Assembly: GCF_963675165.1 (NCBI RefSeq)
Contig: NC_087378.1
Location: 6,071,205 to 6,135,204 of the forward strand
Reading direction: 5' to 3'
DNA from: Halichondria panicea
Taxonomy: Eukaryota > Porifera > Demospongiae > Suberitida > Halichondriidae
DNA: 64,000 nucleotides
The notes under the pieces are model-generated. The model made no database searches. It was not told the origin of the DNA and worked only from the letters and a program-made list of their open reading frames with translations. This document shows, piece after piece, positions 1 to 64,000 of the stretch (the first letter of the stretch is position 1; each line of letters opens with the position of its first letter). Made by a program: the position numbers and the translations under genes.

Positions 1-148
1 TAAATGTTCGCGGTTTTCGCTGATAAAGCATGTACCCCGAACATTTATAACCGCAAATTTTCGAGGCACTAAATTTTCAGATTTTTAGGTCAATCCTTGA
101 AAACCTCAAACATTTCGTGCCTCGAAAATAACCAGCTATACGTACGGT
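1..148. mobile_element. Inverted-repeat element (TACCGTATAG family), cut by window edge
   Basis: This matches the right part of the element at 24029-24198. It has the same internal sequence with TTCGCGG and CGAAAATAACC motifs and ends in CTATACGTACGGTA. The left terminal repeat is outside the window. Confidence 0.6.
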
Positions 149-1969
149 ATTAATCATTAACAGAAACATCAATCATCCTATTTGCTAGTCCCTCTGGCAT
201 ACATGTACATATAATTATTAACATCTGAACTAGCTGGTCAGTAACTCTGTACGTAGTAACCTACTTTATGCAAATAGTGTGATGTGTTGTGCTAAAGATC
301 CTTGTCTCATATGATATCAGCCCCCCGGCCTCTTACCATTTAAAGGCAGGTGGTAGCTACAGGTTAAGCCATGCCTCAACAGTGAAGTACAGCTGCATGT
401 GACCTGTGGTTGCCTCTGGGCAAATTTTACTGGAAGTCCATATACAGCCATGTATCATCAGTCAAACTTTTAGAGAATTGTTTATTAAATACCTCCATGC
501 ATGCATGACCTTTTTTCCCTGCAATACAATACAAAATGGCACATATTTTCAGTGTAAACTGACCATCAATATTAATTGGTTGGCATTCAAACTTTGTTGT
601 ATAACTTAAGTTATTAAGATACGTAACAGTATATCCTATAGCGTGATTGTTTTGAGAGACAGGGAAGCTAGTGAACCCTGACCTTTCTTTGATGCCATAT
701 TGTTTGTGGGGAGTTGGAGGACATTAGGTGAAAGTTGCAGGTGTGCGTTCTCATTGCTCCCATATAACACACATACAGTAATTGTGTCTACATTGAGGTG
801 CTTAGTTTCTGTATCCCACGTATATAGGGTGAGGTCGACAAATACATTGAACAGCTGTTGTGTGTTCCCATAGTTTCTGTATCCCATCTTGTTATTGCCC
901 ATAGTTTTCACATCCCATACATACAGGGTACAGAGTAGAGTTCATTGTCAGGGTTAGGTTTCCATAGCATTTGTTCAATATTATACAGATAGGGTATTGC
1001 TTTCCATGATATAGTGTTTGAAGATACGTTAAGACATTAGTTTATTGAAAATGTCAGTGTCTCCGCACAGTACAGTTACCATAACCCACTGGCTTTGTCA
1101 GCAAGAGTGATTCCTCACTTTAGAATCTAGGATGTAGCTGTATAATATAAACATGTACCAATAGTGAAGTACAGACTACTGCCTGTACACCCTACAGGCA
1201 TGCAGTTACCTTCAAACAATCTCTGTGTGTTATTGCCTGCAGCTTGAAGGTAGTACGTACATGTATTATATGTAGCATTACCAATTCAAAGTGTGCATGG
1301 TCCGATATTGTTGGATATCGCAACAATATCGATTCAATTTTGTTTGTTATGTGTGAAGCTTCTGGTTAAATCATGATGTTTCATATTCATTGACATAATT
1401 TATGATGTGTGTCCATATTCGCGATGATGTAGCCATTAAATTGTATGTATGTATTCATGATTGCTTAGTTCAAGATCAATCATAGTCCTAGTCTGTTGTG
1501 TCTCTTTGTTCTATCCGGTCCGTACCAGTCCATGCCGGATATGAAGTACAAACGTATATCGGTCGTTAACCATATAATGTTATTCATAGCTTTGAATCTA
1601 AGCACAAAATCTGTGACCCATAAAGTTTACAGGTGCTGTTGTATTGTGTAAAGTGCATTGGGGAGATTTAGCTGAGCTTAGGGATATTATTCATTGTAAT
1701 ATTGGTACGTGACCCATATAACCACTTCTTGTGCTGTGTACTGTGTACTGTACTTACTGTTATGTCTTTATGGGTCCATTATAATTATGTGCAACATGTG
1801 TAGTTATTGGTTGGGTCAATAACTAGGTAGGCTGTTTTGTGGAATCTGTTGCTGGATTAGAGCATATTGAATGGCTGAGGTCAGAGAGTGCAGTTACATA
1901 CACATTTGGTACGTAGATACATCAGTATGTTCTGATTGAGTCTCTGTATACTGTAGTGACATTTACGCA

Positions 1970-2147
1970 TACCGTATAGCTGGTAATTTTCGTGGGGCAA
2001 AATATTCGTGATTTTCGTGATTGAATACTGGACCGCGAATATTTTACCCACGAATGAAGCGACCTTGCCTACCTTTGCCTGCAGTGCAAGCAGCAACCAC
2101 GAAAACATTGCCCCCCCCCCCCGAAAAAAATTACCCACTATATGGTA
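1970..2147. mobile_element. MITE, TACCGTATAG family
   Basis: The terminal inverted repeats are TACCGTATAGCTGGTAATTT on the left and, on the other strand, TACCATATAGTGGGTAATTT on the right, about 178 bp apart. The terminal TA pairs suggest TA target duplications, as in Tc1/mariner-type elements. No coding capacity is present. A C(12) homopolymer lies near 2111. Confidence 0.7.
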
Positions 2148-2244
2148 CAGAAACTCAATCAGTGTATATAGTTACATACATGTATATTGTATCGTACCTA
2201 TCTATCCACCTATTCATGCCATTCACAACCAGCTATTTCACTAG

Positions 2245-2605
2245 CCATTAATCAATTCACCTCTCCTCCCCAAACACACACAAGATTACAAAAATTGGAG
2301 GAATTTCTCTAAAGCTGCTGACAAACAGGAGATAGAACAGTGCCTACTGAACGTGGAAGACAAATTCAGACCAGATGGACACCATCGCCCTAACATTGAT
2401 GTTTTCAAAGCCAAGAAAGCGCTGCAAAAACTACACTCTATAGCTGAATCCATATACGATGACTCCTACATATTGGGTGGTCTACTACCTTCCTGCAAGG
2501 GAAATTCCCTCCCCAGAGAACATCACGTTGTCGAAATACCGTGACGGAGTTTGCAATCCAGAGAGGGGCCGGACCCTGAAAAAGATGATGTACACTTGTT
2601 TGTGA
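2245..2605 (+). pseudogene. Frame-broken coding relic, family unknown (copy 1)
   Basis: An open frame runs from 2245 to a TGA at 2542-2544, and its translation is protein-like (for example KAADKQEIEQCLLNVEDKF). From about 2470 a second frame becomes more plausible (YWVVYYLPAREIPSPENITL, then KYRDGVCNPERGRTLKKMMY) and ends with TGA at 2603-2605. This looks like one coding segment with a one-base frameshift, or two exons whose border I cannot place. The same break is in copy 2 at 26273-26633, so it predates the duplication. I do not recognise the family. Confidence 0.35.
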
Positions 2606-2999
2606 AAAGCAGAGAGGTCAAAGGTCGGTCAGAGAATAGATATCGTGCACAAGACAGTATTACTTTTTTGAGTAGCCAATCGATTAGTGTACATGTAGTT
2701 AGGGTGCATGTGGATTTTGTGGATTTTAATGATTTTTAATTATGCATAAGTAACGTTTTACTTGCAATTTTTATAGCTAAATAACTGTTTTTGTAGTGAA
2801 CTCCTACTATAGTCATGAGCCATGCTTCAAATTCTTTGATGCAGGTGGGCTTACTAATTCAATTTATTGAGTTTACTTATAAGTACAATGTACCATGTAG
2901 TATGTATGTTGTTTATTTAACCTAACAAGAAGAGCACTAGCATAAAGCACTAGCACTAGCATAAACGGCTGTACTATGACATCAGTCTTCTGCGTAATT

Positions 3000-5900
3000 A
3001 GCACGATAGCTAATGAAGTGTTAATAGTGTTGTTTTAAAAGAAAGTGTACGTACGTACATATTACTGTTTTATTTGCGTATGGATAAAGCTATAGTTGCG
3101 TGACCATCAATCTGCAAAATTAGGACACTAATCAATTCTGTCTACCTAGGCATGAACACTAATAGCCATATATACTAGGCTACGTATCTATGTGGGCGTA
3201 TACCCATGCAATGGAGCTCGTTATCCAATATGTACAAGACGCATAGTTACTTGTTTGTATCACACATTGGGACCCTAATAAAGCAGCGAGTTTGTTTAAC
3301 TATGATTACGATTGCTTTAGTAGGTTCCTATCACGCTCATAGATACATGTGGCTCTTATGCTGCAACTCGTGAATCTGGTATCCATGCCAACTGTACGTA
3401 TAATCGTGTTGTTTCTTGTCATATGTACCCTCATCTGTGTACACATATGCAAGCTACGTACATATATAGCCACCTTTAGAAGTGAAAACCTTCAATTTAT
3501 ATATATGAGCCTTGCATGGATTCTATGCAATAGCATAAAATTATACATATCTAATTACCTACATGTACGTATGTTGGATTCTAGGAATTTTAGAGCTATT
3601 CTATTGAATTCACACATAATACATCCTCTGAATAGTACATCTCATATGGTGTTGATAAATCACCATCCCATAGTATCTGGGCAGGATTACGTACTTTGTT
3701 TAGGTGAGAGTCAGGAAGAATGGGTCCGGCCCCACACTGACAGACAGACTGACTGGAGTCCAGGCATGTAGCCAGGTAGCTCATATAGTTCAACTGCTGT
3801 CTTCCTCTCTAGGAAACACTGACTGACTAAGTGTATCATATCTAGCATAGTTTGTTACTATTCTCCTCTTCAGGTCACTTGTGTGTGCATGATGTGATTC
3901 AACTACGTATGTTAGATGGATGTTGGGAACTATAATTAGCATGGTACTGGTATGCATTTTGTTTGCTGTTGCTATACTGTTTTATGTAAAGCACCAAGCA
4001 CAGTGCTGCCCCTGGTTTGCAGGCATTCCAGTACGACACTTTAATTGCTACAGCGTAGAACTGTCAGGCCTGTATATATGTCGTTGAGGTACTATGACGC
4101 ATGTGATATAATTATTCCTAGTCGCATCTCATTACAAAATCTTTACAGCCGTGTGTACAAGTGTACATTGCCATAATTGTTTCCTATTTTGCTATGTTAT
4201 GTTGACATTGATCATGTTACGTATGTTTGTGTATAGAGCATTAAATATGAAAAGACTTGATTGTTTACAGTGAATACCTTAATTAAAATCTTGTGGTATA
4301 ATTCGTGTCATGTTAGTCAAGCAATGTCTTTCTGAACACAATCCGACTATGCAATAATCTGTTTCTATGTTCTTAATATGCCATTTTCACAGAGGCATGT
4401 ACCTATGTACCAACTTAGTCACACTACAAAGTTTCCAGGAATTACTCTGTAACGCAATAAGCCAGCCATCCAAGAAATCGATTTCCATGTGAGGTCGGAA
4501 GTGATGAGTTATCATACAATAGGTACCATACTTCGTACCTGGAATGATTGGAAGCTTTCCTATAACATAACTGTTTAGGTAGCAAGAAGAGTAGTAATTC
4601 AAATTTATCCAACATCATCATGGTTGCACCATAATTATCTGTTCTCTGCATTGCATTATCTGTCCTTATTCATGTACTCCTGATCAAGCGTATGGTGTTT
4701 CAAAATCTGTCTACCTGGTGTTTTGAACGCCTAGACTTAGTGTCCAATTTGAAATCTGAGTAGTAATTTGGAATAAGTAATTGTGCAGCTATATCCTGTG
4801 TACTGCTAGTCCCACCACCCCCTTCACATTCACTCACACTTTGGTGATATATGAATAGAGGTGTTGTTTTGCCTTGTATTACCATAAAAGTGATTCTGTT
4901 TTAGCAGTAGCTGTGGCATGGAATGATGTGTTGCTTTGGTATTCTACTTCCTCTGGTTGATTAACTCATTTGATTTCAACAAACACACGTACTCCACCAA
5001 GTCTAACGTGACTCAATATGTTGGCATGATATATTCAATAATATATACAAACAAACGAGGATCACATTTCAGTTTAATAGTAAATCTGTACGAATCTATG
5101 ATGTCTATCACCTACAGAGATCAGATCTAGTTTTACCGTTTGCCGCGGATATATTTCTTTTCGTCGTCATTACCATGGATGCATTTCCGTCGTTATTATC
5201 ATGTCTGTGCTTGGAAGAGGGGGTGGGCATAGCTAGACAGAAACATTACCCACCTTGTAAATAACTGTATCAGCTCGGCTTTTAAGTGAATGGGAGCTTT
5301 ATTGTATTACGGTGTCAATGCACACACTTGAGGTTCAATTATCATATAGGGTGTGTGTTTAGTGTGTAGCATAAAAATATTGTGATTAAAGGAATAATCA
5401 AAGGGTGGGAGAAAGTGTATATTTATGTAGGAAATCAGTGTTTTCCTGCGACCAGTAGGCATGTCTCTTACTGGTATGACAATAACAACTGCCTAACTGT
5501 CTCCTGTCGGGAAATGTTGTGTGCATGATCAACCCTCACTGTTTGCGACGATGATCGATGAAGGAAGGAAACTGGATCACGAATAAATTAAATATGTTTA
5601 TGAAATAATAACAGGCATGAAAGTGGCCAATTTAAAGAGACACAATATCCCTTTTAATTCATTAATGGTCCGTTGATTTTCTTTAGGCCTTGGTATGTAA
5701 TTTGTAAGTGTGCCATAACAACTTTACTCAGGTGGCGCTGATTATACGGCCAAGTGACCTCTTGCACGAGAAAGATCCCTTCCACCGTGGTTCATCGAGC
5801 TTGTATTCATGTTGGCCTCGTGGGGGTGGGAATGGTTTAATAAGATCATTCATTCACATCCTGGATGTGTCATGTGCCTGCATGTGCATGTGTGTGTACG

Positions 5901-8900
5901 TGCAGGCAAGTGGGTGCAAGTGTTTGATTGAAATGAAATATGTATTGTAATCGACTGTTTTGAATAGAATCCATCAAATTGTAGATTGTTGATGCAATTT
6001 GGGAATGCCATTTCTGTTTGCGTGTACTTGTGTATTGAGTGTGGGTGTAGGTGTTTGCATACATGGTTATGTATATAACTGTGTGTGTGTGTGTGTGTGT
6101 GTGTGCTGTGTGTTTATGGGTGTGTTTTGCGTGTGTAGCAGCCTGTGTGCATGTGGGTATGTGTGCTTGTGTGTATTCTTGTGTGCTTGTGTGCCTCTGT
6201 TTTCCTTTTTTTTCCTGCCACCCTGGTCTGTTTTGGGGGATTAAAAGTCTGTGAAACATAAGATCAACTTGGTGTGGCCTAGCAAAGATTATGTTATGTG
6301 CTCCACCTTAAGAGACATATGATCCACGTGTGTTGATATCAATGCAATTTAGGAGAGATACGTACGTACTTTTATGTGATGATTAGTCATAATCATTTTG
6401 TGAGGGCATGCTAGTCCACGAAGGAATGATTGTTTTCGTTTTTGCATTTTTTTAGTATTCATGTAATTTGCGGTATGATAGTTTGTCATAATTATCTCAG
6501 TTTATTGCACCACCCAAACCTACACTTTGACAGTTTGTTGTTCACTGTTTTGTGCCCACTTTAAGTTGGTGTACCCACTGACACAATTTGTTCAACTTAA
6601 TAATGGATTAAACCTCCAGGGAATTTTTGGCAAACCTTAAAATGTTACACTTACTTACATTATTTGGAAGATTTAGCATTGACCATCTCTTTAACCACAG
6701 TTACTACCGGTAGAGCGTTTTTAACAGTCATAATTTGTACTGAACTTGCTATGAACAACAAATGTAATTGCATGTTTATAACAGATATGTGATCAGCGAT
6801 TAGCACTGCGACGTCAGTCTGTTAACCTGAAAAACATGCCAAATAATAGTATTGCATAGACTTCTCGGCAGGCTATTATTTGAATATCGAGAAGAGGCAC
6901 GCTTACTGAAGAATGCTAGGATTTTGATTATCATTGTACGTGCAGATAGTAGCCTAAGGCAGTGATGACATGTGCACATGTTGTAAAACATGTTTTTGTG
7001 GGTACATTTTGTTGGGTTCTGTGTACAAATAGCTCACAACATGAGCTTGAATACTTGCACACTCTTGTGTACGTTACCTCATCACTATTGGTACACTCAT
7101 GAAGTGATGTTGTTTATCTCTTGACGACAGAAGTATGTCCATAACTCGCTCAGTTCAAAGACCTTGTTTTGGTAAAAAATGCAATTTATTCATTTCGAGT
7201 GACAATTTTGTAGACAAACATTGCATTATCGATTCTTGCTGAAATAGACATGTTTTACTGTGATAATCCCACCGCCATTGTGAATGAGCTAATTGATCAT
7301 CTCACTATTACATGCAATTTTCTTCTTGTCATACAGATTTAGAGACTATAGTTGATCTGATGGTCTTGTAATGTGCATTGTGTAAATCATATAGATGTGC
7401 AGCTAATCAAGTACACAAACTGAGTGACATTTTTGCAGTGATGAGAGACTAACTAGCCTACAAGCTTACCCTCTTTGTGTGAAACATATCTGCTTTATAC
7501 ACCGACATCTTAGTAAGTACAGGCACGTACGTTGGATGGATGATTACCCATGGGTTGCTATTGAATCAGCTAAACTCTATTGTCCATGCAACTGGTTTGT
7601 ACGCTCCCACTAATAGCATACGAGTATAATAGTAGTTGTTATTTCTGCTCCGTTAGCTAATGTTGTCTTATGTTTTCTCTCGTGTTTGTTTCTATATTGG
7701 AGCATAAGAAAATATTGTGAGCGTTTCTATTAGTTAGCCTTGAGTCGGTTTGCTAACCTGTTGCCATGGCATTGCATAGGAATTAGAGAGGAGAAGATCT
7801 CTGCATAGCGAAACCTCTTTACTTCAATGCATGTACATAATTATATATATAATTATGTTAAATATGAACTTACACCAGTCATATAATTATATTACTGTCT
7901 AGGTTTGCTGTACTCGATGAATGCATGTGAACGCATTAAAGAGCAGGAAGCAAATAGGCCAATAATTTAACCACAAGGTCACATATAAACACAATATAGA
8001 TCACCAGCTATAGCTATATAGTTCCTTTTTAGGAAATGTGTACTATATTGTCTTCACAAAGAAGTCAAAGTATCGTTAGTAGCCCATCGATATAACCATG
8101 TAGGAATAAAACAGTCACTGTGTTATCTTATGCTGTATATAGCCATGTGTAACCGTATATTCACAAACAATACTCAGCATGCTTGTTTAACTTAAGAAAA
8201 TTAAGCTTAGGTACACATTCGGTACTGTCTTGTCTCATAGCCTAGCACTCAAAACCTACATTATAACTGTTCGATTCATTACCCAATGTAATCATTCAAT
8301 TATGGGGTATGCAATCCTTTTAGTGACTCATTTTACTATTGTAGAGAGCTCGAGACAGGTGCGGAGTCAATTAGTATCACTATACAAGACTAGTGTCCTT
8401 CAGTACAACACTGTGAGCATTGTGCACATAATAATGAATGTTAATAACATTCATGCGTCTCACTGGTAGTCTAGGTGCATGCATTACTCGGTATTCATGA
8501 AGGCAGGTTAATGCACTGTTCCTGCCATAGCATCCTCTTTCTAAAACAGGTGCCCAAACAATCCAAAAAGAAACCATACTTTTAACTGTACTCTTGTACT
8601 CTGAGGTCATACACACAGTTTTACCATCTAGTTTTACGTAAGTTTTGAGTTTCTTGTGTGGAAGTAATGGTATATATAGATCCCTGCACATTTTTAGAAT
8701 CAGTGGAAGCTAGAACTTAGGTATATGATTGACTCTGGGTGGCGAGCAGAATATTGGCACCTCCCCATAGTTAAGATGTTGCTCAAACCCTCTCACATAT
8801 ATACCACCTTTGTAATGCCCATGCACAAAGGGATGGTCCATTAGTTGATAAGAGCAACACACATGCGGAAACCCACACCATCTGAATGTATAATGTGTAC

Positions 8901-9540
8901 ACACGCCGTATGAGGAAAAAACACATCTTGATCGTCCATAACAACTGCAATCTGCCAAAAATTTTTGTCTAAGTGTATCACCAAGGTGACGTAATTGCTG
9001 ATTTGGTTGTTCTTTTGAGTGTTGTGTCAGTTACTAAGTTTGTTCACGTAGTCAGCCAAACATTAATTTATGTATTTATAAATCGGTCGCATCCGCTTTA
9101 GATCTACTTAGTGTTTACTAATTTTGGAGAAATGCATGTAGAGCCAATTAAACGTCACTAAATAGATTAGCAATTTCACGTCACTAAGGAGTATAGGTGC
9201 ATGGTTTGTTTAATCAGGGCCAAAGAGTTTATTTGAAGTATCAAACTTAGACAGATATCTCTCATCATAACTTAATAACTATGCCCTTGGAAACTTTAAA
9301 TGTGCAAATGCATGATGATGTAACATTGGACTACACTGCTCACAAGACTATCAGATCTTAGAAAAGTCGATGATTCTGACTGCACATTTACGTAATAATG
9401 TTTCTATCTGTTTCTCTATTGATAATAATTTATGTCAAACATTGTTGTAAACACCCTTAGTGTATAGCAGGCTATGGACATGCCTCTGAGTAACTTAAAT
9501 TAAATTACTAGCAGCAGGAGTAGATGAATTACCTATAGTC
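3000..9540. other. Long stretch with no supported gene (copy 1)
   Basis: About 6.5 kb of AT-rich sequence contains only short open frames, and these are not kept intact between the two duplicate copies. It holds a TG microsatellite at 6080-6105 and nothing else I can identify. Minus-strand frames near 8380-8960 give protein-like strings, but indels between the copies break the upper one. Confidence 0.6.
6080..6105. repeat. (TG)n microsatellite
   Basis: A run of 13 TG dinucleotides is followed by about 100 bp of looser TG-rich sequence. Copy 2 has a shorter run at 30049-30069. The long open frames across it on both strands come from the repeat itself. Confidence 0.95.
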
Positions 9541-9612
9541 TTTTTAATGTGCCATTTTTAAACGTTTCAAATCACATTACAAACACACAAACAGGTGAAA
9601 AGTAAACAATTA

Positions 9613-10599
9613 TTACAGAGTTGCAATGAGAGAATTCATGTGATTATGATGATGTGTGCGAGTGCTCAATACTGACAGAATAAGTTCGTGATGACTGAGG
9701 TCTGTAGCCTTCTCGAATGAGTTAGTGAGTGCATTAGTGTTCGCTTTGTGTCCAATCAGTACTAGGACCACTTCGATGTTGTTGAAATATGTGGCCACAT
9801 GTAGAGGAGTCCAGCCATTCTTGTCTCGAGTTTCAGTCGATATCAGATGCGATGCACATACAAGTTCTGTTAATTTTGCATAGTTCTTTGTAGCTGCTAG
9901 ATGCAGTAGTGAGCAATATGGAGTATTGTTCTTTAGGAAAGTGTTCAAAGAGTGACATTCATTGTGCTTTCTGTAGTAGTCTTGAACGAGCTGGATCACA
10001 GAATCTTCACTTTCAATCGATGAATCAGTTGTGGATGATTTAGTCACTTGATTTTCCAATTCTCTTCTGAAGCGTGTCAAGTTAGCATCTAGTAGTAGCC
10101 TTGCCATTTCAATGTTCTCAGCGAGATCGATAGGTATCTCCCCAGCCATGTTCTCTGAGTGCAACATTGTGTCAATATCTTTGCAAGAGCAGATTATCAA
10201 CTCGGCTGCTTCGTAATCGTCCATTGCAGCTGCAACATGGAGTACGTTCCAGTCTTCTGGATCACGAACTGAGACATCTGCTCCAGCATTAATTAGCATT
10301 TGCAGGGAGTTGAGCTGCCCTTCGAAAATGGCTCTCATGACTGGAGGAAGGCCACTGGGTTCTTTCTCATTCATAGCCTCAGGCCCAAAGTCTTTCACCA
10401 ATTGCTTGATTTCTTTTAGATCTCCATTAGTGACTGCTTGCTGGATTAACACTCCTAGAGGAAAGTGTACTCCTTTCTTGGTCTTCTTTTCTTCGACTGG
10501 GACCAGTGACTCAGATGTTGAGAGAACTGGGAGGCTCATTCTCCTCTTGTTTAGCCTTTCAAGGCTAATTCTTCTTGTCTTTGAGTCATTGGAAGACAT
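9613..10599 (-). CDS. MYPT/PPP1R27-like ankyrin protein, paralogue A
   Basis: Intronless 328-residue frame starting at ATG, 63 bp from a TATA box (10662-10670). The basic N-terminus has two RRxS sites (RRIS 9-12, RRMS 19-22), typical of protein kinase A targets. KGVHF (42-46) fits the RVxF-type PP1 docking consensus and sits directly before the ankyrin repeats, as in MYPT1 (PPP1R12) and PPP1R27. A first ankyrin block covers about 50-175 (INAGADVSVRD, NVLHVAAAMDD). An acidic linker follows, then a second block at about 228-310 (LLHLAATKNYAKL, GWTPLHVATYFNN). This two-block layout matches the MYPT ankyrin domain, but the long C-terminal tail of MYPT1 is absent. A likely role is a small cytosolic PP1-targeting subunit. 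A possible poly(A) signal ATTAAA lies at 9543-9548 on the minus strand. It differs from copy 34164-35150 by four residues. Confidence 0.85.
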   Translation of the reverse strand: MSSNDSKTRRISLERLNKRRMSLPVLSTSESLVPVEEKKTKKGVHFPLGVLIQQAVTNGDLKEIKQLVKDFGPEAMNEKEPSGLPPVMRAIFEGQLNSLQMLINAGADVSVRDPEDWNVLHVAAAMDDYEAAELIICSCKDIDTMLHSENMAGEIPIDLAENIEMARLLLDANLTRFRRELENQVTKSSTTDSSIESEDSVIQLVQDYYRKHNECHSLNTFLKNNTPYCSLLHLAATKNYAKLTELVCASHLISTETRDKNGWTPLHVATYFNNIEVVLVLIGHKANTNALTNSFEKATDLSHHELILSVLSTRTHHHNHMNSLIATL

Positions 10600-10661
10600 T
10601 AGTTTGGCTTTTTCTGTTTTCAGAATTGTTGTTCAGATGTGTTGACTGCAGCGAAAGAGCC

Positions 10662-10670
10662 CTTTTTATA
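10662..10670 (-). promoter_or_regulatory. TATA box of ankyrin paralogue A
   Basis: The minus strand reads TATAAAAAG 63 bp upstream of the ATG. A start site about 30 bp downstream would give a 5' leader of roughly 35-40 nt. All four paralogues keep a TATA box here. Confidence 0.7.
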
Positions 10671-10868
10671 ATTGCAGTGGTCAGGAAGTAGACTCGCTAA
10701 CCACTCCCATATTTTCCAGAAGCACTAATTAACTAATAATTATTGGTTTTCTTGTACATAATTATAGTACTTCTTCTAGCCGAGTTTTTAGTGTCTGTAG
10801 GGCCTAAGCTTAAAACTTTATTTTTCAGTTGGGTTTTATTTTCGCCAATTTTGCTCAAAAGCGGAAGA

Positions 10869-11040
10869 TACAATGCTGTTAATTAAGCTAGCCTAGTTAG
10901 TCTCACGGACCCGACCCTGAAATATAGGCTGGTCTACGAGACTAGAGCTAGCCTCGATACCTGAGCGGCTTGTCAGTCTAGAGGTTAACACAAAGCTAGC
11001 TGGTCTCGAGGACATACAGAACTAAACTCAGCAAGAAAGA
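10869..11040. mobile_element. 172-bp segment present only in copy 1
   Basis: Copy 2 joins GCGGAAGA directly to GAGAAGGTAG, whereas copy 1 has 172 bp between them. Four bases of overlap (AAGA) are shared at the junction. The segment includes TAGCCTCGAT...AGAGGTTA at about 10954-10991, related to the mini-palindrome family, and nearby GGCTGGTCTACGAGACTAG. It is an insertion in copy 1 or a deletion in copy 2. Confidence 0.6.
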
Positions 11041-11612
11041 GAAGGTAGCAATTAATGACCTTAATCAAGTTAACTATATAAGGTCAAGTGCTTCCCACCT
11101 CCTCTGAGTCTCATGCCAGGATATGTACTTTGCACTGAATCTGCACTGTCAGTTAACCTTAGGTAATAATTATGACCTAAACGATTTTCTCTCTGTTACA
11201 GTTTAATACGGAGTATTAAAGAAAAAAAGGATGAAGTAAATTGTCATAATAATATTATAATTATTAGTGGCTAAGGTTAATTGTGTCCTCCCTTCTCTGC
11301 TGCACTGACACCATAGATACTTAGATACTAGCGTCTATGCTGCTACATTACAAAACTAGCTGATCAACACATCTACTTTGTCAATATATGCCAGGCAAAA
11401 CAATTAAACCATTATGATTAAACCAACCACAATAATTATGGCTTTCAGGCTTTCAGCACTAGCAGGCCGTAAGGCTATGAGTATGCCTCTGAATAACCTT
11501 CAAATACTCAATTAAACTATTGGTAGCTTATAGTCTCACCATTCTTCATTTGTATGAAATCACATTGTACAAACACAAAGAAACACACAAACAGGTGAAA
11601 AATAAATAATTA

Positions 11613-12590
11613 TTACTGAGTTGCAATGAGAGAATTCATGTGATTATGAGGAAGTGTGCGAGTGCTCAATACTGACAGAATAAGTTCGTGATGACTGAGG
11701 TCAGTAGCTTTCTCGAATGAGTTAGTGAGTGCATTAGTGTTCGCTTTGTGTCCAATCAGTACTAGGACCACTTCGATGTTGTTGAAATATGTGGCCACAT
11801 GTAGAGGAGTCCAGCCATTCTTGTCTCGAGTTTCAGTCGATATCAGATGCGATGCACATACAAGTTCTGTTAATTTTGCATAGTTCTTTGTAGCTGCTAG
11901 ATGCAGTAGTGAGCAATATGGAGTATTGTTCTTTAAGAAAGTGTTCAAAGAGTGACATTCATTGTGCTTTCTGTAGTAGTCTTGAACGAGCTGGATCACA
12001 GAATCTTCACTTTCAATCGATGAATCAGTTGTAGATGATTTGGTCACTTGATTTTCCAATTCTCTTTTGAAGTGTGTCAAGTTAGCATCTAGTAGTAGCC
12101 TTGCCATTTCAATGTTCTCAGCGAGATCGATAGGTCTCTCCCCAGCCATGTTCTCTGAGTGCAACATTGTGTCAATATCTTTGCAAGAGCAGATTATCAG
12201 CTCGGCTGCTTTGTAATCGTCCATTGCAGCTGCCACATGGAGTACGTTCCAGTCTTCTAGATCACGGACTGAGACATCTGCTCCAGCATTAATTAGCATT
12301 TGCAGGGAGTCGAGCTGCCCTTCGAAAATGGCTCTCATGACTGGAGGAAGGCCACTGGGTTCTTTCTCATTCATAGCCTCAGGCCCAAAGTCTTTCACCA
12401 ATTGCTTAATTTCTTTTAGATCTCCATTAGTGACTGCTTGCTGCATTAACACTCCTAGAGGAAAGTGTACTCCTTTTTTGGTCTTGACTGGGACCAGTGA
12501 CTCAGATGTTGGGAGAACTGGGAGGCTCATTCTCCTCTTGTTCAGCCTTTCAAGGCTAATTCTTCTTGTCTTTGAGTTAGTGGAAGACAT
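11613..12590 (-). CDS. MYPT/PPP1R27-like ankyrin protein, paralogue B
   Basis: Intronless, 325 residues from the ATG that matches the other three genes. The frame opens further upstream only through a GTG, which is not a credible start here. It keeps the RRIS and RRMS sites, the KGVHF PP1 docking motif and both ankyrin blocks. Compared with A, C and D it has lost three residues just before the docking motif. It shares DYKAAEL, DANLTH and STRTLP with paralogue D (36024-37010), so B and D are the positional pair. Its TATA box is conserved, but the sequence beyond it is unlike the other three promoters because the duplication ends there. Confidence 0.85.
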   Translation of the reverse strand: MSSTNSKTRRISLERLNKRRMSLPVLPTSESLVPVKTKKGVHFPLGVLMQQAVTNGDLKEIKQLVKDFGPEAMNEKEPSGLPPVMRAIFEGQLDSLQMLINAGADVSVRDLEDWNVLHVAAAMDDYKAAELIICSCKDIDTMLHSENMAGERPIDLAENIEMARLLLDANLTHFKRELENQVTKSSTTDSSIESEDSVIQLVQDYYRKHNECHSLNTFLKNNTPYCSLLHLAATKNYAKLTELVCASHLISTETRDKNGWTPLHVATYFNNIEVVLVLIGHKANTNALTNSFEKATDLSHHELILSVLSTRTLPHNHMNSLIATQ

Positions 12591-12655
12591 TTTAACTAAT
12601 TTCACTTTTCTGTTTTTAGAATTGTTGTTCAGATGTTTGCTGCAGCTAAAGAGCC

Positions 12656-12664
12656 GTTTTTATA
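12656..12664 (-). promoter_or_regulatory. TATA box of ankyrin paralogue B, next to duplication edge
   Basis: The minus strand reads TATAAAAAC. Homology with the other paralogue promoters ends within a few bases upstream. The new upstream sequence includes TGCGCATGCGTA (12681-12692), close to the NRF1 consensus YGCGCAYGCGCR. Confidence 0.6.
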
Positions 12665-13126
12665 ACGACGTCCTCAACATTGCGCATGCGTACAACCTTA
12701 ACTTTCATTACCCATGTTTAATACAACTCAGATGCATAGTGCCTAGATTTATCTCTGATGAGTTGAGTTGGACGGTGAGAGTTTCTCGAAGAGCTAGATA
12801 CCAAGACCAGGTTCTACCAGAAAGACAAGACTCTAGAACATTAGCGATGGCAAAGAAACGAGTTAGTCTACAAAGCGTGTGGAATGTGCCAACCATGCAT
12901 GCTTCTAAGACTCTATCTACATTTTGCTTGTGTTTGAGCAGAGATGCAAACAAAGGTTAGTCATATATGACATAGGAGGTATAGTTTTATAATAGAAGTT
13001 TAATAGTAGTCTCGAATTCCAGCCTCTTTTTGGAAAAGAGTCTGGTAAACTTCGTGTCAGCCCTTAGGCCACTCCAAGTGACTCTGGTTTCTGGTCCTGA
13101 AGTTTCTCATTGCATGCGGGCGGGCG

Positions 13127-13174
13127 ACTTTTCTCATTATGCCTCGGTGTGCATGCGCAAGCAAGGTATACGGT

Positions 13175-13205
<31 letters not shown>

Positions 13206-13715
13206 AGACTGCTACAGCTGCTCAAGGATCAATGAAGTGCAAGTAAGAGTTTCTATAGGCTTCTATAGTCCTATAGTCATGTTTTCTTGGATTTTAATTC
13301 GTGGATTTGCAAAATAATACTTCGTTCTCGAGTTATGCCTAGTTTTGCTTACTTGGAATGCCATTGCAGCCTTTTCAGAAGAGCACGTAGCCAAAATTGT
13401 TTACTGAGTGTTGCTACTCTACTTAGTAGTTAGCTCTGCACTAGAACGCTAGTTATTGGTAGCTGCAAGAGTGAGAAGAGAGCTGCAACTGCCAAGGCTC
13501 TGCTGACTTGCAGCCATTAATTTTAGACTTGAACTTTTGGCATCGATCGTTTTTAACAACAACCATCATCGATCATTACCCATTCTTTGGATTTTGCAAA
13601 TAATTATAATATGTGTGTATAAAAGCTAGCTTAGTAGCTTTATGTTATGTAGCTTTGGCACCTTCACCGAGGCATCAGCACCAGTGGTGCTTTCATTATA
13701 TCATTATTGGTTATC
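13127..13715 (+). repeat. Interspersed repeat X, copy 1
   Basis: It begins near ATGCCTCGGTGTGCATG and contains a TG microsatellite (13176-13205). The landmark TTTTCTTGGATTTTAATTCG is followed by TCTCGAGTTATG and a segment ending near ATCAGCACC. The same order recurs at 50640-51655 (plus strand) and, shorter, at 39285-39535 (minus strand). No coding capacity was seen, so it is probably a non-autonomous mobile element. Confidence 0.7.
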
Positions 13716-13728
13716 TTTATGAATATCA

Positions 13729-14030
13729 TTATGCACCTATCAATGCAAAGCCCCACTACCCCCCTCCCGTGACAAGGGGGGGGCTTTGTCAATTATGAGG
13801 TGCAAAGGACTCTCCCCGGGGCTATTTTATTTGACAAACCCCTGGCAAATACCCCGGGGCATGACAGTTGAACACAATAATAATTGCAATACTTTAGTAT
13901 ACAGACACATGCAGCTATGATATACTGACTTTACAAAGTTCCCACCCCCAGGGCTAGGTTTTACTAATAAAGCTCCCACAAAGCCCCCCCTTGTCGGGGT
14001 AGTGGAGCTTTGCATTGATAGGTGCATTAT
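13729..14030. mobile_element. MITE with long terminal repeats, ATGCACCTATC family
   Basis: The left end reads ATGCACCTATCAATGCAAAG and then CCCCACTACCCC. The right end is the inverse of the same sequence with few changes. The ends are about 302 bp apart, and the terminal repeats exceed 30 bp. The short interior is rich in CCCCGGGG-type palindromes. Confidence 0.75.
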
Positions 14031-14657
14031 CACACTCATGTTCTGACACTTGCAATTATTACGTACATGTATAGACACATAATTTTTGAGAAACTTACTG
14101 TTTGCATATTGATTAACTCTGTCACTCCAGTCTTTACGACTTCCTTCAGCTGTCCAGGTATTCTAGGGCACTATAGCGCCAATTCTAGCTATAGTTTAGA
14201 CTCTTAACGTGCTCTACAGTGTCTCTACATCAGGGGCGTTACTAGCAATGAGGCAGAGGAGGCCCTAATTGCCTCCTGTACAATTGAACTTCAAGTGTCT
14301 GTGACTCACCTCACCTTTTAATACACATGTAGCTCTGGCTAGCTAACTTCTGTATACCGTATTACTAGAATGTTTTGCAAACTTTGTGATGGTTGATCAA
14401 TTTGCAACAATAAAATCCGCAATATCTAAATTATTACTAGTAAAATACCCTTACCAGAACGCAATATTTAGATAGCAAAGGGCCACATTTTCTGCTGATT
14501 TGGCTCATTCGCAAAGGCATTCTAGTAATACCATAGATAGAAGAGAAAGAGATTGGCAGCGGAGTGCACTTCCGGTACCATCCGTGTTTCGCCTCGAGGC
14601 TTACTTCTAACGTGGGAGTCTAAACATGAATAATTCATGAGAATTGTTTTTGCCGTC

Positions 14658-14734
14658 TTTTTCTTCGCGTAAAAAACATTAAGGATTTCACCGACTGTGC
14701 GATCCTTTACGTGATGCCATGCATCTTCTTTATA
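14658..14734 (-). pseudogene. Fragment related to the giant Death-domain gene
   Basis: On the minus strand, 77 bp match the giant exon at about 55050-55128 with only a handful of mismatches and one base missing. The translation reads YKEDAWHHVKDRTVGEIL, against the identical stretch near residues 1017-1035 of the giant protein. The flanks show no further similarity. It is a DNA-level fragment of that gene or of a close paralogue. The 94-residue open frame around it (14522-14806) is otherwise unrecognised. Confidence 0.7.
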
Positions 14735-15366
14735 GTCATGTGTCAGAGCCTCTGTCAGAGGCTTTTTCATGCTTGTGTTCCTCCTATAGCACCTACAGTG
14801 CAACAACCAAAGAGAGTAGAACTTTTGTTTTTTTACGTTTTTGTCTATATCTTCTAAACTAAATGTGATTGAATCAATTTGAGTGCAGGTACTGAAAGTT
14901 CAACTATTGGCGCTTCCAGTGGACCACCACCTGTTACATCATATGACATCATCATTCCAAAATGGCTGCTAGAATATGTGTACATTAGAAAATATGTTAG
15001 GCATGGAACTATCTTATATGTTTGAGTTAAGGAAATTTGTTGTGCAAGTACTTCATTACCTTGCACATCTTTTGAGCTCCAGCGGAAGTGCTGGCTGTTA
15101 GTAGGTTCTGAGATACACAGAATTTTGTAAATTTTTAGTAGCAAATGTGATGCATTGATTTTTTGATAGTTAAGGTCTGATTTTTGAGGAGCATGTACTA
15201 CAATAGTATACTTTTCATTTGTGCTAACTTACAGGAGCTAGACCAGTCTCTTCTTTGCTAGAGCAGCCCTTCTTGTCAAAAATGGTGATTTTGCTTCATT
15301 TTGCTGCTCTTTGATGATTGATTGCTTATAATTATTATTCCGCTTACTAGTTGAATACCAAAGAGG

Positions 15367-15840
15367 TAATGCACTTGTCAAAGTAATGCCCCACCTCCCC
15401 CCTACCGGGGATAAGTGGGGATTAGTTGGGGATTAGACTTGAATTTGCTCCCCTACAGGTCAATTAAAGATCACATGATATCTGCCCACACTCTTCCTTC
15501 CAACAGTATACAGTGACAGCAAAATTTAATCCTGAAGCAATTTCTGCCTTGACTTCACTAGCTCTATAGGAGTAAGCTTATAGCTGTCAATGTAAGAACA
15601 TGTTTATATAGTGATTCTGTACTTGTTATCTTCTCGCTACAGTGAAACCATGAAGAAATAGCTATAGTGTGATACAATGCAGGTCTAATCCCCACATATA
15701 TAACCCCCATGTTGCACCAGGGGCTACCAGGGGATTAGACCAAATAAACACGCCCAACGGTAGGGGTATTAGATCATGTGATTGGTCTAATCCCCACCTA
15801 TCCCCAGTAGGGGTGGGGCATTAGATTGACAAGTGCATAA
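15367..15840. mobile_element. MITE, ATGCACTTGTCAA family, complete copy
   Basis: The left terminal repeat starts TAATGCACTTGTCAAAGTAA and continues TGCCCCACC. The right end on the other strand is TTATGCACTTGTCAATCTAA followed by TGCCCCACC. The interior is about 470 bp and shared with a truncated copy at 22372-22743. The end sequence resembles the element at 13729-14030. Confidence 0.75.
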
Positions 15841-15908
15841 CAACTCACTTTGCAGACACTAAAACCATAGATAAACGAACAGATATTGATTTATCTATGC
15901 TAAAACAT

Positions 15909-17003
15909 ATGGAATGCCATAGTGGACAATACTAGAGTTTGATTCCGATTGTTGATGGCGATTATCGATTTCCTTTCAAGTGATCGATTGTTGGAATCGA
16001 TTGCCACCATCGATTGTCATAGAGGAATCGATTGCAGGAATCGATTGCCACCATCGATTGTCATAGAGGGATCGATTGCCACAACCGATTGCGGGAATCG
16101 ATTGTAGAGTGGTAGAATCGATGTTTGGAATCGATTGCCACCATCGATTGCCATAGAGGAATCGATTGCAGGAATGCATTGCCACCATTGATTGTTGGAA
16201 TGGATTGTAGGAATGGATTCCGATTGTCGGTTGCCTTCCCAGCTGTCATAGAGGAATCGATGTGGTAATCGATCATAGGAACGGATTGTTGGAGTCAATT
16301 GCCCCTCTCGGCTCATTAAAAATTATGATTACAAAGTTGTTCATAGCACATGCCAGTACAATTTAATTATATTATCTTCGCAATCATTTAATCAACAATA
16401 ATAGTGTCATATTAACCAAGGTATATACGTACATAGACTCGATGAACTACTAGACCGATTCCTCTATGACAATCGATGGTGGCAATCGATTCCAAAGATC
16501 GATTCCACTATGACAATCGATGGTGGCAATCGATTCCTGCAATCGATTCCACTATAACAATCGATGGTGGCAATCGATTCCAACGATCGATCACTTGAAA
16601 GGATCGATGGTGCATGGCAATCGATTCCAAAGATCGATTCCACTATGACAATCGATGGTGGCAATCAATTCCTGCAATCGATTCCTCTATGACAATCGAT
16701 GGTGGCAATCGATTCCAACGATCGATCACTTGAAAGGATCGATGGTGGCAATCGATTCCTCTATGACAATCGATGGGCAATCGATTCCAACGATCGATCA
16801 CTTGAAAGGATCGATGGTGGCAATCGATTCCTGCAATCGATTCCACTATGACAATCGATGGTGGCAATCGATTCCTGGCATCGATTCCTCTATGACAATC
16901 GATGGTGGCAATCGATTCCAACGATCGATCACTTGAAAGGAAATCGATAATCGTCATCAACAATCGGAATCAAACTCTAGTATTGTCCACTATGGCATTC
17001 CAT
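15909..17003. mobile_element. Foldback element 1 with ATCGAT-array arms
   Basis: The outer terminal repeats are near-identical inverted copies of at least 65 bp (15909-15975 and 16935-17003), beginning ATGGAATGCCATAGTGG. Inside each is an array of short degenerate units built on CAATCGATGGTGG and CAATCGATTCC: 15950-16310 in one orientation and 16440-16935 in the other. A unique spacer of about 130 bp separates them. The unit order is irregular. Open frames across the arms are repeat artefacts. The overall design is that of foldback elements. Confidence 0.85.
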
Positions 17004-17175
17004 AAAAACAAAGTTAGTTATTACTTTTGGTTGCTATGTTGTGGAAGCAACATCTTACTAAAGGAGTCAACAAAAGTGAGAAAATCAGAGAGGCACATAA
17101 AGTTTGCCTTCAGTCTCTAATGACCATGCAACATCAGCTAGAAGTTTACATACATGTAGAACGAGTGCTACATTG

Positions 17176-17225
17176 GAACTTGACCAGGCGTTCTTTCAGA
17201 TAACGAAAGGCTGGTCTCGAGGTTA
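17176..17225. repeat. Degenerate mini-palindrome next to the P450 relic
   Basis: The sequence AACTTGACCAG...CTGGTCTCGAGGTTAA is an imperfect inverted repeat related to the TAGCCTCGA family. It ends just before the first recognisable P450 codon. Confidence 0.4.
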
Positions 17226-17226
17226 A

Positions 17227-18565
17227 GGTCCTTGGGGCCTACCAGTATTGGGCTACCTGCCCTTTCTGGGGCAAAAGAGGAATCTTACATTCAGTAATCT
17301 GTCCAAAAAATATGGAGAAATATTTCAGCTGAAAATAGGTAGTCGAAAAGTTGTGATCAGTGGAGAGAAAGCTATTCGAGAGGCTCTCTTGGATCGTGGA
17401 ACTACCTTCGCTGGAAAACCCGATTTTTACTCGTATGCTAAAAACGATGCGTTTGCGTTCTATGATTTTACTCCCAAATACCGTGCGTGTATAATGAACG
17501 AATTCTTTAAATCGCAGCAAACAGAGTTTCAGGGTATTGCACAGAATGCTGCTACGATGTTTGTTCTTTTTTTCCGTGTGACATGTACTATTATAGGCTA
17601 TGTTTGCTTTCATAAGCAATTTGATGCGAATGACAAGGATGTCACTGCTATTCTTGAGCTAGGAAAGCAGTTTGGAAACTTTATCATTTTTGGAGTGATC
17701 TGTGACTACTTGCCTTGGGCGAAAGTCCTTTTGAAAACAAAGCTGAAAAAGTTTGAAGCGTTTTCTAAAGAGTTGGCAGATTATTCTGACAAAATTTTTC
17801 AGATTCAAAGCGAAGAGGGTACTGGTAATTCTATGATTGACATCTTCAACCGAGTATATGAAAAAACAACAGACAATGAAACTACTTCGTTCAAATTTGA
17901 TGAGCCTACAGTGAGAAAACAAGTGTCTTCCTTGTTTGGTGCTGGATTTGCAACTACTGCAGTTACACTGAAATACAGTTTGATGATGATGGCTCTCTAT
18001 CCTGATGTTCAGAGAAACTTCATGAAGAGCTTGATCGTGTGGTGGGTAAGAATCGTTATCCGGAATTTACTGACAAAGACGATTTGCCTTACACTATGGC
18101 TGTAATGTCCGAGATCTTTGGTTGATCTCGGACATTAATCATGAGTGCTCTGAGTCTGACACATACAACTACTTGTGATACTGAGTTTCATGGATATATA
18201 TACTCACTTGCTAAACACACTCCAGTTATTTAACTACTACTCCATCAATCGAGGTGGTGATGTCTTTAAGAATGCTGACAAGTTTGATCCTGAGTGGTTT
18301 CTAAAAGAAGATGGATCATTTGACGCTGCTTTGGCTAAGTCGAGTGATCTTATTTGGACTCGGTCGGAGGCGCTGTGCTGGAGAAGAGCTTGGTCGTTTT
18401 CAGTTGTTTTTGTTTTTTGCAACTCTTCTACAGCAGTGTATACGATTGAGGAGCCCCCAGCCCACCCCCTGGATACTGCATGAGGATTACTATATTACTT
18501 TTGGAATAACACATGGTACAATCAAAGTGGTAGTTCACTCGAGGATTGAGGATATAGTTCAATGA
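17227..18565 (+). pseudogene. Cytochrome P450 (clan 2, CYP1/17-like) pseudogene
   Basis: The relic starts at the proline-rich hinge (GPWGLPVLGYLPFLGQ). The N-terminal membrane anchor is missing. Next come NLSKKYGEIFQLKIGS and FAGKPDF, typical of clan 2, then the I-helix GAGFATTAV, where the usual acidic residue before TT is alanine. Then come the meander ([19 protein letters not shown]) and the heme loop [10 protein letters not shown] (18353-18382) with its cysteine. Breaks are a frameshift near 18015, TGA at 18123-18125 in the K-helix region (MSEIFG instead of MSEILR-type), TAA at 18231-18233, and a frameshift near 18345. The segment after FDFTPKYR is also poorly conserved. An active enzyme would be a heme monooxygenase of the endoplasmic reticulum. 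No introns are apparent. Confidence 0.85.
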
Positions 18566-18776
18566 ATGTATTGACAGATAGCTATAGTCGTGACATTACA
18601 GACAGAGTTTATTTTTTGAATATGTTATATTGTTATATTATTATACCTTAATTATGATGCAAATATCTGCTTGTATATTATAGTGGCTATTTTATTCAAG
18701 AGTAATTAAATAATTCGTTCATTATCATGACATAATATAATTATAATTATAATTATGATGTTACACACAAAAAAAA

Positions 18777-20669
18777 TTAAGAATCAGAAATGTGTACATC
18801 TTCAGCATTAAAAAACACAGTTGAGCTAGTGGGAGAAAATACAGGGGACATAAGTTCCTCCTCGTGAGTTATACTATTATTCTTTTGTTGTATTAAAAAG
18901 TGACTTCTTGTGGCAGCCACTCCGTGAGTTGCTCGTCTGTGTCCTATTCTCACTGACACGCTACGGACATTTGTGCTCGGTGATATGTAACTGCTGTTGA
19001 TTCGCTCCAGATTTGTTAGGTCAACAGATTTTTGGGGCCACATAATCCTTGTTCTGTGGAGGGTATAGAAAAAATCATCATAAGTTCACCATACACAAAG
19101 AAGTAGTATATGCATGTAATAGAAATTGACCTTAAATAGTTTATTAGTACCACCCCAATCACAACCAGCAAACCGAGAAGTGGTAGGTAGTAGAAAGGCA
19201 ACAAAATCCAAGTCAGAGTTGAAATCCCGGAGTACAATTGACAAGCAGTAGTGGTAAGATTGAACTCAGTTATGGCATCAGGCAATGGGAATACAACGTA
19301 ATTGTCCTTTATGAGCTGGGTAGACTGCAACATCAATATAGCAGGAGAAAGTTTGAGAGTACGCATATCTCGAGTATATTGACTGCGATTGACTTGTAGG
19401 GCTGAAACAGTCCGTATATACACGGCCACCAGTATGCACACAATCAAGAGAGGTACAGCCTGCAATTAAGAGATACATTTCTTCAATTAAGCTCTTGTTT
19501 CATAGCAATATTACAATAATGATCTTGTACCAGGCTCTTAAAGTATAAGCATTTGTTGTAGCATGAACAGTTGTTGCCACAATGTACCAAACCACGAGGT
19601 AACAATGTCCCTAATATATATGTAGCACAGAGCCATGGAAGTGTTTAACAATGTGATCTAAGTACTCTTACGTTGGTTACTGGTAGAGGGACAATGAGTA
19701 ACAATAGCAGAAGTCTTCTTCCCAACTCCACACTAAACCACCACTTGAGGTCATCCTTGTAGCTCTCCTTCAATGGAGCAGAAATGTTCCTAAGCCAATA
19801 GAGACGTCTCTGCACATAGACAACAAACACAGTATTAGGCTAGTTAGGAAGCAGCTATACACAAAAAAGTATTTAAATCGACCCACAACTATAATCAATG
19901 GTTTCTAGGAGTCTCTCAACATGCAGCAACAGAACACTCAGTGTATTATGTTATGGAGCATGCATACTACATTCTGTTACCTTTGGGTACTTGTTGAGTG
20001 CTATAACTACTGTTAGGGGGATGAGAGCAAAACATAGCAACAACATAATGATGGCCACGATGCCCAGTGGAGCATGCCATCCAGTAAAACACTCGACTGA
20101 TCCATCCACAAACCATATCTGTACACGGGGAGAAAAAAACAAACACAGCCATTACACAATCAACTACAGTGTCTGAGTCTACATGCAGTCATGCAGTTAC
20201 GTACATTTCAGCAAAATAATCCAAGACTGATAACATTAAATTGATGCAGACTTGAAAGGCTTAAATAGACTTTCCTACTTACATACTCTCCGACAGTGTC
20301 GACGTATGGACAGTTGAGAACTGAGACTGAAGTGTGCACAACAGGAGTTTACAGTAGCCTCGACTCCAGCCCCGCCTTTCTCAGCGGCCTGGAATCGAGG
20401 CTAGAGTGTACAGTAGCAGGATAATAGACCACAGTCCAAATGCTCCAACACACGATATCTTGTCCTCCTGTGGCACACAGAATTGGATAATTGGAATTGG
20501 AATTATAATCACGATGCTTACCTAAGAATAAACAGAAGGGGTGGTGCCATTGCCATGGCAATAAAGATGGGGACGTAGCGCAGGAAGTATGCCACGACTG
20601 GGACATATTGCCATAGAGACAGAAGTCGTAGGGAAAGTAGAAACTCAGTGCACTCCCAATGAATACCAA
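18777..20669 (-). pseudogene. C-terminal part of a multi-pass membrane protein gene, disrupted
   Basis: Minus-strand exons are 20522-20669, 20283-20467, 19981-20118, 19672-19809, 19131-19459 and 18777-19053, all with GT-AG borders. From the third exon on, phases agree and the frame is open to the stop. Hydrophobic segments include FIAMAMAPPLLFIL, GAFGLWSIILLLYT, GIVAIIMLLLCFALIPL, RRLLLLLLIVPLP and PFYYLPLLGLLVVIGVVL. A hydrophilic tail of about 90 residues follows. The pattern DGSVECFTGWHAP...LKESYKDDLKWW recalls large receptor-like membrane proteins common in sponges; that link is from memory and no function is known. Breaks are a frameshift in the first exon, a phase mismatch into the second, and a mini-palindrome inserted in the second (20355-20403) that brings a stop. 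No upstream exons are visible, so the gene is probably 5'-truncated. Confidence 0.65.
20355..20403. mobile_element. Mini-palindromic element inserted in an exon
   Basis: The 49-bp element runs from TAGCCTCGACTCCAG to CCTGGAATCGAGGCTA. It is flanked by GAGTTTACAG (20345-20354) and GAGTGTACAG (20404-20413), a 10-bp target duplication with one mismatch. It lies inside the second exon of the membrane-protein relic. Confidence 0.8.
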
Positions 20670-20830
20670 CTGTAAATAATTATCTGATCTGACTTGCAGC
20701 ACAGCTTAGTGGTTGTCTCAGTACAGTCTTATTAACTCTGAATTCGTGGGAGAATACCTTACGTCACGATTGTGGGCTACATATCGCCCACGTTCATAAA
20801 AATCCTTGTGGATCACGCGATTTCCCAAAC

Positions 20831-20941
20831 CAGGCCTTACTTTTTCTTAACTGTACGCCCATTTCTTTCTTTGCTGCCTCACCATGTGTTTCTTATGATT
20901 TATGGATGAACAGTGACAACAGCAAGAAAAAGTAAGGCCTG
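20831..20941. repeat. Inverted repeat, 18-bp arms
   Basis: CAGGCCTTACTTTTTCTT at 20831-20848 is perfectly inverted at 20924-20941, with a 75-bp spacer. The right arm is followed by GGGAACGAGGCTAA, which resembles the end of the mini-palindrome family. Confidence 0.65.
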
Positions 20942-20973
20942 GGAACGAGGCTAAGTCCATAGATTGAAAAGGA

Positions 20974-21593
20974 AGGGGATTGGAAACGACCAGGCCTCCC
21001 TGTGTAAATGGTTAAAACACTCCGCGTTATGATTTCGCGCTCGTGATTATTTTTGTTTTGACCGTACTCTGGTTGTATTATTTCAACTGTTTCTGAGCTC
21101 TCCTATCTACTAGCGATCACTCAGAGGCTGGGAGGTTACTCTAGAGAAGTAAGTTTACACCACTGACAAGCCCTAACTTGTCTAAGTCCGCTGTCTTTAC
21201 TCTGTTTTTAGCTTTTGTTGAGTATAGCTTGAATTACTCCATGTCAACTTTTTTCTTTCCCTGCTGCAAAGCCTAAACAGCAAAAGACATTGCTTGACTT
21301 GGTTATTATGTATCTAAGTGCTATATAGAATGGTTTCATGCCATGGATAAGCTTTACTGTTCATAAACGTTTGCAGTATAGTCCTTCAAACTGCTTTAGT
21401 ATACTTTTAGACACACCACGGGCCTTGACCTCTCATGACTTCATAGTAAGGGCTATGTATTTCTTCTTTTATTGTTTAGTGATAGTGGTTGCGTTGCTTA
21501 GTCGACCTTTTAGAGCTATATTCTCTTTACTAACGCGGAGTGTACAGTATCTATGGTTTCATGCAAAAATTTTCGTTTCCAATCCCCTTCCTA
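20974..21593. mobile_element. Possible inverted-repeat element, GGAAGGGGATTGG ends
   Basis: GGAAGGGGATTGGAAACGA on the left is perfectly inverted on the right (about 21574-21592). A related end occurs alone at about 37888-37912. The interior shows no gene. The right end abuts foldback element 2. Confidence 0.45.
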
Positions 21594-21595
21594 CG

Positions 21596-22355
21596 GTGGC
21601 CCTGAGTGCTACTCTAGTTGATAGTTCATACTTGATAGTTCAAATGCCTAGTTGGTAGTTCGCAGTTGCTACTTGATAGTTCAACCGCGTAGTTGGTAGT
21701 TCGCATTTGCTACTTGATAGTTTAAATGCCTAGTTGGTAGTTCGCAGTTGCTAGTTGGCAGTTGGGAGTTGGCAGTTGGTAGTTAGTTGGCAGTTGGCAG
21801 TTGGTAGTTCGTGACCTTTAAACTTCGCAACGAACTAATGCCAGGAATTATTGCCTTCATTGATGGGGGCAAGCCCTACTTATACATTGTAGATCTATAT
21901 AGTGGACACACATTAGTGCCGTCTGAGGCCAGTAAACTTAAAAGACTACATGTATACATCTTGTACGCCAGTTAGCAAATGTTGTATATAGATCTTTGCA
22001 CTGCCTCTAATCTTTTAACCATAACTTTAAATGGCCTCAATAGAATCTAAGATTTGCCATGCAAAACTGTTTCCCCCCCCCCCTACCAGGAATATAGGTG
22101 CATGGGGATTAGACTTGAAATTACCTCCCTACCTAGATGTGTAGACTCTACATATAAAGATTAATATTGCCGTCTTAGGCCAGCTAGATCTATTGGTGTC
22201 AGTATCATAATTTAAAAGCAGGCTAATTATTGTTGCAAAGTTTAAGGTTACGAACTACCAACTATACCAACTCCCAACTGCCAACTGCCAACTCCCAACT
22301 GCCAACTCCCAACTGCCAACTGCCAACTACCAACTAGAGTAGCACTCAGGGCCAC
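21596..22355. mobile_element. Foldback element 2 with heptamer-array arms
   Basis: The outer inverted repeat is GTGGCCCTGAGTGCTACTCT followed by AGTTG. Inside, the left arm carries AGTTGGT/AGTTGGC-type 7-bp units, irregular at first, up to about 21810. The right arm (22255-22340) carries the inverse units CCAACTG. The centre of about 420 bp contains a fragment (about 22068-22140) resembling the ATGCACTTGTCAA MITE interior. No open frame was found. Confidence 0.8.
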
Positions 22356-22371
22356 GTACCTCAATCTATGC

Positions 22372-22743
22372 TAATGCACTTGTCAAAGTAATGCCCCACC
22401 TCCCCCCTATGGGGGATAAGTGGGGATTAGTTGGGGATTAGACTTGAAGTTGCTCCCCTACCTAGGGGAATTAGACAGATCACCTGATGCATGCATTGGG
22501 TCAAAGGTCAATTAAAGATCACATGATGTCTGCCACACTCTTCCTTCCAACACATGCTGAGTACAGTGAGAGCAAAATTTACAGTTTATTGATCCTGAGC
22601 AATCTCTGCCTTCTTAACTTCACTAGCTCTATAGGAGTATAGCTGTCAATATTTATATAGTAATTCTGATACTTCAAATAATCTGTTTATCTTTTCGCTA
22701 GAGTGTGATACAGGTCTAATCCCACATCGCCCCCATGTTGTAC
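22372..22743. mobile_element. MITE, ATGCACTTGTCAA family, right-truncated copy
   Basis: The left end and interior match 15367-15740. Similarity ends near GCCCCCATGTTG, and no right terminal repeat follows. Confidence 0.7.
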
Positions 22744-22909
22744 TATAGTCTGGCCCCAGACCACTCCCTTGCACGTGATCTGACATTCTCTGGATACCTC
22801 CCTCCATCATTGTCAGCATCATAGTAAGTGGTCCAGAAGATACCTTATAGTGTGTTTGCATGATGGGCTTTTTGTACAACATCCTTGTGATTGCCACACT
22901 CAGTAGTTA

Positions 22910-23115
22910 GGTGACAATGTATACTGTGCTAGCACTAGCCGTATGATAGCCATGCCGGTGGTGAGGGGACAATGTCTAATGTGTGCTAGCACTAGTCATG
23001 TGATAGCCATGCTGGTGGTGAGGGGACAATGTCTGATATGTGCTCTAGTGTCTTATGATTGTCAATAGTTGGGGGCAATGTCTGGTATGTGCTAGCACCA
23101 GCCGTGTTATAGCCA
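22910..23115. repeat. Tandem repeat, about 62-bp unit, roughly 3 copies
   Basis: Units contain GACAATGT, GTGCTAGCACTAG and GATAGCCATG, then GGTGGTGAGGG. The third unit is degenerate. Confidence 0.7.
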
Positions 23116-24028
23116 TGTGATTTCAATGTATGTGGTAGCGCATGAGTAGCATGCAATTTACCCCATGATTGGCTTTCCCTCTTTTACCATGTTGCCAGTT
23201 TTTTTGCGTGTTTTTTGCTCGGAATTTGCTACTGGTGCACTGTACACCTGGAACTGTGTGGCCTCCGTTTGTTTGCTTACTTGGATGCACAAGTTCATTA
23301 ATTTTGGCTTCCTGAATAGACGGACTCCCTAGTGGTCAGGGGTTTCTATGACAATACTACACCTCTCAAAAAAATAATGTACCAAAACAGAAATTTGGTT
23401 GTGAGTACAAAGCTTGATTTCAGCTGCTTAGTAAATTGTTGTGTACTACAATTATAGTTAATTAACATGTACCTACAGAGACACCTGTTTAGTGCATGCA
23501 GTCACGGACTAACATTACAGGTACGTGTGGCCAGCTAACACAGTAAAACACATGCTATTGCAGGCTTTGGGACCTATTACATTGTAACCAGCTGTGTTAT
23601 ATTGAGGGTGACCCCTGATGTTATCGTGTGGTAGTTGTATTACTGCATGTAGGATATGAGTCTGTCAATTCCACGGCTGATCTCATGGTAACCATAGAAT
23701 GTGTGCCCAATACAATTGTTCGATATTTTTAGCCTCTTTGAGAATGACATAGTTAACTGGACAGTGCTTGTGATTGACCTCTAGGGAAGTGGAAGCTTTG
23801 AGCTGTGAAATAGGATACTGCCTTAGTAACATGTGATTGTTTTGGAGCACTTCCTATCAGTACTTTACCCACCCACTCATTTCCACTAAACCAGGTGAAC
23901 CAAAACTGCCAGAGGCACATTACGTGCGTACAACATGCGCAACGTTCAGGCTATGAATATCATTAACAACCTGTTCTGTTAATGACCTCCAGTATAATCC
24001 TGACCCTAGCCAATTTGTATGAGTCTAT

Positions 24029-24198
24029 AGCGTGTATATTTCGAGGGTATAAATGTTCGCGGTTTTCGCTGATAAAGCATGTACCCCGAACATTTATAAC
24101 CGCAAATTTTCGAGGCACTAAATTTTCAGATTTTTAGGTCAATCCTTGAAAACCTCAAATATTTCGTGCTTCGAAAATAACCAGCTATACGTACGGTA
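24029..24198. mobile_element. MITE, TACCGTATAG family, at the left edge of copy 2
   Basis: It starts near TATAGCGTGTATATTTCGAG and ends CCAGCTATACGTACGGTA. The interior TATAAATGTTCG and its inverse match the element at 48367-48570. Confidence 0.65.
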
Positions 24199-26007
24199 TT
24201 AATCATTAACAGAAACATCAATCATCCTATTTGCTAGTCCCTCTGGCATACATGTACATATAATTATTAACATCTGAACTAGCTGGTCAGAATAATTAAT
24301 AACTCTGTACGTAGTAACCTACTTTATGCGAATCGTGTGATGTGTTGTGCTAAAGATCCTTGTCTCATATGATATCAGCCCCCCGGCCTCTTACCATTTA
24401 AAGGCAGGTGGTAGCTACAGGTTAAGCCATGCCTCAACAGTGAAGCACAGCTGTATGTGACCTGTGGTTGCCTCTGAGCAAATTTTACTGGAAGTCCATA
24501 TACAGCCATGCATCATCAGTCAAACTTTTAGAGAATTGTTTTATTAAACACCTCCATGCATGCATGACCTTTTTTCCCTGCAATACAATACAAAATGGCA
24601 CATATTTTCAGTGTAAACTGACCATCAATATTAATTGGTTGGCATTCAAACTTTGTTGTATAACTTAAGTTATTGTAGAGAATTAAGATACGTAACAGTA
24701 TATCCTATAGCGTGATTGTTTTGAGAGACAGGGAAGCTAGTGAACCCTAACCTTTCTTTGATGCCATATTGTTTGTGGGGAGTTGGAGGACATTAGGTGA
24801 AAGTTGCAGGTGTGTGTTCTCATTATTGCTCCCATATAACACACATACAGTAATTGTGTCTACATTGAGGTGCTTAGTTTCTGTATCTCACGTATATTAG
24901 GGTGAGGTCGACAAATACATTGAACAGCTGTTGTGTGTTTTCCCATAGTTTCCGTATCCCATCTTGTTATTGCCCATAGTTTTCACATCCCACACGTACA
25001 GGGTACAGAGTAGAGTTCATTGTCAGGGTTAGGTTTCCATAGCATTTGTTTAATATTATACAGATGGGTATTGCTTTCCATGATATAGTGTTTGAAGATA
25101 CGTTAAGACATTAGTTTATTGAACATGTCAGTGTCTCCGCACAGTACAGTTACCATAACCCACTGGCTTTGTTAGCAAGAGCGATTGCTCACTTTAGAAT
25201 CTAGGATATAATATAAACATGTACCAATAGTGAAGTACGGACTACTGCCTGTACACCCTACATGCATGCAGTTACCTTCAAACAATCTCTGTGTGTGTTA
25301 TTGCCTGCAGCTTGAAGGTAGTACGTACATGTATTATATGTAGCATTAAGTGTGCAATGTCCGATATTGTTGGATATCGATTCAATTTTGTTATGTGTGA
25401 AGCTTCTGGTTAAATCATGATGTTTCATATTCATTGACATAATTTATGATGTGTGTCCATATTCGCGATGATGTAGCCATTGAATTGTGTGTATGTATTC
25501 ATGATTTTTTAGTTCAAGATTAATCATAGTCCAAGTCTGTTGTGTCTCTTTGTTCTATCCGGTCCGTAACAGTCCATGCCGGATATGAAGTACAAACGTA
25601 TATCGTTAACCATATAATGTTATTTATAGCTTTGAATCTAAGCACAAAATCTGTGACCCATAAAGTTTACAGGTGCTGTTGTATTGTGTAAAGTGCATTG
25701 GGGAGATTTAGCTGAGCTTAGGGATATTATTCATTGTAATATTGGTACGTGACCCATAACCACTTCTTGTGCTGTGTACTGTGTACTGTACTTACTGTTA
25801 TGTCTTTATGGGTCCATTATAATTATGTGCAACATGTGTAGTTATTGGTTGGGTCAATAACTAGGTAGGCTGTTTTGTGGAATCTGTTGTTGGATTAGTA
25901 GCATATAGAATGACTGAGGTCAGAGAGTGCAGTTACATACACATTGGTACGTAGATACATCAGTATGTTCTGATTGAGTCTCTGTATACTGTAGTGACAT
26001 TTACGCA

Positions 26008-26175
26008 TACCGTATAGCTGGTAATTTTCGTGGGCAAAATTTTCGTGGTTGAATACTGGACCGCGAATATTTTACCCACGAATGAAGCGACCTTGCCTAC
26101 CTTTGCCTGCAGTGCAAGCAGCAACCACGAAAATATTGCCCCCCCCCCCCGAAAAAAATTACCAACTATATGGTA
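26008..26175. mobile_element. MITE, TACCGTATAG family (copy 2 of 1970-2147)
   Basis: This is the duplicate of the element at 1970-2147, with small internal deletions and the same C-rich run. Confidence 0.7.
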
Positions 26176-26272
26176 CAGAAACTCAATCAGTGTATATAGT
26201 TACATACATGTACATTGTATCGTACCTATCTATCCACCTATTCGTGCCATTCACAACCAGCTATTTCACTAG

Positions 26273-26633
26273 CCATTAATCAACTCACCCCTCCTCCCCA
26301 AACACACACAAGATTACAAAAATTGGAGGAATTTCTCTAAAGCTGCTGACAAACAGGAGATAGAACAGTGCCTACTGAACGTGGAAGACAAATTCAGACC
26401 AGATGGACACCATCACCCTAACATTGATGTTTTCAAAGCCAAGAAAGTGCTGCAAAAACTACACTCTATAGCTGAATCCATATACGATGGCTCCTCCATA
26501 TTGGGTGGTCTACTACCTTCCTGCAAGGGAAATTCCCTCCCCAGAGAACATCACGTTGTCGAAATACCGTGACGGAGTTTGCAATCCAGAGAGGGGCCGG
26601 ACCCTGAAAAAGATGATATACACTTGTTTGTGA
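26273..26633 (+). pseudogene. Frame-broken coding relic, family unknown (copy 2)
   Basis: This is the counterpart of 2245-2605, with the same in-frame TGA (26570-26572) and the same shift to another frame. It differs from copy 1 by a few residues (HHHPN for HHRPN, KKVLQK for KKALQK, DGSS for DDSY). No signal of continued protein selection is evident by eye. Confidence 0.35.
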
Positions 26634-26999
26634 AGAGCGGAGAGGTCAAAGGTCGGTCAGAGAATAGATATCGTGCACAAGACAGTATTACTTTTTTGAG
26701 TAGCCTATCGATTAGTGTACATGTAGTTAGGGTGCATGTGGATTTTGTGGATTTTAATGATTTTTAATTATACATAATTAACGTTTTACTTGCAATTTTT
26801 ATAGCTAAATAACTGTTTTTGTAGTGAACTCCTACTATAGTCATGAGAGCCAAGCTTCAAATTCTTTGTTAATTAAAAGGATGCAGGTGGGCTTACTAAT
26901 TCAATTTATTGAGTTTACTTATAAGTATACAATGTACCATGTAGTATGTATGTTGTTTATTTAACCTAACAAGAAGAGCACTAGCATAAAGCACTAGCA

Positions 27000-29900
27000 C
27001 TAGTATAAACGGCTGCACTATGATTCTGCGTAATTAGCACGATAGCTAATGAAGTGTTAATAGTGTTGTTTTAAAAGAAAGTGTACGTACGTACATATTA
27101 CTGTTTTATTTGCGCATGGATAAAGCTAACTAGGCTACGTATCTATGTGGGCGTATACCCATGCAATGGAGCTTGTTATCCAACATGTACAAGACGCATA
27201 GTTACTTGTTCGTATCACACAAATACTTAATTAATTGGGAGCCTAATAAAGCAGCGAGTTTGTTTAACTATGATTACGATTGCTTTAGTAGGTTCCTATC
27301 ACGCTCATAGGTACATGTAGCTCTCATACTGCAACTCGTGAATCTGGTATCCATGCCAACTGTACGTATAATCGTGTTGTTTCTTGTGATATGTACCCTC
27401 ATCTGTATACACATGCAAGCTACGTACATATATAGCCCACCTTTAGAAGTGAAAACCTTCATATGAGCCTTGCATGGATTCTATGCAATAGCATAAAATT
27501 ATACATATCTAATTACCTTCATGTACGTATGTTGGATTCTAGGAATTTTAGAGCTATTCTGTTGAATTCACACATAATACATCCTCTGAATAGCACATCT
27601 CATATGATGTTGATAAATCACTATCCCATAGTATCTGGGCAGGATTACGTACTTTGTTTGGGTGAGAGTCAGGAACCACATGGACAGACTGACTGGAGTC
27701 CAGGCATGTAGCCAGGTAGCTCATAGTTCAATTGCTGTCTTCCTCTCTAGGAAACACTGACTGACTAAGTGTATCATATCTAACATAGTTTGTTACTATC
27801 CCCCTCTTCAGGTCACTTGTGCATGTGATTCAACTACGTATGTTAGATGGATGTTGGGAACTATAATTAGCATGGTACTGGTATGCATTTTGTTTGCTGT
27901 TGCTATACTGTTTTATGTAAAGCACCAAGCACAGCGCTGTTTGCAGGCATTCCAGTACGACACTTTAATTGCTAAGCGTAGAACTGTCAGGCCTGTGATA
28001 TTTATATGTCGTTGAGGTACTATGAGAACATTGCATGTGATATAATTATTCCTAGTCGCATCTCATTACAAAATCTTTACAGCCGTGTGTACAAGTGCAC
28101 ATTGCCACAATTGTTTCCTATTCTACTATGTTATGTTGACATTGATCTTGTTACGTATGTTTGTGTATAGAGCATTAATTATGAAAAGACTTAATTGTTT
28201 ACAGTGAATACCTTAATTAAAATCTTGTGGTATAATTCGTATCATGTTAGTCAAGCAACGCCTTTCTGAACACAATCCGACTATGCAATAATCTGTTTCT
28301 ACGTTCTTAATATGCATGCCATTTTCACAGAGGCATGTACCTATGTACCAACTTAGTCACACTACAAATTTTCCAGGAATTACTCTGTAACGCAATAAGC
28401 CATCCAAGAAATCGATCTCCATGTGAGGTCGGAAATAATGAGTTATCATACAAGTACAATAGGTACCATACTTCGTACCTGGAATGATTGGAAGCTTTCC
28501 TAACATAACTGTTTAGGTAGCAAGAAGAGTAGTAATTCAAATTTATCCAACATCACCATGGTTGCACCATAATTATCTGTTCTCTGCATTGCATTATCTG
28601 TCCTTAATCAAACTACGGTATTCATGTACTCCTGATCAAGCGTATGGTGTTTCAAAATCTGACTACCTGATGTTTTGAACGCCTAGACTTAGTGTCCAAT
28701 TTGAAATCTGAGTAGTAATTTGGAATAAGTAATTGTGCATCTATATCCTGTGTACTGCTAGTCCCACCACCCCCTTCACATTCACTTACACTTTGGTGAT
28801 ATATGAATAGAGGTGTTGTTTTGCCTTGTAATATCGCCATAAAAGTGATTCTGTTTTAGCAGTAGCTGTGGCATGGAATGATGTGTTGCTTTAGTATTCT
28901 ACTTCCTCTGGTGGATTAACTCATTTGATTTCAACAAACACACGTACTCCACCAAGTCTAACGTGACTCAATATGTTGGCATGATATATTCATTGTAACT
29001 ATAATAATATATCAAACAAACGAGGATCACATTTCAGTTTAATAGTAAATCTGTACGTATCTATGCACATACGTACGTCTATCACCTACAGAGATCAGAT
29101 CTAGTTTTACCGTTCGCCATGGATATATTTCTTTCCGTTGTCATTACCACAGATGCATTTCCTTCCGTCGTTATTATCATGTCTGTGCTTGGAAGAGGTG
29201 GGTGGGCATAGCTAGACAGAAACATTACCCACCCTGTAAATAACTGTATCAGCTCGGCTTTTAAGTGAATGGGAGCTTTATATTGTATTACGGTGTCAAT
29301 GCACACACTTGAGGTTCAATTATCATATAGGGTGTGTGTTTAGTGTTTAGTATAAAAATATTGTGATTAAAGGAATAATCAAAGGGTGGGAGAAAGTGTA
29401 TAATTATGTAGGAAATCAGTGTTTTCCTGCGACCAGTAGGCATTCTTACTGGTATGACAATAACAACTGCCTAACTGTCTCCTGTCGGGAAATGTTGTGT
29501 GCATGATCAACCCTCACTGTTTGCGACGATGATCGATGAAGGAAGGAAACTGGATCACGAATAAATTAAATATGTTTAGGAATAATAACAGGCATGAAAG
29601 TGGCCAATTTAAAGAGACACAATATCCCAATTAATTCATTAATGGTCCGTTGATTTTCTTTAGGCCTTGGTATGTAATTTGCCATAACAACTTTACTCAG
29701 GTGGCGTTGATTATACGGCCAAGTGACCTCTTGCACGAGAAAGATCCCTTCCACCGTGGTTCATCGAGCTTGTATTCATGTTGGCCTCGTGAGGGTGGGA
29801 ATGGTTTGATAAGATCATTCATTCACATCCTGGATGTGTCATGTGCCTGCATGTGCATGTGTGTGTACGTGCAGGCAAGTGGGTGCAAGTGTTTGATTGA

Positions 29901-32900
29901 AATGAAATATGTATTGTAATTGACTGTTTTGAATAGAATCCATCAAATTGTAGATTGTTGATGCAATTTGGGAATGCCATTTCTGTTTGCGTGTACTTGT
30001 GTATTGAGTGTGGGTGTGGGTGTTTGCATACATGGTTATGTATATTACTGTGTGTGTGTGTGTGTGTGTGCTGTGTGTTTATGGGTGTGTTTTGCGTGTG
30101 TAGCAGCCTGTGTGCATGTGGGTATGTGTGCTTGTGTGTATTTTTGTGTGCTTGTGTGCCTCTGTTTTGCCTGCCACCCTGGTCTGTTTTTGGGGATTAA
30201 AAGCATAAGATCAATTTGGTGTGGCCTAGCAAAGATTATGTTATGTGCTTTGGAATGCGAGGAGTGCCTGCTCCACCTTAAGAGACATATGATCCACGTG
30301 TGTTGATATCAATGCAATTTAGGAGAGATACGTACTTTTATGTGATGATTAGTCATAATCATTTTGTGAGGGCATGCTAGTCCACGAAGGAATGATTGTT
30401 TTCGTTTTTGCATTTTTTTAGTATTCATGTAATTTGCGGTATGATAGTTTGTCATAATTATCTCAGTTTATTGCACCACCCAAACCTACACTTTGACAGT
30501 TTTTTCGTCACTAACTATTATAATTATATGAAAGCAAATATGAAGTAGGTGTGTATTCATAATTGTTACGATATATCCATTCCTTTTCTCTGTGTAATAA
30601 CATTTACTCCACAATATCTTGTTGCCATATAATAGTCAGTCACATAATCCCTTGTAATAATTATTATGTTAGAAGGTGTACGGAATGTTTGTTGCCTAGT
30701 AATCAGATTGTAGTGGTCCTTCATGGCTCCCAATTTCTAATTTGTTAACTGTCAACAGAAAAAGTACAAGTTTCACACCAATGACTTTATGTCCGTTTTG
30801 TGTACTTTGATCTTTCTGTCACCATTTCTTTCCTCCCCTGTTAGGAAATACCATGCTTGTTGGTCAACATTAAGTTGTTGAGGTCACAGAGTTCATTCTT
30901 GCAAACAACCAATACCTGTTGCATACACATCCATCCGCTCAGTTTAAAGGTGCATGTGCAGTTCATTTTATTTTCCCATGCTTATCAAATTAATGTTCCT
31001 TGTTGTTACTGCGTGTACGGCCAGCTCTGCCTAGTGATATTTGCGACCTGATTAGACATATTTGGCAAGTTCAAACGTTGTTCACTGTTTTGTGCCCACT
31101 TTAAGTTGGTGTACCCACTGACACAATTTGTTCAACTTAATAATGGATTAAACCTCCAGGGAATTTTTGGCAAACCTTAAAATGTTACACTTACTACATT
31201 ATTTGGAAGATTTAGCATTGACCATCTCTTTAACCACAAGTTACTACCGGTAGAGCGTTTTGAACAGTCATAATTTGTACTGAAGTTGCTATGAACAACA
31301 CATTTAATTGTATGTTTATAACAGACATGTGATCAGCGATTAGCACTGCGACGTTAGTCTGTTAACCTGAAAAACATGCCAAATAATATTATTGCATAGA
31401 CTTCTCGGCAGGCTATTATTTGAATATCAAGAAGAGGGATGCTTACTGAAGAATGCTAGGATTTTGATTATCATTGTGCGTGCAGATAGTAGCCTAAGGC
31501 AGTGATGACATGTGCACATGTTGTAAAACATGTTTTCGTGGGTACATTTTGTTGGGTTCTGTGTACAAATAGCTCAAAACATGAGCTTGAATACTTGCAC
31601 ACTCTTGTGTACGTTACCTCATCACTATTGGTACACTCATGAAGTGATGTTGTTTATCTCTTGGCGACAGAAGTATGTCCATAACTCGCTCAGTTCAAAG
31701 ACCTTGTTTTGGTAAAAAATGCAATTTATTCATTTTGAGTGACAATTTTGTAGACAAACATTGCATTATCGATTCTTGCCGAAATAGACATGTTTACTGT
31801 GATAATCCCACCACCATTGTGAATGAGCTAATTGATCATCTCACTATTACATGCAATTTTCTGCTTGTCATACAGATTTAGAGACTATAGTTGATCTGAT
31901 GGTCTTGTAATGTGCATTGTGTAAATCATATAGATGTACAGCTAATCAAGTACACAAACTGAGTGACATTTTTGCATGATGAGGGACTAACTAGCCTACA
32001 AGCTTACCCTCTTCGTGTGAAACATATCTGCTTTATACACCGACATCTTAGTAAGTACAGGCACGTACGTTGGATGGATGATTACCCATGGGTTGCTATT
32101 GAATCAGCTAAACTCTATTGCCCATGCAACTGGTTTGTACGCTCCCACTAATAGCATACAAGTGTAATAGTAGTCGTTATTTCTGCTCCGTTAGCTAATG
32201 TTGTCTTATGTTTTCTCTCGTGTTTGTTTCTATATTGGAGCATAAGAAAATATTGTGAGTGTTTTTATTAGTTTGCCTTGAGTCGGTTTGCTAACCTGTT
32301 GCCATGGCATTGCATAGGAATTAGAGAGGAGAAGATCTCTGCATAGCGAAACCTCTTTACTTCAATGCATGTACATAATTATATATATGTTAAATATGAA
32401 CCTACACCAGTAATATAATTATATTACTGTCCAATTCTTTTAGGTTTGCTATACTCGATGAATGCATGTGAACGCATTAAAGAGCAGGAAGCAAATAGGC
32501 CAATAATTCAACCGCAAGGTCACATATAAACACAATATAGATCACCAGCTATAGCTATATAGTTCCTTTTTAGGAAATGTGTACTATATTGTCTTCACCG
32601 CAAAGAAGTCAAAGCATCGTTAGTAGCCCATCGATATAACCATGTAGGAATAAAACAGTCACTGTGTTATCTTATGCTGTATATAGCCATGTAACCGTAT
32701 TCACAAACAATACTCAGCATGCTTGTTTAACTTAAGACAAGCTTAGGTACACATTCGGTACTGTCTTGTCTCATAGCCTAGAAGCACTCAAAACCTACAT
32801 TATAACTCATTACCCAATGTAATCATTCAATTATGGGGTATGCAATCCTTTTAGTGACTCATTTTACTATTGTAGAGAGCTCGAGACAGGTGCGGAGTCA

Positions 32901-34090
32901 ATTAGTATCACTATACAAGACTAGTATCCTTCAGTACAACACTGTGAGCATTGTGCACATAATAATTATAATTATGAATGTTAATGACATTCATGCGTCT
33001 CACTGGTAGTCTAGGTGCATGCATTACTCGGTATTCATGAAGGCAGGTTAATGCACTGTTCCTGCCATAGCATCCTCTTTCTAAAACAGGTGCCCAAACA
33101 ATCCAAAATATAAACCCTTAACTGTACTCTTGTACTCTGAGGTCATACACACAGTTTTACCATCTAGTTTTACGTAAGTTTTGAGTTTCTTGTGTGGAAG
33201 TAATGGTATATATAGATCCCTGCACATTTTTAGAATCAGTGGAAGCTAGAACTTAGTATATGATTGACTCTGGGTGGCGAGCAGAATATTGGCACCTCCC
33301 CATAGTTAAGATGTTGCTCAAACCCTCTCACATATATACCACCTTTGTAATGCCCATGCACAAAGGGACGGTGCATTAGTTGATAAGAGCAACACACATG
33401 CACTTTGTGCAAGGAAAACCCACACCATCTGAATGTGTAATGTGTACACACGCCGTATGAGGAAAAAACACATCTTGATCGTCCATAACAACTGCAATCT
33501 GCCAAATCAATTTTTGTCTAAAGTGTATCACCAAGGTGACGTAATTGCTGATTTGGTTGTTCTTTCGAGTGTTGTGTCAGTTACTAAGTTTGTTCACGTA
33601 GTCAGCCAAACATTAATTTATGTATTTATAAATCGGTCACATCCGCTTTAGATCTACTTAGTGTTTGCTAATTTTGGAGAAATGCATGTAGAGCCAATTA
33701 AACGTCACTAAATAGATTAGCAATTTCACGTCACTGTGCATGGTTTGTTTAATCAGGGCCAAAGAGTTTATTTGAAGTATCAAACTTAGACAGATATCTC
33801 TCATCATAATAATTTTAACTTAATAACTACGCCCTTGGAAACTTTAAATGTGCAAATGCATGATGATGTAACATTGGACCACACTGCTCACAAGACTATC
33901 AGATCTTAGAAAAGTCGATGATTCTGACTGCACATTTACGTAATAATGTTTCTATCTGTTTCTCTATTGATAATAATTTATGTCAAACGTTGTTGTAAAC
34001 ACCCTTAGTGTATAGCAGGCTATGGACATGCCGCTGAGTAATAACTTAAATTAAATTACTAGCAGCAGGAGTAGATGAATTACCTATAGT
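27000..34090. other. Long stretch with no supported gene (copy 2)
   Basis: This is the counterpart of 3000-9540. It includes the TG microsatellite at 30049-30069 and a 575-bp segment absent from copy 1 (30503-31077). No gene is supported. Confidence 0.6.
30503..31077. other. 575-bp segment present only in copy 2
   Basis: Copy 1 reads straight from CTTTGACAGTTT into GTTGTTCACTG (about 6530-6545). Copy 2 has about 575 bp of AT-rich DNA between the same flanks. I see no terminal repeats and no clear target duplication, so a deletion in copy 1 is as likely as an insertion here. Confidence 0.7.
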
Positions 34091-34163
34091 CTTTTTAATG
34101 TGCCATTTTTAAACGTTTCAAATCACATTACAAACACACAAACAGGTGAAAAGTAAACAATTA

Positions 34164-35150
34164 TTACAGAGTTGCAATGAGAGAATTCATGTGATTATGA
34201 TGATGTGTGCGAGTGCTCAATACTGACAGAATAAGTTCGTGATGACTGAGGTCTGTAGCTTTCTCGAATGAGTTAGTGAGTGCATTAGTGTTCGCTTTGT
34301 GTCCAATCAGTACTAGGACCACTTCGATGTTGTTGAAATATGTGGCCACATGTAGAGGAGTCCAGCCATTCTTGTCTCGAGTTTCAGTCGATATCAGATG
34401 CGATGCACATACAAGCTCTGTTAATTTTGCATAGTTCTTTGTAGCTGCTAGATGCAGTAGTGAGCAATATGGAGTATTGTTCTTTAGGAAAGTGTTCAAA
34501 GAGTGACATTCATTGTGCTTTCTGTAGTAGTCTTGAACGAGCTGGATCACAGAATCTTCACTTTCAATCGATGAATCAGTTGTGGATGATTTGGTCACTT
34601 GATTTTCCAATTCTCTTCTGAAGCGTGTTAAGTTAGCATCTAGTAGTAGCCTTGCCATTTCAATGTTCTCAGCGAGATCGATAGGTCTCTCCCCAGCCAT
34701 GTTCTCTGAGTGCAACATTGTGTCAATATCTTTGCAAGAGCAGATTATCAGCTCGGCTGCTTCGTAATCGTCCATTGCAGCTGCAACATGGAGTACGTTC
34801 CAGTCTTCTGGATCACGAACTGAGACATCTGCTCCAGCATTAATTAGCATTTGCAGGGAGTCGAGCTGCCCTTCGAAAATGGCTCTCATGACTGGAGGAA
34901 GGCCACTGGGTTCTTTCTCATTCATAGCCTCAGGCCCAAAGTCTTTCACCAATTGCTTGATTTCTTTTAGATCTCCATTAGTGACTGCTTGCTGCATTAA
35001 CACTCCTAGAGGAAAGTGTACTCCTTTCTTGGTCTTCTTTTCTTCGACTGGGACCAGTGACTCAGATGTTGAGAGAACTGGGAGGCTCATTCTCCTCTTG
35101 TTTAGCCTTTCAAGGCTAATTCTTCTTGTCTTTGAGTCAGTGGAAGACAT
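34164..35150 (-). CDS. MYPT/PPP1R27-like ankyrin protein, paralogue C
   Basis: Intronless, 328 residues, the positional partner of paralogue A. Only four residues differ: Thr4 for Asn, Met52 for Ile, Asp97 for Asn, and Arg for Ile in GERP. RRIS (9-12), RRMS (19-22), the KGVHF docking motif (42-46) and both ankyrin blocks are intact. A minus-strand ATTAAA at 34094-34099 could be the poly(A) signal. The TATA box is at 35223-35231. A PP1 regulatory role is inferred from the motif and its position relative to the ankyrin repeats. Confidence 0.85.
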   Translation of the reverse strand: MSSTDSKTRRISLERLNKRRMSLPVLSTSESLVPVEEKKTKKGVHFPLGVLMQQAVTNGDLKEIKQLVKDFGPEAMNEKEPSGLPPVMRAIFEGQLDSLQMLINAGADVSVRDPEDWNVLHVAAAMDDYEAAELIICSCKDIDTMLHSENMAGERPIDLAENIEMARLLLDANLTRFRRELENQVTKSSTTDSSIESEDSVIQLVQDYYRKHNECHSLNTFLKNNTPYCSLLHLAATKNYAKLTELVCASHLISTETRDKNGWTPLHVATYFNNIEVVLVLIGHKANTNALTNSFEKATDLSHHELILSVLSTRTHHHNHMNSLIATL

Positions 35151-35222
35151 TTCTATATATTAGTTTGGCTTTTTCTGTTTTCAGAATTGTTGTTCAGATG
35201 TGTTGACTGCAGCAAAAGAGCC

Positions 35223-35231
35223 CTTTTTATA
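35223..35231 (-). promoter_or_regulatory. TATA box of ankyrin paralogue C
   Basis: The minus strand reads TATAAAAAG, preceded by the same upstream block as paralogue A (CAGTGGTCAGGAAGTA on the plus strand). Confidence 0.7.
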
Positions 35232-36023
35232 ATTGCAGTGGTCAGGAAGTAGACTTGCTAACCACTCCCATATTTGCCAGAAGCACTAATTAACTAATAA
35301 TTATTGGTTTTCTTGTACATAAATAGTACTATACTCTTCTTCTAGCCGAGTTTTTAGTGTCTGTAGGGCCTAAGCTTAAAACTTTATTTTTCAGTTGGGT
35401 TTATTTTCGCCAATTTTGCTCAAAAGCGGAAGAGAGAAGGTAGCAATTAATGACCTTAATTAACTATAAGGTCAAGTGCTTCCCACCTCCTCTGAGTCTC
35501 GCCAGGATATGTACTTAGCACTGAATCTGCACTGTCAGTTAACCTTAGGTACTAATTATAACCTAAATTCTTTGAACGATTTTCTCTCTGTTACAGTTTA
35601 ATACGGAGTATTAAAGAAAAAAAGGATGAAGTAAAATGTCATAATAATATTGTAATTATTAGTGGCTAAGGTTAATTGTGTCCTCCCTTCTCTGCTGCAC
35701 TGACACCATAGATACTTAGATACTAGCGTCTATGCTGCCACATTAGAAAACTAGCTGATCAACACATCTACTTTGTCAATATGCCAGGCAAAACAATTAA
35801 ACCATTATGATTTAAACCAACCACAATAATTATGACTTTCAGGCTTTCAGCACTAGCAGGCCACTAGGCTATGAGTATGCCTCTGAATAACCTTCAAATA
35901 CTCAATTAAACTATAGGTAGCTTATAGTCTCGCCATTCTTCATTTGTATGAAATTACCATTTGTATGAAATCACATTGTACAAACACAAAGAAATACACA
36001 AACAGGTGAAAAATAAATAATTA

Positions 36024-37010
36024 TTACTGAGTTGAAATGAGAGAATTCATGTGATTATAAGGAAGTGTGCGAGTGCTCAATACTGACAGAATAAGTTCGT
36101 GATGACTGAGGTCAGCAGCCTTCTCGAATGAGTTAGTGAGTGCATTAGTGTTCGCTTTGTGTCCAATCAGTACTAGGACCACTTCGATGTTGTTGAAATA
36201 TGTGGCCACATGTAGAGGAGTCCAGCCATTCTTGTCTTGAGTTTCAGTCGATATCAGATGCGATGCACATACAAGCTCTGCTAATTTTGCATAGTTCTTT
36301 GTAGCTGCTAGATGCAGTAGTGAGCAATATGGAGTATTGTTCTTTAGGAAAGTGTTCAAAGAGTGACATTCATTGTGCTTTCTGTAGTAGTCTTGAACGA
36401 GCTGGATCACAGAATCTTCACTTTCAATCGATGAATCAGCTGTGGATAATTTGGTCACTTGATTTTCTAATTCTCTTCTGAAGTGTGTCAAGTTAGCATC
36501 TAGTAGTAGTCTTGCCATTTCAATGTTCTCAGCGAGATCGATAGGTCTCTCCCCAGCCATGTTCTCTGAGTGTAACATTGTGTCAATATTTTTGCAAGAG
36601 CAGATTATCAGCTCGGCTGCTTTGTAATCGTCCATTGCAGCTGCAACATGGAGTACGTTCCAGTCTTCTGGATCACGGACTGAGACATCTGCTCCAGCAT
36701 TAATTAGCATTTGCAGGGAGTCGAGCTGCCCTTCGAAAATGGCTCTCATGACTGGAGGAAGGCCACTGGGTTCTTTTTCATTCATAGCCTCAGGTCCAAA
36801 GTCTTTCACCAATTGCTTGATTTCTTTTAGGTCTCCATTAGTGACTGCTTGCTGCATTAACACTCCTAGAGGAAAGTGTACTCCTTTCTTGGTCTTATTT
36901 TCTTTGACTGGGACCAGTGACTCAAATGTTAAGAGAACTGGGAGGCTCATTCTCCTCTTGTTCAGCCTTTCAAGGCTAATTCTTTTTGTCTTTGAGTCAG
37001 TGGAAGACAT
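36024..37010 (-). CDS. MYPT/PPP1R27-like ankyrin protein, paralogue D
   Basis: Intronless, 328 residues, the positional partner of paralogue B. The docking motif KGVHF and both ankyrin blocks are intact. The first kinase-type site reads KRIS rather than RRIS; RRMS is kept. About fourteen substitutions and a three-residue indel separate it from B, far more than the four between A and C. It shares DYKAAEL and STRTLP with B. The promoter keeps the TATA box (37071-37079) and a short block like that of A and C. Confidence 0.85.
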   Translation of the reverse strand: MSSTDSKTKRISLERLNKRRMSLPVLLTFESLVPVKENKTKKGVHFPLGVLMQQAVTNGDLKEIKQLVKDFGPEAMNEKEPSGLPPVMRAIFEGQLDSLQMLINAGADVSVRDPEDWNVLHVAAAMDDYKAAELIICSCKNIDTMLHSENMAGERPIDLAENIEMARLLLDANLTHFRRELENQVTKLSTADSSIESEDSVIQLVQDYYRKHNECHSLNTFLKNNTPYCSLLHLAATKNYAKLAELVCASHLISTETQDKNGWTPLHVATYFNNIEVVLVLIGHKANTNALTNSFEKAADLSHHELILSVLSTRTLPYNHMNSLISTQ

Positions 37011-37070
37011 TTTATGTTTTCAAAATAATTTATTGTTGTTCAGATAGATGTTTGCTGCGAAAGAAGAGCC

Positions 37071-37079
37071 GTTTTTATA
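37071..37079 (-). promoter_or_regulatory. TATA box of ankyrin paralogue D
   Basis: The minus strand reads TATAAAAAC. Immediately upstream is the block TTGCAGTGGTCAGGAAGTA (plus strand), also present at A and C but missing at B. GTGCATGCGCAAG near 37120 is an NRF1-like site. Confidence 0.6.
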
Positions 37080-37099
37080 ATTGCAGTGGTCAGGAAGTA

Positions 37100-38790
37100 C
37101 AATGTACAGCAATAATTTTGTGCATGCGCAAGCAGTCAGAGCTCTGCCATTAGGCACCTTCGATGTTCCACTGTTCTGCAGGCTGTACAGAGACACTGCA
37201 AGAAGTGGCCTAGGAACACTCCCATCGCCCTCTCACCTTCCCTACACTGCTTTTCCAAAAAAATTCTATTCTCCGAGAAAACTTGTCCTATATACCGCCC
37301 ATGCACTAACACACACAGTAAAATCTGATTGGGGTGAGTTGTTTGCAGAAGCTCTATTGCTTATAATAATTATTGTATTACTCATGCTAAAATGTGGTAT
37401 GCAAATGATTTTGGAGTGATCAGGGCATCCAATCGTGATTTACAATTATCATTAATTGTCTTTTTAGGATGTGAAGCAAAAAGCTCGTAAGAAAAGGTGC
37501 AAGTCCTCCTCAACCAGATCCCACTCTCTCTCAACAAAACAAAAGCATCTAGGAAGATATGAATTCAACAATATCAGCCATAAGACACATAGTAACCTCA
37601 CCTCATATTAAATATACATGTACGTGTTTATTTTTGCTTGTGGGTATACACTGTTGTTCATTCTCTCTGCAACCACTATATACACATTCCTTAGAGTACA
37701 GTATACACTTATGATTAGTGTCAAGACTCACAAAGGGAGTTCAGTAAGATAATAAAATTTTTGTCGTCGGTTTACATGTAGATCTTGAATGCTCAAATAT
37801 CAATGTGGCCTCAAATTTACGCCGCAATGAAGGGCCTGTAATCGAGGTTAAGATTAGTAAGTAGAATTGAGCCGTATGATGTAATGGGTTTCCAATCCCT
37901 TTCCTTTACTATCTATGGTGTTCTCTATAAGCTTTTACATTCTCACCTTTGACCTCAAAGGAGTTCTATAAAGGTCTATAGTTATCACATGACTGAAGGC
38001 GTCAAGATGATGTGTGTCGAACCGCCTCTGTATGATGATTATGTATTCAGGGGGGAACACGCCCCTCCTGAGATACAAGAGTGATAATATTATTGTCCGT
38101 GTAGACTGGTTTATGCAAAGAGGCTCATAGAGACGCTCGAATGCACATGATTGAGGAGCGAATGGATGCAAATGATAGCCTGCATCTAAGCCATCCCATT
38201 ACAGCTGGGTAGGGATTCTGTTTCTTTGATGCTATCTGTCATTTGATGCTATCTGTCATTAGAAGGTTACTTCTTCCTCGCCCGTTCCTCCCCAGGTTGA
38301 GAGGACTAGGGGTATGAAGACTCCCTGCTCGATCTCTCTGACCCTGTGTTCGTATTCTTCTTTTTAACTTGCTCGTGTCTCCTGTAGGCATATCCTGAAC
38401 GGTTACTAGCTTTAGGGTAAATGTAGAAGACCCTTAGGCCAATGTTAATCAATGTCTTACCTCCCTCCTCAAATTTCACTGCCTCATCAAAAAACTCATT
38501 ATTATGACATCACTCCATTATTTTCATTAGCCACACCTACTTGTGGGTGTGTCACATGATAAAGATTAAAGCATAGATTAGGTAAGATTTTCCTTTTTTA
38601 TATTTGTGGTTTTATTGTATATCCAGTGTGGTTATTTTAATTAACAGGAAATGGGGTCTTACAAGTGATGTCACAACTAGTGTTCAAGCTGGCGCTGTGC
38701 TAATGCCTCTCGCCATGTTTTTGCTTTCGCTCAAAAGTATTAGAGTGTTATCTATAATGAATTTTATATTAAAGTTAGCTTATCTATATA
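37100..38790. other. Spacer with no supported gene
   Basis: This holds short open frames on both strands that I cannot support, a degenerate mini-palindrome-like stretch at about 37808-37850, and one isolated end of the GGAAGGGGATTGG element near 37890. A minus-strand frame at 37935-38171 is protein-like, but no splice sites or homologue are recognisable. Confidence 0.5.
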
Positions 38791-38796
38791 AAGTCA

Positions 38797-39050
38797 CTGA
38801 GAAGAAAAGACTTATTTACATGCATCTATTGTAAGTTATTATTTTTTGTATTATGTGGCTTACCAGGACATCAAGAAAGAAGAAAATTGATTCTTCCAGG
38901 ATCTGTAGTTCAGTGTATATAATATCTAAGAAGAAAAGACCTGTGTACATGCATATTGTTATCTATATTGTTATATGGTAGTGTTTTGTGGCTTACCAGG
39001 CCCTCAAGACAAAGATGATTCTGCCAGGAGGATCTGGATCTGGATCTTGG
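38797..39050. repeat. Tandem duplication, about 130-bp unit, two copies
   Basis: The landmarks AGAAGAAAAGAC, TACATGCAT, GTGGCTTACCAGG and TTCTKCCAGGA occur in the same order twice, about 130 bp apart, with moderate divergence. Confidence 0.65.
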
Positions 39051-39284
39051 ATATTATTTTCTCACACATGGGGAATGAGCGCGCATGCGCATTACATCCA
39101 CAGGAATAATTAAAGGGTGTGTCCAAAGAGATCAATTTTACAAATGGCTACTGTACTGCTAGCTAGCTGTTTTAACAGATATTTTCTGAGTATTGTAGCT
39201 AACAAAAAGCTAGCGCTTTAGTGCAAGGCTAACTCATATGTTGAATAGAAAGTTTGTGCGGACAGATGATGCTATGAAAGATTC

Positions 39285-39535
39285 TGAAGAGACTGCAACA
39301 GCCTTCAATGTGAGTCAAACTAGCCATAACTCGAGAAAGAAGCTTTAGTTTGCTAATCCACGAATCAAAATCCAAGAGAACGTGGCTAGAAGCCTATAGA
39401 AGCTGTTAGTTTTCGTCGCATTGTAACCGTTGAGCAGTTATAGCTGGAATACACACACACACACACAGACAGACACACACACAGTCAGCTTTACCGTATC
39501 CCTCGTGCGGCTACGCCTCGAGGCATAATAATGAA
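39285..39535 (-). repeat. Interspersed repeat X, inverted shorter copy
   Basis: The reverse complement matches the 5' half of repeat X: ATGCCTCGAGG, a microsatellite (CA run near 39449-39483), CTTGGATTTTGATTCGTGG and TCTCGAGTTATGG. Confidence 0.65.
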
Positions 39536-39616
39536 TAATGATAACCTCCCTCCCTCACTAGTGGTAAGGTGATTTCCAAACCAGAAACAAGACATTGACG
39601 AACACTGGCCTTACAT

Positions 39617-39661
39617 TAGCCTCGACTAGCCGTTCGTTACGAACGGCTGGTCTCGAGGCTA
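39617..39661. mobile_element. Mini-palindromic element, 45 bp
   Basis: TAGCCTCGACTAGCCGTTCG faces its inverse, CGAACGGCTGGTCTCGAGGCTA, differing by two bases near the middle of each arm. The flanks are GCCTTACAT on the left and CCCTTACAT on the right, a 9-bp target duplication with one mismatch. It has no coding capacity. Confidence 0.8.
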
Positions 39662-39726
39662 CCCTTACATTAAAAAATGCATCTTAGTGGTTGTTCCGGA
39701 AACCTTGTGCACGAATATCGGGTTGT

Positions 39727-40782
39727 TATGGGAGGTGATCACCGCCAAAATTAGCAGTAAAAAAATGATGCTGTTTTTTTACAGAGGTGTCTTTTAAAAA
39801 ATGATGCTGTTTTTTTACAGAGGGTTTTAAAAAATGGTGCTGTTTTAAAATAATGCTGTTTTTTTTACAGATGGTTTTAAAAAAATGGTACTGTTTTTTT
39901 TTACAGAGGTGTTTTAAAAAATGATGCTGTTTTTTTACAGAGGTGTGTTTTTAAAAATGATGCTGTTTTTTTACAGAGGGTTTTAAAAAAATGGTGTTGT
40001 TTTAAAATGATGCTGTTTTTTTTACAGAGGGTTTTAAAATGATGCTGTTTTTTTACAGAGCCGGTTTTAAAAAATGGTGCTGTTTTTTTACAGTAAAAAA
40101 TTGTGACACTGTACATGCACTGAGTGAGATCTTCTTTCTTACCTCCACTTTTAAGCACAGGTGGAGGCAAAAAAGAAGGACATTCTCCCACATGGCTTTG
40201 CTAAGAGAGCTAGAGATGGAAGACAAAGACACCCTCCACCTCAGGATTGCTCCAATTAAAGAGTTTGTTCATCTCCAACTTTAAGGCACTTTGGGTTTGG
40301 GAAGCAGACGTAGAGCTAGAGCTAGTCGGCATAGACGGCACCGCCAAGGCACTTGAGCTTGACCTACCCTCCCCCTTGCTCTTGCACTCGAGTCTGTCAA
40401 AAGTCTTTAGCAGCAGCTTTGTGCTTTCAACTACCTGCTGCCTGAGGTCGAGGGTGTTATTGTCTTCCATCTCTAGCTCTCTTAGCAAAGCCATGTGGAG
40501 AATGTCCTTCTTTTTTGCCTCCACATGGTGGAGGCAAGAAAGAAGATCTCACTCAGTGCATGTACAGTGTCTGCCCATCGTTGTTGCTCTGGTTCTGCAT
40601 TGCTCTCTGAAATACAACAAACTCTCTACAAAATAGATCTACACCTCTCTGCAAAAAGGAACATAAAACCCTCTAAAAAAAAACAGCATCATTTTAAAAC
40701 AGCACCATTTTTTTAAAACCCCCTGTAAAAAAAACAGCATCATTTTTTTTACTGCTAATTTTGGCGGTGATCACCTCCCATA
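39727..40782. mobile_element. Foldback element 3 with captured gene fragment
   Basis: The outer inverted repeats start TATGGGAGGTGATCACCGCC and continue AAAATTAGCAG. The left arm then carries about nine units of AAAATGATGCTG plus a T-run and ACAGAGG (39755-40095). The right arm has about three inverse units (40672-40755). The centre contains a second, nested inverted repeat (40113-40235 against about 40440-40570) around a protein-like minus-strand frame. This is the clearest case here of an element carrying host-like coding sequence. Confidence 0.8.
40210..40524 (-). pseudogene. Captured coding fragment inside foldback 3
   Basis: The 104-residue frame has a helical, charged N-terminus (KKDILHMALLRELEMED, VVESTKLLLKTFDRL), then a Ser-rich low-complexity part. 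This resembles the C-terminal region of Myb/SANT-like proteins found with some DNA transposons, but I cannot assign it. Plausible coding text in a different frame lies just upstream (40530-40600), suggesting a frameshift or lost intron. Part of it is repeated in inverted orientation at 40180-40235. Confidence 0.45.
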
Positions 40783-41179
40783 GTACGTTGGTGTTCACTG
40801 ATCTGGCAGAAAAGAGCTCTCCAGTGAAGGGCCGGCTGGTTGTTCACCTAACCGTTATAAAGGCGAAAACTCGACCTGGGAAGCTGTACTGTTCATAATC
40901 CTTTTTACTATACTTTTAGACACACCACAGGCCCACGACTTCATATTAGTGTCCAGCCTGTGGCTCTTCCATGTTTCGTGGGACCCACTGTCTTCCACGC
41001 CGCGGTTAAACATGGACTTGGTCACGTGGGTAAGGTGGGGCCCAGAAATTGAAACCTGGGGGGATCCGATCAAAGAAGAAACTTCCTGTGCCAAACAAAC
41101 CCCCTTCTCAGGGAACACAAACCCCTCCCGTACTGTCCAAGAAAAGGATTTTCAGGCAATGAACGTGGCTCAACCCAAG

Positions 41180-44100
41180 ATGACGGAAGGCACATGCATA
41201 CGGTTTGTGTTGCAACTTATGTGAGAATTGGTCCCACTCGTTGTGCGCTGGTCTCTCAGAAGAAGAAGCCTATACTGCTCCATTTCGCTGCCATAATTCA
41301 GCCCGTCCATCTATCAGTAGTGCTCTCGTCAATCCACTTGTGTCTGCAATCGAGCAATTGTCAGATAAGATATCGCTCATGGAGGCCACCCAAGGGGAGG
41401 GCGTAGTACACAAAGTTTGCCTGCCCTGATGACTCAGCAATTACTTTAACGCTCCCCCATGAAGATGGCTCATCTGGAAAAGTGTAAAATTATGGGTAAA
41501 AGGAAATGGTGGTTTACCATTCTAGCTCCTCCAGAGATCCTCTCCGTGGTCGAGAACAAGTGGGACTCCCTGGATTGCCCTCCACATTGGCGGCTGCTCT
41601 CTAAGCATTCAGATCTGGCACCCGTTCACCCTCCCCTGAGAGGGGTACTGTGACTCCAGTGTCCCCCCCCCCCCCCCCAGAACAGGATACCATGCCTCCC
41701 CCAGAGCAGGTTGCCCCCTCTGAGGTCCCCAGTGAAAGGGCTATAGATCTATCTGTACTCCAGTCCTCCTCCGCTGATAACCCAGAGATTCCCCGGTCTG
41801 CCATCCCACCCGGAAAACTACCTTTTTTAGAAAGGCCCCCCCTCCCCTTCACGGAGCTAGAGAGAATGGATTAACCCCCCCTCACAACGCACCCTCCACA
41901 CAATTGAACTCTATTCTGGAATTGGCTGTTTATAATATAAGAGGCTTCAAATCAAACACTGATTATATGCTTAACAATCATGACATATTTGCTACTTCTG
42001 AGCACTGGCTCCATGCTTACTACCTCTCCTCCCTGTCAACAGATTTCTCATGCATCTCATCCTCTTCACCTATCCCGGAGGACCTGGTATGATGTCGCCC
42101 TCATTATCTAAGAGGGCAGGGAGGAGTCGCCATCCTCTACAAAATTCAGTTAAGTTTGATACCTCTCAATCGCACCGTATAGTAGGGATGCGGCTGCATA
42201 CCCAACCTCTCCCTATTTGTTTCCTTGGACCCTCTAGGTTAGGTTGCACTGATGAATTTAAGGAATGCCTTGATCACCTAGACTTGCTTATAGGTTTTGA
42301 TAACGAGGTCATTATCCTGGTGGACATAAATGCAGACCCTGGTGTCTATGAACCTCCTAACAAACAAGACAGGATACTTCGCCGATACTTCTCCGCTACC
42401 TTGCTCGGTGGAACTTCGTTTCTGTGCATCTGCACCTCGGCTCTCCACAAAACACTCACACATACGTCTGTGAGGCCATATCTACCATAGACCATATCCT
42501 CTGCCACAATCGCTTCCTGGACGCCTTGGATGAATCGCCTCTAAACACTTCTGACCACCTCCCTCTCTCAGCTAAGGTACCCTGGCAACACTGCCCATCG
42601 TAAACCGGTCCTCTGCTGGTGGCTCAGTTGTTCGGGCAAACTGGTCCAAGCTGTCCCGTTCTGAGTTGAAAGAGAGATACACAGCACCACTCGAGTTTGC
42701 TGTCAGTAAGTTGTCCTCTCCAACTGTACTAGACTCCAACCTGACAAATTTAAGGAAAGAAACATCAAGCAGAGCAAGAAAATATGCAAAACACATTCTC
42801 CCTGGCTGGTCTGCTGCACTCAAATCAGCTCACTTGGATTTAGAACTGACATTCTGTCGCTGGAAATCAGCTGGCAAGCCGCAGTCCCCAACAAACACAA
42901 ATCAAAGAAGTGCTTATTTAGAAAACTGCTCTGCGCATCATCAATCCATCAAAGAAGATTACCTCCTCAATTTCAACAAGGACTCAAAAAAGCTTTTCAG
43001 AGATATCAAAAGATTCTATGGCTCATCTTCATCTTCTAGTCCTGGTAGGATTGTATTTAGGGGCACCTCATACTCTGGTGATACCCTCCTGGATGGCTGG
43101 GCAAACTACTTCGAATCTCTTGGCACCCCCGGGCACAGCAGGCTGTTTGATAATCGTAATAATGATAAAGTAATGGGTAGCTTTCGTGCTCTTCTTGAAA
43201 CCTCCCGTGGTGGTAACATCGTGTTCACACCACTGGACATAGCCACGGCAACAAGAGAGACAAGGCCCCAGGCATTGAATCAGAACACCTATGTTTCTCT
43301 GGACCCCTAGTCCAACAAGAACTTTGTAAAATCTTTAATGCAATGCTTGCCTCCTGCCATATCCCAGAGTTGTTCACCCTAGGATTCGTCACGGCGATCC
43401 CTAAAGGGGCTGACAAAGACCTTCAGAACCCATCCAACTGCAGAGGAATCTCACTCATATCGAATGTCGGGAAACTGTTGGAGAAACTTATATTAGACAA
43501 GTTGTCAGATGATGGTATTGAGGAATCCCCTTCAGGGGGGATTCGAAGCAGGCTATAGCTCGATTTATACTGCATTCATTTTCCAAGAAGCTGTACAATC
43601 TCTCCGTGACATTGGCAATAAGGCATTCTTGGACGTAAAGAAGGCCTTTGACACTGTTTAGCGTGAGGGCCTGTTTGTTAAACTACACGATAAAGGCATT
43701 CATCCGAGAATCTGGCACCTTCTGGTCAACTTGTACACTCGCTGCTTCCTTCTAAAGGGTGAGCGGTCTCGTGTCAAACAGGGTGTTCGGCAGGGTGCAA
43801 TCCTGTCCCCACTGCTCTACTCAGTCTATGTTGACGAGCTTCTGGTTCTACTTGATGAAAGCTGCCTAGGTGCTACGGTCGGCTCGGTTCACTGTCCCTC
43901 TCCAATGTATGCAGACGATCTATCTCTCATAGCGGAGACCCCTGACAAGCTGCAATCTCTACTGGACATTGTTTCAGAGTATGCTAGTGCTTGGAGATAT
44001 GAAATTAACTCATCAAAATCTGCTATCTTAATCCGTGGGGAATCAGCAAAATCTCGCTCCTCTGGTCGCCTAACTCGATTTTTTTCGGTATGCTCTGAGA

Positions 44101-44840
44101 CAATACATGAGGCGGACAGCTACTCCCACTTAGGAATCTTGCGCCTAGTTTCAACCTCTGGCTCGATCAGAATCTCAAATCGCTGCTCTGCAGGGAGGAG
44201 TGCCTTGAATTCGGTGGTGCAAGGTTTGGCCGCCTTCATCCCCACAAACTGTACTCACCTCTCTGCCTCCCTATACGGGTCAGAGCTTTAGTCCCTCACA
44301 AAAACTGACCTAATAATGTTAGAAAGAACACACAGAACAATCCTACGTACAATTCAGGGCCTCCCTACCAGATGTCCCTCGCTAGCCTTATTGGCTCATT
44401 GGGGATCTCCTCTCTGGTATAGACTGTAGGCAACTTTGCTTTGTCAACTCTATTGCATGCATGTCAACAGACGACCTTCCTAAGAGAATACTGAAGCAAA
44501 GGCTGCTCCTGGACACCTCGATTCCAGGCCGCGAAGAGAAAGGCTAGGTCCTCCCTAGCCTCAACCCATGCATTCTTTCATATGGGAAAAGTAAAGACCC
44601 TTTCAAAGCAGCAGTGAAAAAGTCCTTCCTCATTGGACAGTAGCTATATGTCAATCTGGTGGACTCCTGCTCTCAAGTCCAGATATCATCTCATCTTGGG
44701 AAGCCCTCCCAGTTATGGTCGTACTCACTGAAAGACCCTCTAACTTCAGAATTAGACTTCTCACAGGCTGTGACCGCCTTGAACAAGAATATCTAAACTT
44801 TAGACACTTTTTATTTTTATAATATTTTTTGAGCACAAAG
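41180..44840 (+). mobile_element. Degenerate LINE (CR1/L2-like non-LTR retrotransposon)
   Basis: Order on the plus strand: a PHD-type zinc finger (CCNLCENWSHSLCAG, 41205-41290); a conserved ORF1 segment (APPEILSVVENKWDSLDCPP); a proline-rich stretch; then an APE-like endonuclease from about 41904 (NIRGFKSN, SEHWLHAYYLSSL, and at its end IDHILC...NTSDHLPLSA near 42500-42570). A reverse transcriptase follows (about 42650-44290) with KGADKDLQNPSNCRGISLIS, KQGVRQGAILSPLLYSVY and the catalytic YADD at 43908-43919. Many frameshifts and a TAG (43659-43661) in FDTV*REGL show it is dead. PHD plus endonuclease plus RT suggests CR1/L2-type; the exact clade is uncertain. Confidence 0.85.
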
Positions 44841-45163
44841 CACTAACAATTAAACAGTAAACCTGTATATACAAGTAACACAAGTAGTAAAAGTAATGCT
44901 ACATTGTTGTACATGTACAATTAGAACTGAGTTAGGTTAATACAATGCCCTACTCCTCCACCCTGTCCTGGCTACGCTGCCGCCTAAATTAAGATCAGCA
45001 ATCCAGTGCATTTGAGTCGTGGGGCCCGCTCAAGCACTGGTCAAGCCAACTCCAAATCATCTGAACTCAGCATCCACATAGTAATCATTTTTCCCTTATT
45101 TTTCCTTTTATTTTGTCTAGCGTATCTCACCGAAGTATTATTGCACACAAAATAGAAAAGTCA

Positions 45164-45179
45164 ATTATGACGTCATAAT
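45164..45179. promoter_or_regulatory. Palindromic CRE-like site upstream of the giant gene
   Basis: ATTATGACGTCATAAT is a perfect 16-bp palindrome centred on TGACGTCA, the CREB/ATF consensus. It lies about 120 bp before the proposed ATG. Regulation by a bZIP factor is an inference from the motif alone. Confidence 0.45.
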
Positions 45180-45299
45180 TAAGAGGCGTGGCTTCCAGTT
45201 AAATTTCGGCGCTGCGCGGCTGATAAGTTTTACCCCTCTTCCAAAAAATCCTGGCTACGCTCGCGCTCCTCATATTAATAGTAAATTTAGCAAGCTCAA

Positions 45300-46548
45300 A
45301 TGGAATTCGAAGTGGAAGGTTAGCCGGTATGCAGTTTTATTTACAGCACATACTATACTCAAGCACTAGAGTTTAAGTTGTTGTTAATGATTAATTAATG
45401 TTGTGTACGTGTGTTGTCCGCATGTATAGATACAGAGCTTTCAAAGGCTGATCTGAAGGTTATATATAATGAAGTATATAATGAAAGAGCTGAGTGGAAA
45501 TTTATTGGCCTTGAGCTTAATCTCACTTCGGGAGACATTGATGCTATTGAACGGAGGCCGTCTCACAATCGTGACATTGACAAAGATCGACTCATGGAAG
45601 TTCTGCAAATTTGGCTCAGTAAAGAGAGAGCAACATGGAGACAACTGATTAGGGCCCTTCGCTCTCAAACTGTTGACAAAGAAAAAAAAGCTCGGACACT
45701 GGAGGAAAAGTATTGTCCACAAGGTAGGCCACCCACTTTAGGTTACATACTGTGTGTCTTATTTATAATGATATGCAGATGCACTCAAAACTGAGGAGGT
45801 AAAAGAGAGAACTGGAAGGAAACGAAAACGCAGTGTTGCCATGGAGCAGCAGTTGAGTAGTGATGTGAGAATCATTAGAAATGAGTATAAGGTCTTGCAA
45901 ACATGGACAAGATTATCACTAAAAAATAGAAAGACGCCTCCTTCAGAGCTGATTGCCCGTCTATCATCATATCGAGAGTATCCTGCTGCAATGAAGAAAG
46001 ATGATAAGTTGCTTGCTGATCGTTATAATGATCTCGAGAAAGCTGAGAATATCGACAAAATATTTATAATTGTGGCACCGTTCTGGTCATTCCTTGATTT
46101 TGACATTCTTGAGGACATCATCAACGCCTTTGGAATAGATGAAGATAAACTTAAGTTGAAGAATTATAAGCTTAAGCTCAAAGAGATTCTCAGTTCCTGG
46201 AAAGTTGAATCACTTCAAAGTCGTTGTCTGCATGTAGATGCTGATGATAATGATGACAAGGGGTGTCAAAGATTACTTTGCCTTAAAGTAGACACTCATA
46301 CAATGTCTACTTACCGATACGTAAAGGATACCATTGCAAATATTTTAGAAGTAGATATGTTTGCTTTGCGAGTGAAAACAGTTGAAGAGGGTTGTATCAA
46401 ATTGGTTTTCTGCTGTCCTAAACTGTCCATTATACATTTGCTTCCTCTATCGCAAAGTCGCAACGATCAGATAAAACAAATAATTCCTCGGATCCTTAAG
46501 ATGACGACAATGGATGATAAGACAGCGCTGGAATCAATCATTTTTCAG
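45300..46548 (+). CDS. Giant Death-domain protein, exons 1-3 (N-terminus)
   Basis: Exon 1 is 45300-45318 (MEFEVE, ATG in good context CAAATGG), exon 2 is 45430-45723 and exon 3 is 45779-46548. All introns are GT-AG (111 and 55 bp), and phases 1, 1, 0 fit. Exon 2 encodes a Death domain (residues about 8-100: ELSKADLKVIYNEV, WKFIGLELNLTSGDIDAIE, LQIWLSKERATWRQLIRALR). This is a six-helix fold that pairs with other Death domains in apoptotic and innate immune signalling. Exon 3 (105-361) begins with a basic KRKR segment. It includes FWSFLDFDILEDIINAFGID, a helical module that I recall after Death domains in sponge proteins. The frame continues through exon 4 (50544-50613) into the giant exon (53154-62935). 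With no signal peptide or membrane segment, a cytosolic adaptor or receptor is the simplest view. Confidence 0.75.
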
Positions 46549-46639
46549 GTAACTATTTTGCATCATTTGAGTGTGTCTCTTGTGGGGGAAAGTACATATT
46601 TACGTGTCCTAAGCTGCTCAGCTTGTTTTAGACATTAAA

Positions 46640-47130
46640 TTGAAAATTGAAAGCATAATCTATCTATATCAGTTTGTACTAACCTAATACGGGGTTTTCC
46701 CAGGGAATTTCTGCATTGGTTTATTATCTATGCATGGTGGGTAGATATAATAACTCAATAATTGGCCTGGACCTTATCATGTGACCTCAAATGACATCAA
46801 TGCACTGAATTTGCAGTCATTCTTGTACGCATGTCCAGTCCTCCAGTTATAGGTTGTAATTAGGGCTTTAGATTTTTCACGTATTTCACTCATTTACATA
46901 TCCGCAAGAAAAGCCCAGATCTGGAAACTGACTGCACAGCTTGTTTATTACCCCGTGCTGCGTGTGCGTGTGCGTGTGCGTGCACGTGCGCGCACTGAAT
47001 GAAGGATTGGTATGTGTGTGACTGACACTGTCAGTTTGTGTGTGTGTGTGGACACAAAAGTGAGCTGTTTGAGCGAACTAGACACTTTCATAGACTGCTT
47101 TAACTTTTAATGAGACAGTGGGTGAAAAAT
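46640..47130. other. Intron 3 sequence with simple repeats
   Basis: This part of the proposed 4-kb intron 3 carries half of a hairpin repeat at about 46755-46850. It resembles one arm of the inverted repeat at 63132-63267 (ATGACATCAATGCACTGAA). A GTGCGTGTGCGTG microsatellite lies at about 46960-47000. No exon was seen. Confidence 0.5.
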
Positions 47131-47134
47131 ATTA

Positions 47135-47378
47135 GGCCGTATAGCGTGAAATTTTCGAGGGGCTTAATTTTCGCGGATTTCATGGGTTAGAATTCTACAC
47201 GAAAATTAAGCCCACGAAAATTGTTCTTTAATAAGAATTACCTGCTATAGAACATGCAAAGATTTAAAGGCGTGGCTTCCGGTAAGCAGTCATTCCGCGA
47301 ACATTGTGCAACAAAATGGCTTTTAGAGGCCAATCCGCGAAATATATAAGTGCCTCGAAAATTTCGCACTATACGGTA
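47135..47378. mobile_element. MITE, TACCGTATAG family, in intron 3
   Basis: The ends CCGTATAGCGTGAAATTTTC and its inverse, GAAAATTTCGCACTATACGG, are about 244 bp apart. The interior includes CGTGGCTTCCGG and CATGCAAAG units shared with the cluster at 63042-63708. Confidence 0.75.
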
Positions 47379-47885
47379 GTTCAAAAAGCGAAAAAAAACA
47401 CTGTTTTGTTGTTTTATAGATTCACGATTATTCCCCCATAATGTTAAGGTCATTGCGGTAAAAGTTATCGTATCAGTTCATCCAGTGCAATATATGGCAT
47501 GTTGCACGAGGGCGCCTGCAATAACTAACTTATTGCCCAATGACGACTCGTCTGACTGGTCATATAAGGTGTTTTGAAGGAATTTAGTGTATTCGTTAGT
47601 TTGTTGAATTCCATAGTAAATTTTTAGGTTTTCTTATACCATAAAAGTAGTAGCCTATAAAAGGGACCAAATGAAGGTGGGATGGTGGGGCATAAGTCCC
47701 AACTGGATATCTCTTATGGTTACGGTCAACGGTTTACTCATTAATTATTCATGAGCTAGATCTAGTGATCTTTTCCAGCTAGAATGAGCTGGAAGTCCAG
47801 CTGAAACGCAGTAGTCATTTCATGGCTCGAATAGACATTTTTACTATAAAGCTTAGGGTACAGTCTACTGTAGCTTCACTATATG

Positions 47886-48050
47886 CAGGGTGGGTCGAAG
47901 AGATATTTCGAAAAAAGGCTACTGAAAGCTCACAAGAGGCTGTTTTCCTTGGCTCTGGCCGCCATTTTAAGTGGAGTTAAGTCTACATATTATTATTTTG
48001 TGAGAGTTTGTTGGCCTGGAAAGAAAAAAACGCTTCGACCCGCCCTCCAG
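47886..48050. mobile_element. Short inverted-repeat element, GGGYGGGTCGAAG ends
   Basis: CAGGGTGGGTCGAAG on the left faces CTTCGACCCGCCCT on the right; 12 of 13 terminal bases match. Total length is about 165 bp and no target duplication is clear. An open frame across it is not supported. Confidence 0.5.
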
Positions 48051-48366
48051 AATGGTAAGAAGCATCATATAAGAGCAAGAACACAGAGCTAGAAGTGTTT
48101 TTAGAAGTTTAAATGACTACTAGTTTTGTGTTGTTTCTAGTAACTTAATGATCGCTCAGAGCTTCCACTGGAAAATGTTTTGAAGATTGATACTTGTCAT
48201 ACAGGATAATACACCAATATATTTATCATGTGTGTGCTTTAAATTTTTATCATGGCATTTATAGTTTCACAAAAATCATTATAAGAAAATCATGAATATT
48301 CATGAGCAAACTGTTTACCGCAACCTTAAAGAAATCTACTGCATTTACACACAGTGCAAGTGCATA

Positions 48367-48570
48367 TACCGTATAGAGGGTATATTTCGAGGGTATAAAT
48401 GTTCGTGGTTTTCGCGGATTAGGCATGAACCGCAAACATTTATGAATTTAATATTTCATGCATGCATGCTGCAAAAAAGGCGCTATTCCATGAAAATTAA
48501 ATCCGCGAAAACCTTTCTAAAGGCACATCCGCGAAAATTTATACCCTCGAAATATACCCGCTATACGGTA
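48367..48570. mobile_element. MITE, TACCGTATAG family, long terminal repeats
   Basis: The left end TACCGTATAGAGGGTATATT continues TCGAGGGTATAAAT. The right end is its inverse with few changes, giving arms of more than 45 bp in a 204-bp element. It is probably the least decayed family member here. It lies in intron 3 of the giant gene. Confidence 0.85.
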
Positions 48571-49395
48571 ATCCAGTGCATTAGTGCCATATAATGCAGT
48601 GCAATATATGGTAGCCATGGCAGTGATGCAACATGCCATATACTGAGCACTCACTGGGCAACAATAATCAAACAAATGTTCACATGCATGAATATTGTCA
48701 CGCATTTTGTCTGTCTGACTGACTGAGTAAATAACGTACATTCTGCAAAGTAACAGTTGACCATGGGTGTGGCTGTGACATGCTGATTTAGTGCAGTTTT
48801 ACAAGTTTGAAACCTCTTTTCTTCAGAATTCCATTGTTGTCAGTTATAATTATGCTAATGCTATAACCATAGGCTTCCATACACTTGCAACACTATATAT
48901 ACACCTCCCTTATACTGCTCTTCAGGGTAGATCAGATTCTGTGTACCTGGCAGGGGGGTTAGTAGAAAGGGGCAAAGCTCCGTACGAGGGTGGCGGAGGC
49001 GAAATTTCTTAGCTTTTTACAATTTGCTCACAATTTGACCTTTGAACTTTCATATTAATGAGTGAATATATACTGAATACGAAAAAGTTAATACAAAAAA
49101 CTCGTTCTAATCAACAAAAGGATTGTATACTGTATAGATGTTATATGTAGATTCATGCACTCTTGGTACATTGAAAGAATCACAATGCCTGCACTGAGAG
49201 TGAGAGGAGGTAAGGCTGCTTCCTTGCAGCTAGCTGAAAAAGTCTGAGATCTACTCCATGTTGCAGCAGCATGCACAATAGCCTTCACAAGGCCTAGGAA
49301 GAGAGGTCTGGGATCGAGGCTACAAAACATTGCACAAGGAGCTGACTCAGCAACAGCAATAGTTGACCTATGCACTTTAAATTAGTATGTAAGTC

Positions 49396-49738
49396 TACCG
49401 TAAGACCTCGATTTAAAGCGACACTTTTTAATAATTACGAAGCCAGAGGTCGCTTCTTTAAATTTGGAGGTTGAAAAATTATATTGAAGTCCTGGTGTCG
49501 CATATTTAGAGGGTCGCTAGAGGTAACTTTACAGAGTCCTTGCCTCGATTTCAGGCCGCTTAAAAACACAGTGGGCTACAATCGAGGCTAGGGAGTGGCT
49601 ACATTTACCTCTATTTAGAACGCAACATTAAAAAATAATTGTCAACGCAGCTGTCGCTACTTTTAGAGGTCAGAAAATTGCTGAAGCTCCTGGGTGTCGT
49701 ATATTTGGAGGGTCGCCTTAAATCGAGGTCTTACGGTA
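49396..49738. mobile_element. MITE, TACCGTAAGACCTCG family
   Basis: The terminal inverted repeats are TACCGTAAGACCTCGATTTA then AAGCGAC, against TACCGTAAGACCTCGATTTA then AGGCGAC. The length is 343 bp and TA ends suggest a TA target duplication. Its first eight bases, TACCGTAA, closely resemble the TACCGTATAG family. A mini-palindrome (49541-49590) is inserted in it. Confidence 0.85.
49541..49590. mobile_element. Mini-palindromic element, older copy
   Basis: TGCCTCGATTTCAGGCCGCT...GTGGGCTACAATCGAGGCTA keeps the family ends, but the arms have diverged and no target duplication is clear. It lies within the MITE at 49396-49738. A further weak family member is at about 49273-49316. Confidence 0.5.
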
Positions 49739-50543
49739 GCTAGCTTAGTAGATCCAGCTAGCTAGCTAGCCTAGATCCTTATACTCTTAGTAGCTATACC
49801 TGGCTGTTGTCTAGCATCTCTTAAGTCAGTGAGTCTACATGCAAATGCATAAGTAACAAGGTTGGTGGCAAAATTGTTGTAACCTCAGACTAGCAATACA
49901 TAGGCAAAAAGGGGGGGGCTTCAGCCCCTCAAAACCAGCCCCTGGATCCGCCCGCGCCCCTGCCTGGTTCTCATCATTCTATCGACCAACAGAAATCAGC
50001 AACATAATAAAGGATCGTTCCTTGCCTCTAAAAAAGTTTCTTGAAAGTGATTGCTTCTTGAAGTTCCCCTACTCTGCAAACAAAGGGGATCTTTCCAAAT
50101 AGAATGTGAAAATTACTACGATTGGCCATGGAAAGCACTAAAAACATCATTCCTTACAACGTCATCAACACAACATCAGCACATTTACCATCAATATAAT
50201 ATAATATATTAATAGACAGTTTATTGTCTATAAACCAGCTTAAAAACTGCACCATAATTATACTCATTGTTTTACACGTAAATGAAGTTGTAACGATTTG
50301 ACGTACGGCTCTCTCTCGCGCTTGCTTATGTCCATGCTTTTTGGTGCTTTCCCGTTGGTAATTGTCACATGTAAATGCATGTGTTTTTGGACTTATCATA
50401 ATATATTTCTATGTACGTTTTGTACATGCAGTGATATATACTGTGTATTTGAAGGGACAGTTCAGAATGCGTATGAGACCTATTTATACCACATGCAGAT
50501 TTTTTTTTATCTTCTGTAATGCATTGTGTTTATATGAATACAG

Positions 50544-50613
50544 GGATCAGAAATTGAATTGCTGCTGCATATTGTTGATGGTGACTGTGGCTTGACTATC
50601 CTTGTACAGCATG
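50544..50613 (+). CDS. Giant Death-domain protein, exon 4
   Basis: A 70-bp exon has an acceptor (AATACAG) at its left and a donor (G|GTGAGC) at its right. It encodes GSEIELLLHIVDGDCGLTIL then VQH. It enters in phase 0, matching the end of exon 3 (ATT TTT CAG). It leaves in phase 1 with CAT G, matching the GT CAA that opens the giant exon, so the junction codon is GGT. Residues 362-384 of the model. Confidence 0.65.
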
Positions 50614-50914
50614 GTGAGCAGTCACAGAAGTATTAAAATGTTTATGACCACATTATGCCTCGATGTGCATGTGCAAGCGAGGTATACGGTAGTGTGTGTG
50701 TGTGTGTGTGTGCACGCGCACGCGCTCAATGATCAATGAAGTGCAAGTGAGAGGCTTCTAGTCATGTTTTCTTGGATTTTAATTCGTGCAATTGCAAAAT
50801 AATGCTTGGTTCTCGAGTTATGCTAGTTTTGCTTACTTGAAATTGCATTGCAGCCTTTTCAGACGTAGAAAAACTTGTCCATGGAGTGTTGCTACTCAAT
50901 TTAGTAGTTAGATC

Positions 50915-51364
50915 CAGTGGCGGATCCAGGGGGAGATCCCAGGGTGCCACGGATCCCCCTTTTCAGACTAAGCTATTGTGGCTTTACTATATACAGCTAC
51001 CAGCTAGCTATTTATCAGTTTTGTAGCTATTGTAATTTGATTCAATGATTGTACCTGTTGTTCTGATGCATCAACTGCCAAAGGAGTGTTTAGGTTAGCC
51101 TAGGTTAGCTAGTTGACTGTTCTTGGCAGCTAGCTAGCTCTAGCTAGCTCTACGCTAGCCTCGAGACCAGGCCGATTAAAATACGTATTTTAATCGGCCT
51201 GGATTCGAGGCTAGCTCTACGCAAGTCTATTATGGGATTTCCCCTGGCTGAGTATGGGATTTTCCCTAGTCACGTGTGACCGGAAGTGGGCATTACCCCA
51301 AAAATTTCGCGCTGCACGCTCGTAGTTTGGAACCCCCCTTTCATTTTTCCTGGGTCCGCCACTG
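50915..51364. mobile_element. hAT-like non-autonomous element
   Basis: The ends are CAGTGGCGGATCCAGG and, inverted, CAGTGGCGGACCCAGG, typical of hAT-type termini. A 5-bp direct repeat AGATC flanks it (50910-50914 and 51365-51369). Joining the flanks with one AGATC restores the repeat X sequence seen at 13435. Classic hAT duplications are 8 bp, so the assignment rests on the termini. It carries no transposase and contains the mini-palindrome at 51156-51213. Confidence 0.85.
51156..51213. mobile_element. Mini-palindromic element, 58 bp, with exact 9-bp target duplication
   Basis: The arms TAGCCTCGAGACCAGGCCGA and then TTAAAATAC face their inverse with only two mismatched positions and no loop. 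GCTCTACGC flanks it on both sides (51147-51155 and 51214-51222). This is the clearest family member. Confidence 0.85.
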
Positions 51365-51655
51365 AGATCTGCACTAGAATGCTAGCTATTTATAGCTGGC
51401 CTGCAAGAGTGAGAAGAAAGCTGCAAATGCGCTGATGCAGCCATTAATTTTAGACTTGGACTTTTGGCATCGGTCGTTTTTAACAACAATCATGGTCGAT
51501 CATTACCCACTCTCTGTAATTGTGGAGTGCTAATTAATGCAAAAAATGTTCATCACGATAGTCACTTTGTGTGTATAAAAGCTATTAGTAGCTTTATGTT
51601 ATGTAGCTTTGACACTTCCACCGGGATATCAGCACCTGCGATACTTTCATTATTT

Positions 51656-52858
51656 TCAGGGTCAGATTAAATAGGTCAAGTCCACGCTATTCAGAGATCC
51701 AAAGGCCTGAGGCTCTCTGAATAGCATGGCCCTAGGGACTATTGGCTGAGGCCTATGTAACGAAAGCACTATGGAGCCCCATAGTGTCGAGCCATAGTTC
51801 TGCGTTTACAGCATGGATAGCCTTCACACAACAAGTTATTAGTTTTTAACAATGGCAGATTTTGATGTTAAAGCTTCATGCGTCCTTTTCTCGAGGTACA
51901 TATTTACAGCTGAAGTGATCCTGTACCAGGAACGATGGAATTTCATTTCTCATGTTACTTGCTACTTAGCCAGCTTCTCCATGCTTCATACATACTACTA
52001 TTTTATTGTATTCAAGTAAACAGCCGAAAGTTAGCACTTCAGTACTCTAGTAATTATAGCTGAGAAACCGCAACTCAAAGCAAAAGGTTGATATAGGTGT
52101 AGTATACAAACTTAAAGAGAAATTACGTGAGGACGTCATCAAAATAATGCGCAGTGCTTGGGCCTCCATCTGGCCTATGTATTACTGTATTCTACTGAGA
52201 TTACACCCACCTTAATTGCATGCTACAAAGCAGCTACAGGTGGGATGGGCTTAATTTCGAAAACAGTAGTTTTGTCTTGAAATTAAGCCCACCCACCGCC
52301 TCGAAGTTACACCCACTCATTACAAAACTAAGTCTGCATCCATCAATATAGTATTACAACAATACAATAAAGTATAGCTAGGGTACAAACAAGTCATGAG
52401 TCTCACTGTCAGAGTTTTCAACTTGTCTCTTATACTTGCATGCAAATATAGGAGCAATATACTTATTGATAGCTATATTCAGAACTAACCAGCTTACACA
52501 AGAAATTGCTAAATCTTTTCTTGACAACTGCTCATTGACAAATGCATCACTGCCTGCCTGGTGGGCGTATTAATGCAGGCCGGAGCTTTCACTGGGGTGG
52601 GCGTAATTTCGGACGTGCATGGGCCTATCTATTCTCGGTAGAGTAGTAGTCTCAATCTTTTTGCAGTAACATCGACTGTTGCCATCTTTTTTAGTAGTCT
52701 CAGTACGATCGTGTGCGAGGTTTGTATGGCCTACTTAGAAGAACTCTAACATTGACAGGTTGCAGCTAGTATATTTAGACCTTCCAGTGACCAATCTCGT
52801 TGCTTATGATGAATTGAGACTTGCTATTGTGACTTAATGTAGACCTGATACTATATAC
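51656..52858. other. Intron 4 sequence, nothing identified
   Basis: No gene or clear element was found. A short ATG frame at 51852 ending before a GTACAT donor-like site has the wrong phase to join the giant exon. TTCGAAATTAAGCCCACC-like motifs near 52260 recall the TACCGTATAG MITE interior but lack ends. Confidence 0.4.
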
Positions 52859-53072
52859 CTTAGGTGACATATTTTTGCGGATATTAATTTCTGCTATTTC
52901 TGCTAAAATCATGTACTTGCAGATAATTTGAAAATTCAATGAATCTCATTAAAACTACTTGCGAATACAATATAACATTAATTTCGTAACTTAAGCAGAA
53001 TTTAGTACCAGCGAAATGAGCTAAACAGTGAAATTGCAGACAAATCTACCTGTGAAAATATGTCACCCTAAG
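52859..53072. mobile_element. MITE, CTTAGGTGACATATTTT ends
   Basis: The left end CTTAGGTGACATATTTTTGC faces the inverse, CTTAGGGTGACATATTTTCA. The length is 214 bp, just before the giant exon. The interior is AT-rich and non-coding. Confidence 0.7.
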
Positions 53073-53153
53073 ATAATTATATAGTTATGTTATATTAATT
53101 ATGATCGTAGTAGATGGTGATCATCCATGCAAATATTATTTATCAACATGCAG

Positions 53154-56100
53154 GTCAAAATCTATTTGTTTATGATACGGGATATAGAACAACTAACCAC
53201 AGCAACTGCCTGGAAAAGGCACTCCAGGAGCTAATTGAATTCCGGTCCGTTACTGTTAGTGGGGCTTTCTTTTCAACTTCACAGCCTAACCTCAAATCCA
53301 TCTTCAAAAACAAAGTTATTGAGGAGATATCAGTTATTACCCCTGCAAACATTAATCCTAGTTCATGCCTCGAGAGTACATTTAGTTCAGAATTGAGTCG
53401 ACTCCCACTAGATCATCCTGACGTCTTATTTGAAGAGTGTGACCTTCTTTCTGGACCGAGTCTTTCTTTCCAATTCAATAGGAAACATCCCTTAGTAAAA
53501 CATCGGGTATCGTATCAAACAGACACGGGTGACAAGGAGGGAGTGTCCGACACAATAGATGTGGACAGGAGTGGAAATGATATAGCAATGCAGATCAAAC
53601 ACTATTGCTCTGTTCTTGTCACCGGTGAAACACCGATAGCTAAACTTCACAATCTAGATGAAGAGTTTTTCAGTGTTTTCGTAGTTCCGCATCAAGACAG
53701 TGACCAGTGTGTATCATTCTTTCCTGAAGAAGCACGGAAGTTACTATGGAACCCCAGTTCTCTGCAAGATTCAGCTCTACACCTAGCCATTTATCATAAA
53801 AGAAATAGATTTATCCCAATATTAGGCGAACTCAAAAATAAACACCTTGGTGATAAGGGAGAATCCTTTCGTAAAGACTATCTAACTATATGTCATCCTG
53901 AAACTGACCTAAAGGCAATCTTACAAGATGCAGACGCCAAACTTAGTCTATTTTCAGAGTACAGTGACAAGTTCTATTTAAATTGGTACAAAAAAAACAA
54001 ACCTGGGATTTTTTTACAGGTAGCAAAGTCTGTTTCAGAAGAGGAGCGTAGACAGTACAAACGAATAGTTTTTCTTCGAAACAGCCTTGCATGGGCCCAT
54101 TTTTACAAGCATGTGAATGCCGAGGTATATTTGTTGTCTGGTGAGGATCTTAGGCAAGGTCATCAATTGGAAGTTCTTAACGGTATTCTCATAGCCAGAT
54201 TTTGGAAAAAAGCTCCTTGTTCAGTGGTTATCACTGACAGCTTGCCATTGCCAATGGATGAAATCATCCAGAGAGATGTGCGAAAGCTTGTCTTTCCCAA
54301 TCAAACTCAGCATAATGTACGTATGGGATTCATTGAAAAACGTTTGATGAGGTCTACTCCTTTCTTCACTATCAATCCATGCTCCCATGTCCAACATTAT
54401 GAATCAGAATACTGTGACTACACCATTTCTGTCGACCCCTTGGCTCACATAGTGAGTGGTGTCGGCGTTGAACCAACGATAAACCTTGTTAGAGATGCGA
54501 TAGACATTTGTGATGACATCAGCACCCAAAAATCCAATGAGATGGTAGGCCATATCACTTATAGCTACAAACCTCCACCATCAAGTGCAGCTTCAAGTGG
54601 GCATATTAATCGTCAACCCTTGGGTACATACATGAATGGTATTGGTTACAAAAAGAAGCATTCTTATAATATGACTAAAGTCTTAAACTGCCTCATTGGC
54701 CCTACATTAGTTCAGCAACTCAGGAAAATTCGTTTGAAAGAAGTACCTGAACTTATTCCAGCCTTGCTTACTCAAACGGCAGCTGGTAACTCAACGTTTG
54801 CTTTATCTCCCACTGAATTTTCTGCCTCTGATGCGGATGTTGTGGTTCATATTAATAAGCGCCAGCCACTACAAGTTGGAAATAAGGCAGTGTATGAAGC
54901 AAAATTTATTGTGAAAAAAGCTAAGACAATGCAACTGGAGTTTGTGTTAGTAGCTAAAGTCAATTCCAAAGAGTTGAAAATTATCATTTCTACAAACTTA
55001 GAACTGAAGGGAACCTGTGGAACCTCTGTAGGTGATTACCTTTATAACACTTGCTATAAAGAAGATGCATGGCATCATGTAAAGGATCGCACAGTTGGTG
55101 AAATCCTCTATGTCTTTTTACGCGAAGAAAACGCTATCTCAGCAATTCAGTCTCTACCACTGTTCCTCTCGTCCCCCCTGATTAAGTGCAAGATAAACCA
55201 CTATCTAACCACAGTTCTTGTCGAGTCACAGGTGCTGCAAGAGGCTCATATATATGTGAACTTGTTTGAGCTTGAACCAGTCTCTATCAACAACCACAAG
55301 CTTTGCATTAAGATAGAATCACTAGCCATGCATATTTTAAAGCTTGACATAGATCAACAAATGATCAAAGTCGAAGGAAATTGCAGTTTAAACAAACACC
55401 TCCTGAAATTCACTTGCTATAGTACGCCAGCTACAGACTCACAAAAGCATCTGAAATGTGTTTTTGTTGAAACCATGCCAGCGAAGGAGATGTTTGAACT
55501 GTTTGGAATCCGTGATTCTCCCTCTTCCCTGCAACATCCTTCACATGTAACTGCTCTGAATAATCACACCAAATACAGTGGAGGCTTTGTACTGTCTCAG
55601 ATTTTCGGGAACACAATCGAGTCACGGCTCACTTCATTGTTTTTTTATGTTAAATCCGGAACAAGCATTGAAAGCGTACTGCCACCCACGTGTACCCTAA
55701 GTATTCCTATGGAGGTTGAAGTAAAGACAATTGTACATTTCCCATCAGCAAAAACTCCAATATTAGGGCTTGAAGCTGTGTTCAATTCAGAAATTGATAT
55801 AGCTATTTTTACTGCTGCAAAAACATGTAAAACCTTGTTAAAATGCTGTTTACATATCGTACCATCAATTGCGGATGGAACTTACTCTTCAGAGTTAGTG
55901 GTTAGACAGCGTGTCAGTGAACGTGATCCACAAGAAATCTGTGGCTTTTCAGTTCTAGCAATTGTGTCAGCTCTTGATAGTGATCTGGGAAAGAATATTG
56001 AAGACCAGATCAAGGCGATTCCCAAAATTGGTGACCAGGTTTGCAAAACCTTGGCACTCAGAAAGATTGTATTTAAGCTATCGAATCGGCAAATAATACT

Positions 56101-59100
56101 TTGTGAGGTACATGGTTCTCTAAGTAAACTTGATATCATAGATGGAACGCTATCTATTGATAAGTGTACAATAAACCTATCATTTTCAAGTGAAGGATTG
56201 TGTATAGTTTGCAGTGGGAATATAAAGCTAATCAAGCAATACGTTTACTCAGTTCCTCGGTTTAGTTTTCCAACACTCAAGCAAAAAGGAAAATTGAGCT
56301 TTGAAACTTACGATAGTAACTTGATCTTCAAAGATTTCATGAAGGAATTTGGCTGGCTTACTCCAAGTGTCACAAAAAACCTGGTTCTGGATAAGATTCT
56401 GGACACTCCTATCAGAAAAGTAATTTTGTGCTTTTATTTTACTGACAAACTTTGCATTACAGATGCCAGTATTAGTGTCTTCAAGAAACAAATAGATGTT
56501 GGACTGATCGAATTAGATGGTGTTGACCTAGAAGTCATTGTAAAGCTTGTGGAGGATAAGTACATCACCACATTTTCTCTTCAAGGTTTTATTTCTGAAG
56601 CTCTTTATACTAAACTAGACTATGATCCCACCAATAAACTTCTGTCAGGACAAGTAAAAGTGATATTTGCTAGGACTGTTCAAGCTCTCAGTGTGCTACA
56701 ACTATTTTCAACGTCTATAGATTCGTATCAGAACATGAAGAAGGCTCTTTCAGAGGAATTCATGGATATATTGTCATCAGACTTAAGAATCACTGCAAGA
56801 AACCATGAGAAACCAGGGCTTACAGCTTCTCTTGGTGTCAGTATTAGTCTACCTTCTAAGCATTTAAGAGAATACTCGCTTCGATATCTCAATTTAGAGA
56901 CAAAAGACGCACTGAAAATTAATTGTGAAAGCACGTATGTCCTGAACAATTTTCATTTTGAGTACACTGAGGAGCTAACAAGTAAAGATTCTCCTTCAGA
57001 TGCTCATCTTTCTATGACACTCCACAAGCTCAATACCGAGGAGAATATGTCTTTGTATTTTAATTTCTCGGAAAAAATTTACTTGACAGCAAAAGTGGCT
57101 GCTGGACCTTGCGGCGGCCTCTTAAAATTATGTTCTGCTATTGACTTTGCCCAAGCCCCTACTCCAGAGTTTCCTGAGTTTGATGTGAGATTACCTGCTG
57201 TATTTGAAATTGAATTAATGTCTGGCTTAATTACATTCAGAAAACAGCCCAGTTTTCAGCCTGCTGCATTTAATATTAACATCTTGATTAAGGAATGGCT
57301 ATTGTTTGCCGAACCAGAAGTTTTAGTGCACGATATCAGTCTGAAGGCAACATGGGAATCTGGTAGTCGCTCCCAACTCAGTTTCACAGACTGTTCTTTG
57401 ATATTTCTTAGTCATAAATTCATCCTCAGTGGCAGTCTAACAACTAAAGATGTCTTTATTAAAGGACATTGCACTGCAGATTCTGAAACACAGTCCCCAA
57501 CTCAACTTCAGCACATACTAGATAGGTACACTCCTTTGTCCGCAAAAAAACCCTTTGTTCCAACTAACATTGATTTGCCTCCCATGCTGGTTGAACTTAA
57601 GAAGTTAATTATTCATATTCAAGAACCAAGTGAACAGTTTTGTATGATTATGGTAGTGATGAGTCCTTCTTGGAAACTGCAGTTTGGCCCTTATGAAATC
57701 CCTGTTTGTGATCTCAGTGGAACTTTAGAGTGGGAAAAATTGGATACTAGGACAAACTACAAAGCCTACATTGATGGTATTGCTGAGCTGTTTAGTATTC
57801 AAGTTGATGTAAAAATGCTGCTTGAGGAGGAAGACAAGGACTCCATAGTTTTCTCTACAGTCGAGTATCCACACTGCCTTCATTACAGTCAAGCCATTGA
57901 CCATTTACTGGGCATCAAAGATTCAGCTGAAATAATTCCATACAACCAATATGATCCCAGTACCTCAGGCCTGTCAGAGTTGGTTCCCTCTACAATGCAG
58001 AGCATATGTTTCACAGAAGCTAAAGTTGCCTTTAATCTCGTACAAAAACAGTTCTTTATCAGCAGTAAAGTGGAGGGATGGGGAACTGGGTCCATTTTCA
58101 TGGGCTATCTTATCAGTGACACGGACTCTATAGACTATGTCGCTAGTTTGTCCCTTGAGAGTGACGTCTCATTTGGCAGGTTATCTGAATCTTTAACTTT
58201 TGTTGACGAATTGGTAAAGTTGCAAACAGCAAACGCACTTGTTTCTTCTGCTGAATTTGGCCATTTATCAGACATTACCACCAAATTCCACCATTCGTTT
58301 TCTAGGTCTTGGGTCAAAGAGCTCCTTCTTCAGTTGCCTTTCTATGAATCCAAGCTTGAATGTGAATTAAAACTAGCAGAGTATGAAGTTCAGGTTGGGA
58401 CAACGATCTATGCAAGCATTGATATTAACCTGTCACAAGGAATCATTACCAGATTGTTACAGCTTGGAGATACATCAGTGCCACATAGCCTTTCAATTGT
58501 GACATTTATTGGTCAATCAACAACTAAAACAGATATCAATATCAATGCTTGGATTCCTAGAATTTTACTGTTTGGAATGCTCGAATTCTCTGATATTCAT
58601 TTGCTGTATAGAGTTAAGGCTGCCACTAAGTTTGAGCTCACAGGGGCAGTTGCTCTTAATGTTAACCTTGATGACACTGACGATCAGATATTTAAATTTG
58701 ATGGTACACTTTCTGTTAATCCTGATCATGCTGAATTCAGTACTGTGAGCTATGGCAATTCCTTATCTCACCCCTGTCGAATCAATGTTGTGGCAAAAGA
58801 ACTACATCTTGCACTCAAACTGTACCTAAATAAAGGATACCCGAATTTGTATGTGAGAGGGAAGGTGGAAATTGCCGAAACGAAGCTCACCTGTATATTC
58901 ATTTTTGTTGGTATTGTTTTCAAAGTGTTCAAAATTTCCTTGAAACAAGGTCTAAAACTCTCTGCTCTACTCAGCTGCTGCTCCATTGAATGGCCTCTTA
59001 GCCTAGATATTGTCCTAAAAAAAGGAAAGTTCTACTATGCTGCTTCACAAATCACTTTAGATGAAGATGGAGTAACATCTGCTTATGAGCGTGGTTACCG

Positions 59101-62100
59101 TATAGAAGCGACTGTCACATTTTTCAAACTTGATTTTGAAATACAAAATGGTATTGTAATGTTTGATGAACACAATGTTATTTTTGATGCAAGGGCCAAA
59201 AGAACAATTAATCTTGATTTTGCAAAACTAACCGGGGAACAAGAGGATCACCTTGAAAGTGAAGAAATTAAACGAAAGTATGAAGTTGAACACAGACATA
59301 AGGGTCCCCTTTTATCATATAAACAGAAAACCCTTGTCTTAACTCACGGATTAGAAATTCTTGATATTCCTTGCTGCGATGGTCAATTAAAGTGTATGCC
59401 TGGAAGTGGGACAATGAAAGGTGAAATCAAATGCCCGAAATTTCTTTGGATTAGTGAACCTTTGATTCAGCTAGAATGGAGCCAAAGCAATGGGTTACAT
59501 ATACTAGAGTTACAACTTAATGGAGATGTCCCAGGGTTTTCTTTGCTTAAATCAATTGAAGATGTTGCTAAAGTCACTGCAAACAGTCTTTCAGGTAAGT
59601 TGTTATGGAATTGGAAGCTCTGCTTGAAAACGTGTAATTACAACAAGCAAGAAGAATGTCTAGTTCGTTTCATCCTATCTGGCGTTATCAAGATCTCTAT
59701 CATAGGGTTGCTCGAAGAAATAACATTTAATGTGCCAGATATGTTCATCTCCTTGCCCAGGATTTCAATCGAAGGCTTCCCTATGTCATACTTACTTGGT
59801 CAGTATATCTTAAAAGCTTTGAAGAATAACAGTGGCCACTTTATTGAACCATTACTGGCTTTAATTGACGAAGCAAAGCATTTTTCCAAGTCATTTACAT
59901 CGATACGGGAGAGTATTAAGGGGACAAATGAGATATTGGACATTGTAACGAAAAAAGTAGACACAGTTTCAACAGACGATACTGAAACAGACAATACGCA
60001 AAAAGGCGCTTTTGGGAATAACAAGGTTTGGAGAGGAATGTGGAGTGTCCCTGGTGGCTCAGTATTTATTGTGGATTTTGTAAATAGAATTGTACTTGGT
60101 TATATTCCTGGAGGAACAGCAGGAAACTCCAAAACTAAGGCAGAAAAGTCTACGCCAGAGCAATACATTATAGAGGAATTCGGACCCATTGTGACAGTTA
60201 ATGCAATTAGTAGTATGGCACATGAGATTCACAAGTATCTCAAGTCTTGTGTTGATGCTCAAGAATATAAAACTGAAGAACAACAAGAGGCGAGTGATGT
60301 CAAGCAGAAAATAGAGAATGATTTGGCAGTGCTAAAATCGAAAGCGAATACTCTTTCAAAGACTCTGACCATTGTAGCTGACAATGTATTGACTGTGACA
60401 GATGTTTACTTGAGTGTCATTGTGAAAGCTCAAAACAAATGTGCTATCGTAATGACGTGGTTTACTTACAACCCTGAAGAAGGTACCTTTTATACCAAAG
60501 ACAAAGGAGGCATTGAGTATGATGTGGAGATTTCTGCCATTACCATCCAACCTCGTACCTCTCAAGTTGTTCTTCTACGCAATGACACCTTCACTCTTAA
60601 AGATGTAAAGCATATGACAAAAAAATCGTCTTATAGTATGCTTCAATCAGGCATGGAACACTTTACTGAACAAAGTAAGGATTCAGACGCTGCTAGCAAG
60701 CAAAAACAGAGTACTAGGTCCAAGCCAGAGAAATGCATACAACTAGTGATTCCTATTAAGCCCAAAGTTTTGGAGCAAACAGTGTGCTTTAATGTTGGCA
60801 TTCAACCAAAAGTAAAATTTAAAGTGAAGATGTTACAACCTGATAAAATAGTTCAAAATGCTTTTAAAAAAGATGAACTGTTTAGTAATACATGGATGAA
60901 GGACACTAAGAAGCAAATTGAGGCAAGTGGTCGATTAACAGATGTTACGATTGAAGGAAAAAAGGTGTCTAAGCAACATATAATCAACAAAGATTCTGAG
61001 TCTGAAGTAGTTACATTTACAGCTAAATGTGACCACAAGAAGGAGAGCTTAAAAGTTTCAGGTACTTTAAATCCAGTACATAGCGCAGCATCGTATATAG
61101 TACAATTAGTGGATGAAACTGACTCAACAGTCATTGTCAAGCAGAGTCGCGTGTTTCCTCCCCAACTAAAGTACCAACTTGAACCATCGAGCACTCACTT
61201 TCCAGAAACTTCCTCTGGTCCATACTGTGTTTCTGCTCTTGCTCTTAGTGATAAGCACAAAGCATTATCTCCTTTCACAGTCTCAGAATTGAGGATAGTC
61301 CGGCATGATCCACCTGAAATTCTGACTGTTACACTACCCAAATTGGATTTGTTCGATACAGAAGTTGTCCTGTTGAAATGGTTGTATCCATCATCAGAGG
61401 TAAGTCTTATAGATGGATCTCAGTTAATATTTCCGGAGCCTGGAAATCAGTATTTCTTCACCGTCACCATAGTTGGCTTTGCGGTAAAGCCGCGAAAACT
61501 GAACGAAGAGGTTAAAAATCTTGACAAACGTAAAAAAGAGTTTACATTCTCTGAAAAGGTGAATTTATGTAAGGATACTCGATGGGTTAAATATCAATTT
61601 AACTTAGTCGATATCCTTAAAAAGTATAGCCCCAAACTAAAAGGTGGACTTATATTTCAATGCCAAATAGTAGCTAATGGTATTTCAAAACTTCAAAGTA
61701 TGCCAAAGTCTTTCCCGGAGTTTATCTTGCTTGCACCTCCAAAATACTTGAAAGTTTTGACTCGTACACAAAAAGCTGGACTTCATATTAGCTGGGAATA
61801 TGGTGCTCATGCTATTGGCTACAGATTAGAGTTAGTAACTACAAAGTCTCAAAAGTTGGAGTTCTCTAAAGTGCTGAAATGTAGAGCTGGAAGGAATGGT
61901 CAAACTGTTCTCTACAAAAATGATTTCATGAATGTTCCTACTAGTGTTGATAATGGTTACCAGTTGCAAATGTATTCTCTTGGATTGGGTCAAGACCTCA
62001 TTCGGTGCCTAAAACCCACCATTGCAGAAGGATATACATTACATGTAATGTCAGCAGAGCTTCATTACTTGCAGGAGTTGAACAAAGTGCGAGTTACATT

Positions 62101-62935
62101 TAAGCCATTGAATACTAGCACAGCTCGGTTATACACTGTAGAATTATACCAAGGCTTAAATGTTACGGATGAGCTATGTGCTCTGTCAATTGAAAAAGTC
62201 GAGGCTAAAAAGGGCTTTAATAATGAAATTTCTTCAGATTTTGCTCTCAGCAAGTTTCATCAAAAGCTGCATTCAGGAAGTCTGATCACAGCTTGGATTC
62301 ATTGCACGATTAAACCTTTTGGTAGAAAGACTCACATATACGTTGGATTACCACAAGAAGAGATACTTGTGTTACACTCCCCAAAGCTTAAAGCTTCATT
62401 TACCTACCACTCTGATGGTTCTATACATGAAATGAAGCTTGTCTGGTCAGATGTACCAGGGTCTCATGGATATGAGTATGGGCTTTGTCTCCTAAATGTA
62501 AATGATAGCATTATCTTAAAGCAAGAAACAGATGCCATTAAAGTTGTCATTGACTTTGCCCAGGAAAGGTACAGATGCATACTAGAACAGCTTTTGCGTA
62601 AAAGCAATGGTTCTTGTCCACAATTTCGAGGTTACGTATCAGCTCTTGGACAACCTGACCAATTAGTAGTAGGAGCTGTTACCATAGATGTGCAAATGAT
62701 TAACTACATAATTCCTTCTTCGGGAAGGTGTATTGTCTTCACAACAACTCAACTACAGAAAATGTGGACCTGGTACACTACCCATCCTGTTGATCATGTT
62801 TTTTCCTTACCCATATTACGACAACAGTATCTTATGTATCCTAGTGGAAACCCGTTTCCAAAGATTCCAATCCCGTCAAAGCTCAACGAAAAGTTTTGGA
62901 GAAGAGGATACCAGCTGTTCCAAAATGGTATATAG
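53154..62935 (+). CDS. Giant Death-domain protein, exon 5 (9.8-kb exon)
   Basis: A single uninterrupted frame encodes residues 385-3644 of the model. The acceptor CAACATGCAG ends at 53153 and the phase matches exon 4. An ATG at 53114 could open the frame, but its 13 extra codons are intronic in the spliced model. I recognise no named family. Residues 385 to about 750 are mixed helix and strand. About 950-2600 look beta-rich, with recurring blocks of the form LxGxxxI...IDLPPMLVELKKLIIHI (near 1860) and DLSGTLEWEKL, which may be a diverged repeat. The stretch 2755-2800 is helical and possibly coiled-coil. From about 3100 to 3560 there are fibronectin-III-like modules (GLHISWEYGAHAIGYRLEL near 3260, MKLVWSDVPGSHGYEYGL near 3480). 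No signal peptide or convincing membrane segment was found. A short piece is repeated at 14658-14734. Function unknown; the N-terminal Death domain suggests signalling. Confidence 0.9.
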
Positions 62936-63041
62936 ACCTGTAGTTATATTCAGGGGGGCTGCATTTACTTTATTTTGACTCTATTGTGTAGCTGTTTACA
63001 TTAATTGTAGACTATAATTAATTACCGCAATCATACTATAA

Positions 63042-63708
63042 TACCGTATAGCGCGAAATCTTCGAGCCACTGACATTTCGTGGAATGGCCTCTAAAAGCA
63101 TTTAGTTGTATTTTTCGTGAGTTGACTGCTGACTCAGAGGAGGAACGACATGCATGCACGAATCACTACAAGTTCAGTGCATTGTGGCCAGGCATTATCA
63201 CGTGACCGCAATGACATCAATGCACTGAACTTGTAGTGATTCGTGCACGCATGTCGGACCTCCTCTGCTGCTGACTGGAAGCACTACTAGGCCACACCTT
63301 TAATCTTTGCATGTTATAGCAGATCATTTTAATTAAAAAACGAATTAATTTTGGTGTAGGATTGCTAATCCACGAAAACAGCAAAAATTAAGTCCCTCGA
63401 AAATTCCGCATTTCAAAATTCCTGGGTTGACCGGAAGCACTACCAGGCCACGCCTTTAATCTTTGCATGTTATAGCAGATAATCCTAATTTTCGTGGAAT
63501 TAATTTCGTTTTAGGATTGCTAACCCACGAAAACAGCGAAAATGAAGCCCCTCGAAAATTCCTCTAAAAGCATTTCGTTGAATATAGTTTGTGAGTTGAC
63601 TGGAAGCACTAAAAGGCCACGCCTTTAATCTTTGCATGTTCTAATTAACAATTTTCGGGGTATTAATTTTGTTTTAGGATTGCTAACCCATTTTCGCGCT
63701 ATACGATA
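63042..63708. mobile_element. MITE cluster, TACCGTATAG family, with nested hairpin
   Basis: The outer ends TACCGTATAGCGCGAAAT and CGCGCTATACGATA bound 667 bp. Inside are a hairpin (63132-63267; arms of about 45 bp, GAATCACTACAAGTTCAGTG and its inverse) and about three tandem units with CCACGCCTTTAATCTTTGCA near 63300, 63455 and 63615. It begins about 100 bp after the giant gene stop codon. Confidence 0.75.
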
Positions 63709-63750
63709 CAATGTAGCTACCTGTCCACTCTTGTATTCATAATTATACAG

Positions 63751-63950
63751 AATCGGATTGTCTCTATGCACGAGATGTCTTAATGGTGAATGGTCTAACG
63801 ACATCCAAAAAGTCTCTAATGGAGTGGAAGAAAATTGACCCATTTGCAAAGCCATTTGGAACTGTTACCCGAAAAAAGATTGAATACAAAAAGGACAATC
63901 TTGAATGCTTTGGTGTTAGTGAATTACGTATTTTACTATATACAAGGTTG
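63751..63950 (+). CDS. Possible exon of a next gene, at window edge
   Basis: After an acceptor-like ATTATACAG, an open frame reads SDCLYARDVLMVNGLTTSKK, then MEWKKIDPFAKPFGTVTRKK and further, without a stop to the window end. Possible donors are AAG|GTTGGT (63946) or TTG|GTAACT (63950). The composition is protein-like, but I do not recognise the family. It could belong to a gene continuing to the right. Confidence 0.4.
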
Positions 63951-64000
63951 GTAACTATGAAAAAAGTTTGCCGTAGATTTTATCTTCTTTTATTACCACC

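Follow-up and report, generated by a model that had tools for sequence, protein, structure and literature searches.

A locus of the sponge Halichondria panicea raises the question whether a few small exons, one of them encoding a Death domain, and a giant downstream exon belong to one gene, and what kind of protein such a gene would encode. The locus lies in the window, the whole stretch of 64,000 nucleotides that was analysed. The gene, LOC135331030, is already public as an NCBI prediction, without a function; its entry (P0001) is called "uncharacterized protein LOC135331030", isoform X2. The analysis described here suggests that one eight-exon gene probably encodes an immune adaptor of the Death/TRADD-N type, in which the giant part works as a non-catalytic sensor or scaffold. 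The features are listed in Table 1.

Table 1. Features of the LOC135331030 locus (positions are those of the window)
Feature	Position	Strand	Basis
Exon 1 (MEFEVE, phase-1 donor)	45300-45318	+	donor score; first exons of paralogues
Exon 2	45430-45723	+	GT-AG, frame; 3′ part present in P0001
Death domain	45483-45665	+	PF00531, E 3.6e-7, 30.6 bits; same place in genome search
Exon 3: helical block and TRADD-N-like alpha/beta unit	45779-46548	+	
TRADD-N-like unit, G-C (uS-type) turn motif	46267-46509	+	alignment with paralogues, compared with the description in passages of PMC8195603
Exon 4: first strand of metallo-beta-lactamase (MBL) domain (IELLLHIVDGDCGLTILVQHG)	50544-50613	+	in P0001; intron place and phase in five MBL genes
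Exon 5, giant, 9774 nt	53154-62927	+	phase-1 donor G/GTATAT; P0001 join
Remainder of degenerate ComEC-type MBL, with long insertion	53154-54388, end approximate	+	hhalign
Lost metal motif site, reads STSQ plus 4-residue gap	53273-53284	+	relatives have HxHxDH or HxDxDH
VPHQDS, altered ComEC-type VPHHGS	53684-53701	+	alignment with relatives
Beta-rich body, no known fold assigned	54821-59743, limits approximate	+	models of parts
FN3/Ig-like region	60368-60994	+	
Exon 6, absent from the sequence-only reading	63751-63946	+	100% match to P0001 residues 3582-3647
Exons 7 and 8	about 64006-64082 and about 64179-64861, past window end		P0001 exon-chain reconstruction

Exon structure of the gene

The sequence-only reading had assembled five exons into a Death-domain protein. 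Spliced together, these exons give 10,935 nt without internal stops, encoding 3644 residues, with GT-AG at every inner border. This join holds in its coordinates, its borders and its open frame, and P0001 contains the same 2-3-4-5 exon joins: it is identical to the assembled protein over 3581 residues (62 to 3642), spanning the joins 2/3, 3/4 and 4/5. The proposed 3′ end does not hold. The stop at 62935, where the reading ended in 'GI*', is intronic: in the NCBI model, exon 5 ends at 62927 (phase 1) and is spliced to 63751, where exon 6 begins, followed by two more exons. In the reconstructed P0001 exon chain, the stop is found at about 64861, beyond the end of the window. Because the chain runs past exon 5, the giant exon is internal. 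The NCBI exon 2-5 joins support a fusion of the Death domain with the giant exon, but the total of 3644 residues is incomplete: with the exon-1 start, the eight exons, a chain that agrees with the NCBI prediction except for exon 1, encode 3960 residues. For annotators, the lesson is that a giant exon of this kind can be internal and need not be an orphan gene.

At the 5′ end, the donor of exon 1 has the top score among 9 candidates within 900 bp. With the same script, three of six tandem paralogues (L002-L004) were found to share an upstream first exon that has the same phase and ends in ...DEIE/AAGGTT, with the shared donor not top-scoring in L002 and tied in L003; in the other three, the first exon was not recognised by the search pattern used. 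P0001, the sole NCBI isoform seen, does not contain exon 1 and begins at Met62 within exon 2. It is devoid of most of the Death domain and gives no Pfam Death match. This isoform looks like the product of an alternative 5′ end.

For the small exon 4, the phase match on both sides had been presented as the key support, but this argument is weak, since 168 AG-open-GT stretches of 30 to 199 nt in intron 3 match the phases of exon 4 as well. Moreover, the true exon 4 fails a strict donor/pyrimidine filter that is passed by 4 other stretches of intron 3. The exon itself is real nonetheless, as follows from the NCBI model and from its content, i.e., the first strand of a ComEC-type MBL domain. In the MBL genes of the genome, this first strand, which resembles VHLINVGQGDAILLEV (IELLLHIVDGDCGLTILVQ in exon 4), forms its own exon, and the sequence resumes behind an intron with (K)K/R-x-LIDGG or similar. 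Judged by splice-site quality, a phase-1 intron at the place of the exon 4/5 border is the top candidate in each of the five MBL genes examined (L016, L017, L026, L027 and L028), with an alternative-phase candidate also present in four of the five in the range searched. Four of these five introns split a Gly codon, as does intron 4 of the giant gene (G/GT). It is very improbable that two genes are present instead, a Death gene ending in intron 3 and a giant frame read unspliced from an ATG at 53114: the frame is indeed open from this Met, exon 3 could run on to a stop at 46638 and the chance exons mentioned above fit in intron 3, but the NCBI model joins the Death part and the giant exon, and translation from 53114 would leave out the first MBL strand, which is provided by exon 4 and which the five MBL genes likewise carry in a separate exon before a best-scoring intron of the same phase.

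The Death and TRADD-N-like head

The Death domain had been called recognisable, and it is: the PF00531 score in exon 2 is 30.6 bits, against a curated cut-off of 22.6. The genome contains at least 150 Death domains (150 out of 150 scored, taken from 503 candidates). The module encoded by exon 3 has, in its last third, the u-S/C motif of TRADD-N in the turn that connects strand 2 with strand 3, with the strands assigned by eye. This turn reads EEGC in the window protein and EPGC or EDGS in five aligned paralogues, and TRADD-N is described with a G-C or G-S turn in passages of PMC8195603 (Kaur et al., 2021). No Pfam match of PF13820 (NCOA6_TRADD-N) to the exon-3 module was obtained up to an E-value of 10, and TRADD is absent from the PDB sequence search results for this module. 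A search of the genome for TRADD-N gave 0 matches, and so did its controls. As the Pfam and PDB profiles give no confirmation, the unit is called TRADD-N-like. Matches to the exon-3 module are found at 115 of the 138 places scored in the genome, including the window and with some places being pieces of one gene. Ten of these, the window again included, reach 41% identity across nearly the whole module, and nine are clustered on contig C4, the window itself lying on contig C2.

A comparable protein family is described for another sponge, Amphimedon. In the passages of PMC8195603 concerned, 357 proteins with a TRADD-N of the NCOA6 clade are reported in this species, most architectures consisting of a Death-like domain, TRADD-N and a variable C-terminus. 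The Halichondria protein has the order in common with these, i.e., an N-terminal Death domain, a unit with a uS/GC turn and then a variable C-terminus. In both sponges there is a large lineage-specific expansion, counted as proteins in Amphimedon and as exon-3-module places in Halichondria. The C-termini differ. Those listed for Amphimedon in the same passages are ankyrin, SH3-LRR, kinase, MATH, SH2, PDZ, caspase, PNPase and HD, and the word lactamase has 0 word-start matches in the main text of the paper, whereas the Halichondria protein carries a degenerate MBL domain and a giant body. The Death head on such a giant is seen in Halichondria panicea only, the upstream exons of the relatives lying outside the comparison.

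The MBL domain and its relatives

The part encoded by the giant exon had been described as uncharacterised. This description has to be revised in part, as profile homology places a degenerate MBL domain of the ComEC type at its start. A profile of eight sequences, in which the beginning of exon 5 is combined with seven relatives, matches the N-terminus of the relative P0025 with an E-value of 1.8e-39 over 442 columns and two stand-alone MBLs of Halichondria with an E-value of 4.6e-8 (hhalign, E-values per single comparison). With P0025 added, the profile matches a group of distant giants with jacalin domains at E 5.2e-11, against a best value of 0.043 in 20 controls with shuffled columns. P0025 itself passes the Pfam cut-off for Lactamase_B (E 6.3e-7), which is not reached by P0026, P0031 and P0033, nor by three other MBL genes scanned. 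The MBL part was modelled without exon 4; with a pLDDT below 50, this model is of too low quality to decide on the fold, and it gives no MBL match.

In distant giants such as P0025 and P0026, the N-terminus is of the MBL type and contains both a metal motif and VPHHGS. In a survey of 33 proteins (the window protein and P0002-P0033), the metal motif is kept in nine, as HxHxDH in P0025, P0030 and P0031 and as HxDxDH, a form also found in a PDB ComEC chain, in P0026-P0029, P0032 and P0033. It is lost, with a common 4-residue gap, in all 17 members of the window protein's group that cover the site; seven of the 33 do not cover it. The other motifs are partly retained in this group, with TGD in P0006, P0011, P0014 and P0018 and VPHH in P0009, but in the window protein TGD has become TGE and VPHHGS has become VPHQDS. 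Judged from its sequence, the exon 4/5 region is homologous to ComEC-type MBLs and has lost the metal motif.

The two stand-alone genes tested, L016 and L017, resemble anti-phage MBLs of bacteria. Matches were obtained to Avs1a (E 3.8e-15 for L017 and 1.4e-10 for L016), to the PADLOC model of LmuA from Lamassu (2.7e-17 and 9.2e-15), to 6A-MBL (6.9e-5 and 4.5e-8) and to ComEC/Rec2 (1.2e-7 and 1.1e-4). These scores are far under the curated cut-offs, where such exist; for the NCBIfam model of Avs1a, the two genes score 55.5 and 40.5 bits and the cut-off is 420 bits. Their sequences mark both proteins as homologous to Avs1a, not as members of that family. For Pfam Lactamase_B, L016 and L017 are below the cut-off. 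The best PDB sequence matches are ComEC chains, with 9ic4 matching L016 at E 1.9e-4 and P0025 at E 0.013. L016 matches at 22 places in the genome, of which 20 lie between 5.33 and 5.59 Mb of contig C4; seven of the 22 contain stops and some are pieces of one gene. The metal motif is kept in L017, L027 and L028. The stand-alone genes belong by sequence to the same fold family as the ComEC-type MBL nucleases of Avs1a/AVAST, HamM/Hachiman, Lamassu and Canu treated in parts of PMC12799240, and have in common with these a GQGD-type first strand, DxG, the metal motif, TGD and VPHHGS. In contrast, the domain of the giant has lost the metal motif, contains a long insertion and is placed between a Death head and a body.

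It could be argued that the MBL has kept a nuclease or hydrolase activity, making the protein an executioner that is triggered by the Death head. The stand-alone MBLs do resemble Avs1a, LmuA and ComEC/Rec2, related MBLs serve as DNases in bacteria, for instance in the Hachiman system, according to parts of PMC12799240, and some members of the group keep TGD or VPHH, as described above. However, the metal motif is deleted in the window protein, both other motifs are altered, and no group member covering the metal site has kept it, which makes an active enzyme very improbable. As the metal site is gone, a sensor or scaffold is likelier than an executioner.

A second group of giants, P0026-P0033, consists of unnamed proteins of 4069 to 4344 residues. 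Jacalin (PF01419) is found in all eight in the precomputed annotation, and three C-terminal jacalin domains are present in each of the three proteins scanned (P0026, with E 7.1e-65, P0031 and P0033). Their N-terminus matches the stand-alone Halichondria MBLs at E 6.2e-23 and P0025 at E 4.1e-20 (hhalign), and for the body of P0026, 71% of a query of 1221 residues is aligned at 23% identity. In these giants, as in the window protein, a body of the same type comes after an MBL-type part. Unlike the window protein, they keep the metal motif, and P0026, P0031 and P0033 end in the three jacalin domains.

The body and the proposed role

For the modelled parts of the body, Foldseek gave no match at an E-value of 0.001 or lower. 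ApoB100 takes ranks 3, 5 and 6 in the list, with E-values from 0.19 to 0.42. The hydropathy exceeds 1.6 in three stretches, with a maximum of 2.22; two of these fall in model B, where they are predicted as strands.

One explanation is that the body binds lipids or sugars, as an ApoB-like beta sheet or as a lectin-like surface protein, and that immunity is not the main role. The jacalin lectin domains of the distant giants, the ApoB100 ranks, the FN3-like region and the three hydrophobic stretches agree with this. Against it, all Foldseek matches are non-significant, no jacalin match is found in the window protein, most of the hydrophobic stretches are modelled as strands and the Death and TRADD-N-like head points to the cytosol. 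Binding of lipids or sugars as the main function is therefore rather unlikely, though it deserves more weight than an active enzyme.

The favoured explanation remains the immune adaptor with a non-catalytic giant part. The protein is probably cytosolic, with the Death domain, the TRADD-N-like unit and the degenerate MBL domain, split by intron 4, in this order. Next come a body, about 1600 residues long and with many beta strands, and FN3-like C-terminal parts. The head may oligomerise and recruit Death-fold partners, and the body, placed on a former enzyme fold, could serve as a ligand-binding sensor or as a scaffold controlling the head. An example of such sensing would be the binding of nucleic acid without cutting. 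The signalling or immune scaffold proposed from the sequence alone is still the best guess, but it is less new than was assumed: the body is partly characterised and the combination of Death and TRADD-N has been published as a theme.

More tentatively, a bacterial-type, ComEC-like anti-phage DNA nuclease may have been recruited by animals, deprived of its active site and used to sense DNA or ligands at one end of a giant Death/TRADD-N platform, a proposal that is possible but doubtful at present. If true, this would be an inflammasome-like sensor that descends from an inactivated phage-defence nuclease, and relatives with an intact metal motif would be encoded beside it in the genome. In the open-licence PMC literature, no paper was found that links Death, MBL and sponge in substance. 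Through this locus, the modular immune heads of the Death/TRADD-N kind found in sponges are connected with MBLs of the ComEC type, which bacteria use against phages, and the pseudo-enzyme version is conserved throughout a family of giant proteins. Because a cluster of MBL genes is present in the same genome, live-looking and dead versions of the domain can be compared side by side.

Relatives with jacalin domains and a metallo-beta-lactamase-type N-terminus

P0026-P0033, distant relatives of the window's giant protein that have kept the metal motif lost there, are themselves giants of 4069-4344 residues that combine jacalin domains with an N-terminus of the metallo-beta-lactamase (MBL) type. 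Two of them, P0026 and P0027, come from contigs of equal size (4,978,222) and therefore probably lie on one contig.

In H. panicea, ComEC-type MBL genes, some of them longer, are clustered at G000:C4:5335447-5590348, with 20 matching places, seven of which contain stops. In L026, a gene from this cluster, the MBL (motif HxNxDH) is fused to a tail that by eye resembles a protease of the OTU type; no match to OTU was obtained with Pfam.

A further giant Death frame

The same genome contains a further giant Death frame, as a Death domain is found at G000:C2:2639535-2639720 within an open frame of 3127 residues.

Other elements in the window

The four ankyrin-type frames form two pairs and are mutually very similar. 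Fragments resembling the reverse transcriptase of a retroelement lie just 5′ of LOC135331030. Additionally, a dispersed copy of approximately 96 bp from the giant exon is present on the opposite strand, approximately 40 kb upstream, with 66% protein identity over query residues 633-664.

Other reading frames and elements in the window
Feature	Position	Strand	Basis of label
Ankyrin-type frame	9613-10632	-	by eye
Ankyrin-type frame	11613-12659	-	by eye
Copy of part of giant exon	14642-14737	-	
Frame resembling N-terminal part of cytochrome P450	17227-18105	+	by eye
Ankyrin-type frame	34164-35159	-	by eye
Ankyrin-type frame	36024-37019	-	by eye
Retroelement, reverse-transcriptase-like fragments (YADD)	42576-44291	+	by eye
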